A DNA stretch of 46,985 nt from Anaerolineae bacterium (GTDB lineage: Bacteria; Chloroflexota; Anaerolineae; Aggregatilineales; Aggregatilineaceae): the NCBI GenBank assembly GCA_016934195.1, contig JAFGTJ010000458.1:1-46985 (forward strand), in the 5' to 3' direction. Positions within the stretch are counted from its first letter, which is position 1, and each line of letters opens with the position of its first letter. The notes below the pieces were generated by a model. That model had not been told where the DNA came from, made no database searches, and saw only the letters and a program-made list of their open reading frames with translations. This document shows positions 1 to 46,985 of this stretch, piece after piece. A program made the position numbers and the translations under genes.

Positions 1-318
1 CACTTCGGCGGCGCTGCGCTGGTCGGCCCAGATGATCGCGGGGCCGGTGGGCTGGTAGTTTGTATCAATCAGGACGACGCCGTGCATTTGCCCGGACAAT
101 CCAATGGCTTTAATCGAGTCTCGTGTGTCGGCGGTGGCCTGCCGGACCGCGCGCACGGTCGCATCCCACCAGGATTCGGTATCCTGTTCGGCCCAACCGG
201 GCCGGGGACTCTGGATCGGGTATTCGTGAGCGCCGGTTTTTGTTACCCGGCCCTGCTCATCGATCACAACGGCCTTGACGCTTGAGGTCCCCAGGTCAAT
301 TCCGAGCAGGTGTGGCAT
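1..318 (-). CDS. xylB: Xylulokinase-like FGGY carbohydrate kinase, N-terminal part
   Basis: The reading frame runs off the left edge, so only the first 106 codons are present. It begins MPHLLGIDLGTSSVKAVVID, the phosphate-1 loop of the ASKHA/FGGY kinase fold. Further on are GLSGQMHGVVLID and AIIWADQRS, which match the sugar-binding segment typical of xylulokinases (the MHG block). By family knowledge the enzyme phosphorylates D-xylulose to xylulose 5-phosphate in the cytoplasm, but FGGY substrate specificity cannot be settled from this fragment. The ATG at 318 has an upstream AGAGGAAC ribosome-binding site. The gene is divergent from metK. The six-frame track omits it because it has no stop inside the window. 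Confidence 0.85.
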   Translation of the reverse strand, partial: MPHLLGIDLGTSSVKAVVIDEQGRVTKTGAHEYPIQSPRPGWAEQDTESWWDATVRAVRQATADTRDSIKAIGLSGQMHGVVLIDTNYQPTGPAIIWADQRSAAEV

Positions 319-363
319 ATTTTGTTCCTCTGTAAAAGAAATATATCAAGATAGTGTAGCATA

Positions 364-392
364 TTGACACCGCTGAGTCTGGATGCTATGAT
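364..392 (+). promoter_or_regulatory. Sigma70-type promoter of metK leader
   Basis: TTGACA at 364-369 is a perfect -35 box. It is followed by a 17-nt spacer and TATGAT at 387-392, five of six matches to the -10 consensus. Transcription would start near 399, about 20 nt before the riboswitch aptamer. Confidence 0.8.
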
Positions 393-420
393 TTGCTCAA
401 TCAATTGGATATGCCTGGAA

Positions 421-548
421 ACACTCTTATCCAGAGCGGCAGAGGGACCGGCCCCGTGAAGCCGCGGCAACCATCCTGTTTGGTTCAGGTTTACCGCCAA
501 GCAAGGAACGGTGCCAATTCCGACAGATTTCTGGAAGATGAGAGCGTG
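421..548 (+). promoter_or_regulatory. SAM-I (S-box) riboswitch aptamer
   Basis: The leader contains the S-box core AGAGGGACCGGCCC, then GTGAAGCC, GGCAACC and the later GGTGCCAATTCC block. P1 closes by pairing CTCTTATC (424-431) with GATGAGAG (537-544), including one U-G pair. By family knowledge it binds S-adenosylmethionine and turns the downstream gene off when SAM is plentiful, which fits its place before metK. A second hairpin, CACGAGCCTC with GAGGC-AAT-TCGTG (552-587), lies between the aptamer and the terminator. Its role in switching is not obvious by eye. Confidence 0.93.
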
Positions 549-597
549 ATCCACGAGCCTCAATAACTGGTGACGAGGCAATTCGTGTGCGATAGCG

Positions 598-627
598 CCC
601 CCTACAAGAGTGTAATGGGGGTTTTTT
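598..627 (+). terminator. Riboswitch-controlled intrinsic terminator
   Basis: CCCCC (598-602) can pair with GGGGG (617-621), and TTTTTT follows at 622-627. It sits between the SAM-I aptamer and metK, the usual position for the expression platform of a transcriptional OFF switch. The core stem is short but all G-C. I could not identify the competing antiterminator by eye. Confidence 0.7.
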
Positions 628-679
628 GTTTTCCCTGCCCAGGTTGTAGGCTGTCAGAGCAGATTCAGAAGGAGCTACT

Positions 680-1906
680 GTGAGCGAGAATACACACACT
701 ACCACTTTTATGTCCTCTCCCCAACTATTTTTCACCTCGGAGTCGGTGACAGAAGGCCATCCCGACAAAATCTGTGACCAGATATCAGACGCCGTGCTCG
801 ACGCGATTCTGACCGATGATCCGAACGCGCGCGTCGCCTGCGAAACCGCCGTCACTACCGGCCTGATCGTAGTTATGGGTGAAATCACCACGAGTACCTA
901 TGTGGACATTGGCACCGTCGCGCGCGACGTGGTGCGCGAGATCGGGTACACACGCGGCAAGTATGGCTTTGACGCGGATACCTGCGGCGTGATCGTGTCC
1001 ATCAAGGAACAGTCGGGCGATATCGCCCAGGGTGTGGACAGCGCGTTGGAACAGCGCGAAGGCCAGATGACCGAGGCGCAGTTGGACGCGACCGGCGCGG
1101 GCGACCAGGGGATGATGATCGGGTTTGCCTGTGACGAAACACCGGAATACATGCCGCTGACGGCGATGCTGTCCCATAAGCTGTGCCAGCAGTTGTCGGT
1201 TGTCCGGCGTAACGGCACCATGCCTTACCTGCGGCCCGACGGCAAGAGCCAGGTCACGGTTGAATATTCCTATGGTAAGGCCAGGCGCGTTGATACGGTG
1301 TTGATCTCGTCGCAGCACGCGCCGGAAGTCTCCAACGAACAGATTCGCGCCGACGTGTTGGAGCATGTGGTGCGGGCCATTATCCCGGCGGAACTGTTAG
1401 ACGAAAATACCAAGTATTACGTGAATCCCACCGGGCGTTTTGTGGTCGGCGGCCCGTTGGGCGATGCGGGCCTGACCGGGCGCAAGATCATTGTGGATAC
1501 CTACGGCGGGATCGCGCGGCACGGTGGCGGTGCGTTCTCTGGCAAGGACGCGACCAAAGTGGACCGCTCGGCGGCATACATGGCGCGTTACGTGGCGAAG
1601 AATGTGGTCGCGGCGGGTCTGGCGTCACGCTTCGAGCTTCAGGTATCCTACGCGATTGGCGTGGCGCGTCCGCTGTCGATTGCGATTGAAACGTTCGGCA
1701 CGGGCGTTATCCCGGATGAGAAAATTGTTGAGCTGATCAACAAGCACTTCGATATGCGCCCCGCTGCCATTATCCGCGACCTGGACCTGCGCAAGCCCCA
1801 GTTCCGGCAGGTGGCCGCTTACGGGCACTTTGGCCGCGATGATCTCAATGTGGCCTGGGAAAAGACCGACAAGGCCGACATTCTGCGCAAAGAAGCGGGC
1901 CTGTAG
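680..1906 (+). CDS. metK: S-adenosylmethionine synthase
   Basis: This cytoplasmic enzyme makes S-adenosylmethionine from methionine and ATP, releasing phosphate and pyrophosphate. The 408-residue protein is close to family length. It carries the N-terminal [14 protein letters not shown] block, the ATP-binding [12 protein letters not shown] motif, and the [18 protein letters not shown] and GGGAFSGKD signatures, in family order. The start is a GTG with AGAAGGAG about 6 nt upstream. An in-frame ATG (MSSPQLFF) lies about 10 codons later and is the alternative start. Expression should be controlled by the SAM-I riboswitch and terminator directly upstream, giving feedback by its own product. No RBS-overlapping or operon partner follows; the next gene has its own promoter. 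Confidence 0.97.
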
Positions 1907-1947
1907 TCTGTAGTCTCCTAACCTTTGTTGGCCTCTTTGCTGAACTG

Positions 1948-1974
1948 CCGGGAGCGTGCGCCGCGCGCTCCTGG
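1948..1974 (+). terminator. Possible terminator hairpin after metK
   Basis: CCGGGAGCG (1948-1956) and CGCTCCTGG (1966-1974) form a 9-bp stem, counting one G-U pair, with a 9-nt loop. No clear T-tract follows (AATCTTACC), so this is at best a weak intrinsic terminator. Confidence 0.4.
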
Positions 1975-2012
1975 AATCTTACCCGGTGCTAATCCACCCC
2001 AAAACTGCCTAG

Positions 2013-2042
2013 TTGACCATAACTTCGGGCCGATGTTATGAT
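2013..2042 (+). promoter_or_regulatory. Sigma70-type promoter
   Basis: TTGACC (2013-2018), an 18-nt spacer and TATGAT (2037-2042) make a near-consensus promoter. The first possible start of the long ORF, a TTG at 2013, is this -35 box. That argues that translation starts downstream at 2100. Confidence 0.65.
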
Positions 2043-2099
2043 GGGCGCAGGCTGCACAACTGCCGGTTCGCTCAGCACGGTATGGCGCGGAGGCTCCTC

Positions 2100-2909
2100 A
2101 TGCAACGGTTTAGGGTCTGGTGGAACAGTTTTAAAACGGTCGCGTTGTTAATTTCGTTTACGGTCAATATGGTGTTATTGGTCGTGCTGCTGATTGTGCT
2201 GATGCAGATTTTTCAGATCAAAAATGGTATTCTTGAACCCTTAATTGACGGCTTGCACGCCAATTTCGTCGGGCTGGATCAGGCGGTCATTGAGCGCACC
2301 ATCGCGGTTGACGATGAAATCCCGGTGGTGTTTGATCTGCCTTTGAACCAGGCTACCAATGTGATACTGACCGAGGATGTGCCGATTGCAGCCAGCGCGA
2401 CCTTCACGCTGCCCGGCGGCGGCGGCATGATCAATGGACGGGTTGACATTGTGCTGCCGACGGGCCTGATTCTGCCGGTTCAACTCAATATGATCGTGCC
2501 GGTGGATACCCGGCTTGCGATCAGCTTGCCGGTAGAAGTATCTATCCCGCTGCGCGAAACGCAGCTTCACCAGCCGTTTGACAACTTGCGTAATCTGTTG
2601 GAACCCTACGTTCGCGTGCTCGATAACCTGCCGAGCGCGTGGGACGATGTGCCGGACTTTATTATCGATGCGGCCCAGGGCGAAGGCGTAAATTTGGTAT
2701 CACCCACCTATGGCAGCGAGAATCCCTGGCCGATTCAGAAGAACGGCGAGCCACCGTCCGACGCAGGGGAAGACCAGTCACCGGCAGCGGGTGATACCGG
2801 GACGGATACCGGAACCGAACCCGCCGCAGATGACGCGGGCACCGAACCGGCAGGGCCGGAACCGACAGTCACGCCGGTTGAGGATATTGGCATCATACCA
2901 TCGGAATAG
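2100..2909 (+). CDS. Membrane-anchored protein of unknown function
   Basis: I do not recognise this family. The 269-residue product begins MQRFRVWWNSFKTV, followed by one hydrophobic segment at about residues 14-38, and then an extracytoplasmic part rich in predicted beta strands (repeats of the type LPTGLILPVQLN and LPVEVSIPL). The last 60 or so residues are low-complexity and acidic, rich in Asp, Thr, Pro, Gly and Glu. I chose the ATG at 2100 because GGAGG lies just upstream and because the longer ORF would start inside the promoter. A single-span protein with most of its mass outside the membrane is the best reading. It may be co-transcribed with the methyltransferase gene 27 nt downstream. 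Confidence 0.75.
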   Translation: MQRFRVWWNSFKTVALLISFTVNMVLLVVLLIVLMQIFQIKNGILEPLIDGLHANFVGLDQAVIERTIAVDDEIPVVFDLPLNQATNVILTEDVPIAASATFTLPGGGGMINGRVDIVLPTGLILPVQLNMIVPVDTRLAISLPVEVSIPLRETQLHQPFDNLRNLLEPYVRVLDNLPSAWDDVPDFIIDAAQGEGVNLVSPTYGSENPWPIQKNGEPPSDAGEDQSPAAGDTGTDTGTEPAADDAGTEPAGPEPTVTPVEDIGIIPSE

Positions 2910-2936
2910 GCAGTTACTACAATATATGTGGGGTAT

Positions 2937-3866
2937 ATGGACGACCAGACGCTGAACGAATCGACACCGAATGAACCAACGCGCCCGCTGTGTGATTACG
3001 AAGGATCGGGATATCGCCAGGAGTTTTGGGAAGGGCAGGGACGCGATTACGAAGACCTGACCGAGCGTGTGGCGATGCGCCGCTTGCTGCCGCCGCGTGG
3101 ACGGCGCGCGGTGCATCTGGGCGCGGGTTTTGGCCGCATGACCAACGAACTGAGTGGTTATGATCAGGTGATCGTGCTGGATTATTCGCGGACCATGCTG
3201 CGCGAAGCCCAACAGTTTTTGGACGCATCGGAACGTTATATTTTTGTAGCCGCCGACGTGTACTATTTGCCCCTGGCGGACGGGAGTTGTGATACCGCCG
3301 TCATGGAGCGCGTGATCCACCACCTGGCCGACGTGCCCGCCGCGCTCCGGCAGATTCGGGCGGTCCTGGCTCCCGGATCGCCGTTTGTGCTGGAATATGC
3401 CAGCAAACGCAACCTGAAAGCCATTTTGCGCTACTGGCTCAAGCGCCAATCCTGGGACCCGTTTGATCACGCGCCGGTTGAATTTGTGAAACTGAATTTC
3501 GACTTTCACCCGGCGTATATGGCCCAGTGTTTGAGCGAAGCGGGCTTCCTGACCGAACGGCGGCTGGCGGTGTCCTATTTCCGGTTGGGACTGCTCAAGC
3601 GTGTCGTGCCGTTGGCGTGGCTGGTGGCGCTGGACCGGCTGCTGCAACCGACCGGCGAGATCGCGCCGTTTTCGCCCAGTGTGTTCACGCTGAATTTTGC
3701 GACCGGCGATATGCCACCGCACGCGCTGGACGGTCCGTTATTCAAGTGCCTGCGCTGCGGTGAACTGCTGCATCATGAGAATGACATGGTGGTATGCGAT
3801 GCGTGCGGCGCGCGGTGGGCGATCCGCGACGGCATATACGATTTCAAGGACGAATTGGGCGATTGA
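2937..3866 (+). CDS. SAM-dependent methyltransferase with Trm112-like zinc ribbon
   Basis: This is a class I methyltransferase of the Methyltransf_11 type. The SAM-binding motif I is HLGAGFGRM, followed by VLDYSRTML, an acidic strand (VAADVYYLPLADGSCDTAV) and the post-motif ERVIHHLADVPAALRQIRAVL. The last 45 or so residues form a separate zinc ribbon with CLRCGELL and VCDACGARW, resembling Trm112/YcaR-type domains. The methylated substrate cannot be told from the sequence. The ATG at 2937 is chosen. A GTG at 2928 is in frame and possible. The lone SAM fold plus zinc ribbon suggests a macromolecular or lipid substrate, but that is a guess. Confidence 0.85.
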   Translation: MDDQTLNESTPNEPTRPLCDYEGSGYRQEFWEGQGRDYEDLTERVAMRRLLPPRGRRAVHLGAGFGRMTNELSGYDQVIVLDYSRTMLREAQQFLDASERYIFVAADVYYLPLADGSCDTAVMERVIHHLADVPAALRQIRAVLAPGSPFVLEYASKRNLKAILRYWLKRQSWDPFDHAPVEFVKLNFDFHPAYMAQCLSEAGFLTERRLAVSYFRLGLLKRVVPLAWLVALDRLLQPTGEIAPFSPSVFTLNFATGDMPPHALDGPLFKCLRCGELLHHENDMVVCDACGARWAIRDGIYDFKDELGD

Positions 3867-3954
3867 CAGCCAGATAATCAACCGCCCTTTGATCGACTGC
3901 GTTACAATCTAAAGCAGCTTAAATCGGCCTCTCCAACTCAATAAGGAAAATACC

Positions 3955-4425
3955 ATGTTCAAAGCGCAGCGCGGGATGTATTTTGAGGAATTTGAAGTCG
4001 GGTTGGAACTTGAAACCCAGGGCCGGACGATCACCGAGGCCGATATCGTCGCTTTTGCCGGAGTGTCGGGCGATTTTAATCCCATGCATACTAACGAGGT
4101 GTACGCCAGCGGCACCCAGTTCGGTCAGCGGGTGGCACACGGTTTGCTCGGATTGGCGGTTGCCAGCGGGTTAGCCTACCAGATGGGTTTTATCGAAGGC
4201 ACGGTGCTGGCGCTTACGGGTGTAGAAACCAAGTTCCGCGCGCCGGTTCTCATCGGTGATACGATCCGCGTGTTGGTGAAAGTGACCAAACTGCGCGAAA
4301 TGAAAGCGGCGGGCGGTGGTTTTGTGACATGCGATATCCGGGTTGTGAACCAGGAAGACAAAGTGACCCAAAAAGGCGAATGGACCTTCCTGGTCGCCAG
4401 CCAACCGGCGGACGAGGCCCAATAA
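3955..4425 (+). CDS. MaoC-like (R)-specific enoyl-CoA hydratase
   Basis: The protein is a single hot-dog-fold MaoC dehydratase of 156 residues, the usual length for the single-domain form. The catalytic hydratase motif is visible as GDFNPMHTN (Asp and His of the D-x(4)-H type), followed by AHGLLGLAVASGL. By family knowledge it adds water to trans-2-enoyl-CoA to give (R)-3-hydroxyacyl-CoA, or acts on related acyl-thioesters. The exact substrate is not determinable. The ATG at 3955 has an AAGGA ribosome-binding site. It stands alone between the methyltransferase and the PBP gene, with about 90 nt on each side. Confidence 0.88.
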   Translation: MFKAQRGMYFEEFEVGLELETQGRTITEADIVAFAGVSGDFNPMHTNEVYASGTQFGQRVAHGLLGLAVASGLAYQMGFIEGTVLALTGVETKFRAPVLIGDTIRVLVKVTKLREMKAAGGGFVTCDIRVVNQEDKVTQKGEWTFLVASQPADEAQ

Positions 4426-4465
4426 CCGGCCCAACCGCTCGCTAACGGTTTTATGGCTTCTCATG

Positions 4466-4471
4466 TATAAT
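4466..4471 (+). promoter_or_regulatory. Candidate -10 box for the PBP gene
   Basis: A perfect TATAAT lies 41 nt upstream of the PBP start codon. No convincing -35 is seen at 16-18 nt, so only the -10 element is claimed. Confidence 0.45.
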
Positions 4472-4512
4472 GCCTTTGAGTAATATTTAGCGACTAACGG
4501 CAGAGGTGCAGT

Positions 4513-7500
4513 ATGGTCGATCAGCCTCCTTTGAACTCCCATGACGAGCAGCAGCCGGACGAAAATCCGGTGACTGACCCGGCGGAAACACCGGCTGGAT
4601 GGCACGATCCGTCCATTCCGAAGGAGCCATCGCGTCCGGCGGTAGCCGGGGGATGGTTTACGCCGGAGAATGCTGCGTCCATCGACGACACAACCGAGGC
4701 CGATTCCGATCAGCCTGAACTGCTGCCCAGCGCGGCTCCTGACCGGGCGGGTGCGTGGTTTGCGCCGCTGGATGCTCAGTTGGACGCGCTGTTAGACGGT
4801 GCGGCAGACACGATCATCGAACACCATGAGCCAGTGCCAGTCCCGCCTGCTCCTGCTGCTCCTGCGGTGGATGAGGTGTCAGAAGCGGCGGCGGAAGCCG
4901 GGCTGGTTGACGGTCAGGAAGCGACCCGCGCGCAGGCGGCGGCGGATACTGAAGCTTATGCCGCCTTTGACGAAGGATGGGCCGCTCCGGTAGCTCCGCA
5001 GCGCGAAGCGTTTGAGGATGACGAACCGACTCACATCATCAGCCCGTCTGTGGTGCATGAAATCGGCGAGCCGGAGGTGCCCGAACCGGCTGTAGATGTT
5101 GACAGCACGGCTGCCGGAGATGTTACGCCGGTCCAGTCTGCTGTGCCGGGATTGACTCCTGCTGAGGCCGCGCTGTTGGCCGAGCAGCAGTCCCAGGCGG
5201 TGCCTTCCCAATCAACAGAGCCAGTGCCAGCGCGCCCGCCGTCCGAACCGGCAGTCACCGCGCCGCGTTCGCTGACCCAGTTTGAGGAAGTCGAGCGAAA
5301 GGTTGGCGTGCTGCGGGCACAGTTCAATGCGGGACAGATCAGCCGCGAACAGCTTCAGGCCGAACTGCGTTCGCTGATGTTCCAGGATGACAATAATACC
5401 TGGTGGATGATTGGCCTGGACTCGAACCGCTGGTACCGTTCCGATGGGCAGGAGTGGGTCATTGCCGATCCGCCCGGTTATGGAGGGATGGTGCGCGGGA
5501 GTGGGCTGCGCACCGAAACAGGGCTGCAAGAAGTGGTCGGCGGGGCGTTCGGTTATACGGAAGATGTTCAGCCGCGATTTGCGTCCATCGAGATTGATGA
5601 GGACGGGATGCCGCTGCCTGCGCGCGTCCCGCAAGAAGACCCGGCGGCGACCCTGGTGTCACCCAGTGCGCCTTTTATGGAACCCATGCGCCGATCCGAT
5701 GCGGCGACCGAATCGCCGGGGCGCGTGGTCGAAGCCCCCTATCCGACAGCGAACGATTCATCACTGCAACTGACGCAGCTATCCCAGGCAATGACCGGGT
5801 TCACGTCCGGCGGCGATATGACGATTCGGTCCGAAAGTTTGCCGGTGGAACGTGGTATTCCCGTTCCGGCACAGCCTCAGTATGCTGTTGGCGATTTCCC
5901 GCAGCCGGATTACAGCGCTGCTTTTGGCGCGCGCAACCGGAACACGGTTGCCCGGCGAATTATTCAGCTTGGGCTGGTTGGCTCGATTATCGGAATGGTG
6001 CTCGTCCTGGTCGCGTTGATTGTCATGATCGGCTACTACTTTTACAAGGTTGACCAGTATAAGGATGTGGTTGCTAACCTGAGCGAGCGAACGTCCAATT
6101 TTGAAACAACCCTGATCCTGGATTCGCAAGGGACGGTATTGGCCGAATACAGCAGCCAGGAAACCGGCGCGCGGACCGAAGTGCCGCTGAATCAAATTTC
6201 GCCCTGGTTGATCCACGCGACCGTTGCCACCGAGAATGAGACGTTCTACACCGATCCGGGCTTCAGCGTGGTGGCGATTGTGCGCGCGGCTGTCCAGAAT
6301 GTGCGCGAAGGCGATACGGTGTCCGGCGCGAGCACCATCACGCAGCAGTTGGCCCGCGCATTGGTGCTGGAAACCGAATTCGCGTCGCAGCGCACCACCG
6401 AGCGTAAGATCGTCGAGATCATTGTGGCGTCCGAGATCAAGCGCCAGTATTCCAAAAACGAAATTCTCGAAATTTATTTGAACGAGATTTTTTACGGCAA
6501 CCGCGCCTATGGCATCGAAGCCGCTGCCCAGGCATATTTCGGTATCCCGGCCAGCGAGTTGAATCCGGCCCAGGCTGCGTTTTTGGCAGGGCTGCCGCAG
6601 TCACCGGCGACCTATGACCCGGTGGTCAATCATGATGCGGCGATGGCCCGTATGCAAACGGTGCTGCGCCTGATGTCTGAGGCTAATGGAACCGGCTGTA
6701 TTGCCATTCAACATGCGGATACGACTCCCTGGGGGGTGCCAGATGGCGGGGAATTATGCGTGATTGCCGAGCCGCTGCCGGATGGCAGCACCCGGTATTA
6801 TTACGAGTCCCCCAACCGGGAACGGCAGGAATTGACACTCGACATCACGCGGGTTGAAATTACGACGTTCCGAGCGCCGGAGTTCAAGGCGACACACCCG
6901 CATTTTGTCAACTATGTCTGGCAGCAGTTGGAACAAGAATTTGGTTCCCAGGCGGTGTATGATGCCGGGTTCCGCGTGACCACTACGCTGGACGAGCGTA
7001 TCCAGAGCGCGGCGGAAAAGGCCGTAACCGATAATCTGGCATCGCTGCGGAACCAGGGGTATGACGTGGAGAATGCGTCGGTGGTGGTGATGCAGCCCGG
7101 TACCGGGAACGTGGTCGCGATGGTGGGCAGCGCGGATTATTTCAACGAGGCCATCGACGGTCAGGTCAACGTGGCGCTGACCGCCCAACAGCCGGGATCG
7201 GCCCTCAAACCGTTGATTTACCTGTCCGCGTTCCAGCCGAATGAATACGGGCAGTATTTGACCCCCTCGACCGTTATCTGGGATGTTTACACAGATTTTA
7301 ACGGTTATATTCCCAACAACTTCGATGGTCAGTATCACGGTCCCAAGACCGCGCGCGAGGCGTTAGCCAACTCGCTGAACGTTCCGGCAGTCAAGGTGCT
7401 GCAATTCGTCGATTTGCAGCGATTCACGGATTTTGCCCAGAAAGCCGGGATTACGTTCCCGTTGGGAACACCGGCTGATCTGAATGCCGGGTTATCAACG

Positions 7501-8706
7501 GCGCTCGGCGCGGTTGAAGTGCGGCTGCTTGATATGGTTGAGGCTTACGGGATGTTGGCGAACAACGGGCGCAAGGTTGAGCCGGTGTCAATTTTGCGGA
7601 TCGAGGACAGCGATGGGAATGTTGTGTCGAACTTCCCGGCGGCTCCGGTTGTCGAGAATGTGGTTCCCGCCGAATATGCGTACTTGATTACTAATATCCT
7701 GGCCGACAATCAGACCCGCACTCAGGAATTCAGCCCTGGTTGGCCGCTCGAATTGCAGGGTGGTCGAGTCGCTGCCGTCAAGACCGGAACCAGCAACGAC
7801 AGCCGCGATGTCTGGGCTATTGGTTACACGCCGCAGTACGTGACCGGGGTGTGGATGGGCAATACCGATAACCGGCCCATGTACACGCTTTACGGTTCAA
7901 CCGGCGCGGCGCTGGTCTGGAACCAGGTGATGGAGGAAGCGCACGCGGGCCAGCCGGTTATGCCGTTTGTCCGGCCCAACGGGATCATCGAGGTGGATGT
8001 TTGCAACGATTCCGGCACGCGGCCATCGCCCGAATGCGCCGGGCGTATTCACCGGGAAATTTTTACCAATACCGCGCCGCCGCCCGATGCTTCACAGGAT
8101 ATTTTCCGCACGGCGCAGGTCGATTCCTATACCGGGAAATTGGCGAACGAGTATTGTATAGACAGGCTGGAAACGCGCACCTTCCTGGCGATCAGCGATC
8201 CGACGGCGTTTACCTGGATTAACACGACGGCAGCGGGCAATAACTGGGCGCTCACGCGCGGCTTTGAATTACCGGTCCAACCGATGCCGACCGAATACTG
8301 CGATCCCAGCCAGCCGCGCCCGCAGGTGATCCTGAGTTTCCCGCCGCAGGATATGACATCAGAAGGCGTTGTGCCGCTGCGCGGCCTGATCACGATGCCC
8401 AACTTCAGCTACTACGAGATTCTGATCGCGCCGTCACATCAGCCTCAGGAGATCGATTTCCAGCAGATAGAGGTTTTCCAGACGGAATGGCCGCAGCCCA
8501 ATACCCCATTGGGACAGGTGGATACACGCGGACTGGTAAACGGTCCCTATACGATCCGGCTGCGGGTGTTTGATGGCTTTGGGCAGAGCGTGAAGGAAGA
8601 TATCCGCATCACGGTTAATAACCCACAGCCGACCGCTGTGCCGACGATACCGCCGGTATTGCCTACTCCGACTTTAGCGCCCACGCTGACGCCAGTGCCG
8701 GAGTAG
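4513..8706 (+). CDS. Class A penicillin-binding protein (PBP1A type) with long N-terminal extension
   Basis: This bifunctional enzyme polymerises and cross-links peptidoglycan outside the membrane. A cytoplasmic, mostly disordered region of about 480 residues precedes one membrane segment (about 484-510). The GT51 transglycosylase follows, with Glu574 in ATENETFY and the GASTITQQLAR and NEIFYGNRAYGIEAAAQAYFG motifs. The transpeptidase has all three active-site motifs: SALK (Ser896), SLN (Ser954) and KTG (Lys1090). The C terminus ends in a beta domain and a PTPTLAPTLTP tail. At 1397 residues it is much longer than the usual 700-850. Within the cytoplasmic part, residues about 255-325 look folded: a short helical pair followed by a Trp-rich strand segment (TWWMIGLDSNRWYRSDGQEW). 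The ATG at 4513 has AGAGGTG upstream. Confidence 0.95.
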   Translation: MVDQPPLNSHDEQQPDENPVTDPAETPAGWHDPSIPKEPSRPAVAGGWFTPENAASIDDTTEADSDQPELLPSAAPDRAGAWFAPLDAQLDALLDGAADTIIEHHEPVPVPPAPAAPAVDEVSEAAAEAGLVDGQEATRAQAAADTEAYAAFDEGWAAPVAPQREAFEDDEPTHIISPSVVHEIGEPEVPEPAVDVDSTAAGDVTPVQSAVPGLTPAEAALLAEQQSQAVPSQSTEPVPARPPSEPAVTAPRSLTQFEEVERKVGVLRAQFNAGQISREQLQAELRSLMFQDDNNTWWMIGLDSNRWYRSDGQEWVIADPPGYGGMVRGSGLRTETGLQEVVGGAFGYTEDVQPRFASIEIDEDGMPLPARVPQEDPAATLVSPSAPFMEPMRRSDAATESPGRVVEAPYPTANDSSLQLTQLSQAMTGFTSGGDMTIRSESLPVERGIPVPAQPQYAVGDFPQPDYSAAFGARNRNTVARRIIQLGLVGSIIGMVLVLVALIVMIGYYFYKVDQYKDVVANLSERTSNFETTLILDSQGTVLAEYSSQETGARTEVPLNQISPWLIHATVATENETFYTDPGFSVVAIVRAAVQNVREGDTVSGASTITQQLARALVLETEFASQRTTERKIVEIIVASEIKRQYSKNEILEIYLNEIFYGNRAYGIEAAAQAYFGIPASELNPAQAAFLAGLPQSPATYDPVVNHDAAMARMQTVLRLMSEANGTGCIAIQHADTTPWGVPDGGELCVIAEPLPDGSTRYYYESPNRERQELTLDITRVEITTFRAPEFKATHPHFVNYVWQQLEQEFGSQAVYDAGFRVTTTLDERIQSAAEKAVTDNLASLRNQGYDVENASVVVMQPGTGNVVAMVGSADYFNEAIDGQVNVALTAQQPGSALKPLIYLSAFQPNEYGQYLTPSTVIWDVYTDFNGYIPNNFDGQYHGPKTAREALANSLNVPAVKVLQFVDLQRFTDFAQKAGITFPLGTPADLNAGLSTALGAVEVRLLDMVEAYGMLANNGRKVEPVSILRIEDSDGNVVSNFPAAPVVENVVPAEYAYLITNILADNQTRTQEFSPGWPLELQGGRVAAVKTGTSNDSRDVWAIGYTPQYVTGVWMGNTDNRPMYTLYGSTGAALVWNQVMEEAHAGQPVMPFVRPNGIIEVDVCNDSGTRPSPECAGRIHREIFTNTAPPPDASQDIFRTAQVDSYTGKLANEYCIDRLETRTFLAISDPTAFTWINTTAAGNNWALTRGFELPVQPMPTEYCDPSQPRPQVILSFPPQDMTSEGVVPLRGLITMPNFSYYEILIAPSHQPQEIDFQQIEVFQTEWPQPNTPLGQVDTRGLVNGPYTIRLRVFDGFGQSVKEDIRITVNNPQPTAVPTIPPVLPTPTLAPTLTPVPE

Positions 8707-9620
8707 TGGCTCAAGCAGCCAATGCGATGACTCTCAACTGGCAGGATCGTTACCAGCCGCGCCGCGAGCCGGATCGCACGCTGCGCCTGATGACTCCGGC
8801 GGATATTCCGGCGGCGGTGGCGTTGAGCAGTAGCGTTGGATGGCCGCAACGTCTCGCGGATTGGCAGCGTTTGCTCACATGGTCGCCGGAAGGGTGTTTC
8901 GTCATTGACGAGACGGATCGCGGTATTGTCGGTACGGTCACGACGACGGTGTATGGTATGGCGCTGGCCTGGATCGGCATGATGATCGTCGCGCCAGATC
9001 GCCAGCGGCGCGGTTTGGGGCATCGCCTGATGCGGGCCGCGTTGGATTACCTGATCGCGCGCGGAACCGAGCGCATTATGCTGGATGCGACCGCAGTCGG
9101 GCGTCCCCTGTACCGGGAATTAGGATTCCGCGATCTGGGCAAAGTGGAACGATGGGAAGGGCGGGCCAGTACCTATCTCGGACCGCGCGCCCGTGCCCTC
9201 ACGCCAGGGGATACAACGGCGGTGTTGGAGTTGGACCGGCAGTTATTTGGCCTGCCGCGCCCGCATATCCTGATCCGGTTGATGGAAGAATTTCCCGCTA
9301 TGGGATGGGTGGACGATCAACGGGGCACGCTGGAAGGCTATTTGCTGGCGCGCCCGGTGGGGGATGCGGTGTATCTCGGTCCCTGGATGAGTTGGTCGGG
9401 GACTTCTGCTGAACGGCTGCTGCTGGCCGCGATGGAACAGTTGCAGGGCCAGCAGCTTGTAATGAATATCCCGGTGAACAACGGTCGCGGCTTGATCCTG
9501 GCGCAAAACCATAATCTGCGCCGTGTGCGTCATTGTATGCGCATGATCTACGGTGAAGCTCGCCCCATCGAGGGGGAACTGCTGGCCCAGTTATCGGTTG
9601 CTGCGCTTGCTACCGGATAG
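8706..9620 (+). CDS. GNAT N-acetyltransferase with second C-terminal GNAT-like domain
   Basis: The N-terminal half is a GCN5-related acetyltransferase, with the acetyl-CoA loop RQRRGLGHRL and the later GRPLYRELGFRDLG motif. From about residue 155 a second domain begins (LTPGDTTAVLELDRQLFG), resembling the Acetyltransf_18-type partner domain found in two-domain GNAT proteins. The substrate cannot be predicted. The start GTG shares one base with the TAG stop of the PBP gene (TAGTG), so translation may be coupled. An ATG seven codons later (8727) is the alternative. It converges with the kinase gene after 25 nt, with no obvious terminator between them. Confidence 0.85.
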   Translation: MAQAANAMTLNWQDRYQPRREPDRTLRLMTPADIPAAVALSSSVGWPQRLADWQRLLTWSPEGCFVIDETDRGIVGTVTTTVYGMALAWIGMMIVAPDRQRRGLGHRLMRAALDYLIARGTERIMLDATAVGRPLYRELGFRDLGKVERWEGRASTYLGPRARALTPGDTTAVLELDRQLFGLPRPHILIRLMEEFPAMGWVDDQRGTLEGYLLARPVGDAVYLGPWMSWSGTSAERLLLAAMEQLQGQQLVMNIPVNNGRGLILAQNHNLRRVRHCMRMIYGEARPIEGELLAQLSVAALATG

Positions 9621-9645
9621 GTCACAAACCGGGCTGCTGCCTCAG

Positions 9646-11175
9646 TTAAAAATCGTGCAGTTCTTCCAGCAGGATCAGGCCCCGCCGCAGCGCAATGAGT
9701 GATGCATCCATCCGTGATTTTGCTTCCAGTTGCTCGATCAGCGTCAGGAGTTGGGCCGCTACAAGCTGCGGGGCGATCTTGAGCCGTTCCGCGATCTGTT
9801 CGTTGGTCAGTCCGGCAGCAATCCCAATGAGAATCTTGCGTTCCAGTTCACTGAGATCGATATCTTCGGCAGTGTTGTGAACCATTAAGCCCTGTACTAC
9901 CCGTTCTGCGACACCGTGCCCCAGGACCAGATGCCCCTCATATACGTCGTGGACGGCCTGGATCAGCGCTTCTTCGTTGATCGTCTTCAACACGTAGCCG
10001 TGCGCCCCGGCCCGCAGCGCGCGCATGATGTAGGCGTCTTCGTCGCGCCCGGTAAGCACCAGGACCTTGACATTCGGCCAGGTTGAGCGTACCTGTGGCA
10101 GCGCATCCAGCCCGCCCATGCCGGGCATATTCAGGTCGAGCAGCAGCACGTCCGGGTTTTTTTCTCGCACAATCTCGATAGCCTGTGCGCCGTCGTCTGC
10201 TTCGCCTACCACGTCGATAGCCGGGTTGTCGTCCAGGTACATTGCCAGACTGGTTCGCAGGATGCGGTGATCGTCGGCCAGGACGACCCGGATATTGCCG
10301 GTTGGTATGGGCTGAGGGGGTGTTCCGGCTGCCTCCGCTGGGAGAATCTCAACCGGTTCGGTGGCTTTTTGCGGCGGTGCACCGATCACCGTTGCCAGCG
10401 CTGCGGCCATTTCGCCTGCCGTCCCGAAGCGATCTTCCGGTTTTTTGGACAGCGCCTTGAGGATAGTTTGTTCCAGGCTGTCCGGGATGTCGGCTACCAG
10501 ATGACTGGGAGGCCGGGGGTCTTTTTTGACCTGTTGCAGCAGCAGCACGCCAATATCGTCGGCGTCAAATGGCAGGATGCCGGTTACGAGTTCATACAGC
10601 ACCACGCCGGTCGAGTATATATCGGTCCGGTTGTCGAGTTTTAGTCCCTGCGCTTGTTCTGGTGAGAGATAGGCGGGAGTGCCGATAATACGCCCGGTTG
10701 CCGTCAGGCGTTTCGATGTGCCGGTAATTGCCAGCCCAAAATCCATGATCTTAGCCAGACCGGAGGGCGTGATATGAATATTGGCTGGTTTGATGTCCCG
10801 GTGAATGAGTCCCTGGCGATGGGCATAATCTAATGCAAGGCAGATTTGCCGTCCAAACTCGGCGGTGATTTCCGGCGACGAGGGGATGAAGGAGTAGAGC
10901 GGCTGTCCCTCAATATGTTCGACGATCAAGAAGGGGCGTTGATCTTCCTCGCCTACATCATAGATCGCCATGATGTTGGTGTGGTTGAGTCTGGCGGCGG
11001 CCAGTGCTTCGCGTTGGAAGCGCTGGCGCGTGGTATTATCCACATACGGCAGCATAATTTTGATGGCAACCGTGCGTTCCAGGCGCGTGTCCAGTCCGCG
11101 ATAGACGACTGCGGTAGCGCCTTCGCCAATCAACTCTATAATCTCGTAACGATCATTCAGTTTGTGACCTAACAT
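9646..11175 (-). CDS. Ser/Thr protein kinase fused to NarL-type receiver and LuxR-type HTH
   Basis: Residues about 10-265 form a Hanks-type kinase: glycine loop GEGATAVVYRG, Lys39 in VAIK, HRDIKPANI with catalytic Asp127, DFG, and GTPAYLSPEQA. Residues about 300-425 form a receiver domain starting VVLADDHRILR, with phospho-acceptor Asp347 in LLLDLNMPG and the conserved Thr and Lys (VLTGRDED, YVLKTI). Residues about 440-500 resemble a LuxR/NarL helix-turn-helix (LSELERKILIGIAAGLTNEQIAERL). There is no transmembrane segment or PASTA domain, so the protein should be cytoplasmic. The start ATG 11175 follows TTGAGGGT. An upstream ATG at 11238 would fall in the candidate -35. It combines Ser/Thr and His-Asp type signalling in one chain and might act as a transcription factor. 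Confidence 0.9.
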   Translation of the reverse strand: MLGHKLNDRYEIIELIGEGATAVVYRGLDTRLERTVAIKIMLPYVDNTTRQRFQREALAAARLNHTNIMAIYDVGEEDQRPFLIVEHIEGQPLYSFIPSSPEITAEFGRQICLALDYAHRQGLIHRDIKPANIHITPSGLAKIMDFGLAITGTSKRLTATGRIIGTPAYLSPEQAQGLKLDNRTDIYSTGVVLYELVTGILPFDADDIGVLLLQQVKKDPRPPSHLVADIPDSLEQTILKALSKKPEDRFGTAGEMAAALATVIGAPPQKATEPVEILPAEAAGTPPQPIPTGNIRVVLADDHRILRTSLAMYLDDNPAIDVVGEADDGAQAIEIVREKNPDVLLLDLNMPGMGGLDALPQVRSTWPNVKVLVLTGRDEDAYIMRALRAGAHGYVLKTINEEALIQAVHDVYEGHLVLGHGVAERVVQGLMVHNTAEDIDLSELERKILIGIAAGLTNEQIAERLKIAPQLVAAQLLTLIEQLEAKSRMDASLIALRRGLILLEELHDF

Positions 11176-11209
11176 TTTTACCCTCAAGGTACGGTGCCAA
11201 TCGGGTGAG

Positions 11210-11238
11210 AGTGTACAAATGACTGGCGGGATACGCAA
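11210..11238 (-). promoter_or_regulatory. Candidate promoter of the kinase gene
   Basis: Read on the minus strand, TTGCGT (11238-11233), a 17-nt spacer and TACACT (11215-11210) give three of six and four of six matches to consensus. It is placed about 35 nt before the chosen ATG. Confidence 0.4.
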
Positions 11239-11268
11239 CTATTGTTGGCGATGTAGGAGCAAAATCTT

Positions 11269-12132
11269 GTGAAAATATTGCAAAAAGTTGCAGTGAATAA
11301 AACGTGCTGGTGTAAGTTGCTGGTTGTGTGCCTGTTATTGGGTTTGGTGGCTGCCGGATGCTCAGGCGATACGACCGATCAGGTTAAAACGGTTGATGAG
11401 GCGGTCGCGCTGTTGCAGGATATCGAGGACCGCAGCGCCTGGGATGCCCTTGACGACGGACTGGTGGACCTCGCGGCGCACGAGTACGGGTATGAGGCGG
11501 TGGCGCGTTTTACACAGGAGTCGCCGGACCAGGATATAAAAATCGACGTATTGGTGGATCGTGAAGGAACGGCGCTCTTTACGGTCACGGAAAACGAAGC
11601 GGTTCACACGTATTATTATCTGCCAGGAGATACGGCGGCGCTGTACCGGGTTGAGGCGGGACAGGACTCCGGTGACTATTATTGTGAGCAAACCGGCTCG
11701 GCCTATGAACGGTTCCACGATGGCCTGAGCAGTTTGTTTATCGCGCTGGGGGTAAAAGCACGCACGGTACAGACGCTCGCGGTGATTGACGAAGTGGATG
11801 ATTCTGAGAATGCAACGTGGCTGGACCGCGATGTGATCCGCTACGATGTGATATCCAGGGTGCCGGACGCGCTCGCGGTGGTGGCGCGGTTGGATAACAC
11901 CACGTTGCAGGCGCGGCTCGTCGGGGCGAACGCGGTTGACCTGAGTGGCCGCCTGATTCTAGACGAGGACACCTGGGCGATGCTCAGTTTTGACAGCACT
12001 TACCAGGATTCGGCAGCCGGTCAGCGCGCCGAGTTCTCGTTCGATATCACCCGTTGGGGTGACGCGGATCACGCGCTGGAGGCCATTCCCGCGCCGGGTA
12101 ACGACCGGATTCTCCAGCCGTGCAGCAATTAA
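11269..12132 (+). CDS. Lipoprotein of unknown function
   Basis: The 287-residue product has an N-terminal lipoprotein signal peptide: a basic stretch, a hydrophobic core (LLVVCLLLGLV) and the lipobox VAAGC, so Cys31 would be lipid-modified and the protein anchored outside the cytoplasmic membrane. The mature part has no motif I recognise. It contains strand-rich segments such as DIKIDVLVDREGTALFTV and looks like a LppX/LolA-like lipid or outer-layer binding fold, but this is weak. The start is a GTG with TAGGAGC upstream. The gene is divergent from the kinase gene and convergent with the WD40 lipoprotein, so the three may form a surface-sensing neighbourhood. That link is only positional. Confidence 0.75.
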   Translation: MKILQKVAVNKTCWCKLLVVCLLLGLVAAGCSGDTTDQVKTVDEAVALLQDIEDRSAWDALDDGLVDLAAHEYGYEAVARFTQESPDQDIKIDVLVDREGTALFTVTENEAVHTYYYLPGDTAALYRVEAGQDSGDYYCEQTGSAYERFHDGLSSLFIALGVKARTVQTLAVIDEVDDSENATWLDRDVIRYDVISRVPDALAVVARLDNTTLQARLVGANAVDLSGRLILDEDTWAMLSFDSTYQDSAAGQRAEFSFDITRWGDADHALEAIPAPGNDRILQPCSN

Positions 12133-12139
12133 AGAGTTG

Positions 12140-13390
12140 TTAGTTTGCGGCTGCCGTCAGGATGTAGATCGGGCCGAGTTCGTCCAGCACGGCTATGAAT
12201 CGCCCATCGTCGGACCACGCAAGATTCCAGAAACGCGGCCCGGCGAACAGGCCCATCGTCTCCCGGTTGGCAACGTCAAGCTGGATATCGTCCGACGACG
12301 GCGCGTTTTTCAGGTTGGCGAGATTCCACAAATACAGTTCGCGTCCCGGTTGGGGCAGCGTGATCAATAACGTGCTGTCCGGCGAAAAGGCCGCGCTGAC
12401 GCACGACTGGCCGGGAATGGGCACTCCGGCCACCCAATCGCTGCTGTCGGCGGCCCAGATGCCAATGATCGGTTGCAGGCCACATCCTACCAACAGCGTT
12501 CCATCCGGTGAGAAGATCAGCGCGCCGGAAGCGTTATGTTCGGCGGTTTCGATGAAGTACAGCGATTCCCCGGTCGTCATGTCCCATAGTTCGATGCCGT
12601 TCAGGTTGGCGACGGCCAGGCGGCTCGAATCGGGCGAAAATGTGGCCCGCAGCGGCATTTGTTCGACTTCGCGTTCCTGTGGATTCACCAGATCGTATAA
12701 CAATCTGCCGTCCGGCACCGACCATACACGCAGACCTCGATCTGCACTCAATGAAACCAGCATGGTATTATCCGGCGAAAAGGCCAGATATTGGATCGCA
12801 TCGTTATGCGCGGCGATATCGGCGGTGAGTTGGCCTGCCGGGATTTGCCATATCCTGACGCCGCCCGACCGCGCGCCGAATGCCAGCAGCGTCCGGTCCG
12901 GTGATTGGGTCACTAACCCGGCGGCGACATCGTGCCCCGCGAAGCTCAGTAATTCGTTCATCTTACGCGGCGGACTCATATCCATCGTCCAGACGCGCGC
13001 GATTCCATCGCGGTTGACGGTGATCAGCGTCTCGTCATTCGGACCGAAGAAGACGCGCCGACCATCATTGTCACTTTGAATGAACAGGGTTTCGCCATTT
13101 GCCAGATTCCAGACAGCGGTTATATTGTCCGCGCCGACGCTCGCCATCCGGGTTCCATTGGCCGAAAATGCGACGTCGTTTACCGTTTGTTGGTGCAGAC
13201 GCAGCAGGCCGGTGAGTTGGACCAGCGGCGTTTCCTGGCTGATGGCCGTTTGGGGGCGCTGCCAGGGGATCGTGGCGGGTGTTGGAGGAATGGCCGGTTG
13301 GGAGTCTTTGTCAGCGTCGTTGTCTTTTTGTGAGCACGCTGCCAGCAAAACCAGCAGCATCATGGCTGTGAAAAGTATCGACTTTTTCAA
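12140..13390 (-). CDS. WD40-repeat lipoprotein
   Basis: The protein starts MKKSILFTAMMLLVLLAACS, a compact lipoprotein signal with lipobox LAAC (Cys19). After a short linker, about seven WD40 blades follow. Typical units are VNDVAFSANGTRMASVGADNITAVWN and IQYLAFSPDNTMLVSLSADRGLRVWS. A seven-bladed propeller held at the outer face of the membrane is the likely structure, serving as a protein-binding scaffold. No enzymatic residues are seen. The start codon is TTG with GAGGAA 6 nt upstream. It is preferred over the inner ATG codons because it keeps the basic Lys-Lys of the signal peptide. The 3' end converges with the lipoprotein gene, 7 nt apart. Confidence 0.88.
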   Translation of the reverse strand: MKKSILFTAMMLLVLLAACSQKDNDADKDSQPAIPPTPATIPWQRPQTAISQETPLVQLTGLLRLHQQTVNDVAFSANGTRMASVGADNITAVWNLANGETLFIQSDNDGRRVFFGPNDETLITVNRDGIARVWTMDMSPPRKMNELLSFAGHDVAAGLVTQSPDRTLLAFGARSGGVRIWQIPAGQLTADIAAHNDAIQYLAFSPDNTMLVSLSADRGLRVWSVPDGRLLYDLVNPQEREVEQMPLRATFSPDSSRLAVANLNGIELWDMTTGESLYFIETAEHNASGALIFSPDGTLLVGCGLQPIIGIWAADSSDWVAGVPIPGQSCVSAAFSPDSTLLITLPQPGRELYLWNLANLKNAPSSDDIQLDVANRETMGLFAGPRFWNLAWSDDGRFIAVLDELGPIYILTAAAN

Positions 13391-13471
13391 CTGATTTCCT
13401 CAAGATTACTCAAAATGGTGTGGTTTCGGGTAATTTAATGTAGTCGCCTGATTGACTCTAGCGCTGCCCTT

Positions 13472-13498
13472 GTGTACCCTACCACTACTACTATACAC
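13472..13498. repeat. Short inverted repeat upstream of the PadR gene
   Basis: GTGTA (13472-13476) and TACAC (13494-13498) face each other across 17 nt, 28 nt before the PadR start codon. PadR-family regulators often bind inverted repeats at their own promoter, but five-base arms could arise by chance. Confidence 0.25.
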
Positions 13499-13526
13499 CA
13501 CGTCGGCAGATAAAAGGATTCCGTTC

Positions 13527-14420
13527 ATGACCGATGCTGAACTTGCCATTCTGAGTATTGTGGCCGAAGGGCCGGTACATGGCTATGACATCCAGACGAT
13601 CATTGTCCAGCGCGGACTGCGGGCCTGGACCAATGTGGGGGTGTCGTCGATGTACTACGTGTTGGAAAAGCTCGAACGCCAGGGCTTGATCGAGAGCCAG
13701 GGCGAACACCGGGGCGCATCCCACCGCGAGTATCGCATCACGTCCGCCGGATACGGGGTGCTGCAAACAGCGGTAGCCGATCTGGTCAGCACGCCGCGCG
13801 AATATGCCACCGGATTCGAGTTAGGACTTGCTAACCTGCACGTCCTGCGTCCGCCGCAGATCAAAACTGCCTTTGTCGCGTACCGCCAGGAATTGGTGTC
13901 GCGGCTGTCTCAGGCCCGTGAACGCTGGCAGCAGCTTCGGGCGAGCCGTGCGCCATTTAATGTGGCTGCTATGTTTGAACATCATGTTGCCATGCTGGAA
14001 GCCGAGTTGGATTGGATCAAGCGTTTCATTGAGGAGTGGGAAGCGCAGCTCCCACCGGATGCGTTTGTCACCGAGCCGCCCGAACCAGTTGATATTCCCC
14101 GTAATAAGCAGGTCGTCTTGCCGCACGATCCTGACTCGCCGCATCGTGTCCCAACCCGTCCGCTCAAGTCGTTGTCTGACACGGATCAAGCAATGCTGGC
14201 CGCCGCCGATACCGATATGTTTGATATCCCTGTCCCGGATAGCACTACGCCCGCGTCTGCCAGGACTACCTCGCTGAGCGCCCAAACCCCGCGTGATTTG
14301 GTGGTGGATGAAGGCGTTGAAGCAGTGGTTGAGGATGAGGTCAAACTGGAAAAAAGTGATCCCAGTATGCCGAATGAAGCTGAATCAAACGAGGAACTAC
14401 CGGAGGATAAAGGTTTGTAA
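13527..14420 (+). CDS. PadR-family transcriptional regulator with acidic C-terminal tail
   Basis: The N-terminal 85 residues are a PadR winged helix: MTDAELAILSIVAEGPVHGYDIQ, then SSMYYVLEKLERQGLIES and HREYRITSAGYGVL. Residues about 95-180 are helical and match the dimerising C-terminal domain of the family. The remaining 115 or so residues are a low-complexity, acidic tail not found in typical PadR proteins of 100-190 residues. The ATG at 13527 has AAAAGGA upstream; the longer track ORF begins within the intergenic region. The gene lies 86 nt upstream of the GAF operon on the same strand, so it may regulate or be co-transcribed with it. The ligand is unknown. Confidence 0.88.
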   Translation: MTDAELAILSIVAEGPVHGYDIQTIIVQRGLRAWTNVGVSSMYYVLEKLERQGLIESQGEHRGASHREYRITSAGYGVLQTAVADLVSTPREYATGFELGLANLHVLRPPQIKTAFVAYRQELVSRLSQARERWQQLRASRAPFNVAAMFEHHVAMLEAELDWIKRFIEEWEAQLPPDAFVTEPPEPVDIPRNKQVVLPHDPDSPHRVPTRPLKSLSDTDQAMLAAADTDMFDIPVPDSTTPASARTTSLSAQTPRDLVVDEGVEAVVEDEVKLEKSDPSMPNEAESNEELPEDKGL

Positions 14421-14506
14421 AAATTAATGCTCTATAAAGCTCAATTGTATGCTAAACTAATGAATGGTCACATCGTTAATGGTTAGGATTGAAGGAAACA
14501 GGGCGT

Positions 14507-14887
14507 ATGGCTCCATGCGTATTGTATATCGAGGACAATATCGATAACCTGGTATTGGTCCGGCGAGTGCTCAAGGCCGAAGGAATCGAACTTCTTGAGG
14601 CGACTTCTGCACGGGAAGGGATTCGCCTGGCAGAAGAAAAGCTGCCCGACCTGATCCTGATGGACATTAACATGCCAGAAATGGACGGTCTGGTCGCGAC
14701 CGCGCACCTGCGCAGTAATCCCAAGCTGGCGAAAACGCCCATTGTGGCGCTCACGGCCAATATTATGCGAGACGTGCTGAACGCGGCGTTGGACGCGGGC
14801 TGTGATGGCTGCATTGCCAAGCCAATCCGAATCGATGATTTTCCTGAGCAAGTCTTGTCTTATCTCAAAAATGGGCGGACTACATGA
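14507..14887 (+). CDS. Single-domain response regulator (CheY-like receiver)
   Basis: The 126-residue protein is one receiver domain with no output domain. The acidic pocket is in VLYIEDN, the phospho-acceptor is Asp53 in LILMDINMPEMDG, and the conserved Thr and Lys are in VALTAN and IAKPI. It could act as a phosphorelay intermediate or as a partner for the hybrid kinase encoded later in the same operon. The ATG at 14507 has AAGGAA upstream; a TTG at 14489 is the alternative. Its stop overlaps the next start (ATGA). Its sequence is closely similar to the receiver at the N terminus of the histidine kinase at 31174, which suggests a shared origin. Confidence 0.93.
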   Translation: MAPCVLYIEDNIDNLVLVRRVLKAEGIELLEATSAREGIRLAEEKLPDLILMDINMPEMDGLVATAHLRSNPKLAKTPIVALTANIMRDVLNAALDAGCDGCIAKPIRIDDFPEQVLSYLKNGRTT

Positions 14888-16038
14888 CTTTGCTGGAAGC
14901 ACTGCACGACATATCACACCAGCTTAGTTCCAACCTGGGCAATGTCGAAATAGTGCGGACCATTTGCCAGGAATTGGCGACACGGTTGGGACTGGGCTAT
15001 GTGGCCGTTATCCGGTGGGAAGACACGCCGGGCCGCAGCAGCGTAGACGCCGAATATCCGGCTCGCGTAGATGGCGCTGTTCCCCCACTGCCGCACGGCC
15101 TGTATGACTACCTGCGGTCTGTTCAAGCGCCATCCGTCATCCGACAGGATGACACGGACCGTTCGACCGCGTTGAAGTCATTTTTACCTATGGCTGATTT
15201 TGGTGTTGCGTTGGCGTCACGGCTTCAGGTGCGCGATCAGGATATAGGTGCGCTGTTGTTGGCGGGGGGAGCAGCGGATCGCACCTTTAGCCCGGACGAG
15301 ATGTATTTTATCAAGGCGGTAGCGGTTCAGATGACGCTGAGTCTGCGCAACCGGGCCTTATCACGCGAAATTCAGCGCCGTGTGAACCAACTGGAACAAA
15401 GTACGAACTTTGGCCGCCTCGTTACGAGCACATTTGACCGCGACAAGATATTGAAGCATGTCGCCGACGTCATTCCGAGTCTGCTGCCGGTGGATCAGGT
15501 AAGTGTGACTCTGTATTCTTCCGGCCAGAGCCAGATGGAACATATCATGTTGACTCTGGATGCGCCGCTTGAAAAATTATCCCTGCCGGTCGCCGGATCG
15601 AGTGTGGAAGAAGTGGCGAATACACAAACGGCACTGTTGTTTGCGGACCTGGAAAGTTCTAACTACACCGATCACCAGCGGTTTTTCCGGCAGGGCGTGC
15701 GTTCGTTAGTCATTGCGCCGTTGGTGGTGGGTGGGCGCACCCTGGGAACGCTTAACGTTGGGCATCAACACCCCGGCATCTATACCCCGACCGACCAGAC
15801 ATTGCTCCAACAGTTTGGCAACCAGATCGCTATCGCCCTGGAGAATGCGCGCCAGTTTCAGATCGCCCAACACCACGCCGCGTATGAACAGGCGTTGAGC
15901 GAGATCACGCTGCGGTTGCAGCAGCAGTCGGATTTGCGCAGCCTGTTACAGCAGACCATGCAAGATTTGGGGCGCGTATTAGGGGCGAAACGGGCGCGCG
16001 TGCGTTTGGAAACACAGCCCGGCACGAGCAAAGAGTAA
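14884..16038 (+). CDS. Soluble multi-GAF protein without output domain
   Basis: The 384-residue protein has a first GAF domain (about 1-160), a second (about 175-325), and a final 50 residues that look like only the first helix and strand of a third GAF (EQALSEITLRLQQQSDL to RARVRLE). No transmembrane segment, kinase, cyclase or DNA-binding domain is present. By family knowledge GAF domains bind small ligands or mediate dimerisation; no chromophore cysteine of the phytochrome type is apparent. The start overlaps the previous stop by 4 nt, so translation is probably coupled. It is the first of five output-less GAF proteins in a row. Confidence 0.88.
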   Translation: MTLLEALHDISHQLSSNLGNVEIVRTICQELATRLGLGYVAVIRWEDTPGRSSVDAEYPARVDGAVPPLPHGLYDYLRSVQAPSVIRQDDTDRSTALKSFLPMADFGVALASRLQVRDQDIGALLLAGGAADRTFSPDEMYFIKAVAVQMTLSLRNRALSREIQRRVNQLEQSTNFGRLVTSTFDRDKILKHVADVIPSLLPVDQVSVTLYSSGQSQMEHIMLTLDAPLEKLSLPVAGSSVEEVANTQTALLFADLESSNYTDHQRFFRQGVRSLVIAPLVVGGRTLGTLNVGHQHPGIYTPTDQTLLQQFGNQIAIALENARQFQIAQHHAAYEQALSEITLRLQQQSDLRSLLQQTMQDLGRVLGAKRARVRLETQPGTSKE

Positions 16039-16043
16039 GAATT

Positions 16044-17180
16044 ATGCCTAGATTCCAATGGTTGGCATCTTTATCCAGGCAGCATACGCCTGAACACGAT
16101 GCCGCGCATCTTTTGACCGAGATCGGCGAGCAGGTGGCTCAGCGGTTGTTTGCGCGGCTGGATTTGGACGAGTTGTTGCACGACATCACGACGACGCTTG
16201 AAAAGCGGTTCGAGATGGTGTATCACGTTCAGCTTTACCTGCTTGATACCAACGGGCAGCAGGCTGTTTTGCGGGCCAGTACCGGCGCAGTCGGGCAGCA
16301 GTTGCTCACCCAGGAATATGCGGTCGATGTCGGCAGTTTGAGCGTAGTAGGGCGTGTTTCCATTAGTGGCGAGCCGCTTTATATCCCCGACTACCGGCAG
16401 TCGCCGATACATAAGCCGCAGGTGCTGCTGCCGGGCACACGGTCCGAATTGGCGCTCCCGCTTGGCGCTGGCAAAGAAATCATTGGCGTGCTCGATTTCC
16501 AGAGCAAGCGGGCCAGGGCCTTTAGCGAACCGGATATTGACTTATTGAGCGCGATTGCCAACCAAATTGCGATTGCAGTGGATGGCTTGCAGCTCTATGA
16601 GGCATCTCAACGCAGCCTGCGCGAAAATCGCGCCTTATACCAGCAGACCCAGACCAACCTCCGCGAGATCGAACGGCTGAATTACCAGCTTACCGGGCGC
16701 GCCTGGGCCGATTATCTGCGGACGCAAGCCGACGCGGTAGCGGTTACGTTGAATGTGCAGACTGGGGGGGCCGAGTCAACGGCCAAGTGGACGCCCACCC
16801 TCAATGAAGCCGCCACACATCGCCAGGTGATCACGATCACCAGCCAGGGGCAGCGGATTGTGTCCCTGCCGATTGTGGTGCGCAACGACGTGATCGGCGC
16901 AATGGAATTCGAACTGGAATCTGATGCCGAACTACCGGATGGTATGTTAGAGTTGGTGGCCGCTGTTGGGGAGCGATTAGGGTCAGCGATGGAAAACCGC
17001 CGGTTGTTTGATGAGGCTCAGCGCGCGGCTCAACGCGAAGCCTTAATCAACGATGTTGGGGCCGCATTGCAGGCGGCAACTGGGGTCGATGCCATTATCC
17101 AGCGTGCTGCGCAGCATTTGCAAGAAGCGTTGGATGCCCACCAGATCACAATCCACATTGGCGATATTGTGGCCGAATAG
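16044..17180 (+). CDS. Soluble multi-GAF protein without output domain
   Basis: This 378-residue protein has a full GAF domain (about 20-190), with the block PGTRSELALPLGAGKEIIGVLDFQS, which recurs in the other sensors of the operon. A coiled linker then carries the motif ERLNYQLTGRAWADYL and leads into a short second GAF (about 235-325) that retains only the later strands (IVVRNDVIGAMEFEL). The last 50 residues begin a third GAF and stop (REALINDVGAALQAATGVD). No membrane segment or output domain is seen. It starts 5 nt after the previous stop. Its job is most likely sensing or complex assembly with the downstream hybrid kinase; this is inferred from operon position. Confidence 0.88.
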   Translation: MPRFQWLASLSRQHTPEHDAAHLLTEIGEQVAQRLFARLDLDELLHDITTTLEKRFEMVYHVQLYLLDTNGQQAVLRASTGAVGQQLLTQEYAVDVGSLSVVGRVSISGEPLYIPDYRQSPIHKPQVLLPGTRSELALPLGAGKEIIGVLDFQSKRARAFSEPDIDLLSAIANQIAIAVDGLQLYEASQRSLRENRALYQQTQTNLREIERLNYQLTGRAWADYLRTQADAVAVTLNVQTGGAESTAKWTPTLNEAATHRQVITITSQGQRIVSLPIVVRNDVIGAMEFELESDAELPDGMLELVAAVGERLGSAMENRRLFDEAQRAAQREALINDVGAALQAATGVDAIIQRAAQHLQEALDAHQITIHIGDIVAE

Positions 17181-17189
17181 GATAGCTTT

Positions 17190-18890
17190 ATGATCGCGTT
17201 GCTGCGCTACCTGTTTATAGTTCAGTACGACTACCGCGATTCCGCCCAGGCAACTCGCGCGCGGCTGCTGCTGCCATTGATCGGCATGACCGCTGTGTTG
17301 GCGGCTATTTTTAGCATCTTTCTGATCGTGGTGTCCGTGACGGGCATTGACGTGCATGATAATGTGCCGGTGTTTGGCGGCGTAGTAGCCCTGGTGATGT
17401 TCGGCTTGACGGGGGCCGCCTTGTGGCTGACACAACGCGGACATCTCCAGTTGGCGGCGGCGCTCATGGCCCTGTTCCTGGCAGCCTCGGTGGTGGCGAG
17501 TTTGCTCACAGACGGTATTGCCGCCGTGTCAGTATCGACGCTTCCGTTTTTTCTCATTTATGCGGGGTTGGCGTACCGGACGAGGGGCACCATGATCGCG
17601 TGGCTGCTGACCTCGATTCTACTGCCGCTGACTGCTTATTTACAATCCGAAGGGCAGTTGCCCGCCGAGCAAGGTTCGCTCGATGAGTTGATGTCCGAGG
17701 CGCTGGTCACTCTGGGGATGCTGACCGTTGCCACGCTGCTGCTGTGGATATTTGCGTGGAACTCGCAGCACACATTGGCGCGCGCCACGCGCATCGCCAC
17801 GCAAACACGCACGACGGCGGCGACGGGACAGGAAATCGCGCGTATTCTGAACATTCACGAACTGCTGACGCACGCGGTCGATCTGATCCGGGATCGCTTC
17901 GCCTTTTACCAGGTGCAAATCTTCATGCTGGATGACAGTGAGGCTTACGCGAATCTGGCGGCCAGTACGGGGGAAATGGGTAGTATTCTGTTGGCGCAAG
18001 GATACCGTGTACCGGTTAGTTCGCGGACGGTGGTCGGAGAAGCCATTTCAGGGGCCGAGGTGCGGTACGTGCCGGATATCACGGCCACTGCCTACCAGCA
18101 TCCTGAGCAGTTGTCCGAAACCCGAACACAGCTTGCCCTGCCGCTCAATGCCGGGGATGAGCTGGTCGGAGTGTTGGATATTCAAAGCGTGCGTCCCGAT
18201 GCCTTCAAGCAGGAAGATATCGAGGCGATGCGCATTATGGCGAATCAAGTAGGCCAGGCGATCCAGAATGCGCGGTTGTTCGAGTCCCAGCAGCAAGGGT
18301 TGCTCCAAAACCGCCGCATGTTCTTGGAAAGCCAGACCAACTTTGGCGAGATCGAACGTCTGAACCGGCAGCTTACCGGCGAGTCGTGGCAGGGATATTT
18401 ACTGGAACGCGGCAACAAACCGTTGAGAATACGGTTGGCCGGTCAGGAAATGGCCGCTGAAGAGGTGGAGATGACAACCCTCATGCAGCAGGCCATTCAA
18501 CGCAGGCGAATTGTGAGCCAGGTCGATCTGGGTGCGCAGGTGTTGGCCGTGCCGATCAGTATACGCGACCAGGTGATTGGGGCGGTGGAGGTACGGCTGC
18601 CATCGCTTCAGAATCAATCTGAGGTGCGCAGTATTATTCAGGCGGTAGTCGAGCGTATGGCGTTTAGCCTGGAAAATGCCCGGTTGTTCGAGCAAACCCA
18701 GATGGCCGCCGAACGCGAGCGCCGCATTAACCAGATCACGACGCAACTTCAAGGTTTGACCACCGTTGAAGATGTGCTGACAACGGCCATTAGCACGTTA
18801 GGGCAGGCGCTTGGAGCCAATTACGGCTCTATTCGCATGGCGGCCCGCGAGGATATGGCCGGTGATGGTCAGGGGGATCCACACACATGA
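17190..18890 (+). CDS. Six-TM membrane GAF sensor without output domain
   Basis: About six hydrophobic segments occupy residues 25-195 (for example LLLPLIGMTAVLAAIFSIFLI and VTLGMLTVATLLLWIFAW), forming an integral membrane sensor domain of a type I cannot assign to a named MASE family. The cytoplasmic part repeats the operon's pattern: a full GAF (about 210-385; SETRTQLALPLNAGDELVGVLD), linker ERLNRQLTGESWQGYL, a short GAF (about 415-505) and a truncated third GAF at the C terminus. No kinase or GGDEF domain is present. It starts 9 nt after the previous stop with AGGAT upstream, and its stop overlaps the next start. Confidence 0.88.
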   Translation: MIALLRYLFIVQYDYRDSAQATRARLLLPLIGMTAVLAAIFSIFLIVVSVTGIDVHDNVPVFGGVVALVMFGLTGAALWLTQRGHLQLAAALMALFLAASVVASLLTDGIAAVSVSTLPFFLIYAGLAYRTRGTMIAWLLTSILLPLTAYLQSEGQLPAEQGSLDELMSEALVTLGMLTVATLLLWIFAWNSQHTLARATRIATQTRTTAATGQEIARILNIHELLTHAVDLIRDRFAFYQVQIFMLDDSEAYANLAASTGEMGSILLAQGYRVPVSSRTVVGEAISGAEVRYVPDITATAYQHPEQLSETRTQLALPLNAGDELVGVLDIQSVRPDAFKQEDIEAMRIMANQVGQAIQNARLFESQQQGLLQNRRMFLESQTNFGEIERLNRQLTGESWQGYLLERGNKPLRIRLAGQEMAAEEVEMTTLMQQAIQRRRIVSQVDLGAQVLAVPISIRDQVIGAVEVRLPSLQNQSEVRSIIQAVVERMAFSLENARLFEQTQMAAERERRINQITTQLQGLTTVEDVLTTAISTLGQALGANYGSIRMAAREDMAGDGQGDPHT

Positions 18891-20560
18891 ATACCCTGAG
18901 AAAATTGAGTGATCGGGTGGCTTTACACGAAGTCTACCCGGATGTTGTTGAGCGCCAGCAAGCCTGGCGGGTGTTGATCATCAATCTGGTGTGGATAGTG
19001 ATCAGTATCGCCGTCGCACCGGTGTTGCTTTGGTGGGCGACGGATGGCAGCTTTGATGCGGGAACCGTCTTTTTCCCATTTTCTCTGGCTGTAGCCTTTT
19101 TTAACCACCGGTTGATCCGGCAGGGACGTTTGAGCCGGGCGCGGCTGCTGTTTGTGCTCAATACCCTGGTGTTGTGTGTTTTGTTGATCTTCCCCAACTA
19201 CCGGATCGATACGGTATTTATCCTGGTTCTCACGCTGCCGCTGACGGCTTCCGGCGTGCTGCTGCCGCGATCCGGTCTGCTCGGGATGGGCGCGATCTTG
19301 ATCGTGATTGTAGCGGTTGGTGGGTTGGTTCAGCTTGACACGGATATGCAGCCCACGCCGCTCGGTTCACCGCTGGAAAGCATTCGGACGACGATTATTA
19401 TTGTTGCGGCAATTGTGGTGCTCGATGCCGCCATGTTGTGGACATTTGTTAACAGTATGGATAGTACACAGCGTCAACGCCAGTATTGGGTGGGGTTGAT
19501 TGATACCACCCACCAGATCAGCCAGACGTTGGTCGAACTGCCGGGCGATCCGGAGGTGTTGAACCGGACCGTCGAGCAACTGCGTGACGCGCTGGGACTG
19601 TACCACGCCCAGGTCTTTCTGGCTGATCCGGCCAGTGGGCTGCCGGTTTTGCGGGCCAGCACCGGCTTTATCGGTCGCCGGTTGCTTGAAGAGGAAAGTT
19701 TGCAGAAGCTCGACGAAGACAGCCCGGTTAATGATACGATGCGGCAGAAAGACCCGATTTTGCTGCGCGAAAACTCACCCGAAAGCCAGCGCAGCGGGTT
19801 TTTACCCGCTACTCGGAGCCAACTGCTGCTGCCGCTGCGGGTTGGCAACCTGTTACCATTGGGCGTGTTGGATTTGCACAGCACCATGCCTGCTACATTT
19901 TCGGCCAATGTAACGGATGTCCTGGTAACGGTCAGCAACCATTTGGCGGCAGCATTATACGGCGCACAGCAAACGCACCAACTGCGTGCCAGTTACCAGG
20001 AACGCGACCAGTTAGTTGACCGGATCAGGGATGACCAGCAGGAATTGGCGCGCATGAACCGGCAGTTGGTTGGCGCAACCTGGGGAACGTACCTCGAAGC
20101 GCGGCGCGATGCCCTCCCTGATCTGGAATGGCGGGATGGGGCGACTCTGCCGCCGCTTGTCGAATCAGAATTGGTGGATCAGACTCTTCGTGACGGTCAG
20201 CCGCGCCTGGAGCACCGCGATGCTGTTGATGTCTTGTGTGTGCCGATCCAACTGCGCGGCCAAACCCTGGGCGTGGTCGAATTCCGGCGCGAAAATACCG
20301 AACGATGGTCGCCCGCTGCTCTGGAATTGGCGCAGGCAGTAGCCCAGCGTCTGGCGCTTTCGTTAGAAAATGCGCGCTTGTTTGAACAGGCCCAAACGAC
20401 CGCGCAGCGCGAGCAGTTGGTGAGCCAGATTACATCCCGCCTGCAAACCATGAACGATCTCGAAGCGTTGTTAAATCTGGCCGCTGCTCAATTTCACGAA
20501 GCCCTGGGAGCTACTCAGACGCGCGTGCGCCTGGGGTTCCTGGAGGAAGGTCAAAAGTAG
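18887..20560 (+). CDS. Six-TM membrane GAF sensor without output domain (paralogue)
   Basis: The architecture matches the preceding gene. About six membrane segments at residues 25-190 (VLIINLVWIVISIAVAPVLLW; TIIIVAAIVVLDAAMLW) are followed by a full GAF (about 205-365), the linker MNRQLVGATWGTYL, a short GAF (about 410-500) and a truncated third GAF ending in TRVRLGFLEEG. The two membrane proteins are tandem paralogues whose membrane parts have diverged more than their GAF parts. The start ATG overlaps the previous stop by 4 nt. No catalytic output is visible, so the signal must pass through protein contacts. The ligand is unknown. Confidence 0.88.
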   Translation: MNTLRKLSDRVALHEVYPDVVERQQAWRVLIINLVWIVISIAVAPVLLWWATDGSFDAGTVFFPFSLAVAFFNHRLIRQGRLSRARLLFVLNTLVLCVLLIFPNYRIDTVFILVLTLPLTASGVLLPRSGLLGMGAILIVIVAVGGLVQLDTDMQPTPLGSPLESIRTTIIIVAAIVVLDAAMLWTFVNSMDSTQRQRQYWVGLIDTTHQISQTLVELPGDPEVLNRTVEQLRDALGLYHAQVFLADPASGLPVLRASTGFIGRRLLEEESLQKLDEDSPVNDTMRQKDPILLRENSPESQRSGFLPATRSQLLLPLRVGNLLPLGVLDLHSTMPATFSANVTDVLVTVSNHLAAALYGAQQTHQLRASYQERDQLVDRIRDDQQELARMNRQLVGATWGTYLEARRDALPDLEWRDGATLPPLVESELVDQTLRDGQPRLEHRDAVDVLCVPIQLRGQTLGVVEFRRENTERWSPAALELAQAVAQRLALSLENARLFEQAQTTAQREQLVSQITSRLQTMNDLEALLNLAAAQFHEALGATQTRVRLGFLEEGQK

Positions 20561-20569
20561 GAGCGATCC

Positions 20570-22807
20570 ATGAGGCGATATCGCTTGTCTCCACTGCATT
20601 GGCCGATCAACACCAAGTTGGTGGCTGTGTTCCTGTTGGCGAGTTTTTTGCCTGCGGTGATTGTCCTGGTTCCGTTTGAGGGCTACCGGCGCAATGTGGT
20701 CATCCAGGAGCAAAATGAAGTTCGGCTGGAAATTCTTGGCCCATTGGAGATTGTGCAGACCCAACAGGTATTTGACACTCTGATCACCCAGTTGGAGCGA
20801 TTGTACTCCGGCTCGACTTATTATGCTTTGTTAGAGGCATATTTAGTCACGGCTTCCGAGGCGGATCGGACTGCGGTTGAGGAACAAACCGCTCGTTTTT
20901 TTGATTTTGCGCCGTCGTTGTCCCGTGTCCGTTTTTACGATGCGCATTACCTTTCCTTGTTGGATGTGAACGCTGAAGGACGGACACCCGGTAATGCCAC
21001 GCCTGCCGATGCGTTGATCAAGCTTGGTGAATTGAGCGCGCGTGTTACTCTCAGCGAGATTTACGTTGGACCTGGCGATAGGCCGCTGCTGGACGCGATT
21101 TTTGCTTTTCGTCCAGGCGATACTGATCTGGCCGGTGTTCCGGCTGGATACATGGTGTTCACCCAGGATTTGTCGTTGGCTGCACAAGACGACTGGCTGC
21201 CCGATTTATACGGGGCGCTGCAAACATTCCCGCGTTCTAAGGAAGCAACACACGTTTTCGTGCTGGATTCGTTGGGAGGGCTGGTCGCGGCGTCTGAGGA
21301 TGCTGCGTTGTTTACAAGCGCCGTATCTTCTGACGGATTCCGCGAAGCTCAGCAGGGTTATACCGGGGTGTCCCGTTACTACAGCCCGCTGTTGGATACG
21401 CAGGTGCTCGGTTATCATGAGATGGTCTCATTTCCTGATGGCCCGGTGTTTACCTATCTGGTTGAAACTCCTGTGAGCGAGCTGACCAGCCGCGTCTGGC
21501 AGGATATCGTGCTCGTGTTTCTGCTGGTCAGCGCCGGGGGCGTCATATTGGGGAGCATCGCGGTCTGGATCGGGAACAACCTGATTTCCCGTCCGGTCAC
21601 GCGGTTGACAGAAAATGCCCAGCAGATCGCGGCAGGACGCTTTAATGTGAAGCTGCCAACCGTGACGCGGCGGGATGAGATCGGTCGGCTGAATAATACG
21701 CTCAGTGACCTGGCCGAACAGTTGATCTCGGCAATTACCGATCTGGAAGAACGTGTGGCTGTGCGCACACGCAACCTGGAAACCACGCTTGAGATCGGAC
21801 GTGTGCTGACCGGTATTCACGATATGGATACCTTGCTGGAACAGATTGTGACCGTAATCCGCGATCAGTTCGACACAATTTACCATGCGCAGGTGTTTTT
21901 GATCGATCCTGCCACGCAGCGGGCTAACTTGCGAGCCTCGACCGGGGCAGTGGGGCGGCGGCTGCTTCAGCGCGGACATTATCTTGAGGTTGGCAGCCAG
22001 AGTGTGATCGGGAGTGTGACCGCCTCCGGTCATGCCGTGGTCGCGTTGGATACATCGGCCAATCCGCTCCACCGGCACAACGAATTCCTGCCGGACACAC
22101 GCGCCGAGATGGCGCTGCCTTTGCGAACCGGGAAACGGGTGATTGGCGCGTTGGATTTGCAGAGCACTCTGCCGGATGCGTTTGGGGAACCGGATGTTGA
22201 TTTGTTTCAAGGGATGGCCGATCAGGTTACGATTGCGATTGAGAATGCTACGCTCTTTGCCGAATCGAATGCCCGGTTACAGGAAATTGAGCGCCTGAAC
22301 CAGTCGTTGACCCGCATGGGTTGGCGCGAGATCGGTCGAGGCAGCAAGCGTCCTTCGTTGTCAGCATCCGTCGGAGCTTCAGTCGATAATGGCACATGGT
22401 CGGATTTGCAGCAGAAAACCATCCAAACCGGCCAGGTTGCCGTCCAGAACGAAGGCCAACAAACGCGATTTGCGGTGCCGGTTGTGCTGCGTGGTGAAGT
22501 GCTGGGGGCGGTTGAATGGCAGGTTCCGAGCGCGCGCTATTCTAAGGAAATTGTTCAATTGGCTCATGAACTTACTACCCGGCTGGCGCTGACTGCTGAG
22601 AATATTCGTCTCTCAGATCGCAGCCGCCAGGCCGCCCAGCGCGAATATCTGGTGAGCCAGATTTCGACCCAACTGGTGGGCATGACCGATGTTGATGAGA
22701 TATTAAAGGTTGCCGTCCGCGAGTTGGGGTTGGCGCTGCGCGCGCCGCAAACGGCTATCCAACTTGTTGCGCCGCCTGACACAACCGATGATGCAGTGAG
22801 CGAGTAA
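20570..22807 (+). CDS. Periplasmic-sensor/HAMP/GAF protein without output domain
   Basis: A membrane segment at about 18-38 and another at about 308-335 flank an extracytoplasmic region of about 270 residues, large enough for a double Cache (dCache) sensor. A HAMP domain follows (about 336-390; ISRPVTRLTENAQQIAAGRF). Then come a full GAF (about 400-570; PDTRAEMALPLRTGKRVIGALDLQS), linker ERLNQSLTRMGWREIG, a short GAF and a truncated C-terminal GAF (REYLVSQISTQLVGM). HAMP usually passes a signal to a kinase or methyl-accepting domain, yet none is encoded here. TAGGAGCGATCC precedes the ATG, so this gene has one of the best ribosome-binding sites of the operon. Confidence 0.9.
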   Translation: MRRYRLSPLHWPINTKLVAVFLLASFLPAVIVLVPFEGYRRNVVIQEQNEVRLEILGPLEIVQTQQVFDTLITQLERLYSGSTYYALLEAYLVTASEADRTAVEEQTARFFDFAPSLSRVRFYDAHYLSLLDVNAEGRTPGNATPADALIKLGELSARVTLSEIYVGPGDRPLLDAIFAFRPGDTDLAGVPAGYMVFTQDLSLAAQDDWLPDLYGALQTFPRSKEATHVFVLDSLGGLVAASEDAALFTSAVSSDGFREAQQGYTGVSRYYSPLLDTQVLGYHEMVSFPDGPVFTYLVETPVSELTSRVWQDIVLVFLLVSAGGVILGSIAVWIGNNLISRPVTRLTENAQQIAAGRFNVKLPTVTRRDEIGRLNNTLSDLAEQLISAITDLEERVAVRTRNLETTLEIGRVLTGIHDMDTLLEQIVTVIRDQFDTIYHAQVFLIDPATQRANLRASTGAVGRRLLQRGHYLEVGSQSVIGSVTASGHAVVALDTSANPLHRHNEFLPDTRAEMALPLRTGKRVIGALDLQSTLPDAFGEPDVDLFQGMADQVTIAIENATLFAESNARLQEIERLNQSLTRMGWREIGRGSKRPSLSASVGASVDNGTWSDLQQKTIQTGQVAVQNEGQQTRFAVPVVLRGEVLGAVEWQVPSARYSKEIVQLAHELTTRLALTAENIRLSDRSRQAAQREYLVSQISTQLVGMTDVDEILKVAVRELGLALRAPQTAIQLVAPPDTTDDAVSE

Positions 22808-22811
22808 AACT

Positions 22812-25800
22812 ATGTTACGCAGACGAGGCATTCAAGCTCAAATCGTTCAGATCATTGTCATTGCGTTGATCTTTTTGGCTGCGATTCTACAGATTGTAAA
22901 CAGCCTGCGACAGCGTGAGTCTTTGATCAAGGCCAACCGTGCTCAAGCGCTGGGGATGGCCGTTTCGTTGCATGAATCGATCAAAGCCTTCGATCTGATG
23001 TTTACAACACTGCCGGATGTGTTGGATGTCGATCAAAATCTGTTAGTGCTGCGGCTGCTGCCCCAGATGACAAGCATGTTTAACCAGGGGTTCGCTGATT
23101 TTGTGGAAGGGGATCTCTCGGTTGCGTTTGAGTCCTTGGTGTTATCCAATGGCGCGGTGATTAATCACTCGAAGCCAGAGGCGCGGAACAAAACCGCCGC
23201 CGAATTAGGGATTGCTGATTTGCCATTGGACAGGACCGTGCGGCGTGACATACCCGGTTATGCGCCTGTATACCTGACTCGTGTTGAGATTGATGCGACT
23301 GATACGTTTGTGGGTACGGAACTGAATTTCATTGTCGGCATCTATGCCGAGCCAATCGATTCCGAGCTTCGGCAGGGCCTCATCTTTTCGGGGGTAGCAG
23401 CGTTGGCTGGTGTGCTGTTGGTTAGCTCGGTGGCTGCTTACATGGTCCGGCGGGGCGTCATTCGGCCTATTCATAACGTGCAGACCGCTGCGTTAAATTT
23501 TAGCCAGGGCAAATTGACACACCGGATTGATCCGAAGGGCAGTGCTGAATTTTACAATCTGGCTGAAACTCTAAACCGCATGGCCGGGAATTTGCAGCAG
23601 TCACGCGAGGTTGTTGAAGCGCTGCTGAATAATATGTCATCGCGGGTCCAGTCGCATGATCGTGATCTCCAGATCGCCGCCGATATTGGGCGTATTGCGG
23701 CCAGCCTGCGGGATGTCGATACGCTGCTGCAAGAGACGGTGGACCAGATATGTGCCCGATTTGAGACAATTTATCACGCCCAGATTTTCCTGTTGGATGA
23801 ATTGGGTGAATATGCGGTGTTGGTCAAAAGCACGGGCGAGGCGGGGCGGCGTCTCTTGAGTTTCGGGCATAAAATTTCCGTCGGGTCGGATTCGGTGATT
23901 GGACGTGTCACGCTGCGCGGCCAGGTGGTGATGGTATCGGACACGTTGGCCGGGGAAGTGCCCTGGCAGCCTAATCCTGTTCTTCCCCATACCCGCGCAG
24001 AAATGGCGCTGCCGTTGGCAATTGAGCAGCGCGTGATCGGCGCGTTGGACGTGCAAAGTATTAAGCCGGACGTCTTTACCAGTGAGATGGTTCAGGTGTT
24101 CGGGGTGTTGGCCGACCAGCTTGCCATTGCGATCCGAAATGCCCAACTGCTTTCAGAATCGGAGCGCCGTGTCCGTGAGATTGACAGTCTCAACCGCCAG
24201 CTCACCCGTAGCGTGTGGCAGACTTTTGTGACTGCCGAGCGTGGCGGCCAGCCGTCCGGTTATCTGTATGACCAGATGAACACGGTCTCGTTGGACGCGG
24301 AAAACACCGCCGTGCTTATGCCACAGCGGACCGAAGTGCCGATTCAGGTGCGTGGTGAGACCATTGGGATGTTGGCGGCGGCTGCGCCGGGTGATGAATC
24401 GTTGACGGATGATGACCAGATGCTGGTTCGCGCCCTGGCCGACCGTGTTGCGTTGGCGATTGAGAACGCGCGTTTGTTTGAACGGACACAGCGCGCGCTT
24501 TCTGAGACGGAACGCCTGTATGAAGCGGCCCGGACGGTGAGTGGTACGTCCGCCCTGGCGGACATTTACCCGCTGGTGGCCGAACAGATCGGGACGGCTG
24601 CGCCCTCGGTAGACGCCATTGATATCATGTTATCTGGTCCCGCCCCGACCCTGATCCAGTATCTTGAGGATGTGTACCGCTGGCAGCGCAATACGGAGTC
24701 GGGATCGCTTGATCCTGAGCGGTTGCAGGTGCCCCCGCTGGAATCATTTGTTGAGGGTGGTTTGCCAGAGAATGAACCGTTGCTCTACCGGGATGCTGCC
24801 GCTGACATGGCGGCCAGTCATCCCCTTTATGCGCGATTGAACAACCGGGCGGCGCGCAGCGTGCTGATTGCTCCCCTTCATGCTGGCGGGCAGTGGTTCG
24901 GGGTGGTGGTGTGCAGCGGTCATCATACCGGCGGGTTTGAAGCGGCCTATGTATCGTTCGTGAGTGCGTTGTGCGACCAGCTTGCCATCGCCATTGAAAA
25001 CCGCCGCCTGTTTGAAGATGCCCAGGCCGAAGCGCGCCGCGCGCGCGCATTGGCTGAGGCCGGTCAGTTGGCTAGCCGGATTGCGGGCGATTATGTATCG
25101 GGTCTGCAACACTTATTTGAAGTGGTGGCCGGGCCGGGCGGATATGACCGTTGGTGGTTTGGGTTGCTGTCAGATGACGGCAGCGCGTTGGGAATGGTCA
25201 CGGAGTCGGGCATTCCGCTTTCAACCGTTGACGTTCAAAATGATCAACACGCGCTGGCCGAAGTTGCGCGGATTGGCGAGATTGTTCTGATCAACGATCC
25301 GGTTGATCACCCGGTTGTGGGACCGCAAGACTTGGCGACTGTCCAGACGTGGGGTAAGCACATCGCCATGCCAATCCATATTGGATCGTCGTTGACCGGT
25401 GCTTTGTTGATCGGACGCGGCCAGGAAGCGCCGAATCTGGACGAACGGGATATCCAATTGGCGGCAACGCTGGCAAGCCAGGTAGCCGTTGCAACCCAGA
25501 ATCAGCGCTTGTTTACCGAAGCGGAAAGTCAGGGCCGCCGGTTGCAAACGATTGTGGACACCATGCCTACCGGTATCCTGGTGATGGATACTCAGGGGAA
25601 TGTGCTGCTTGCTAATCAGAATTTGCGCGATCTTTTGGGACCGGATATGCGGCCTGATACCGGGGCACGTCCCGAACCCTATCCGATAGTGCGGACCGGC
25701 ACGCAGGACCCATATCCGCGTGACGAATGGCCGCTGAGCCAGGTGGTTAGCCTGGGTGTTCCGGTTGTGGTCGATGATATGACGGTGCTGCATCCGGCGG

Positions 25801-28800
25801 GCTACGAGATCAGTGTGCTGGCGCAGGCGGCTCCTATCACCAATGCGGCGGGCGAAGTAACGGCGGTTGTCGGCGCATTTCAGGATATTACCGAGCTGCA
25901 AGAGTTGGAGCGCGCCCTACAAGACAGCTTGCGCGAAACAACTTTACTTTACGAGGCCAGCCAGTCAATCTCGCGTGCCAACACGATGGACGAGTTGTTA
26001 GACGTGACACTGCGGCAGATTATGACGATGGCCCTGTCGCCGGACCGGGTGTATGTATTCTTGCAAGAGGCAGAGGACGACGAGCGATACACCCTTCGTC
26101 TGGTTGCCAGCGAACCCAGCGAACCGCTGGAGAATTGTGCTTTGTCCGGGTTTAGTCCAATGCTGGGACCCGAACCAATCATTGTCACCGCATCGACCGC
26201 TCCAGATGAGTTCAGGTCTTGTTTCGAGCAAATGGAAGTGGGTGTCCTGGGTAGTTTTCCACTGCGAGTACACCAGTATATCAACGGGTGGATCATGGTC
26301 GGCTTCACCGATCCCAGCGGTTTGATGACGGAACAGCGCCGGTTTATGACCACGTTGGCCGATCAAGCGGCGGTGACGGTCGAAAACCAACGGTTGTTGG
26401 GCCGGACAGAAGCAGCGTTGGAAAATACCGCCCGGTTGTACCGGGTGAGTCGCGCTATTGCTGACGCGCACGGCGCGCTGGATATCCTGCGCGCGTTTGT
26501 GAACTACGGCGCGCCGCGCCCGGTGGGGTATGCGGCGTTGTACCTCTTGATGGGGGATCATGAAGATACTACGAATACAGTGGTCGAATTGGCGGCAGCC
26601 TGGGGAGATCGAACCGCGACCGACCCGGTTGGCACGCGCTACCAGGCCGAGCGGTTTGCTTATTGGGGGCAGTTGACCAGCCGGGGAATTACCCACTTTG
26701 ATGATGTGGCCGCAGCATTCAACCTGGACCCGGAAATCCAATACTGGTTCACGATCCTTGAGATCGAAGCGGCGGCTTTGATCCCGCTCCGGTTGGCGGA
26801 TCGCCCGGTGGGTGTCATCTTGATTGGTCTGGATGAACCCTGGGTACACAGCAACAGCCAGCTTCGCATTTACCAATCAATGGCAGATCAGTCAGCTATT
26901 TCGCTTGAAAACACGCGCCTGTACCAGCAGGCCGAGCGCCGCGCCAGGCAGCTCAGCACCTCGGTCGAGATTGGCCGGGCCGTTACATCGATTTTGTCCC
27001 TGGACGAACTGCTGCCCAGGGTTGTGAATCAGATTCGAGAGGCGTTTGAATACGATCATGCCCAGGTCTTTCTGCTCAGCGAAGATGGGGTCCGGGCCAA
27101 TCTGGTAGCATCCACCGGCTCGGCGGGTCAGCAGATGTTAGCGGTGCGGCACAGCTTGCCGGTCGGATCGCAGTCGGTGATTGGGCAGGTGACGGAAACC
27201 GGCAAACCTCAAATCGCGTTGGATACGGCGGATGCGTTTGTGATCCACCGGGTGAATCCGTATTTGCCGGATACGCGCTCGGAGATGGCGCTGCCGTTGA
27301 TTGCGCGCGGCCAGATTCTGGGCGCGTTGGACGTGCAGAGCAACCGTCCGGGCACATTCACTCCCAACGATGTCCAGATATTAACGCCGCTGGCCGATAT
27401 GGTTGCCATTGCGATTAACAACGCCCGCCTGTACGAAGTCTCGCAGGAACGGGCCGAGGAGATGGCGTTCCTGTTTAATGTGACGACTGCCGCCACAACT
27501 TCGTCCGATTTGTCCCAATCCCTGGAACAGGCCGTTGAAACGCTGCGCGTGATGATGGGCGTCACCAGCGCCAGTATTTTCCTGCCGGACGAGAGCGGTG
27601 AGCACATGATCAAAGGGGCGGATGTGGGGGCAACCGGCGAAGAGATAGGACCTTCGTTGGTGTCTTTTGACCGAGGGCTGATCGGTTGGGTGGCCCGCCA
27701 CCGCGAACCGGCGATCATTGGTGATGTCGCGCAGGACCCGCGCCGTTTGCCGACCCTTGAAACCACCCAGTCGGTGATCGTGGTGCCGCTGCAAACCGTC
27801 GGGCGGTTGGTTGGGGTGTTGGGTGTCGAGAGCGATAAACTCAACGCTTTTGACGACAACGACCTGCGTCTGCTGCAAGCGTTGAGCGGTTCGTTGGCCG
27901 CGATCATCCAGAACCAGCAGTTGCTGCGCGAAGTGCAGTTGGCGAACGAACGCTTGCTGGAAGTGGACCGTTTGAAGACGAACTTCTTGGCGGCGATGAG
28001 CCATGAGCTGCGCACGCCGCTTAACTCGATCATCGGTTTTTCGCGGGTGATTCTGAAAGGCATTGATGGCCCGCTTACCGACACGCAGGAGCAGGACATA
28101 ACAACCATTTACGACAGCGGTAAGCACCTGCTTGGCCTGGTGAACGATATCCTGGATCAGGCCAAAATCGAGGCCGGTAAGATGGAACTATCGTTTGGCT
28201 ACTTCAAGCTTCAGGATGTCGTTACGGGCGTGATGTCGAGCGCCATCGGCTTGACTCGTGACAAACCGGTCCGGCTGCATACCGACATTGCGGAGAATCT
28301 GCCGGATGCTTACGGCGATGAGTTCCGCACGCGCCAGGTGCTGCTAAATCTGGTATCCAATGCGGCCAAGTTCACCCCGGAGGGCAGTATCAGCGTGTCG
28401 GCGTTTCCCATTGTGGAAGAGGGCCAGCAGTATCTCCAGGTGTCGGTGGTGGATACCGGGATCGGCATTGCGAAGGAAGATATGTACCTGCTGTTTGAAG
28501 CCTTCCAGCAGGTAGATAATTCCCTCACCCGCTCAGTCGAAGGAACCGGGATGGGCTTGCCGCTCGCCAAATCCTTGACGGAACTTCAGCACGGGCGTAT
28601 CTGGGTAGACAGCGCGCCGGGGATCGGGTCCACATTTAGCATCACGGTTCCGACCGGACCTCAACCCGAAGAGGGCGCTGAGGGTCAACGACCGGGTGAT
28701 GCGGCGACGCCGGTGGTCAGGGAAGTTGACACGCCGCTGATTGCGCCGTCGCCGAGGAGTGCTCTGCCGGACCCGGCAAAAGTGGCACTGGTGATTGAGA

Positions 28801-29540
28801 ACAATCTGGAGATTATCAGCCTGTATCGCCATTATCTCGCCAGCGCCGGTTACGAGGTCGTAGGCACGGTTCATGCCGGAAACGCGGTTGACATGATCAC
28901 GGCCTACAAACCCAACGTGGTGTTGTTGGACGTTGACGTGTCGGAAGGGTCTGGATGGGACGTGCTGGCCCGGTTGAGCAGCACCCCCGAAACATCGTCT
29001 ACGCCCGTGATCGTATCCAGCATGAACACCGATCTGGAACGGGTGTGGCAGTTGGGCGCGTCCGGTTATCTCCTGAAGCCATTTTCCGAGAGCCAGTTGG
29101 TGGATACGGTGAAAGGCGTTGAGGCCAGCACGGATTGCCAGCATATTCTGCTGGTGGACGACAAGCCGGAAACTGTGCGTGTGTTCCGTGAGGCGCTCGA
29201 AGCCTCCGGGCAGTACTGCGTGACGGAAGCGACGACCGGTCAGCAGGCCATGGATATTATCCAGCAGCCCCAGACCATTGACCTTGTGATCCTGGACCTG
29301 CGAATGCCAGAAGTGGATGGGTTCGAGGTGCTGCAAATGCTGCGCACCAATGCGCGCACGGTAGGCGTGCCGGTGCTGGTACTGACGGCGGAGGACGTGA
29401 ACGCCGAGGAACGTACCGCGCTCCAGACGACCAGTATCTATCGCAAGGATGATCTGGACGAAGAACATTTTCTGCAACAAGTGGAAATGCGACTCGGAAG
29501 CACACAGGAGAATACACGTTTTGAGCATGGTAACAACTAA
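22812..29540 (+). CDS. Giant hybrid histidine kinase: sensor-HAMP-multiGAF-PAS-HisKA-HATPase-REC-REC
   Basis: The 2242-residue protein starts with a two-TM extracytoplasmic sensor (about 10-215) and HAMP (about 213-270). Then follow a full GAF (281-450), a short GAF after the linker LNRQLTRSVW (459-556), two more GAFs (563-735, 746-900), a PAS domain (905-1025; MPTGILVMDTQGNVLLANQN) and four further GAFs (about 1040-1195, 1200-1370, 1375-1540, 1545-1700). The kinase core has His1731 in SHELRTPLNS, the N box LLNLVSNAAKF, VVDTGIGI and GTGMGLPLAKS. Two receivers carry Asp2040 (LLDVDVS) and Asp2162 (VILDLRMPEVDGFE). The first has Glu-Asn in place of the usual acidic pair (VIENN). It is the only clear output among the first seven operon genes. 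Start spacing is 4 nt. Confidence 0.93.
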   Translation: MLRRRGIQAQIVQIIVIALIFLAAILQIVNSLRQRESLIKANRAQALGMAVSLHESIKAFDLMFTTLPDVLDVDQNLLVLRLLPQMTSMFNQGFADFVEGDLSVAFESLVLSNGAVINHSKPEARNKTAAELGIADLPLDRTVRRDIPGYAPVYLTRVEIDATDTFVGTELNFIVGIYAEPIDSELRQGLIFSGVAALAGVLLVSSVAAYMVRRGVIRPIHNVQTAALNFSQGKLTHRIDPKGSAEFYNLAETLNRMAGNLQQSREVVEALLNNMSSRVQSHDRDLQIAADIGRIAASLRDVDTLLQETVDQICARFETIYHAQIFLLDELGEYAVLVKSTGEAGRRLLSFGHKISVGSDSVIGRVTLRGQVVMVSDTLAGEVPWQPNPVLPHTRAEMALPLAIEQRVIGALDVQSIKPDVFTSEMVQVFGVLADQLAIAIRNAQLLSESERRVREIDSLNRQLTRSVWQTFVTAERGGQPSGYLYDQMNTVSLDAENTAVLMPQRTEVPIQVRGETIGMLAAAAPGDESLTDDDQMLVRALADRVALAIENARLFERTQRALSETERLYEAARTVSGTSALADIYPLVAEQIGTAAPSVDAIDIMLSGPAPTLIQYLEDVYRWQRNTESGSLDPERLQVPPLESFVEGGLPENEPLLYRDAAADMAASHPLYARLNNRAARSVLIAPLHAGGQWFGVVVCSGHHTGGFEAAYVSFVSALCDQLAIAIENRRLFEDAQAEARRARALAEAGQLASRIAGDYVSGLQHLFEVVAGPGGYDRWWFGLLSDDGSALGMVTESGIPLSTVDVQNDQHALAEVARIGEIVLINDPVDHPVVGPQDLATVQTWGKHIAMPIHIGSSLTGALLIGRGQEAPNLDERDIQLAATLASQVAVATQNQRLFTEAESQGRRLQTIVDTMPTGILVMDTQGNVLLANQNLRDLLGPDMRPDTGARPEPYPIVRTGTQDPYPRDEWPLSQVVSLGVPVVVDDMTVLHPAGYEISVLAQAAPITNAAGEVTAVVGAFQDITELQELERALQDSLRETTLLYEASQSISRANTMDELLDVTLRQIMTMALSPDRVYVFLQEAEDDERYTLRLVASEPSEPLENCALSGFSPMLGPEPIIVTASTAPDEFRSCFEQMEVGVLGSFPLRVHQYINGWIMVGFTDPSGLMTEQRRFMTTLADQAAVTVENQRLLGRTEAALENTARLYRVSRAIADAHGALDILRAFVNYGAPRPVGYAALYLLMGDHEDTTNTVVELAAAWGDRTATDPVGTRYQAERFAYWGQLTSRGITHFDDVAAAFNLDPEIQYWFTILEIEAAALIPLRLADRPVGVILIGLDEPWVHSNSQLRIYQSMADQSAISLENTRLYQQAERRARQLSTSVEIGRAVTSILSLDELLPRVVNQIREAFEYDHAQVFLLSEDGVRANLVASTGSAGQQMLAVRHSLPVGSQSVIGQVTETGKPQIALDTADAFVIHRVNPYLPDTRSEMALPLIARGQILGALDVQSNRPGTFTPNDVQILTPLADMVAIAINNARLYEVSQERAEEMAFLFNVTTAATTSSDLSQSLEQAVETLRVMMGVTSASIFLPDESGEHMIKGADVGATGEEIGPSLVSFDRGLIGWVARHREPAIIGDVAQDPRRLPTLETTQSVIVVPLQTVGRLVGVLGVESDKLNAFDDNDLRLLQALSGSLAAIIQNQQLLREVQLANERLLEVDRLKTNFLAAMSHELRTPLNSIIGFSRVILKGIDGPLTDTQEQDITTIYDSGKHLLGLVNDILDQAKIEAGKMELSFGYFKLQDVVTGVMSSAIGLTRDKPVRLHTDIAENLPDAYGDEFRTRQVLLNLVSNAAKFTPEGSISVSAFPIVEEGQQYLQVSVVDTGIGIAKEDMYLLFEAFQQVDNSLTRSVEGTGMGLPLAKSLTELQHGRIWVDSAPGIGSTFSITVPTGPQPEEGAEGQRPGDAATPVVREVDTPLIAPSPRSALPDPAKVALVIENNLEIISLYRHYLASAGYEVVGTVHAGNAVDMITAYKPNVVLLDVDVSEGSGWDVLARLSSTPETSSTPVIVSSMNTDLERVWQLGASGYLLKPFSESQLVDTVKGVEASTDCQHILLVDDKPETVRVFREALEASGQYCVTEATTGQQAMDIIQQPQTIDLVILDLRMPEVDGFEVLQMLRTNARTVGVPVLVLTAEDVNAEERTALQTTSIYRKDDLDEEHFLQQVEMRLGSTQENTRFEHGNN

Positions 29541-31170
29541 GCGGATTCAGTTACGCTGCACCAACTGTGGACATATCATGCAATACGATGGCACGCGCAC
29601 TATGTGCCCGCGTTGTGATGAGAACATTCTTGAAGCCAAATATGATCTGGAAGCGCTCCGCCAGGGAGACTGGCTCGCGCAGTTAGCGCGCCGCAAACCG
29701 GGCGTATGGCGCTATCACGAACTGCTGCCTGTTCTGGATACCCGGCACGTCGTCACGATGGGCGAGGGGGGCACCCCGATGCTCAAGGCCCCTAACCTGG
29801 GCCTGATGTTGGGCTTAAAAAATCTGTATATCAAGGATGAGCGCCAGGGACCAACCGGATCGTTTAAGGACCGGCAGGCGGCGGTGGCGATCTCGGTGCT
29901 GCGCGAAATGGGCATCCCGTCGGTAGTGGTGGCGTCAACCGGCAATGTAGCCATTGCGTATGCGGCCTATGCCGCGCGCGCCGGAATTAAGCTGTGGGCC
30001 TTCCTGACCAGCCAGGTTCCCGGCGAAAAAATGCGCGAAGTGGCGATCTATGGCGCGGAAGTGATCAAAGTCACCGGGACGTATGACGAAACTAAAGCCA
30101 TCGCCGCCCAGTTTGCGCAATCTAAAGGGCTGTTTCTGGATCGCGGCATCAAGAGTATTGCGGCGGTCGAAAGCATGAAAACGATGGCGTTTGAGATCGC
30201 TGAGGACCTGGAATGGCGCGCGCCAGACTGGTTCATTCAGGGCGTCAGCGGCGGGATGGGGCCAATTGGTGTTGCCAAAGGGTTTGAGGAACTGCGCCAG
30301 CTTGGGTTAGTGGATAAAGTGCCCGCGTTAGGCATCGTGCAGTCGGAAGGCTGCGCGCCGATGGTTCATGCCTTTAAAGCCGGACAGCGGATCGCCGTGC
30401 CGGTTGAGAATCCCCAGACCATTATTGCCACCCTCAGCACCGGGCGTCCGGGGCGGGCGTATGAACTGCTGTGGGCGCTGATGCAAAAATACGGCGGTGC
30501 CGCCGAGAGCGCCAGTGACGAGGAAGCATTTGAGGCGCTGCGCCTGCTGGCGCGTATCGACGGTCTTTCCGTCGAACCGGCGACGGCGGTTACATTTGCC
30601 GGGTTGTTCAAGATGGTCCGGGCGGGTACGATTAAGCCGGATGATGTTGTGGTGCTCAATTGTTCCGGTCACACCTTCCCGGTGGAAAAACATATTTTGG
30701 GCGACCAGTGGGCGCACGATGTTGACGTATCGGATGTAGGGCGCAAGGTGTCTTTGCCGGAAGAAGGGCTGCTGTCGGCGCTGGAACAGGTCGATGCAGC
30801 GGTCAGCCGGGTTGTCGTGATCGAGGATACGCCCAGCGCCGCTCGCTTGATCAGTCGGATTTTGCAAACACGCGGCCAGTATAAGGTCGAAATTGCGGAG
30901 GATGGCCCTCGTGGGATTGATCTGGTGCGCCGGATCAAGCCGGACGTGATCATCACCGACCTTATGATGCCGGGGATGGATGGTTTCCAGGTAATCGACA
31001 CGCTCAAGGCCGACCCGGAATTAAGCCGGATTCCGGTGATTGTGTTGACGGCAAAGGAACTCACGCCGCGCGAACGTGACCGGCTCAGCGGGCAGATCGA
31101 CGCGCTGCTGCAAAAGGGGGGATTTTTGGATGAGGAGTTGCTGCAAAGTATCGTCAAATCGCTGCAATAG
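29521..31170 (+). CDS. thrC: Threonine synthase fused to a C-terminal receiver domain
   Basis: Residues 1-415 are a PLP-dependent threonine synthase: an N-terminal zinc ribbon (CTNCGH, CPRCDE), the PLP lysine Lys116 in TGSFKDRQ, ASTGNVAIAYAAYAARAG, and the glycine-rich GVSGGMGPIG. By family knowledge it converts O-phosphohomoserine to threonine and phosphate. From about residue 428 a complete receiver domain follows: VVVIEDTPSAARLI, Asp480 in VIITDLMMPGMDGFQV, IVLTAKE and a C-terminal Lys in LLQKGGF. I know of no such fusion as a standard form. The TTG at 29521 has AGGAG 10 nt upstream; the ATG at 29527 is the alternative. Either overlaps the hybrid kinase gene. Activity may respond to phosphorylation by a kinase of this operon (inference). 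Confidence 0.9.
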   Translation: MSMVTTKRIQLRCTNCGHIMQYDGTRTMCPRCDENILEAKYDLEALRQGDWLAQLARRKPGVWRYHELLPVLDTRHVVTMGEGGTPMLKAPNLGLMLGLKNLYIKDERQGPTGSFKDRQAAVAISVLREMGIPSVVVASTGNVAIAYAAYAARAGIKLWAFLTSQVPGEKMREVAIYGAEVIKVTGTYDETKAIAAQFAQSKGLFLDRGIKSIAAVESMKTMAFEIAEDLEWRAPDWFIQGVSGGMGPIGVAKGFEELRQLGLVDKVPALGIVQSEGCAPMVHAFKAGQRIAVPVENPQTIIATLSTGRPGRAYELLWALMQKYGGAAESASDEEAFEALRLLARIDGLSVEPATAVTFAGLFKMVRAGTIKPDDVVVLNCSGHTFPVEKHILGDQWAHDVDVSDVGRKVSLPEEGLLSALEQVDAAVSRVVVIEDTPSAARLISRILQTRGQYKVEIAEDGPRGIDLVRRIKPDVIITDLMMPGMDGFQVIDTLKADPELSRIPVIVLTAKELTPRERDRLSGQIDALLQKGGFLDEELLQSIVKSLQ

Positions 31171-31173
31171 TTT

Positions 31174-32487
31174 ATGGCGCGAGAACCCATGACGCAACCT
31201 GTGACGCAACAAATGACAGAAACTAAAACCATTCTGTATATTGAAGATGACGAATCCAGCCGGACTCTGATTCAGCGCTTGCTATCCTATGCCGGGTACA
31301 AGGTGCTGTTGGCGGAGCGCGCGTTGGACGGGATCGATCTGGCTCAGAAACACCGGCCCGATCTGATCCTGACCGACATCAACCTGCCGGATTTGAGCGG
31401 GCGCGAGATCACGGTCCGGCTGCGAGCCGATCCGCGTCTGGCAAAAGTGCCGATTGTGGCGCTGACGGCCCAAAGCCACTCTGTTGAACGTGATAAGACC
31501 TTCGTGGCCGGGGTGACGGGCTATATCACCAAGCCGGTCGATGTGGATACGCTCACGACGCAAATCGAGGCGTATATCAAAGGCCACCGGGATAAGGTGG
31601 ATGTCGATAAACTGCACTCGGCGCAGCGGGCGTACAACGAGGAATTGGTAGAACGGTTGGAATCTAATGTCCGCGATCTCGAAGCCGCCAACCGGGATTT
31701 GCGGCGTCTGGACCGGATCAAGGACGATTTCATCCAGCTCACGGCTCACGAGCTGCGCACGCCGCTGACGACGGTACACGGTTACTGCCGGTTAGTCCAA
31801 TCGTCGGACGCGATCCGGGCCGTGATGGACCAGGACGCTGAAGTTAACGCGAGTCTGACCGGACTGATCGACTCGGTGGAGCGTCTGCACACTGTTGTGA
31901 ACGAGATCATCACCGTGTCGCGCATTGCATCGGGACGGGTGCATCTGACGTTGGGGCCGACCAATTTGTCCGAGGTCTTTGACCGGGTGATCACCGGGTA
32001 TGCCCAGGTAATCGAACAGCGCAAACTGACTCTTAAACGCGATCCGCGTCACTGGCCTCGCTCGTTTTTCGCGGACGTGTCGCTGTTGGAAATGGCGTTC
32101 GATAACTTGCTCGGCAACGCTATCAAATATACGCCTGATGGCGGAACAATCCGGGTAGACGCTCATGTCAAGCAGGAAAAACACGTCCTGGTCAGTGTAC
32201 AGGATTCCGGGATTGGGATTAATGTAGAGGATCAGGCCTACATTTTTGATCGTTTCTATACTGCGGGCGATACACAGCTTCACTCGACCAGCAAGACCGC
32301 GTTCCGAGGCGGCGGGTTGGGGTTAGGACTGGCGATCTGCCGCAACATTATCGAAGCCCATAAAGGGAAAATCTGGGTCAAGAGTGAAGGATGCGACGAG
32401 GAAAAAATGCCCGGCAGCACGTTTTTTGTCGAACTGCCGCTGCTGGGTGAACTGCCTTCACAGCCGTCGAGCCAGGTGACCAGTTAG
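31174..32487 (+). CDS. Receiver-histidine kinase (REC-HisKA-HATPase)
   Basis: The N-terminal receiver has the acidic pocket ILYIEDDESS, Asp68 in LILTDINLPDLSG, and VALTAQ and YITKPVD. A coiled coil leads into a histidine kinase with His192 in TAHELRTPLTT, the N box DNLLGNAIKYTPDGG, VQDSGIGI, FDRFYTAGD and GGGLGLGLAIC. There is no membrane segment, so it should be cytoplasmic. Such REC-first kinases usually receive phosphoryl groups or allosteric input from an upstream kinase; here the candidates are the giant hybrid kinase and the lone receiver. It starts 3 nt after the threonine synthase stop. ATG codons at 31189 and 31213 are alternative starts because no clear ribosome-binding site is seen. 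Confidence 0.92.
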   Translation: MAREPMTQPVTQQMTETKTILYIEDDESSRTLIQRLLSYAGYKVLLAERALDGIDLAQKHRPDLILTDINLPDLSGREITVRLRADPRLAKVPIVALTAQSHSVERDKTFVAGVTGYITKPVDVDTLTTQIEAYIKGHRDKVDVDKLHSAQRAYNEELVERLESNVRDLEAANRDLRRLDRIKDDFIQLTAHELRTPLTTVHGYCRLVQSSDAIRAVMDQDAEVNASLTGLIDSVERLHTVVNEIITVSRIASGRVHLTLGPTNLSEVFDRVITGYAQVIEQRKLTLKRDPRHWPRSFFADVSLLEMAFDNLLGNAIKYTPDGGTIRVDAHVKQEKHVLVSVQDSGIGINVEDQAYIFDRFYTAGDTQLHSTSKTAFRGGGLGLGLAICRNIIEAHKGKIWVKSEGCDEEKMPGSTFFVELPLLGELPSQPSSQVTS

Positions 32488-32490
32488 TTT

Positions 32491-33582
32491 ATGGATGATT
32501 ACACCACACGACGTGCCCGCCTGATTACAGCTTTGTTGTCCCCGGTTTTTTTGGGAATGGCCCCGGTGTTCGGCAAGCTGGCGCTGCGCGGCGGCTCAGA
32601 CCCTTTTACCGTCGCGGCGGTCCGAACGGCGTTTGCGGCGTTACTGTTGTGGGTGCTGTACCTCATTTTCTGGCGGAAGTATATTTATATCTACACGGCG
32701 GGTTTCCTGGGATGCGCGGTTGTCGGCACGATTAACGGCATTGGTTCGTTGATGTACTACAACGGCCTGAACCGGATGGACGCTTCGATGTCCCAGTTGT
32801 TGAACGGGACTTATCTGGTTTTTGTGGTGCTGCTGGCCCGGTTAGGCGGGCAGTCGCTGTCCTGGCGGACGGCGATGCGGGTAGGGTTGGCATTGGCGGG
32901 CCTGATGTTGATTACGGGCGGTGTGCGCGGCCAGGTGAACTGGTTTGGTGTTGGCCTTATGTTGGGGAATGCGCTTTTGTTCGCGGGGACAGTTGTCTTG
33001 AGTCAGCGTGTGTTGTGGGAGATGCCCGCGCAGACGGTGACGTTGTATGTCGTGACCGTGATGGCCGGGATCGTGGTGATGGCGCGGATTGCTTATGATG
33101 TGCATTGGCTGCCCCAAACCGGCGACGCGACGCTGGCAATTCTGGCATTAGCGCTGACCACCGCATTATCCCGGCTGACGTTGTTCGCTGGAGTGAAGAA
33201 TCTCGGCAGTTTACAAACCACGTTACTCGCCATTACCGAACTGGCGGTAGCGGTGGCTCTGTCGTTCGTGGCATTGGACGAACGCCTGACTACTGTTCAA
33301 TGGATCGGTGTGGGCGCGTTTGTGCTGAGCTTGCTGTTACAGGGCAGCGGGCAATATGCCGATGACGCCCCACGCGGCGCGATCCCGATGCCCAATATGG
33401 CGGGCATCGCGTTTCAACAGATCGCGTTTATTCACGCTTTTGGCAACAGTGGAATTTCCCAGGATGAACTGGACGCCATCCGGCGAATGATGGGGGTTGA
33501 AGGGCCGCTCCCATCCGAGCCACCCTTAAGCTATCCGGACCAACCGCCCGAATTACCTTCCCCTTCCGATCCAACAGATTAA
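32491..33582 (+). CDS. DMT-superfamily (EamA-type) transporter
   Basis: The protein has about ten hydrophobic segments arranged as two EamA repeats (the first starting LLSPVFLGMAPVFGKLALRGGSDP, the second at about residue 150). By family knowledge these are metabolite or drug exporters/importers of the inner membrane, and several transport amino acids such as threonine and homoserine. Given the threonine synthase two genes upstream, an amino-acid substrate is attractive, but this is only inference. The last 65 residues are a Pro/Ser-rich cytoplasmic tail. It starts 3 nt after the kinase stop and is the last gene of the operon. It converges with the HEAT-repeat gene 18 nt downstream. Confidence 0.87.
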   Translation: MDDYTTRRARLITALLSPVFLGMAPVFGKLALRGGSDPFTVAAVRTAFAALLLWVLYLIFWRKYIYIYTAGFLGCAVVGTINGIGSLMYYNGLNRMDASMSQLLNGTYLVFVVLLARLGGQSLSWRTAMRVGLALAGLMLITGGVRGQVNWFGVGLMLGNALLFAGTVVLSQRVLWEMPAQTVTLYVVTVMAGIVVMARIAYDVHWLPQTGDATLAILALALTTALSRLTLFAGVKNLGSLQTTLLAITELAVAVALSFVALDERLTTVQWIGVGAFVLSLLLQGSGQYADDAPRGAIPMPNMAGIAFQQIAFIHAFGNSGISQDELDAIRRMMGVEGPLPSEPPLSYPDQPPELPSPSDPTD

Positions 33583-33600
33583 GCCTGCCTCATGCGTGAT

Positions 33601-34632
33601 CTATTTTGAGTTGCTGCGCTGTTTCAGAAATGCGATTAACTTCTTCACCGGTTGGACGATTCCGCTGGTTTGTTCTTTTTCCAGCGGGGGCGGCGGTGCG
33701 CTTTGGGGACGCTTTAGTTGAGGTGTGGCCTCCGGCAGCGTATCGCGCCGTTCAGGAACGGGGTCTGGTTGCGAAAATGCGCTGGCAGCGCCGGTTGTTT
33801 CGGGTGTACCTGATGCGGTAGGCCGCGCGGCGGGTAACGCACTTTTCATGCGGGGGTGTGGGGCAGGCGGCATCACCGGGCGCGGCGTCGCCTCATGGGG
33901 GATTGCCGGTTGTTGGGGTGTGGATGCGGGCGTTTGCGGCGTAGTTTCGGCAGTAGGCGCAGGCGCAAAATGTTTGCGTAGGGTGGCAATCGCGTCTGCG
34001 GTGCCGATCCGCCGGAGCGCGGCGGCGGCAGTGCGCCGTACTACCGGATGCGAATCGTGTAGCGCTGCTGCCAGGGGTTCGACGGCCCATACTGCCTGTA
34101 TCTGGCCGAGCACGGCGGCGGCGTTGCGGCGCACCTGCCACGAGTCCCGCCGCAGTGCGCCTAGCAGTGTGACAACGGCGGGGGCGCTTTGTAGGTCCAG
34201 CAGCGCTTCGGCGGCGGCCAGCCGCACGGCAGGCGGCGCAGCCGCGTTGTGAAACAGGATCACGAGTGGTTCAACGGCCATCCGGTCGCCGAGCTTGCCC
34301 AGGGCGTGGGCGGCGGCAATAACGTTTTGCGGGTGGCGGCTGCGCAAAGTTTTGATCAGCCCGTTAACATCTCTGGCGTTAACCAGCCCGCCAACGTCCG
34401 TCCGGTGATCCAGTTCGTGGATGGCAGCGGCCAGACTGTGCCGGGTCTGTTCGTTGGTTTCATGGCGGAGCGCGGCTTTTAAGGCAGGAACGGCCTGGAC
34501 GGTATCCAGGGCGCGCAATGCAGTAGCGGCTCGCTGCCGGATTTCTGGATCGGGATAAGCCAGCGCGCTGATTAAGCCGTGTGTATCGCGTCTGGATTGG
34601 AGTTGCCAGACATTGGGTCGTGTGTGTGCCAC
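33601..34632 (-). CDS. HEAT-repeat protein
   Basis: Residues about 10-230 hold roughly six HEAT/PBS-lyase-type repeats (such as AVEPLAAALHDSHPVVRRTAAAALRRIG). The rest is a Pro- and Ser-rich disordered tail ending in a basic segment (VKKLIAFLKQRSNSK). Such proteins are protein-binding scaffolds. No lyase active site can be assigned. The track ORF starts at 34743, but I chose the GTG at 34632: AGGGGCG lies upstream of it, and a TATAAT -10 (34664-34669, minus strand) sits between the two candidate starts. The gene is divergent from the PP2C phosphatase, and the pairing suggests a shared role in phospho-signalling, though only by position. Confidence 0.8.
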   Translation of the reverse strand: MAHTRPNVWQLQSRRDTHGLISALAYPDPEIRQRAATALRALDTVQAVPALKAALRHETNEQTRHSLAAAIHELDHRTDVGGLVNARDVNGLIKTLRSRHPQNVIAAAHALGKLGDRMAVEPLVILFHNAAAPPAVRLAAAEALLDLQSAPAVVTLLGALRRDSWQVRRNAAAVLGQIQAVWAVEPLAAALHDSHPVVRRTAAAALRRIGTADAIATLRKHFAPAPTAETTPQTPASTPQQPAIPHEATPRPVMPPAPHPRMKSALPAARPTASGTPETTGAASAFSQPDPVPERRDTLPEATPQLKRPQSAPPPPLEKEQTSGIVQPVKKLIAFLKQRSNSK

Positions 34633-34663
34633 TATCGATTCGCCCCTGGTGACATGTAAATAA

Positions 34664-34669
34664 ATTATA
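34664..34669 (-). promoter_or_regulatory. Candidate -10 box of the HEAT-repeat gene
   Basis: Read on the minus strand this is a perfect TATAAT, about 31 nt before the chosen GTG start. No good -35 box is visible. Confidence 0.4.
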
Positions 34670-34737
34670 TATGCGATCTGGACGGATTTTGTTAGAAGAC
34701 AGGAACATACTTGATTTCTAATCGTTTTCGTGCGTTT

Positions 34738-34765
34738 TTGCAACTAGCCAAACTGTTTGTACAAT
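34738..34765 (+). promoter_or_regulatory. Promoter of the PP2C phosphatase gene
   Basis: TTGCAA (34738-34743), a 16-nt spacer and TACAAT (34760-34765) form a good sigma70-type promoter. Transcription would start near 34772, downstream of the track ORF start and upstream of the chosen ATG at 34838. Confidence 0.6.
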
Positions 34766-34837
34766 GATACGGAGAAGGGCGATACTGAAAAGGACATCCG
34801 CCCTGGGCCGGAAAGTTGCAGAGATGGAGACACAACC

Positions 34838-36094
34838 ATGCAAACACGAACGTGTCCAGAGTGTGGGCACGAAAATCTGCAGCGCGCAGTGTTTTGTTTT
34901 CAGTGCGGGTGTAACCTGGACGAACCGCCGGTTGTGCGTGGTATTCACCGCGACCGTCGGCATGTTGAAGACGCGATGCGATATGTGAAAGGGCGCGAGA
35001 GCAGGCTGGAGCGCGATATTGTGGAGCATCTGCGGCAGGCCAAAGCCAAGCTGCCGCCGCCGATTGACAGCACACCTGTGACCTGTCTCCGGTGTGGCAC
35101 GTTGAACAAGCCATTGGCCGGGTACTGTATTGGTTGTGGCGCGACTCTCTCGGTTCCCGATCAAATAAACACGGTCAATCTGGTGCCGCGCGCGGCGGCG
35201 CTGAGTGATGTGGGACAGGTGCGCGATAACAACGAGGATCGTGTGGGGATGTGGGCGCGGCATGGCGTGCTGCTGGCGATGGTAGCCGATGGGATGGGCG
35301 GCGCGGTAGCCGGGGAGGAAGCCAGCCGTCTCGTGACGGAAGCGATTCAGGCCGATTTTTTGGGCGAAGCGCGCGGCAGCGAAACGTTAAGTGATCTGGC
35401 GGAAGATGAAATTTCCGATAAGTTGCGTCAGGCGGTTCGTCGCGCCAACCGTGCCGTAATGTACCAGGCGAACATGAATCCTGAGTTGCAGGGCATGGGA
35501 ACGACGATCACCCTGGCGTTTGTGCGCGACAACCGGGTGGTGATTGCGCATGTGGGCGACAGCCGGGCCTATCTGGTGGATGGGAATGAAGGTTGGATTA
35601 ACCAGATCACCGACGATCATAGTTTTGTCGAGGCGCTGTTGGCTTCCGGCCATATCACGCCGGAACAGGCGGCAGTACATCCGATGCGCAACGTGCTCTA
35701 TCGCGCGCTGGGACAGGTCGATGATACCGAATCGGACCTGTACAGCCGCAACCTGACGGCAGGTGATTGGCTGATTCTGTGCTCGGATGGTTTGACCCGG
35801 CACGTATCTGCTACCGAGATCGCCGAACAGACGACCAGCGGACAGTCGCCGGACCAGGTGGCCCAGGCATTGGTTGATCTGGCGAACCAGCGTGGCGGCG
35901 AGGATAACATCAGCGTGGTGGTCGTCTTGATGGAGAGCGCTGAGGATATCGAACCGGAAGCTCCGCCCGATCCGACTTTATACCGGCAAACGGATATTGG
36001 ATTATATCAGGCTCCCGGCGCTGAGGGCGCAGAGCGCAGCACAACAGAATTGGACGTTATCAAGCCTGATGACCAGGGTGATCGCCCTGAATAG
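34838..36094 (+). CDS. Zinc-ribbon PP2C-type Ser/Thr protein phosphatase
   Basis: The 418-residue protein begins with a zinc ribbon (CPECGH and CFQCGC), has a helical spacer, and then a second ribbon (CLRCGT and CIGCGA). From about residue 130 it is a PP2C/PPM phosphatase: DVGQVRDNNEDR, VADGMGGAVAGEEAS, VVIAHVGDSRAYL, ILCSDGLTRHV and GGEDNISVVVV. These carry the metal-binding aspartates of the family. It should remove phosphate from Ser/Thr residues in the cytoplasm, the natural counterpart of the Hanks-type kinase at 9646. The ATG at 34838 has GGAG 9 nt upstream and lies after the promoter. The C terminus is acidic and disordered. Confidence 0.93.
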   Translation: MQTRTCPECGHENLQRAVFCFQCGCNLDEPPVVRGIHRDRRHVEDAMRYVKGRESRLERDIVEHLRQAKAKLPPPIDSTPVTCLRCGTLNKPLAGYCIGCGATLSVPDQINTVNLVPRAAALSDVGQVRDNNEDRVGMWARHGVLLAMVADGMGGAVAGEEASRLVTEAIQADFLGEARGSETLSDLAEDEISDKLRQAVRRANRAVMYQANMNPELQGMGTTITLAFVRDNRVVIAHVGDSRAYLVDGNEGWINQITDDHSFVEALLASGHITPEQAAVHPMRNVLYRALGQVDDTESDLYSRNLTAGDWLILCSDGLTRHVSATEIAEQTTSGQSPDQVAQALVDLANQRGGEDNISVVVVLMESAEDIEPEAPPDPTLYRQTDIGLYQAPGAEGAERSTTELDVIKPDDQGDRPE

Positions 36095-36130
36095 TGCCTG
36101 TTAGAAAATCGCAGGGGGACCAGGGTACTA

Positions 36131-36191
36131 ATGACAATGAAGATAGAATTGTGCTAACCTTGAATTAGCTCAAGGTTGAGCACATTGTCAT
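36131..36191 (+). repeat. Bipartite inverted repeat upstream of the Flp pilin gene
   Basis: An inner stem pairs GTGCT-AACCTTGA (36151-36163) with TCAAGGTT-G-AGCAC (36170-36183), 13 base pairs with one bulged G and a 6-nt loop ATTAGC. An outer stem pairs ATGACAAT (36131-36138) with ATTGTCAT (36184-36191) across an unpaired 12-nt segment on the 5' side. It ends 12 nt before the GGAGGAA ribosome-binding site of the pilin gene. No T-tract follows, so a terminator is unlikely. An mRNA leader structure or a dyad operator is more plausible. Confidence 0.7.
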
Positions 36192-36215
36192 CTAATCATC
36201 ATTGGAGGAATCATT

Positions 36216-36362
36216 ATGCTGTACCGTCCGCGTGAAGAAGGTCAGGGCCTCGTTGAGTACGCTCTGATCCTGGTGTTGGTCGCCGTTGTCGTGATTATCA
36301 TCCTGGCCCTGCTCGGCCCGGCCATCGGCAACATCTTCTCCAACATCGTCAACAACCTGTAA
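36216..36362 (+). CDS. Flp/Fap-type pilin
   Basis: This 48-codon gene is below the size cut of the ORF track. The product starts MLYRPREEGQGLVEYALILV. EEG|QGLVEY matches the type IVb prepilin cleavage site (Gly, four residues, then Glu-Tyr), followed by a hydrophobic helix and ending NIFSNIVNNL. By family knowledge Flp pilins are cleaved by a TadV-type prepilin peptidase and assembled by Tad machinery into thin adhesive pili. No tad genes are in the window. GGAGGAA lies 8 nt before the ATG, and a terminator follows. The codon use (CTG, ATC, GTC, GCC) looks like that of a well-expressed gene. Confidence 0.92.
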   Translation: MLYRPREEGQGLVEYALILVLVAVVVIIILALLGPAIGNIFSNIVNNL

Positions 36363-36374
36363 GGTTGTCATCGG

Positions 36375-36394
36375 GACAGCCATTGGCGGCTGTC
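36375..36394 (+). repeat. Short hairpin after the pilin gene
   Basis: GACAGCC (36375-36381) pairs with GGCTGTC (36388-36394) around a 6-nt loop, 12 nt after the pilin stop. It lies before the terminator and could protect the 3' end of the mRNA. Confidence 0.5.
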
Positions 36395-36407
36395 ATAATA
36401 TTTGAAA

Positions 36408-36438
36408 CAAGCGCCCAATTCGGGCGCTTGTCTTGTTT
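36408..36438 (+). terminator. Terminator of the pilin gene, possibly bidirectional
   Basis: CAAGCGCCC (36408-36416) and GGGCGCTTG (36422-36430) form a perfect 9-bp stem with a 5-nt loop, followed by TCTTGTTT. On the minus strand the stem is followed by TTTC, so it may also end the gene at 36481. Confidence 0.82.
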
Positions 36439-36480
36439 ATGGTGCGAATGAATTAAGAATTGTGGTGTGGCAATAGCACG

Positions 36481-37887
36481 TTATTCGCCAAATACCAGTT
36501 CGATGTTGTCAATCCAGATTGAGCCAACCTGCGCGCGTTCCCAGTCTCCCAGGTCAAATACGAACCAGGCGATCTGAGCCGGATCGAACTCGTCTGGCCC
36601 GCCGTCAAACCACGCGGCTTTTGCCAGATCGTCCCAACTGATGAACAGTTCCGACCAGTCACCAACCGGCGCAGTTACTTCGATCTCAAAGGGAGCAGCC
36701 TGTCCGGGGTCGGGGTTGGCGGGATCGGCTACGGCCAGCGCGAATCGCATCACCAGGTCGGGTTGATCGGCCCACCAATAGAATCGAATCCCCTCGGCTT
36801 CCGACCAATTTTGGATCGCGGCAAAATTGAATCCGCAGCCTCCCCCGCTGTCAGCGGCCATGTCGAGCGTGATCCGCAGTGCTTGCTCGCTGTTGTATCC
36901 GCCCTGTTCCGACGTGCAGGTGAACGTGTTCACGGTGCCATAGGAGTGATCCCACCATTCGAGCTGTGTATCGCTGGTTTCAAAATCCGTGATGGTGTTG
37001 TTGTCCGGTGACAGGGGAACAGCCGCGACAGCGGGTTCACCCTGATCGGCTGGCTGGTCGTCGGGTTCGGACATGTCAGCGGCGTCGGATGGTTGGCCGG
37101 GCTGTTGTTCGTTCAGCGGAAGAGGTTCCCCTGGCGTGAAGTCCATAATAGCCTGGGACACGAAGTCCACAAAGACCGGGCCAACGGTCTGATTAGCGAG
37201 TGTATTCGGGTGGCTGTCCCATTCGTCCCCGCGATATTCGGCGCGCAAAAAGCCTTCTTCATCGGCCAACTGACTGAAGAAGTCAAACACATAGACATTC
37301 GGATGCCCGTCCAGGTATTCCGGCGATGTCAGGTATTCGGACCACTGCCGGGCGCGCGCAGCGCTGTCAGCATCGGTTTCATTGGGCACCAGCGGCGGCG
37401 TGGTGAAAGGAATAAAGAGCTTATCGGGATGCCGGCCCATCGCGTCACGGATGCTCAGAAAATAATGCTGGTATTCCTGGAACATCTCGTCACTGGCGAT
37501 ATGAGACGAGGGGAAACAGCTTTTGAAAATGATCACGTCAAATTCGAGCATGTGGCTGAGCGTGTTGCCGGGTGGATCGGTCACGGGCTGGTTAAATGTC
37601 TCGTACCAGCCATTGGGGTCGGTGTTGTCGCCGGGTACGTCCCAATTGGTGCCGAGATAGGCTCCGGCAGCGTTTATCAGACCCTCCTCGTTATAGCCGT
37701 GATCCCAGAATTCATAACTCTGCGCGGTGAAGGCTTCGCGCACCCCACCTTCCCAGATCAGGCCCGCGCCGGTGGAATGGTGCATAAAAATGATGCGGAT
37801 TGGTTCATCCTGGGCGGCGGTGGGGGAGATGAGAACCAACAGTAATAGGACGGCGAGTGCCGTGTACCAAAATCGGTGCCCCTTCAT
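36481..37887 (-). CDS. Secreted two-domain protein, C-terminal CBM11/CIA30-like domain
   Basis: A signal peptide is clear (ALAVLLLLVLISPTAAQ). Residues about 30-250 form a domain I do not recognise with certainty: it begins IRIIFMHHSTGAGLIWEGG and contains FKSCFPSSH and DEWDSHPNTLANQ, a layout resembling SGNH/GDSL-type hydrolases, with candidate His and Ser residues but no canonical GDS. A linker rich in Gln, Pro and Asp leads to a C-terminal beta domain (about 300-468; ITDFETSDTQLEWWDH and IWIDNIELVFG), like CBM11/CIA30 carbohydrate-binding modules. The likely role is binding or processing a surface glycan, but this is inferred. GGAGGTTGACTG precedes the ATG. It is the last gene of the minus-strand cluster with the two cyclic-nucleotide-binding proteins. 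Confidence 0.75.
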   Translation of the reverse strand: MKGHRFWYTALAVLLLLVLISPTAAQDEPIRIIFMHHSTGAGLIWEGGVREAFTAQSYEFWDHGYNEEGLINAAGAYLGTNWDVPGDNTDPNGWYETFNQPVTDPPGNTLSHMLEFDVIIFKSCFPSSHIASDEMFQEYQHYFLSIRDAMGRHPDKLFIPFTTPPLVPNETDADSAARARQWSEYLTSPEYLDGHPNVYVFDFFSQLADEEGFLRAEYRGDEWDSHPNTLANQTVGPVFVDFVSQAIMDFTPGEPLPLNEQQPGQPSDAADMSEPDDQPADQGEPAVAAVPLSPDNNTITDFETSDTQLEWWDHSYGTVNTFTCTSEQGGYNSEQALRITLDMAADSGGGCGFNFAAIQNWSEAEGIRFYWWADQPDLVMRFALAVADPANPDPGQAAPFEIEVTAPVGDWSELFISWDDLAKAAWFDGGPDEFDPAQIAWFVFDLGDWERAQVGSIWIDNIELVFGE

Positions 37888-37957
37888 CAGTCAACCTCCA
37901 AATGACCCTGCGATTATGCTCACGGTACACCGTTCTGTATCTCTTGGCAAGGCAGCT

Positions 37958-38590
37958 TTATGGGTTTTTATCAGTGGACGCCGGGCGCTGGTCGAGTTTG
38001 AGGGTCGCTTCGCGCGCCTGGACGCTGTGGACCATTTTCAAAAACGCATCCAGCAATCCTTGAATTTCGCCATCCAGGGCTGATTCGGGGACTTGTTGCA
38101 GCGCTTGCTCGTAATTTCCACGTTCGAGTTGCTGGGTGGCGTCCAGAACGTTTTCAAGATAGGTCGTGGTATAACGCACGCGCTCTACCAACTCGCGCAT
38201 CATTGCCAGCCCGACCAACGGGCGCTCGTGTAGAAAGGCCAGAAAATCATCACGGTGCAGGATCAACACGTCGAGCGGTTCCGCTGCCGCCGCTGACGCC
38301 GAACGTGGTTTGCCATCGAGCATGGAAAATTCGCCCACCGTGTCTTCCAGGTGCCGGAGGGTTAACTCGCGGTCTTCCGCATCGCGGGTATAAATGCGTA
38401 CCCGGCCCGATAGAACGATATACATTGAATCGCCCGGCGCGCCTTTCTCAAATAACACCGCCCCCGCCGGGTACGATTGGCGGCGCATCAACTGGATCAA
38501 GGCCGCACGATCTTCCAGCGATACGCCTTTGAACAGGACTGAGTGTTCGAGTTGTACGGCCAGCGTGCCATCGTTTATGTTGTCATTCAT
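37958..38590 (-). CDS. Cyclic-nucleotide-binding-domain protein
   Basis: Residues about 10-130 form a cNMP-binding domain: VLFKGVSLEDRAALI, SYPAGAVLFEKGAPGDSMYIVLSGRVRIY, and a phosphate-binding cassette VGEFSMLDGKPRSASA that keeps the Gly-Glu and Arg of the family. A helical tail of about 75 residues follows (RYTTTYLENVLDATQQLERGNYEQAL), which resembles the tail of the neighbouring fusion protein. No helix-turn-helix, channel or kinase domain is seen, so this is not a CRP-type regulator. It lies 27 nt downstream of the PrsW fusion gene on the same strand and is probably co-transcribed. Confidence 0.88.
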   Translation of the reverse strand: MNDNINDGTLAVQLEHSVLFKGVSLEDRAALIQLMRRQSYPAGAVLFEKGAPGDSMYIVLSGRVRIYTRDAEDRELTLRHLEDTVGEFSMLDGKPRSASAAAAEPLDVLILHRDDFLAFLHERPLVGLAMMRELVERVRYTTTYLENVLDATQQLERGNYEQALQQVPESALDGEIQGLLDAFLKMVHSVQAREATLKLDQRPASTDKNP

Positions 38591-38617
38591 GCGATTATCG
38601 GTTATCTCGCGCGTTTA

Positions 38618-40354
38618 TTAAGCGGTTCCGGTGCGGATAGTTTGTTCCCGTTCGTGTAATTTGCTCGCCGCCGCTGAGAAAATGTCCTCAACCAGCATGA
38701 CTGTTTGCTCGGATATTTCGTCTGGTTCCAGCATGATCTCGCCTGTCATGTGGGTGTCGGTGGTTTGAACTGCCGCGTAATTGCCTGCGCTGATCTGCGT
38801 CATCCAATTAACGCCGATCTCGACCGATGTGGTCGTGAATCGCACTTTTTCAGCCAGGTATTGGAGCATTGCCAGCACGACTTTCGGGCGGCTCTGGATG
38901 AACCGGATGAAGACTTCACGCTGAAGCACCAGCACTTTAAGCGGTCCGTTCGCGCGCGCGCTGGCCGAACGGGGTCGCCCATCCAGCAGCGAAAATTCCC
39001 CGACCACGCTTCCCGGCTCGAAAGTGCGCAGCGGTTTTTCCTGGCCTGCTTGATCGCGCACAAAAATGTCGATTTGCCCGTCTTCAATCAGGTACATGGC
39101 ATCGCCTTTTGCGCCTTCGTGAAACAGCAGTGTGCCGTTGTCAAAGCTTTGAACCGAGATGGCGCGGCTCAGGTTTTCCAGATTTGCTAGCGATACGTTT
39201 TTGAAAATCTGGATATGGCTCAGGCGTTGGGCAAATGCGGCCAACTGCTCCGGCGTGAAGGTTTCGGCCAGTTCCGAGACGCGCATGAACATATCGAAGG
39301 TATGCACCAGCGTCGGATCGGATCGCGCCAGTTCCTCATTGAGTGCTGTTTGCATGGTGGCATCATCACCGGGGAAAACGGTTTGCAGAAACAGGCGGAC
39401 CGGCGCGTTCAGCGTGTTTCGGGTGCGCTCGATCTCGGCACGATACTCGGTAATTTCCGCCAGCCACGCAGCGCGAAGACGGTCGCTGACCGGGCTGCTG
39501 AGATTGTTTTGCAAAATACCGATGTTAGCCTGGACCACGAGCAAGTGGCGAATCAGGGTGATATGCTCCGTCCCGAAGAATTCGCCCAGTTCTCGAAAAA
39601 TCGTTTCCATCGAGGCCACGCCCAGTTGTTGGACGGCTTTACGTTCCCCGGTGGAGACATCCAGGTCCAGTCCCAGAGTGTGGGAAAACCGGCGTTTCTC
39701 CTCTAACAAGCCCTGGTTGATCTGCCATGCGATCAGCACGCCGCCGCCGATGCCGGTACCGACCGCAACCAACAGTAACATGATGCCGTTTAATTCGCTG
39801 ACGACGTTGTTATAGATGACGTGCAGTGCGATAGCGAGTCCGATACCCAGGACCGGCCACACGTTCCGGCGGGCGGCGGTGGTGCGGCGCAGGCGGCCTA
39901 ATGACAGCCCGACTAACCCGCTGGCGGCGGCGTGCATCAGCGAAGTGGATAATGTGCGGCTGATCGCAGTGCCGAGCACGGCGCTGCCCGATCCGGGCAG
40001 GTACACGAACAGGTTTTCCGACAGCGCGAATCCCATCCCAACCGCGATACCGTAGATTGCGCCGTCCACGATGTAGCGAAAACTCGGCTGGCGGATCAGA
40101 TACAGCAGGATCAGCGACTTTAGAATTTCTTCGATAATGGGAGCCGTGATTTTGGTCAGGGTTTCGTAGCTTAGCCCGGTATCAATCACAGCGTTGTTCA
40201 CCCATACCGCGATCTGGTATGCCGCAACCGCGCCCCATGCCGCGCATAACAGGATAGTATTGGCTTTCCCGGTGCCAAACACGTCCAGCGTGATGAACAG
40301 GTAGATTACCAGCGCAGGAATGATGATGGCGATAAGGTAGGCGGCAATCGTCAT
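38618..40354 (-). CDS. PrsW-like intramembrane protease fused to a cyclic-nucleotide-binding domain
   Basis: The N-terminal 210 or so residues hold seven or eight hydrophobic segments with PrsW-family motifs: Glu75-Glu76 in PIIEEILKSL, Glu113 in GFALSENL and His141 in LMHAAASGL. By family knowledge PrsW-type proteins are membrane-embedded proteases that cut transmembrane regulators such as anti-sigma factors. The middle (about 230-375) is a helical cytoplasmic region. Residues about 385-510 form a cNMP-binding domain (LLFHEGAKGDAMYLIEDGQIDIF; VVGEFSLLDGRPRSASARA), then a helical tail. The fusion would let a nucleotide control membrane proteolysis; this is inference. The ATG at 40354 has GAGGCA upstream. 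Confidence 0.88.
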   Translation of the reverse strand: MTIAAYLIAIIIPALVIYLFITLDVFGTGKANTILLCAAWGAVAAYQIAVWVNNAVIDTGLSYETLTKITAPIIEEILKSLILLYLIRQPSFRYIVDGAIYGIAVGMGFALSENLFVYLPGSGSAVLGTAISRTLSTSLMHAAASGLVGLSLGRLRRTTAARRNVWPVLGIGLAIALHVIYNNVVSELNGIMLLLVAVGTGIGGGVLIAWQINQGLLEEKRRFSHTLGLDLDVSTGERKAVQQLGVASMETIFRELGEFFGTEHITLIRHLLVVQANIGILQNNLSSPVSDRLRAAWLAEITEYRAEIERTRNTLNAPVRLFLQTVFPGDDATMQTALNEELARSDPTLVHTFDMFMRVSELAETFTPEQLAAFAQRLSHIQIFKNVSLANLENLSRAISVQSFDNGTLLFHEGAKGDAMYLIEDGQIDIFVRDQAGQEKPLRTFEPGSVVGEFSLLDGRPRSASARANGPLKVLVLQREVFIRFIQSRPKVVLAMLQYLAEKVRFTTTSVEIGVNWMTQISAGNYAAVQTTDTHMTGEIMLEPDEISEQTVMLVEDIFSAAASKLHEREQTIRTGTA

Positions 40355-40437
40355 AGAAATGCCTCGTGGTGTTCAGGATTGATACCTTCAATTTTAGCTG
40401 ATTGTGTTGTGGTATGCATGGTGTTAATTATTTCTAA

Positions 40438-40491
40438 GAATGCGCTGAGAAACATTGACAAGGATACACTAAACTCCTAGAATGCGATCAG
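40438..40491 (+). repeat. Two 12-bp direct repeats around the heat-shock promoter
   Basis: GAATGCGCTGAG (40438-40449) and GAATGCGATCAG (40480-40491) match at 10 of 12 positions. They start exactly 42 bp apart, four turns of B-DNA at 10.5 bp per turn. The first lies just before the -35 and the second overlaps the -10. This is a plausible operator pair, though it does not resemble the published HAIR palindrome. Confidence 0.45.
40455..40483 (+). promoter_or_regulatory. Sigma70-type promoter of the heat-shock operon
   Basis: TTGACA (40455-40460) is a perfect -35. A 17-nt spacer precedes TAGAAT (40478-40483), five of six matches. Transcription would start near 40490, about 33 nt before the dnaJ-like start codon. 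Confidence 0.8.
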
Positions 40492-40522
40492 GTGGTGTAG
40501 ATTGGATCAACAGGGTCTGGCT

Positions 40523-41482
40523 ATGGACTATGTAGACTACTATAAGGTACTGGGCGTTGATCGCGGCGCATCACGCGAGGAGATTAAGAAGGCGTACCGC
40601 CGCTTGGCCCGCCAGTATCACCCCGACGTGAATCCCGGCAACAAAGAAGCCGAGGAAAAATTCAAGGCGATCAACGAAGCTAATGAGGTGCTGTCCGACA
40701 AGGACAAGCGCCAGAAATATGATCAACTCGGCCAGAGTTATCACCAGTGGCAGCAGATGGGCGGACAGCCCGCTGGCTTTGACTGGTCGAATTGGATGTC
40801 TGGGCAGTCTGGGCAGCCTGGGCAGCCGGGCGGCTTCCGCGTAGAATATGCAGACAGTAGTATGGGCGGCGGCGATTTCTTCTCGGATTTCTTCCGCTCG
40901 ATGTTTGGTGGTGGTATGGGACAACAAACACGCTCCGATCCGCGTGGGTCGGGCAGGCGGGCGGCGCGCGGCCAGGATTTGGAGGCAGTGGCCCAGATTA
41001 CGCTGGAGGATGCGTATCACGGTACGATACGGACCGTTCAAATCGGACAGCGCCAGCTTACTGTGAACATTCCACGCGGCGCGCGCGAGGGTACACGGGT
41101 CCGGCTGCGCGGTCAGGGCGAACGCGTGTATGGCGGCGGGCAGCCCGGCGATCTGTTCGTGATCGTGAGCCTGTTGGAGCACCCGGTTTTTACGCGGGAC
41201 GATGATGATCTCCACCTGGATTTGAAGGTGCCGGTTTATACGGCGGTGTTGGGAGGGTCGGTCCGTGTGCCAACCCTGGACGGTGATGTGACGCTGCGCA
41301 TCCAACCCGGCACGCAGTCCGGCCAGAGTATCCGGCTGCGCGGCAAGGGAATGCCACATTTGCGGGGACACGATACACAGGGCGATTTGTACGCGCATGT
41401 GTTGGTTCAGGTGCCGACCGACCTGTCAGAAAACGAACGGCGGCTTTTTGATCAGTTGCGCCAGATGCGCGGCGCTGAGTAG
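40523..41482 (+). CDS. DnaJ/CbpA-like J-domain co-chaperone
   Basis: The 319-residue protein has an N-terminal J domain with the HPD motif (His33-Asp35 in [10 protein letters not shown]), a Gly/Phe-rich linker, and two C-terminal substrate-binding beta domains ([21 protein letters not shown] and [21 protein letters not shown]). The cysteine-rich zinc-finger region of DnaJ is absent, so it is of the CbpA (type II) kind. It should stimulate the ATPase of a DnaK partner not encoded in this window. I chose ATG 40523. A TTG at 40502 starts a longer frame. A 9-bp repeat in the linker encodes Ser/Pro-Gly-Gln units. It is the first gene of an operon with HtrA and HspR. Confidence 0.92.
40801..40827 (+). 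repeat. Three tandem 9-bp repeats within the J-domain protein linker
   Basis: Units TGGGCAGTC, TGGGCAGCC and TGGGCAGCC follow one another in frame and encode Gly-Gln-Ser/Pro repeats. Slippage in this Gly-rich linker could change its length between strains. Confidence 0.75.
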
Positions 41483-41549
41483 GATTGTTTATTGGCACTG
41501 TCGTGAGTGGACGAACCGGATAGTGAAACCAGATTGAGAGGACGACTAC

Positions 41550-42884
41550 ATGGGTTGGGACTTTGACGATTTTGAACCGGTAGAGGATGATGAGCCAGCA
41601 AACAGCCGAGGGCGGTTTCTCAATTTTCTGATCGGCGCGGCAGTGGGTGTGATTACGTTGGTGCTTATCACGTCGCTCGTATTAACGACTGTGGCGCATC
41701 TGTTGATGGATGACACACCGGTACGCCGCTCTGTGACGCGCGACCAGCCATCTCAGGCTGACTTGGTGAACGCGAACTATCGCCCCAGTAATTGGGTAGA
41801 GCCAAACCTCTTTCAGATCATCACGCCGACGCCGGTCGCGCCGGATGTGGTTGTGCAGGCCGACGCGGAACATGCGCTGCTCATTAACATTTATGAGCGG
41901 GTTAATCCCTCCGTTGTCAATATTGAGGTTGTGAGCCGGTTTCACAGCGACACCGACGTGATTGACAGCAGCGGGTCGGGGTTTGTGCTGGATATGGATG
42001 GTCATATTGTCACCAACTCGCACGTCATTCGTGAGGCGAATGAAATCCTGGTGACGTTTTATGACGGCTATGTCATCGAGGCGCAGATCATCGGTGTGGA
42101 TGATTACAGCGACCTGGCCGTTATCCGGGTTGATCCGGCTCGCAGCCCGTTAGTGCCGGTGATGTTGGGGGATAGCAACACGTTGCAGGTCGGCCAGCGG
42201 GTGATCGCCATTGGCAACCCGTTTGGGCTGGACGGCAGCATGACGGTCGGCATTGTGAGCGCGTTGGGGCGGTCGCTGCCGTCGGCGCAGTTGCTCGATC
42301 CGAACAGCTATGCTGGCTACAGCAACCCCTCGATTATCCAGCTTGACGCGGCGGTGAATCCCGGCAACTCCGGCGGGCCGCTGCTGGATTCTTACGGCCA
42401 GGTGATCGGCATCAACACCGCGATACGGACGGAAAATGGCGTATTCCAGGGGATCGCGTTCGCGGTGCCGGTGAACACCATGAAGCGCGTGGTTCCCCAG
42501 TTGATCCAGACCGGGTTTGCCGAGTATTCCTGGTTGGGGATTCAAAGCCCGCCGAATGAGCTTGGTACCAGCGTCGCGGCCCTGGCGGACGAACTGGGCT
42601 TCCCGGTCCGCAGCGGAGTCATGGTCAGTCAGGTTGTAGCGGATTCCCCGGCGTACCGGGCCGGGTTGCAGGGCGGAACTGAGGAAGTGCAGGTGCGCGG
42701 AGTTTTTGTGCCGACCAACGGTGATATCGTCGTTGCCATCAATGGGATGATGGTGCATGATATTGACGATCTGACCGCGTTCCTGGTGGAAAATACCTCA
42801 CCCGGTGATACCGTTGTGCTGACCATTGTGCGCAATGGGCAGACATTGGACGTGGATGTAACGCTAGGGGTGCGGCCCCGGTAA
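41550..42884 (+). CDS. HtrA/DegP-like serine protease with PDZ domain
   Basis: A short acidic cytoplasmic N terminus is followed by one membrane segment (about 25-48), so the protease domain faces outward. The trypsin-like triad is His158 (IVTNSHVI), Asp188 (YSDLAVI) and Ser274 (NPGNSGGPL). One PDZ domain follows (about 325-440), with a carboxylate loop near YSWLGIQSP and a VVLTIVRNGQTLDVDVTLG end. By family knowledge it degrades or refolds misfolded envelope proteins. GAGAGGAC precedes the ATG. Its place between a J-domain co-chaperone and an HspR-like repressor fits stress control. The 66-nt gap upstream holds no clear promoter. Confidence 0.95.
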   Translation: MGWDFDDFEPVEDDEPANSRGRFLNFLIGAAVGVITLVLITSLVLTTVAHLLMDDTPVRRSVTRDQPSQADLVNANYRPSNWVEPNLFQIITPTPVAPDVVVQADAEHALLINIYERVNPSVVNIEVVSRFHSDTDVIDSSGSGFVLDMDGHIVTNSHVIREANEILVTFYDGYVIEAQIIGVDDYSDLAVIRVDPARSPLVPVMLGDSNTLQVGQRVIAIGNPFGLDGSMTVGIVSALGRSLPSAQLLDPNSYAGYSNPSIIQLDAAVNPGNSGGPLLDSYGQVIGINTAIRTENGVFQGIAFAVPVNTMKRVVPQLIQTGFAEYSWLGIQSPPNELGTSVAALADELGFPVRSGVMVSQVVADSPAYRAGLQGGTEEVQVRGVFVPTNGDIVVAINGMMVHDIDDLTAFLVENTSPGDTVVLTIVRNGQTLDVDVTLGVRPR

Positions 42885-42900
42885 GCGCGGAGGTGACAGC

Positions 42901-43224
42901 ATGAACGACTCCATTCCCTGTGACGACGAACCGTGTTATACCATCGGTGTAGTGGCGCGAATGGTCGATCTGCATCCTCAAACCCTGCGCAATTACGAGC
43001 AGGGGGGGTTGGTTATTCCCCAACGCAGCGCCGGGAACATTCGCCTGTATTCTCAGCGTGAGGTCGAGCGTTTGAAGAAGATCAACCGGCTGACTCAGGA
43101 GTTGGGCGTGAATCTGGCCGGGGTGGAGGTTATTCTGCGTATGACCGACCAGATCGAAATGCTGCAAATCAAGTTGAGCCTGTTACAGCAGCAGCTTAAT
43201 ACCGAGCGAGAACGGCGCGCTTGA
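42901..43224 (+). CDS. hspR: MerR-family heat-shock regulator (HspR-like)
   Basis: The 107-residue protein has an N-terminal MerR winged helix: YTIGVVARMVDLHPQTLRNYEQGGLV, IRLYSQREVERLKKINRLTQELGVNLAGVEVIL, followed by a coiled coil (MLQIKLSLLQQQL) for dimerisation. The Leu-x-Pro-Gln-Thr-Leu-Arg-Asn-Tyr-Glu core and the short effector-free C terminus are as in HspR, which represses dnaK/dnaJ operons in other bacteria. It would repress this operon, including itself, with relief on heat stress. A strong GGAGGTGA lies before the ATG, 16 nt after htrA. Another short MerR regulator is possible but less likely given the neighbours. Confidence 0.88.
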   Translation: MNDSIPCDDEPCYTIGVVARMVDLHPQTLRNYEQGGLVIPQRSAGNIRLYSQREVERLKKINRLTQELGVNLAGVEVILRMTDQIEMLQIKLSLLQQQLNTERERRA

Positions 43225-43247
43225 AGTACAGGATTATGATACGATAA

Positions 43248-43275
43248 CCTGGCATCGTGGGATGCCGGGTTTTTT
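43248..43275 (+). terminator. Terminator of the heat-shock operon
   Basis: CCTGGCATC (43248-43256) and GATGCCGGG (43261-43269) form a 9-bp stem with a GTGG loop and one U-G pair, followed directly by TTTTTT. It lies 24 nt after the HspR-like gene. Confidence 0.88.
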
Positions 43276-43298
43276 ATGCCGACAGGAGCGAGTTTATT

Positions 43299-44114
43299 AT
43301 GCAATGGGTTCGTTTTGAGGCGGAGGGCGTGTCGCAGTGGGGTATTCTTCGCGCGGACGTGATCACCGCTGTGTCGCTCACCTGGGACGAGATTCTGGCC
43401 GGGCAGTTGCCAGATGTTTCGGATTCTGGCCCACAGTACCAACGTGACGCGGTTCGGCTGCTTGCACCGGTAGGCCGTCCGGGGAAGGTGATTGCCATCG
43501 GGAAGAACTACCTGGATCACTGCCGCGAAACCAATACCGAACCGCCTGCCAGACCGCTTATCTTTGCCAAGTTTCCCACCGCCATTATTGGGCCGGGAGA
43601 CGCGATTATATGGTCGGCGGCGCTAACGCAGCAGGTGGACTACGAGGCGGAACTCGCGGTTGTGATCGGCAAAACGGCGCGGCGGGTATCCGAAGCGGAC
43701 GCGCTGGATTATGTGTTCGGCTACACGGTTGCCAATGACGTGAGCGCCCGTGATCTGCAATTTGGCGATGGGCAGTGGGTGCGCGGCAAGAGTCTTGATA
43801 CGTTTTGTCCTCTGGGACCCGCCGTTATCACCGCCGACGAAATTCCCGATCCGCAAACCCTGGCGATCCGGTGCGAGCTGAACGGCATAGAGAGGCAGGC
43901 CAGCACGACCAGCGAGATGATTTTTGGCGTGGCGCAGTTGGTGGCGTTTTGTTCCCAGGCGTTTACATTGGAACCGGGCGACATGATCCTGACCGGCACG
44001 CCGCACGGTGTCGGCGCGTTCCGCGATCCGAAGCTGTTTATGGGCGACGGTGATACGGTGGTAGTCGAGATTGAACGGGTGGGCCGCCTGGAAAACCGCT
44101 GTATAGTGGAGTAA
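43299..44114 (+). CDS. Fumarylacetoacetate hydrolase (FAH) family protein
   Basis: The 271-residue protein has the single FAH domain: GRPGKVIAIGKNYLDHC, then VDYEAELAVVIGKTARRV, with metal-binding glutamates, ANDVSARDLQ, and ILTGTPHGVGAFRDPK. By family knowledge these metal-dependent enzymes act on acylpyruvates, 2-oxo-hept-3-ene-dioates or oxaloacetate (as hydrolase, isomerase or decarboxylase); the specific reaction cannot be told here. The start ATG 43299 has ACAGGAGCG upstream; the longer track ORF begins inside the terminator stem. It is a separate transcription unit after the heat-shock operon, and I saw no clear promoter in the 75-nt gap. Confidence 0.9.
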   Translation: MQWVRFEAEGVSQWGILRADVITAVSLTWDEILAGQLPDVSDSGPQYQRDAVRLLAPVGRPGKVIAIGKNYLDHCRETNTEPPARPLIFAKFPTAIIGPGDAIIWSAALTQQVDYEAELAVVIGKTARRVSEADALDYVFGYTVANDVSARDLQFGDGQWVRGKSLDTFCPLGPAVITADEIPDPQTLAIRCELNGIERQASTTSEMIFGVAQLVAFCSQAFTLEPGDMILTGTPHGVGAFRDPKLFMGDGDTVVVEIERVGRLENRCIVE

Positions 44115-44122
44115 AGGGCTGT

Positions 44123-44131
44123 GTTATAATC
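44123..44131 (+). promoter_or_regulatory. Extended -10 promoter of the HAD phosphatase gene
   Basis: TGTTATAAT (TG at 44123-44124, TATAAT at 44126-44131) is an extended -10 element, which can work without a strong -35. It lies about 38 nt before the start codon, just after the FAH stop. Confidence 0.6.
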
Positions 44132-44169
44132 TGCCGGATTGCCCATTGTTCACCAGACAAAAGGATATT

Positions 44170-44970
44170 ATGCCATTCTCATTTGATGCGATACGAGCCG
44201 TTGTGCTGGATATGGACGGCGTGCTGTGGCGCGGCGGCGACATTTTGCCGGGAGTCCCGGCGTTTTTTGATTTCGCGCAGCAGCAAGGGATTTCCTACGC
44301 TTTTGCGACCAACAACAGCTCAAAAACGGTCGATAACTACATTGATCGCCTGACCAATGTGGGGATTCCCGTTGGGCCAGAACAGATCATCACGTCGGCA
44401 GTGGCAACGGCGGATTATATCCGGCAGCGTTACCCGGTGGAAACGCCGGTTTACATCATCGGGCAGCAGGGCATCCGGCAGGCGCTGGCGGAACGCGGCT
44501 TCTCTGAAGACCCGGCCCGCGCTGAGCTGATCGTGGTCGGGATTGACTTTGATATCGGCTACGAAAAGTTCAAAATTGCGACGCTGCGCATCCGGGCCGG
44601 GGCGGACTTCATCGGCACCAATGGGGATCGGACGTTTCCTACGCCGGAAGGTTTGGTGCCGGGAAACGGGTCGCTGCTGGCGTTGATCGAAGCGGCCACC
44701 GATCAAGCGCCTATCGTGATCGGCAAACCGGAAACGGCGATGTTTGAGGTTGCGTTAGATCGCCTGGGGACCACGCCCGCCCAAACCTTGATGATCGGCG
44801 ACCGTTTGGGAACCGATATTCTGGGGGCGCAGCGGGCCGGGCTAAAAACGGCGCTGGTCCTGACCGGCATCACGTCCGCCGAAGAAGCGCGCACCGCCGA
44901 TATCCAGGCCGACGCCGTATTCGAGTCGCTGGCCGATATCCAGGCCGCATGGGAAACTGTGGTAGTGTGA
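44170..44970 (+). CDS. NagD-like HAD-superfamily phosphatase
   Basis: The 266-residue protein is a class IIA HAD hydrolase: the nucleophile Asp14 and acid/base Asp16 lie in VVLDMDGVLWRGG, motif II in FATNNSS, the Lys of motif III in GKPETAMFEVALDRLG, and motif IV in MIGDRLGTDILGAQRAGL. A cap domain occupies the middle. By family knowledge such enzymes dephosphorylate small sugar or nucleotide phosphates, such as phosphoglycolate or UMP; the substrate is undetermined. The ATG at 44170 has AAAGGAT upstream. Its stop overlaps the start of the metallopeptidase gene (TGATG), so the two may be coupled. Confidence 0.93.
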   Translation: MPFSFDAIRAVVLDMDGVLWRGGDILPGVPAFFDFAQQQGISYAFATNNSSKTVDNYIDRLTNVGIPVGPEQIITSAVATADYIRQRYPVETPVYIIGQQGIRQALAERGFSEDPARAELIVVGIDFDIGYEKFKIATLRIRAGADFIGTNGDRTFPTPEGLVPGNGSLLALIEAATDQAPIVIGKPETAMFEVALDRLGTTPAQTLMIGDRLGTDILGAQRAGLKTALVLTGITSAEEARTADIQADAVFESLADIQAAWETVVV

Positions 44971-46208
44971 TGGTGGAGCGGACGGTGATAAAACTGCGTT
45001 GGCCTGCTGCCCGTATCGTAACGGTGGGGTTGGTTGTATTGGCGGTTGTGGGCTTGTCCTGGGGACTTGTCGGATTGCAGGTATTGGCGCAAGGCGATCC
45101 ACCTCCGGCGGGCGATAATTTTGGTATGGCGTCGTCGGATGTGCAGTGGACGGTGGGGGAGTTGGCTTTCCAGAGCAATTACCCGGCGGGATTCCAGTTC
45201 CAGGCCGAAATTCGCAGCAGCGCCGGGCCAATTGTGCGCGGGCGCGTGATCTGGTCGCATGTGCCGGGAACGCAGCGCAGCCGCCCGGTAAACGTTGATC
45301 CCGACACCGGCACATTGACGGCGGTCTGGGATGCGACCGGGTCCGATGCGGTGCCGCCCTGGGTCGGGCTGATGTATTACTGGGACGTGGGCGATTCGGA
45401 GGGGAATGCGTTCCAGACCGAGCCGCAGTATGTTGAGTACGAAGACACGACTCATGACTGGGTGCGCACGGAAACCGACGACATTATCGTTTTCGCGCAA
45501 AACTTGCCGGATGAGGTTGGTCCCCTGGTGGCGGACGCGATGGCCGCACAGCGCGAAATGTACCGCGCCGCCTGGGGAGGATTGCTGCCCTATAAACCGC
45601 GCGCTATTTTGTTTGGCAGTCGCGGCGCGTGGCTGGAATGGCAGATCACGACGGTGAACTATTCCACCATTGGCCTCACCTCGGATGACTGGGGCGGGAC
45701 GGGCCAGGTGGTGTCCGGCGGCGGGCTGACCGATCTGGCGTATGGCACGGTGTTACACGAGGTCGCGCATTTGTACCAGAACGAATTTACGCTTATGGTC
45801 CCCGGTAGCTGGCTGATCGAGGGTAACGCCACATTTTTCGAGTTGAACCAGCAGTATAACTACGAGTCGTCGGTGCGCCACCTTGCAGCGAGCGGTAATC
45901 TACCGGTCCTGCTGCAAGGGACCGGTCCCGGTGTGAGTGGGCGTAATGCGCGGCGCGGCTATGATATCGGCTACACGTTTTGGAAGTGGTTGGTCGATAA
46001 CTACGGCCTGGAAGGGCACCGCCAGTTGATCGAGTTGTTAGATCAGGGGATCGGGCGCGTGGCGGCGATTGAAACTGTGACTGGCCTGACGGCTCAGGAC
46101 GTTGAAAGCCGCTGGCGGACCTGGCTCGGAGCGTCTGCGCTGCCGCCCACGCTGGTTCCTACGCCCACGTTTTTGATCTTCCCGACGATTGCGCCACTTG
46201 GGTATTGA
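44970..46208 (+). CDS. Secreted metallopeptidase (HExxH, peptidase MA-like)
   Basis: An N-terminal hydrophobic segment (VTVGLVVLAVVGLSWGLVGLQVLA) serves as signal peptide or anchor. A beta-rich domain of about 110 residues follows, then the peptidase part, with zinc-binding HEVAH (residues 263-267) and a downstream Glu-rich helix (WLIEGNATFFEL) supplying a third ligand, as in gluzincins of the peptidase MA-like group. The C terminus ends in a PTLVPTPTF-type tail. It probably cleaves proteins outside the cell. The ATG at 44970 overlaps the previous stop; the track's 44949 start is also possible. Confidence 0.87.
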   Translation: MVERTVIKLRWPAARIVTVGLVVLAVVGLSWGLVGLQVLAQGDPPPAGDNFGMASSDVQWTVGELAFQSNYPAGFQFQAEIRSSAGPIVRGRVIWSHVPGTQRSRPVNVDPDTGTLTAVWDATGSDAVPPWVGLMYYWDVGDSEGNAFQTEPQYVEYEDTTHDWVRTETDDIIVFAQNLPDEVGPLVADAMAAQREMYRAAWGGLLPYKPRAILFGSRGAWLEWQITTVNYSTIGLTSDDWGGTGQVVSGGGLTDLAYGTVLHEVAHLYQNEFTLMVPGSWLIEGNATFFELNQQYNYESSVRHLAASGNLPVLLQGTGPGVSGRNARRGYDIGYTFWKWLVDNYGLEGHRQLIELLDQGIGRVAAIETVTGLTAQDVESRWRTWLGASALPPTLVPTPTFLIFPTIAPLGY

Positions 46209-46230
46209 GAGTGTGGGGGAGCGGGCTGCG

Positions 46231-46985
46231 ATGAATTCCCGGCGATTAGTGAATTATCTGCTGCTGGTGGCGGTGGTGGCCGGATTGTGCGGGCCGGAAC
46301 TGGTGTTTGCCCAGGGGGGCGGTGATGAGCCGGAGCAGGATACCGGCCTGATCTACACCTACCGTACCGAAATCCTGTTTCCGGCAGTGGTGCGTTTTTT
46401 CGTCGGGATCAATGCCCCGCCGGACCAGATCGTATCTGCCGCGCTGACGCTGCGCCAGGAAAGCGGCCTGGACGTATCTTTTACGCTCAGCCCGGAACAG
46501 CACCTGTTTAACAGCGCCGAACTGTTTGTCGAGCTGGTGTATGACCTGGATTTGACCAACGGCGCGATCCCGGTGCCGTTTGAGCCGGTCAATTTCCTGT
46601 GGCAAATCCAGACCGAGGACGGCCAGCTTTCTACGGCGGTTGATCAATTTTTGTTTCAGGACGGCGCGCGTGGCGAGTGGCAGTCAGCCGGTGTGCCGCC
46701 GCTGATCCTGCATTGGACCAATGAGAATCTGGCGGGGCGGGCTATCCGCGAAGAAGTGATGGCCGCCTATGGCCTGATCAACCACCAGACCGGGCGTTCG
46801 CCGTTGTTCCAGTTCGCCATGTACGATCCGGCGGTGCGCCTCTGCCGGGAATTTGAAGACACAGAGACAGGCGAGATCGAAACGGTCGTGGTTTCCCGCA
46901 CCGACCAGACCGCCTATCCGTGCTCGGTGGAAGCCTTCGCGCGCTTGTATGCGGCGGCAGGCATAACGTTTTTGCAGCGGCCCAC
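46231..46985 (+). CDS. Secreted protein, probable paralogue of the metallopeptidase, 3' end missing
   Basis: The frame is open from ATG 46231 to the end of the window (251 codons), so the ORF track does not list it. A signal peptide is clear (LLLVAVVAGLCGPELVFAQ). The part present has a beta-rich region (TYRTEILFPAVVRFFVGINAP) and then WTNENLAGRAIREEVMAAYG, comparable in order to the sensor-like domain and the start of the peptidase domain in the preceding gene. No HExxH has been reached. I infer a second secreted peptidase of the same kind, in an operon with the first (22 nt apart), but the family is unproven. Confidence 0.75.
   Translation, partial: MNSRRLVNYLLLVAVVAGLCGPELVFAQGGGDEPEQDTGLIYTYRTEILFPAVVRFFVGINAPPDQIVSAALTLRQESGLDVSFTLSPEQHLFNSAELFVELVYDLDLTNGAIPVPFEPVNFLWQIQTEDGQLSTAVDQFLFQDGARGEWQSAGVPPLILHWTNENLAGRAIREEVMAAYGLINHQTGRSPLFQFAMYDPAVRLCREFEDTETGEIETVVVSRTDQTAYPCSVEAFARLYAAAGITFLQRP

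Follow-up and report, generated by a model that had tools for sequence, protein, structure and literature searches.

A PrsW-family intramembrane protease fused to a cyclic nucleotide-binding domain in Anaerolineae and its gene linkage to an ECF sigma factor and a putative anti-sigma factor

Introduction

The anti-sigma factor RsiW has one transmembrane (TM) helix and an outside domain, and what triggers site-1 cleavage of the PrsW type is, to our knowledge, poorly understood. PrsW (YpdC) of Bacillus subtilis is the site-1 protease for RsiW (PMC3498285). Four motifs of the B. subtilis enzyme, E75E76xxK79, F110xxxE114, H138, and H175xxxD/N179, are given in a more recent report (PMC12943098).

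PrsW domains fused to PilZ, FHA, zinc-ribbon, or cyclic nucleotide-binding domains were mentioned briefly by Zhang et al. in 2012, who predicted that they are signalling peptidases that cleave in response to a sensed signal (PMC3482391). These fusions are of the same kind as the protein studied here; they occupy one sentence and supplementary entries of that paper, and the accessible passage says nothing of a substrate, of gene order, of a partner subunit, or of split versions. Similarly, the PrsW protein LIC_20173 of Leptospira carries a C-terminal cytosolic second-messenger domain, and regulated intramembrane proteolysis of an anti-sigma factor was proposed for it; however, that domain is a PilZ domain associated with c-di-GMP rather than a domain of the CRP type, and no substrate gene is reported in the accessible part of the source (PMC12943098). 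The cyclic nucleotide-binding (cNMP) fold and its ligand contacts are shared by Escherichia coli CRP, the regulatory subunits of PKA, and mycobacterial Pat; unlike in these proteins, the effector joined to the cNMP domain here is an intramembrane protease.

The DNA analysed (hereafter the window) is a stretch of 46,985 nucleotides from an Anaerolineae bacterium (contig JAFGTJ010000458.1, positions 1-46,985). A preliminary description had proposed that one of its genes joins the PrsW motifs through a helical region to a cNMP domain, which would place regulated intramembrane proteolysis under the direct control of a nucleotide. We show herein that this architecture is borne out by the open reading frame, the Pfam matches, and the motifs, and we add to it a probable second cNMP subunit, split versions of the protein, and the 2012 mention of the fusion type (PMC3482391). 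While the fusion type itself was already known, its gene-order setting with a sigma/anti-sigma pair looks new. In the literature searched, the sigma/anti-sigma linkage, the partner subunit, the split versions, and the GTA loop described below were not found; a search for PrsW with the hyphenated term "cyclic nucleotide-binding" returned no paper, its coverage being incomplete and the 2012 paper spelling the term unhyphenated.

Results

Architecture of the fusion

The fusion gene and its parts are as follows.

38618..40354, minus strand: PrsW-middle-cNMP fusion gene, 578 aa (open reading frame; Pfam PrsW and cNMP_binding; full-length orthologues)
39728..40354, minus strand: PrsW intramembrane protease domain, residues 1-209, about seven TM helices (Pfam, hydropathy, model helices)
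39191..39727, minus strand: conserved helical middle (coupling) region, residues 210-388 (mean column identity 73%)
38819..39190, minus strand: cNMP-binding domain with C-helix, residues 389-512 (Pfam, CRP/PKA-R sequence matches, Foldseek)

The Pfam PrsW-protease model (PF13367) matches residues 33-193 with an E value of 3.9e-27 (95.5 bits versus a cut-off of 23.5), and cNMP_binding (PF00027) matches residues 402-488 with an E value of 2.1e-21, far above its cut-off. Against the NCBIfam equivalog of the B. subtilis type (NF033739) the protein scores 51.6 bits, below the cut-off of 225 bits, and it is thus a member of the PrsW family and not a YpdC orthologue. Its genome, an assembly of 4.07 Mb in 564 contigs with a completeness of 77.6%, contains no other PrsW match. 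Among named records, the closest are metagenome-assembled genomes (MAGs) of Anaerolineae/Aggregatilineales in the phylum Chloroflexota, and MAGs make up most of the genomes compared. Full-length orthologues across the order are 44-66% identical to the fusion, and those within the window's family 60-66%.

The middle region matches no known family and is also present in split proteins that have no fused cNMP domain. The AlphaFold2 model of the whole chain was weak (pLDDT 64.7, pTM 0.41), with the middle region very weak, and only the cNMP domain was placed reliably by Foldseek; modelled alone, the middle region reached a pLDDT of 54.8, too poor for a fold search.

Catalytic motifs and topology

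The PrsW domain contains four motifs, each invariant among 48 homologues.

40118..40132, minus strand: catalytic motif 1, E75-E76-x-x-K79
40016..40030, minus strand: motif 2, F109xxxE113
39932..39934, minus strand: motif 3, H141
39809..39823, minus strand: motif 4, H178xxxN182

E75, E76, K79, F109, E113, H141, H178, and N182 are unchanged in 48/48 aligned sequences of the class Anaerolineae, split versions and distant paralogues included, and the glutamates on whose conservation the preliminary description had staked its reading vary in none of them. The four motifs lie inside predicted helices of the AlphaFold2 model, and both the motifs and their nearly equal residue numbers liken the domain to B. 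subtilis PrsW, to which a helical middle region, a cNMP domain, and a second cNMP subunit are added here. From hydropathy and the positive-inside rule, we read the topology as N-out/C-in, which would make the C-terminal part cytosolic. A polymorphic-toxin or secretion role of the fusion (cf. PMC3482391) was considered and rejected, the toxin domain being absent.

The nucleotide site and a probable partner subunit

Two elements of the cNMP domain correspond to ligand contacts of E. coli CRP.

38963..39001, minus strand: phosphate-binding cassette, G452-E453 ... R462-S463-A464 (R and S kept in 28/30 fusions)
38831..38836, minus strand: T507-T508, equivalents of the CRP cAMP N6 contacts T127-S128 (alignment)

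The intact cassette announced by the preliminary description is present. Residues 401-511 align with CRP 20-131 (offset 380 at the end of the alignment), so that R462, S463, T507, and T508 correspond to CRP R82, S83, T127, and S128, and Foldseek matched the domain to the isolated cNMP domains 2pqq and 5d1i (TMt 0.80-0.90). T508 is retained in 29/29 fusions and T507 in 26/29; position 453 is E in 23 of 30 and D in 5. The predicted cAMP contacts also appear conserved in a second protein, encoded next to the fusion.

37958..38590, minus strand: stand-alone cNMP protein, 210 aa, 27 bp downstream of the fusion (Pfam; gene pair in most relatives)

This protein is 44-45% identical to the C-terminal part of the fusion, the gene pair is retained in most relatives, and the cassette RSASA and the C-helix RYT are kept in the partner proteins. 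By these sequence features it is probably a partner subunit of the fusion, and cAMP is a first guess for the ligand.

It is unlikely that, in a system otherwise as proposed below, the cNMP domains have lost nucleotide sensing and serve for dimerisation, for docking, or for binding of a different ligand. Many domains of the CRP/FNR fold do not bind cyclic nucleotides, D replaces E at position 453 in the five fusions mentioned, and R462 and S463 are missing from two aligned sequences, which by our assignment are apparently distant paralogues. Nonetheless, equivalents of CRP E72, R82, S83, T127, and S128 are retained in nearly all fusions, the partners keep their cassette and C-helix motif, and the genome encodes 10 class III cyclase domains, all of which argues for nucleotide sensing. 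The paralogues (L045:1459-3105 and L046:1432-2997) represent a second, distant PrsW-cNMP protein of about 520 aa and 29% identity, found in several genomes.

Split versions

In a sample of 400 genomes drawn from the window's phylum, Chloroflexota, the protease was found at E <= 1e-38 in 17, all 17 belonging to the window's class. In genomes from outside the order, split forms are the rule with few exceptions: a PrsW-middle protein of ~370-400 aa is in most cases followed by a separate cNMP protein of ~245 aa. A fusion in one genome (L138) is nested among the split forms; provided that the tree is correct, the fusion thus has two or more origins. It appears, then, to be a joining of two neighbouring genes that occurred about two times. 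Further rearrangements are seen in four genomes of family f3, where a PrsW-middle protein without a cNMP domain precedes a tandem cNMP-cNMP protein (two cNMP domains in L043), and in L029, whose partner protein has three cNMP domains. That domains swap between the neighbouring genes argues that the products of fusion and partner genes act in one complex.

Linkage to an ECF sigma factor

The window contains no sigma/anti-sigma pair, just as the preliminary description had said; the pair sits elsewhere in the same genome, and in many relatives beside the protease. In L008, L009, and L010, an ECF sigma gene (Sigma70_r2, E 2e-15 to 3e-17) and a gene for a small TM protein, hereafter anti-sigma-like, immediately precede the fusion gene. 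The start codon of the small protein overlaps or abuts the sigma stop; in L008 the reading frame of the small protein is possibly shifted near its end. Sigma and anti-sigma-like genes also directly precede the fusion in L029, L033, L035, L038, and G040, and with one intervening gene in G030. Eight genomes with split forms (L158-L165) share the order divergent MinD-like ATPase, sigma, anti-sigma, gap, PrsW-middle, cNMP, MinD-like ATPase, in which the gap is about 2-4 kb and holds a surface protein where it was read; L166 has the same gene set in a different order. The ATPases of this class-wide operon match AAA_31/CbiA.

MinD/ParA-like ATPases of this kind (IxSVHSFRGGTGKSN) often lie beside the sigma locus and are frequently present as two copies flanking the whole operon (L117:2922-3680, L118:2863-3621, L119:1094-1933, L123:3208-3966, L158:5732-6547 and 11427-12212). 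None was found in the window's own genome, which is 78% complete and whose sigma contig ends where the divergent gene of the relatives sits.

The orthologous pair of that genome is on contig 548 (G000:C548). The contig carries the anti-sigma-like gene (L116:7295-7729, E 3.2e-27) and, of the sigma gene, only the end, cut by the end of the contig; the sigma stop overlaps the anti-sigma start as ATGA. Genomes of the window's family, f1, that have the orthologous pair carry it on a different contig or at a distance from the protease, and this unlinking counts against the mechanism favoured below. The sigma locus has moved away from the protease in this family. It is accompanied there by a ~200-aa protein with an N-terminal TM helix, which in our reading resembles the gene after the linked operon in L008 and L009; this likeness ties the linked and unlinked arrangements together.

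Across 61 relatives, protease and sigma factor occur together in 20, the protease by itself in 9, the sigma factor by itself in 2, and neither in 30 (Fisher p 4e-7, kinship ignored). The nine protease genomes with no sigma homologue at the threshold used include G001 (99% complete) and four genomes of family f7, and no such sigma gene was found in the 15-18 kb around the protease in G001, G009, G052, and G048, or in 11 kb in G029 (the last three being f7 genomes). These exceptions are real and likewise count against the mechanism favoured below.

The surroundings of the fusion in the window are different. After the gene pair comes an optional member.

36481..37887, minus strand: secreted protein following the fusion and partner genes (same-family relatives L002, L004, L005, L014)

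This protein has no Pfam match. On the other side, the plus strand of the window (40502-43224) encodes a divergent DnaJ (CbpA-like), an HtrA-like protease, and a MerR-type regulator, a trio found near PrsW-cNMP elsewhere only in L014 and probably L013. Its position suits a reading to which we give little chance, namely that the protease of the window's lineage has lost its tie to the sigma system and works together with these genes in envelope quality control. This neighbourhood is, however, limited to close relatives, the orthologous sigma/anti-sigma pair is kept in the genome, and identity between the protease and its relatives in the family is still 60-66%. Elsewhere in the same family, DUF2207-like and zinc-ribbon membrane proteins are encoded directly upstream of the protease (L003:2627-5112, L013:3489-5966).

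The anti-sigma-like protein

The 21 anti-sigma-like sequences aligned are 22-39% identical to the copy in the window's genome. The gene directly follows an ECF sigma gene, and the product is TM anchored with a cytosolic N-terminal part; none of the 21 matches an anti-sigma Pfam model at E values up to 0.01, which counts against the anti-sigma reading and for which reason the protein is called anti-sigma-like. Its position, the overlap with the sigma gene, and its topology suggest that it is an anti-sigma factor. Two TM helices with a short loop between them lie towards its C-terminus. Unlike RsiW it has no extracytoplasmic domain, and it would therefore be an anti-sigma factor without an outside sensor. 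Just six columns of the alignment are nearly invariant, one of them the Thr of a GTA motif in the loop (variants GTV, ATA, and GAA).

The GTA motif conforms to the small-x-small rule of type I signal peptidases, and site-1 cleavage by signal peptidases is known for RsiV and RsiP (PMC8844934). Moreover, surface proteins encoded beside sigma genes have a comparable FGTAG after their only TM helix, which is N-terminal. A signal peptidase might thus cut the loop, with PrsW-cNMP acting at another step of the cascade or on different substrates, which we consider quite unlikely: PrsW is the protease of the same gene cluster throughout the class, and PrsW is known as an enzyme that cuts an anti-sigma factor at site 1 (PMC3498285).

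The surface proteins just mentioned are large, begin MQGRxLxRQT, and have a single TM helix, after which comes a conserved DLFGTA(G) motif; several are encoded near sigma genes (L118:6077-9001, L123:1-788, L008:9349-14073, L009:9202-14280, L135:1405-3020). This motif and the GTA loop may represent one and the same processing signal. A DNA pattern for DLFGTAG gave few matches in 61 genomes, some of them unrelated, and none in the window's own genome. A "DLFGTGK" after TM1 of the protease was rejected as an instance of the same signal, since the topology makes that loop cytosolic.

Discussion

The preliminary idea of nucleotide-controlled intramembrane proteolysis is supported by the conserved glutamates and by the sigma/anti-sigma pair, which lies beside orthologues of the protease and is unlinked in the genome of the window. 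As with PrsW/RsiW/SigW of B. subtilis, gene order ties the protease to an ECF sigma/anti-sigma pair, a known type of substrate. It is rather probable, in our estimate, that PrsW-cNMP is a site-1 protease which a cyclic nucleotide, probably cAMP, gates on the cytosolic side, and that it cuts the two-TM anti-sigma-like protein.

From the architecture, the conservation of catalytic and ligand-contact residues, the gene order, the pair in the genome itself, the cyclases, and three Peptidase_M50 matches (S2P homologues) in that genome, we infer the following chain. The PrsW domain would reside in the membrane. In the cytosol, the cNMP domain, which probably forms a heterodimer with the stand-alone subunit, would sense the nucleotide and act via the helical middle region to switch the protease, either activating or inhibiting it. 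The substrate would be the two-TM anti-sigma-like protein; its gene and an ECF sigma gene neighbour the protease in most of the class and are found on contig 548 here. By analogy with RsiW, PrsW-cNMP would make the site-1 cut, near the GTA motif in the loop between the TM helices, and a protease of the S2P type would then complete the cleavage and free the sigma factor. An anti-sigma factor lacking an outside sensor and a protease with cytosolic cNMP domains make it most likely that the signal is internal, and the conserved gene set of ECF sigma factor and membrane-bound inhibitor suggests that sigma release is set off by a second messenger inside the cell and not by a signal from outside. To the complete scheme, in which a cAMP-like nucleotide bound by both the fused domain and the partner subunit switches PrsW, the GTA loop is cut, the ECF sigma factor answers an internal signal with no outside sensor, and a MinD-like ATPase belonged to the ancestral operon, we would give an even chance.

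For PrsW-cNMP, the trigger can be guessed from the sequence and put to the test, and relatives carry the gene of a candidate substrate beside that of the protease. If the scheme is true, the signal comes from inside the cell, signalling of the cAMP type is linked to ECF sigma factors, and the locus offers a clean system in which to study the gating of an intramembrane protease by a soluble domain.

Elsewhere in the window, the plus strand (14884-29540) carries, as judged by eye, a run of large proteins resembling GAF-domain sensors, the last of which is a hybrid histidine kinase of 2242 aa that includes response-regulator domains.
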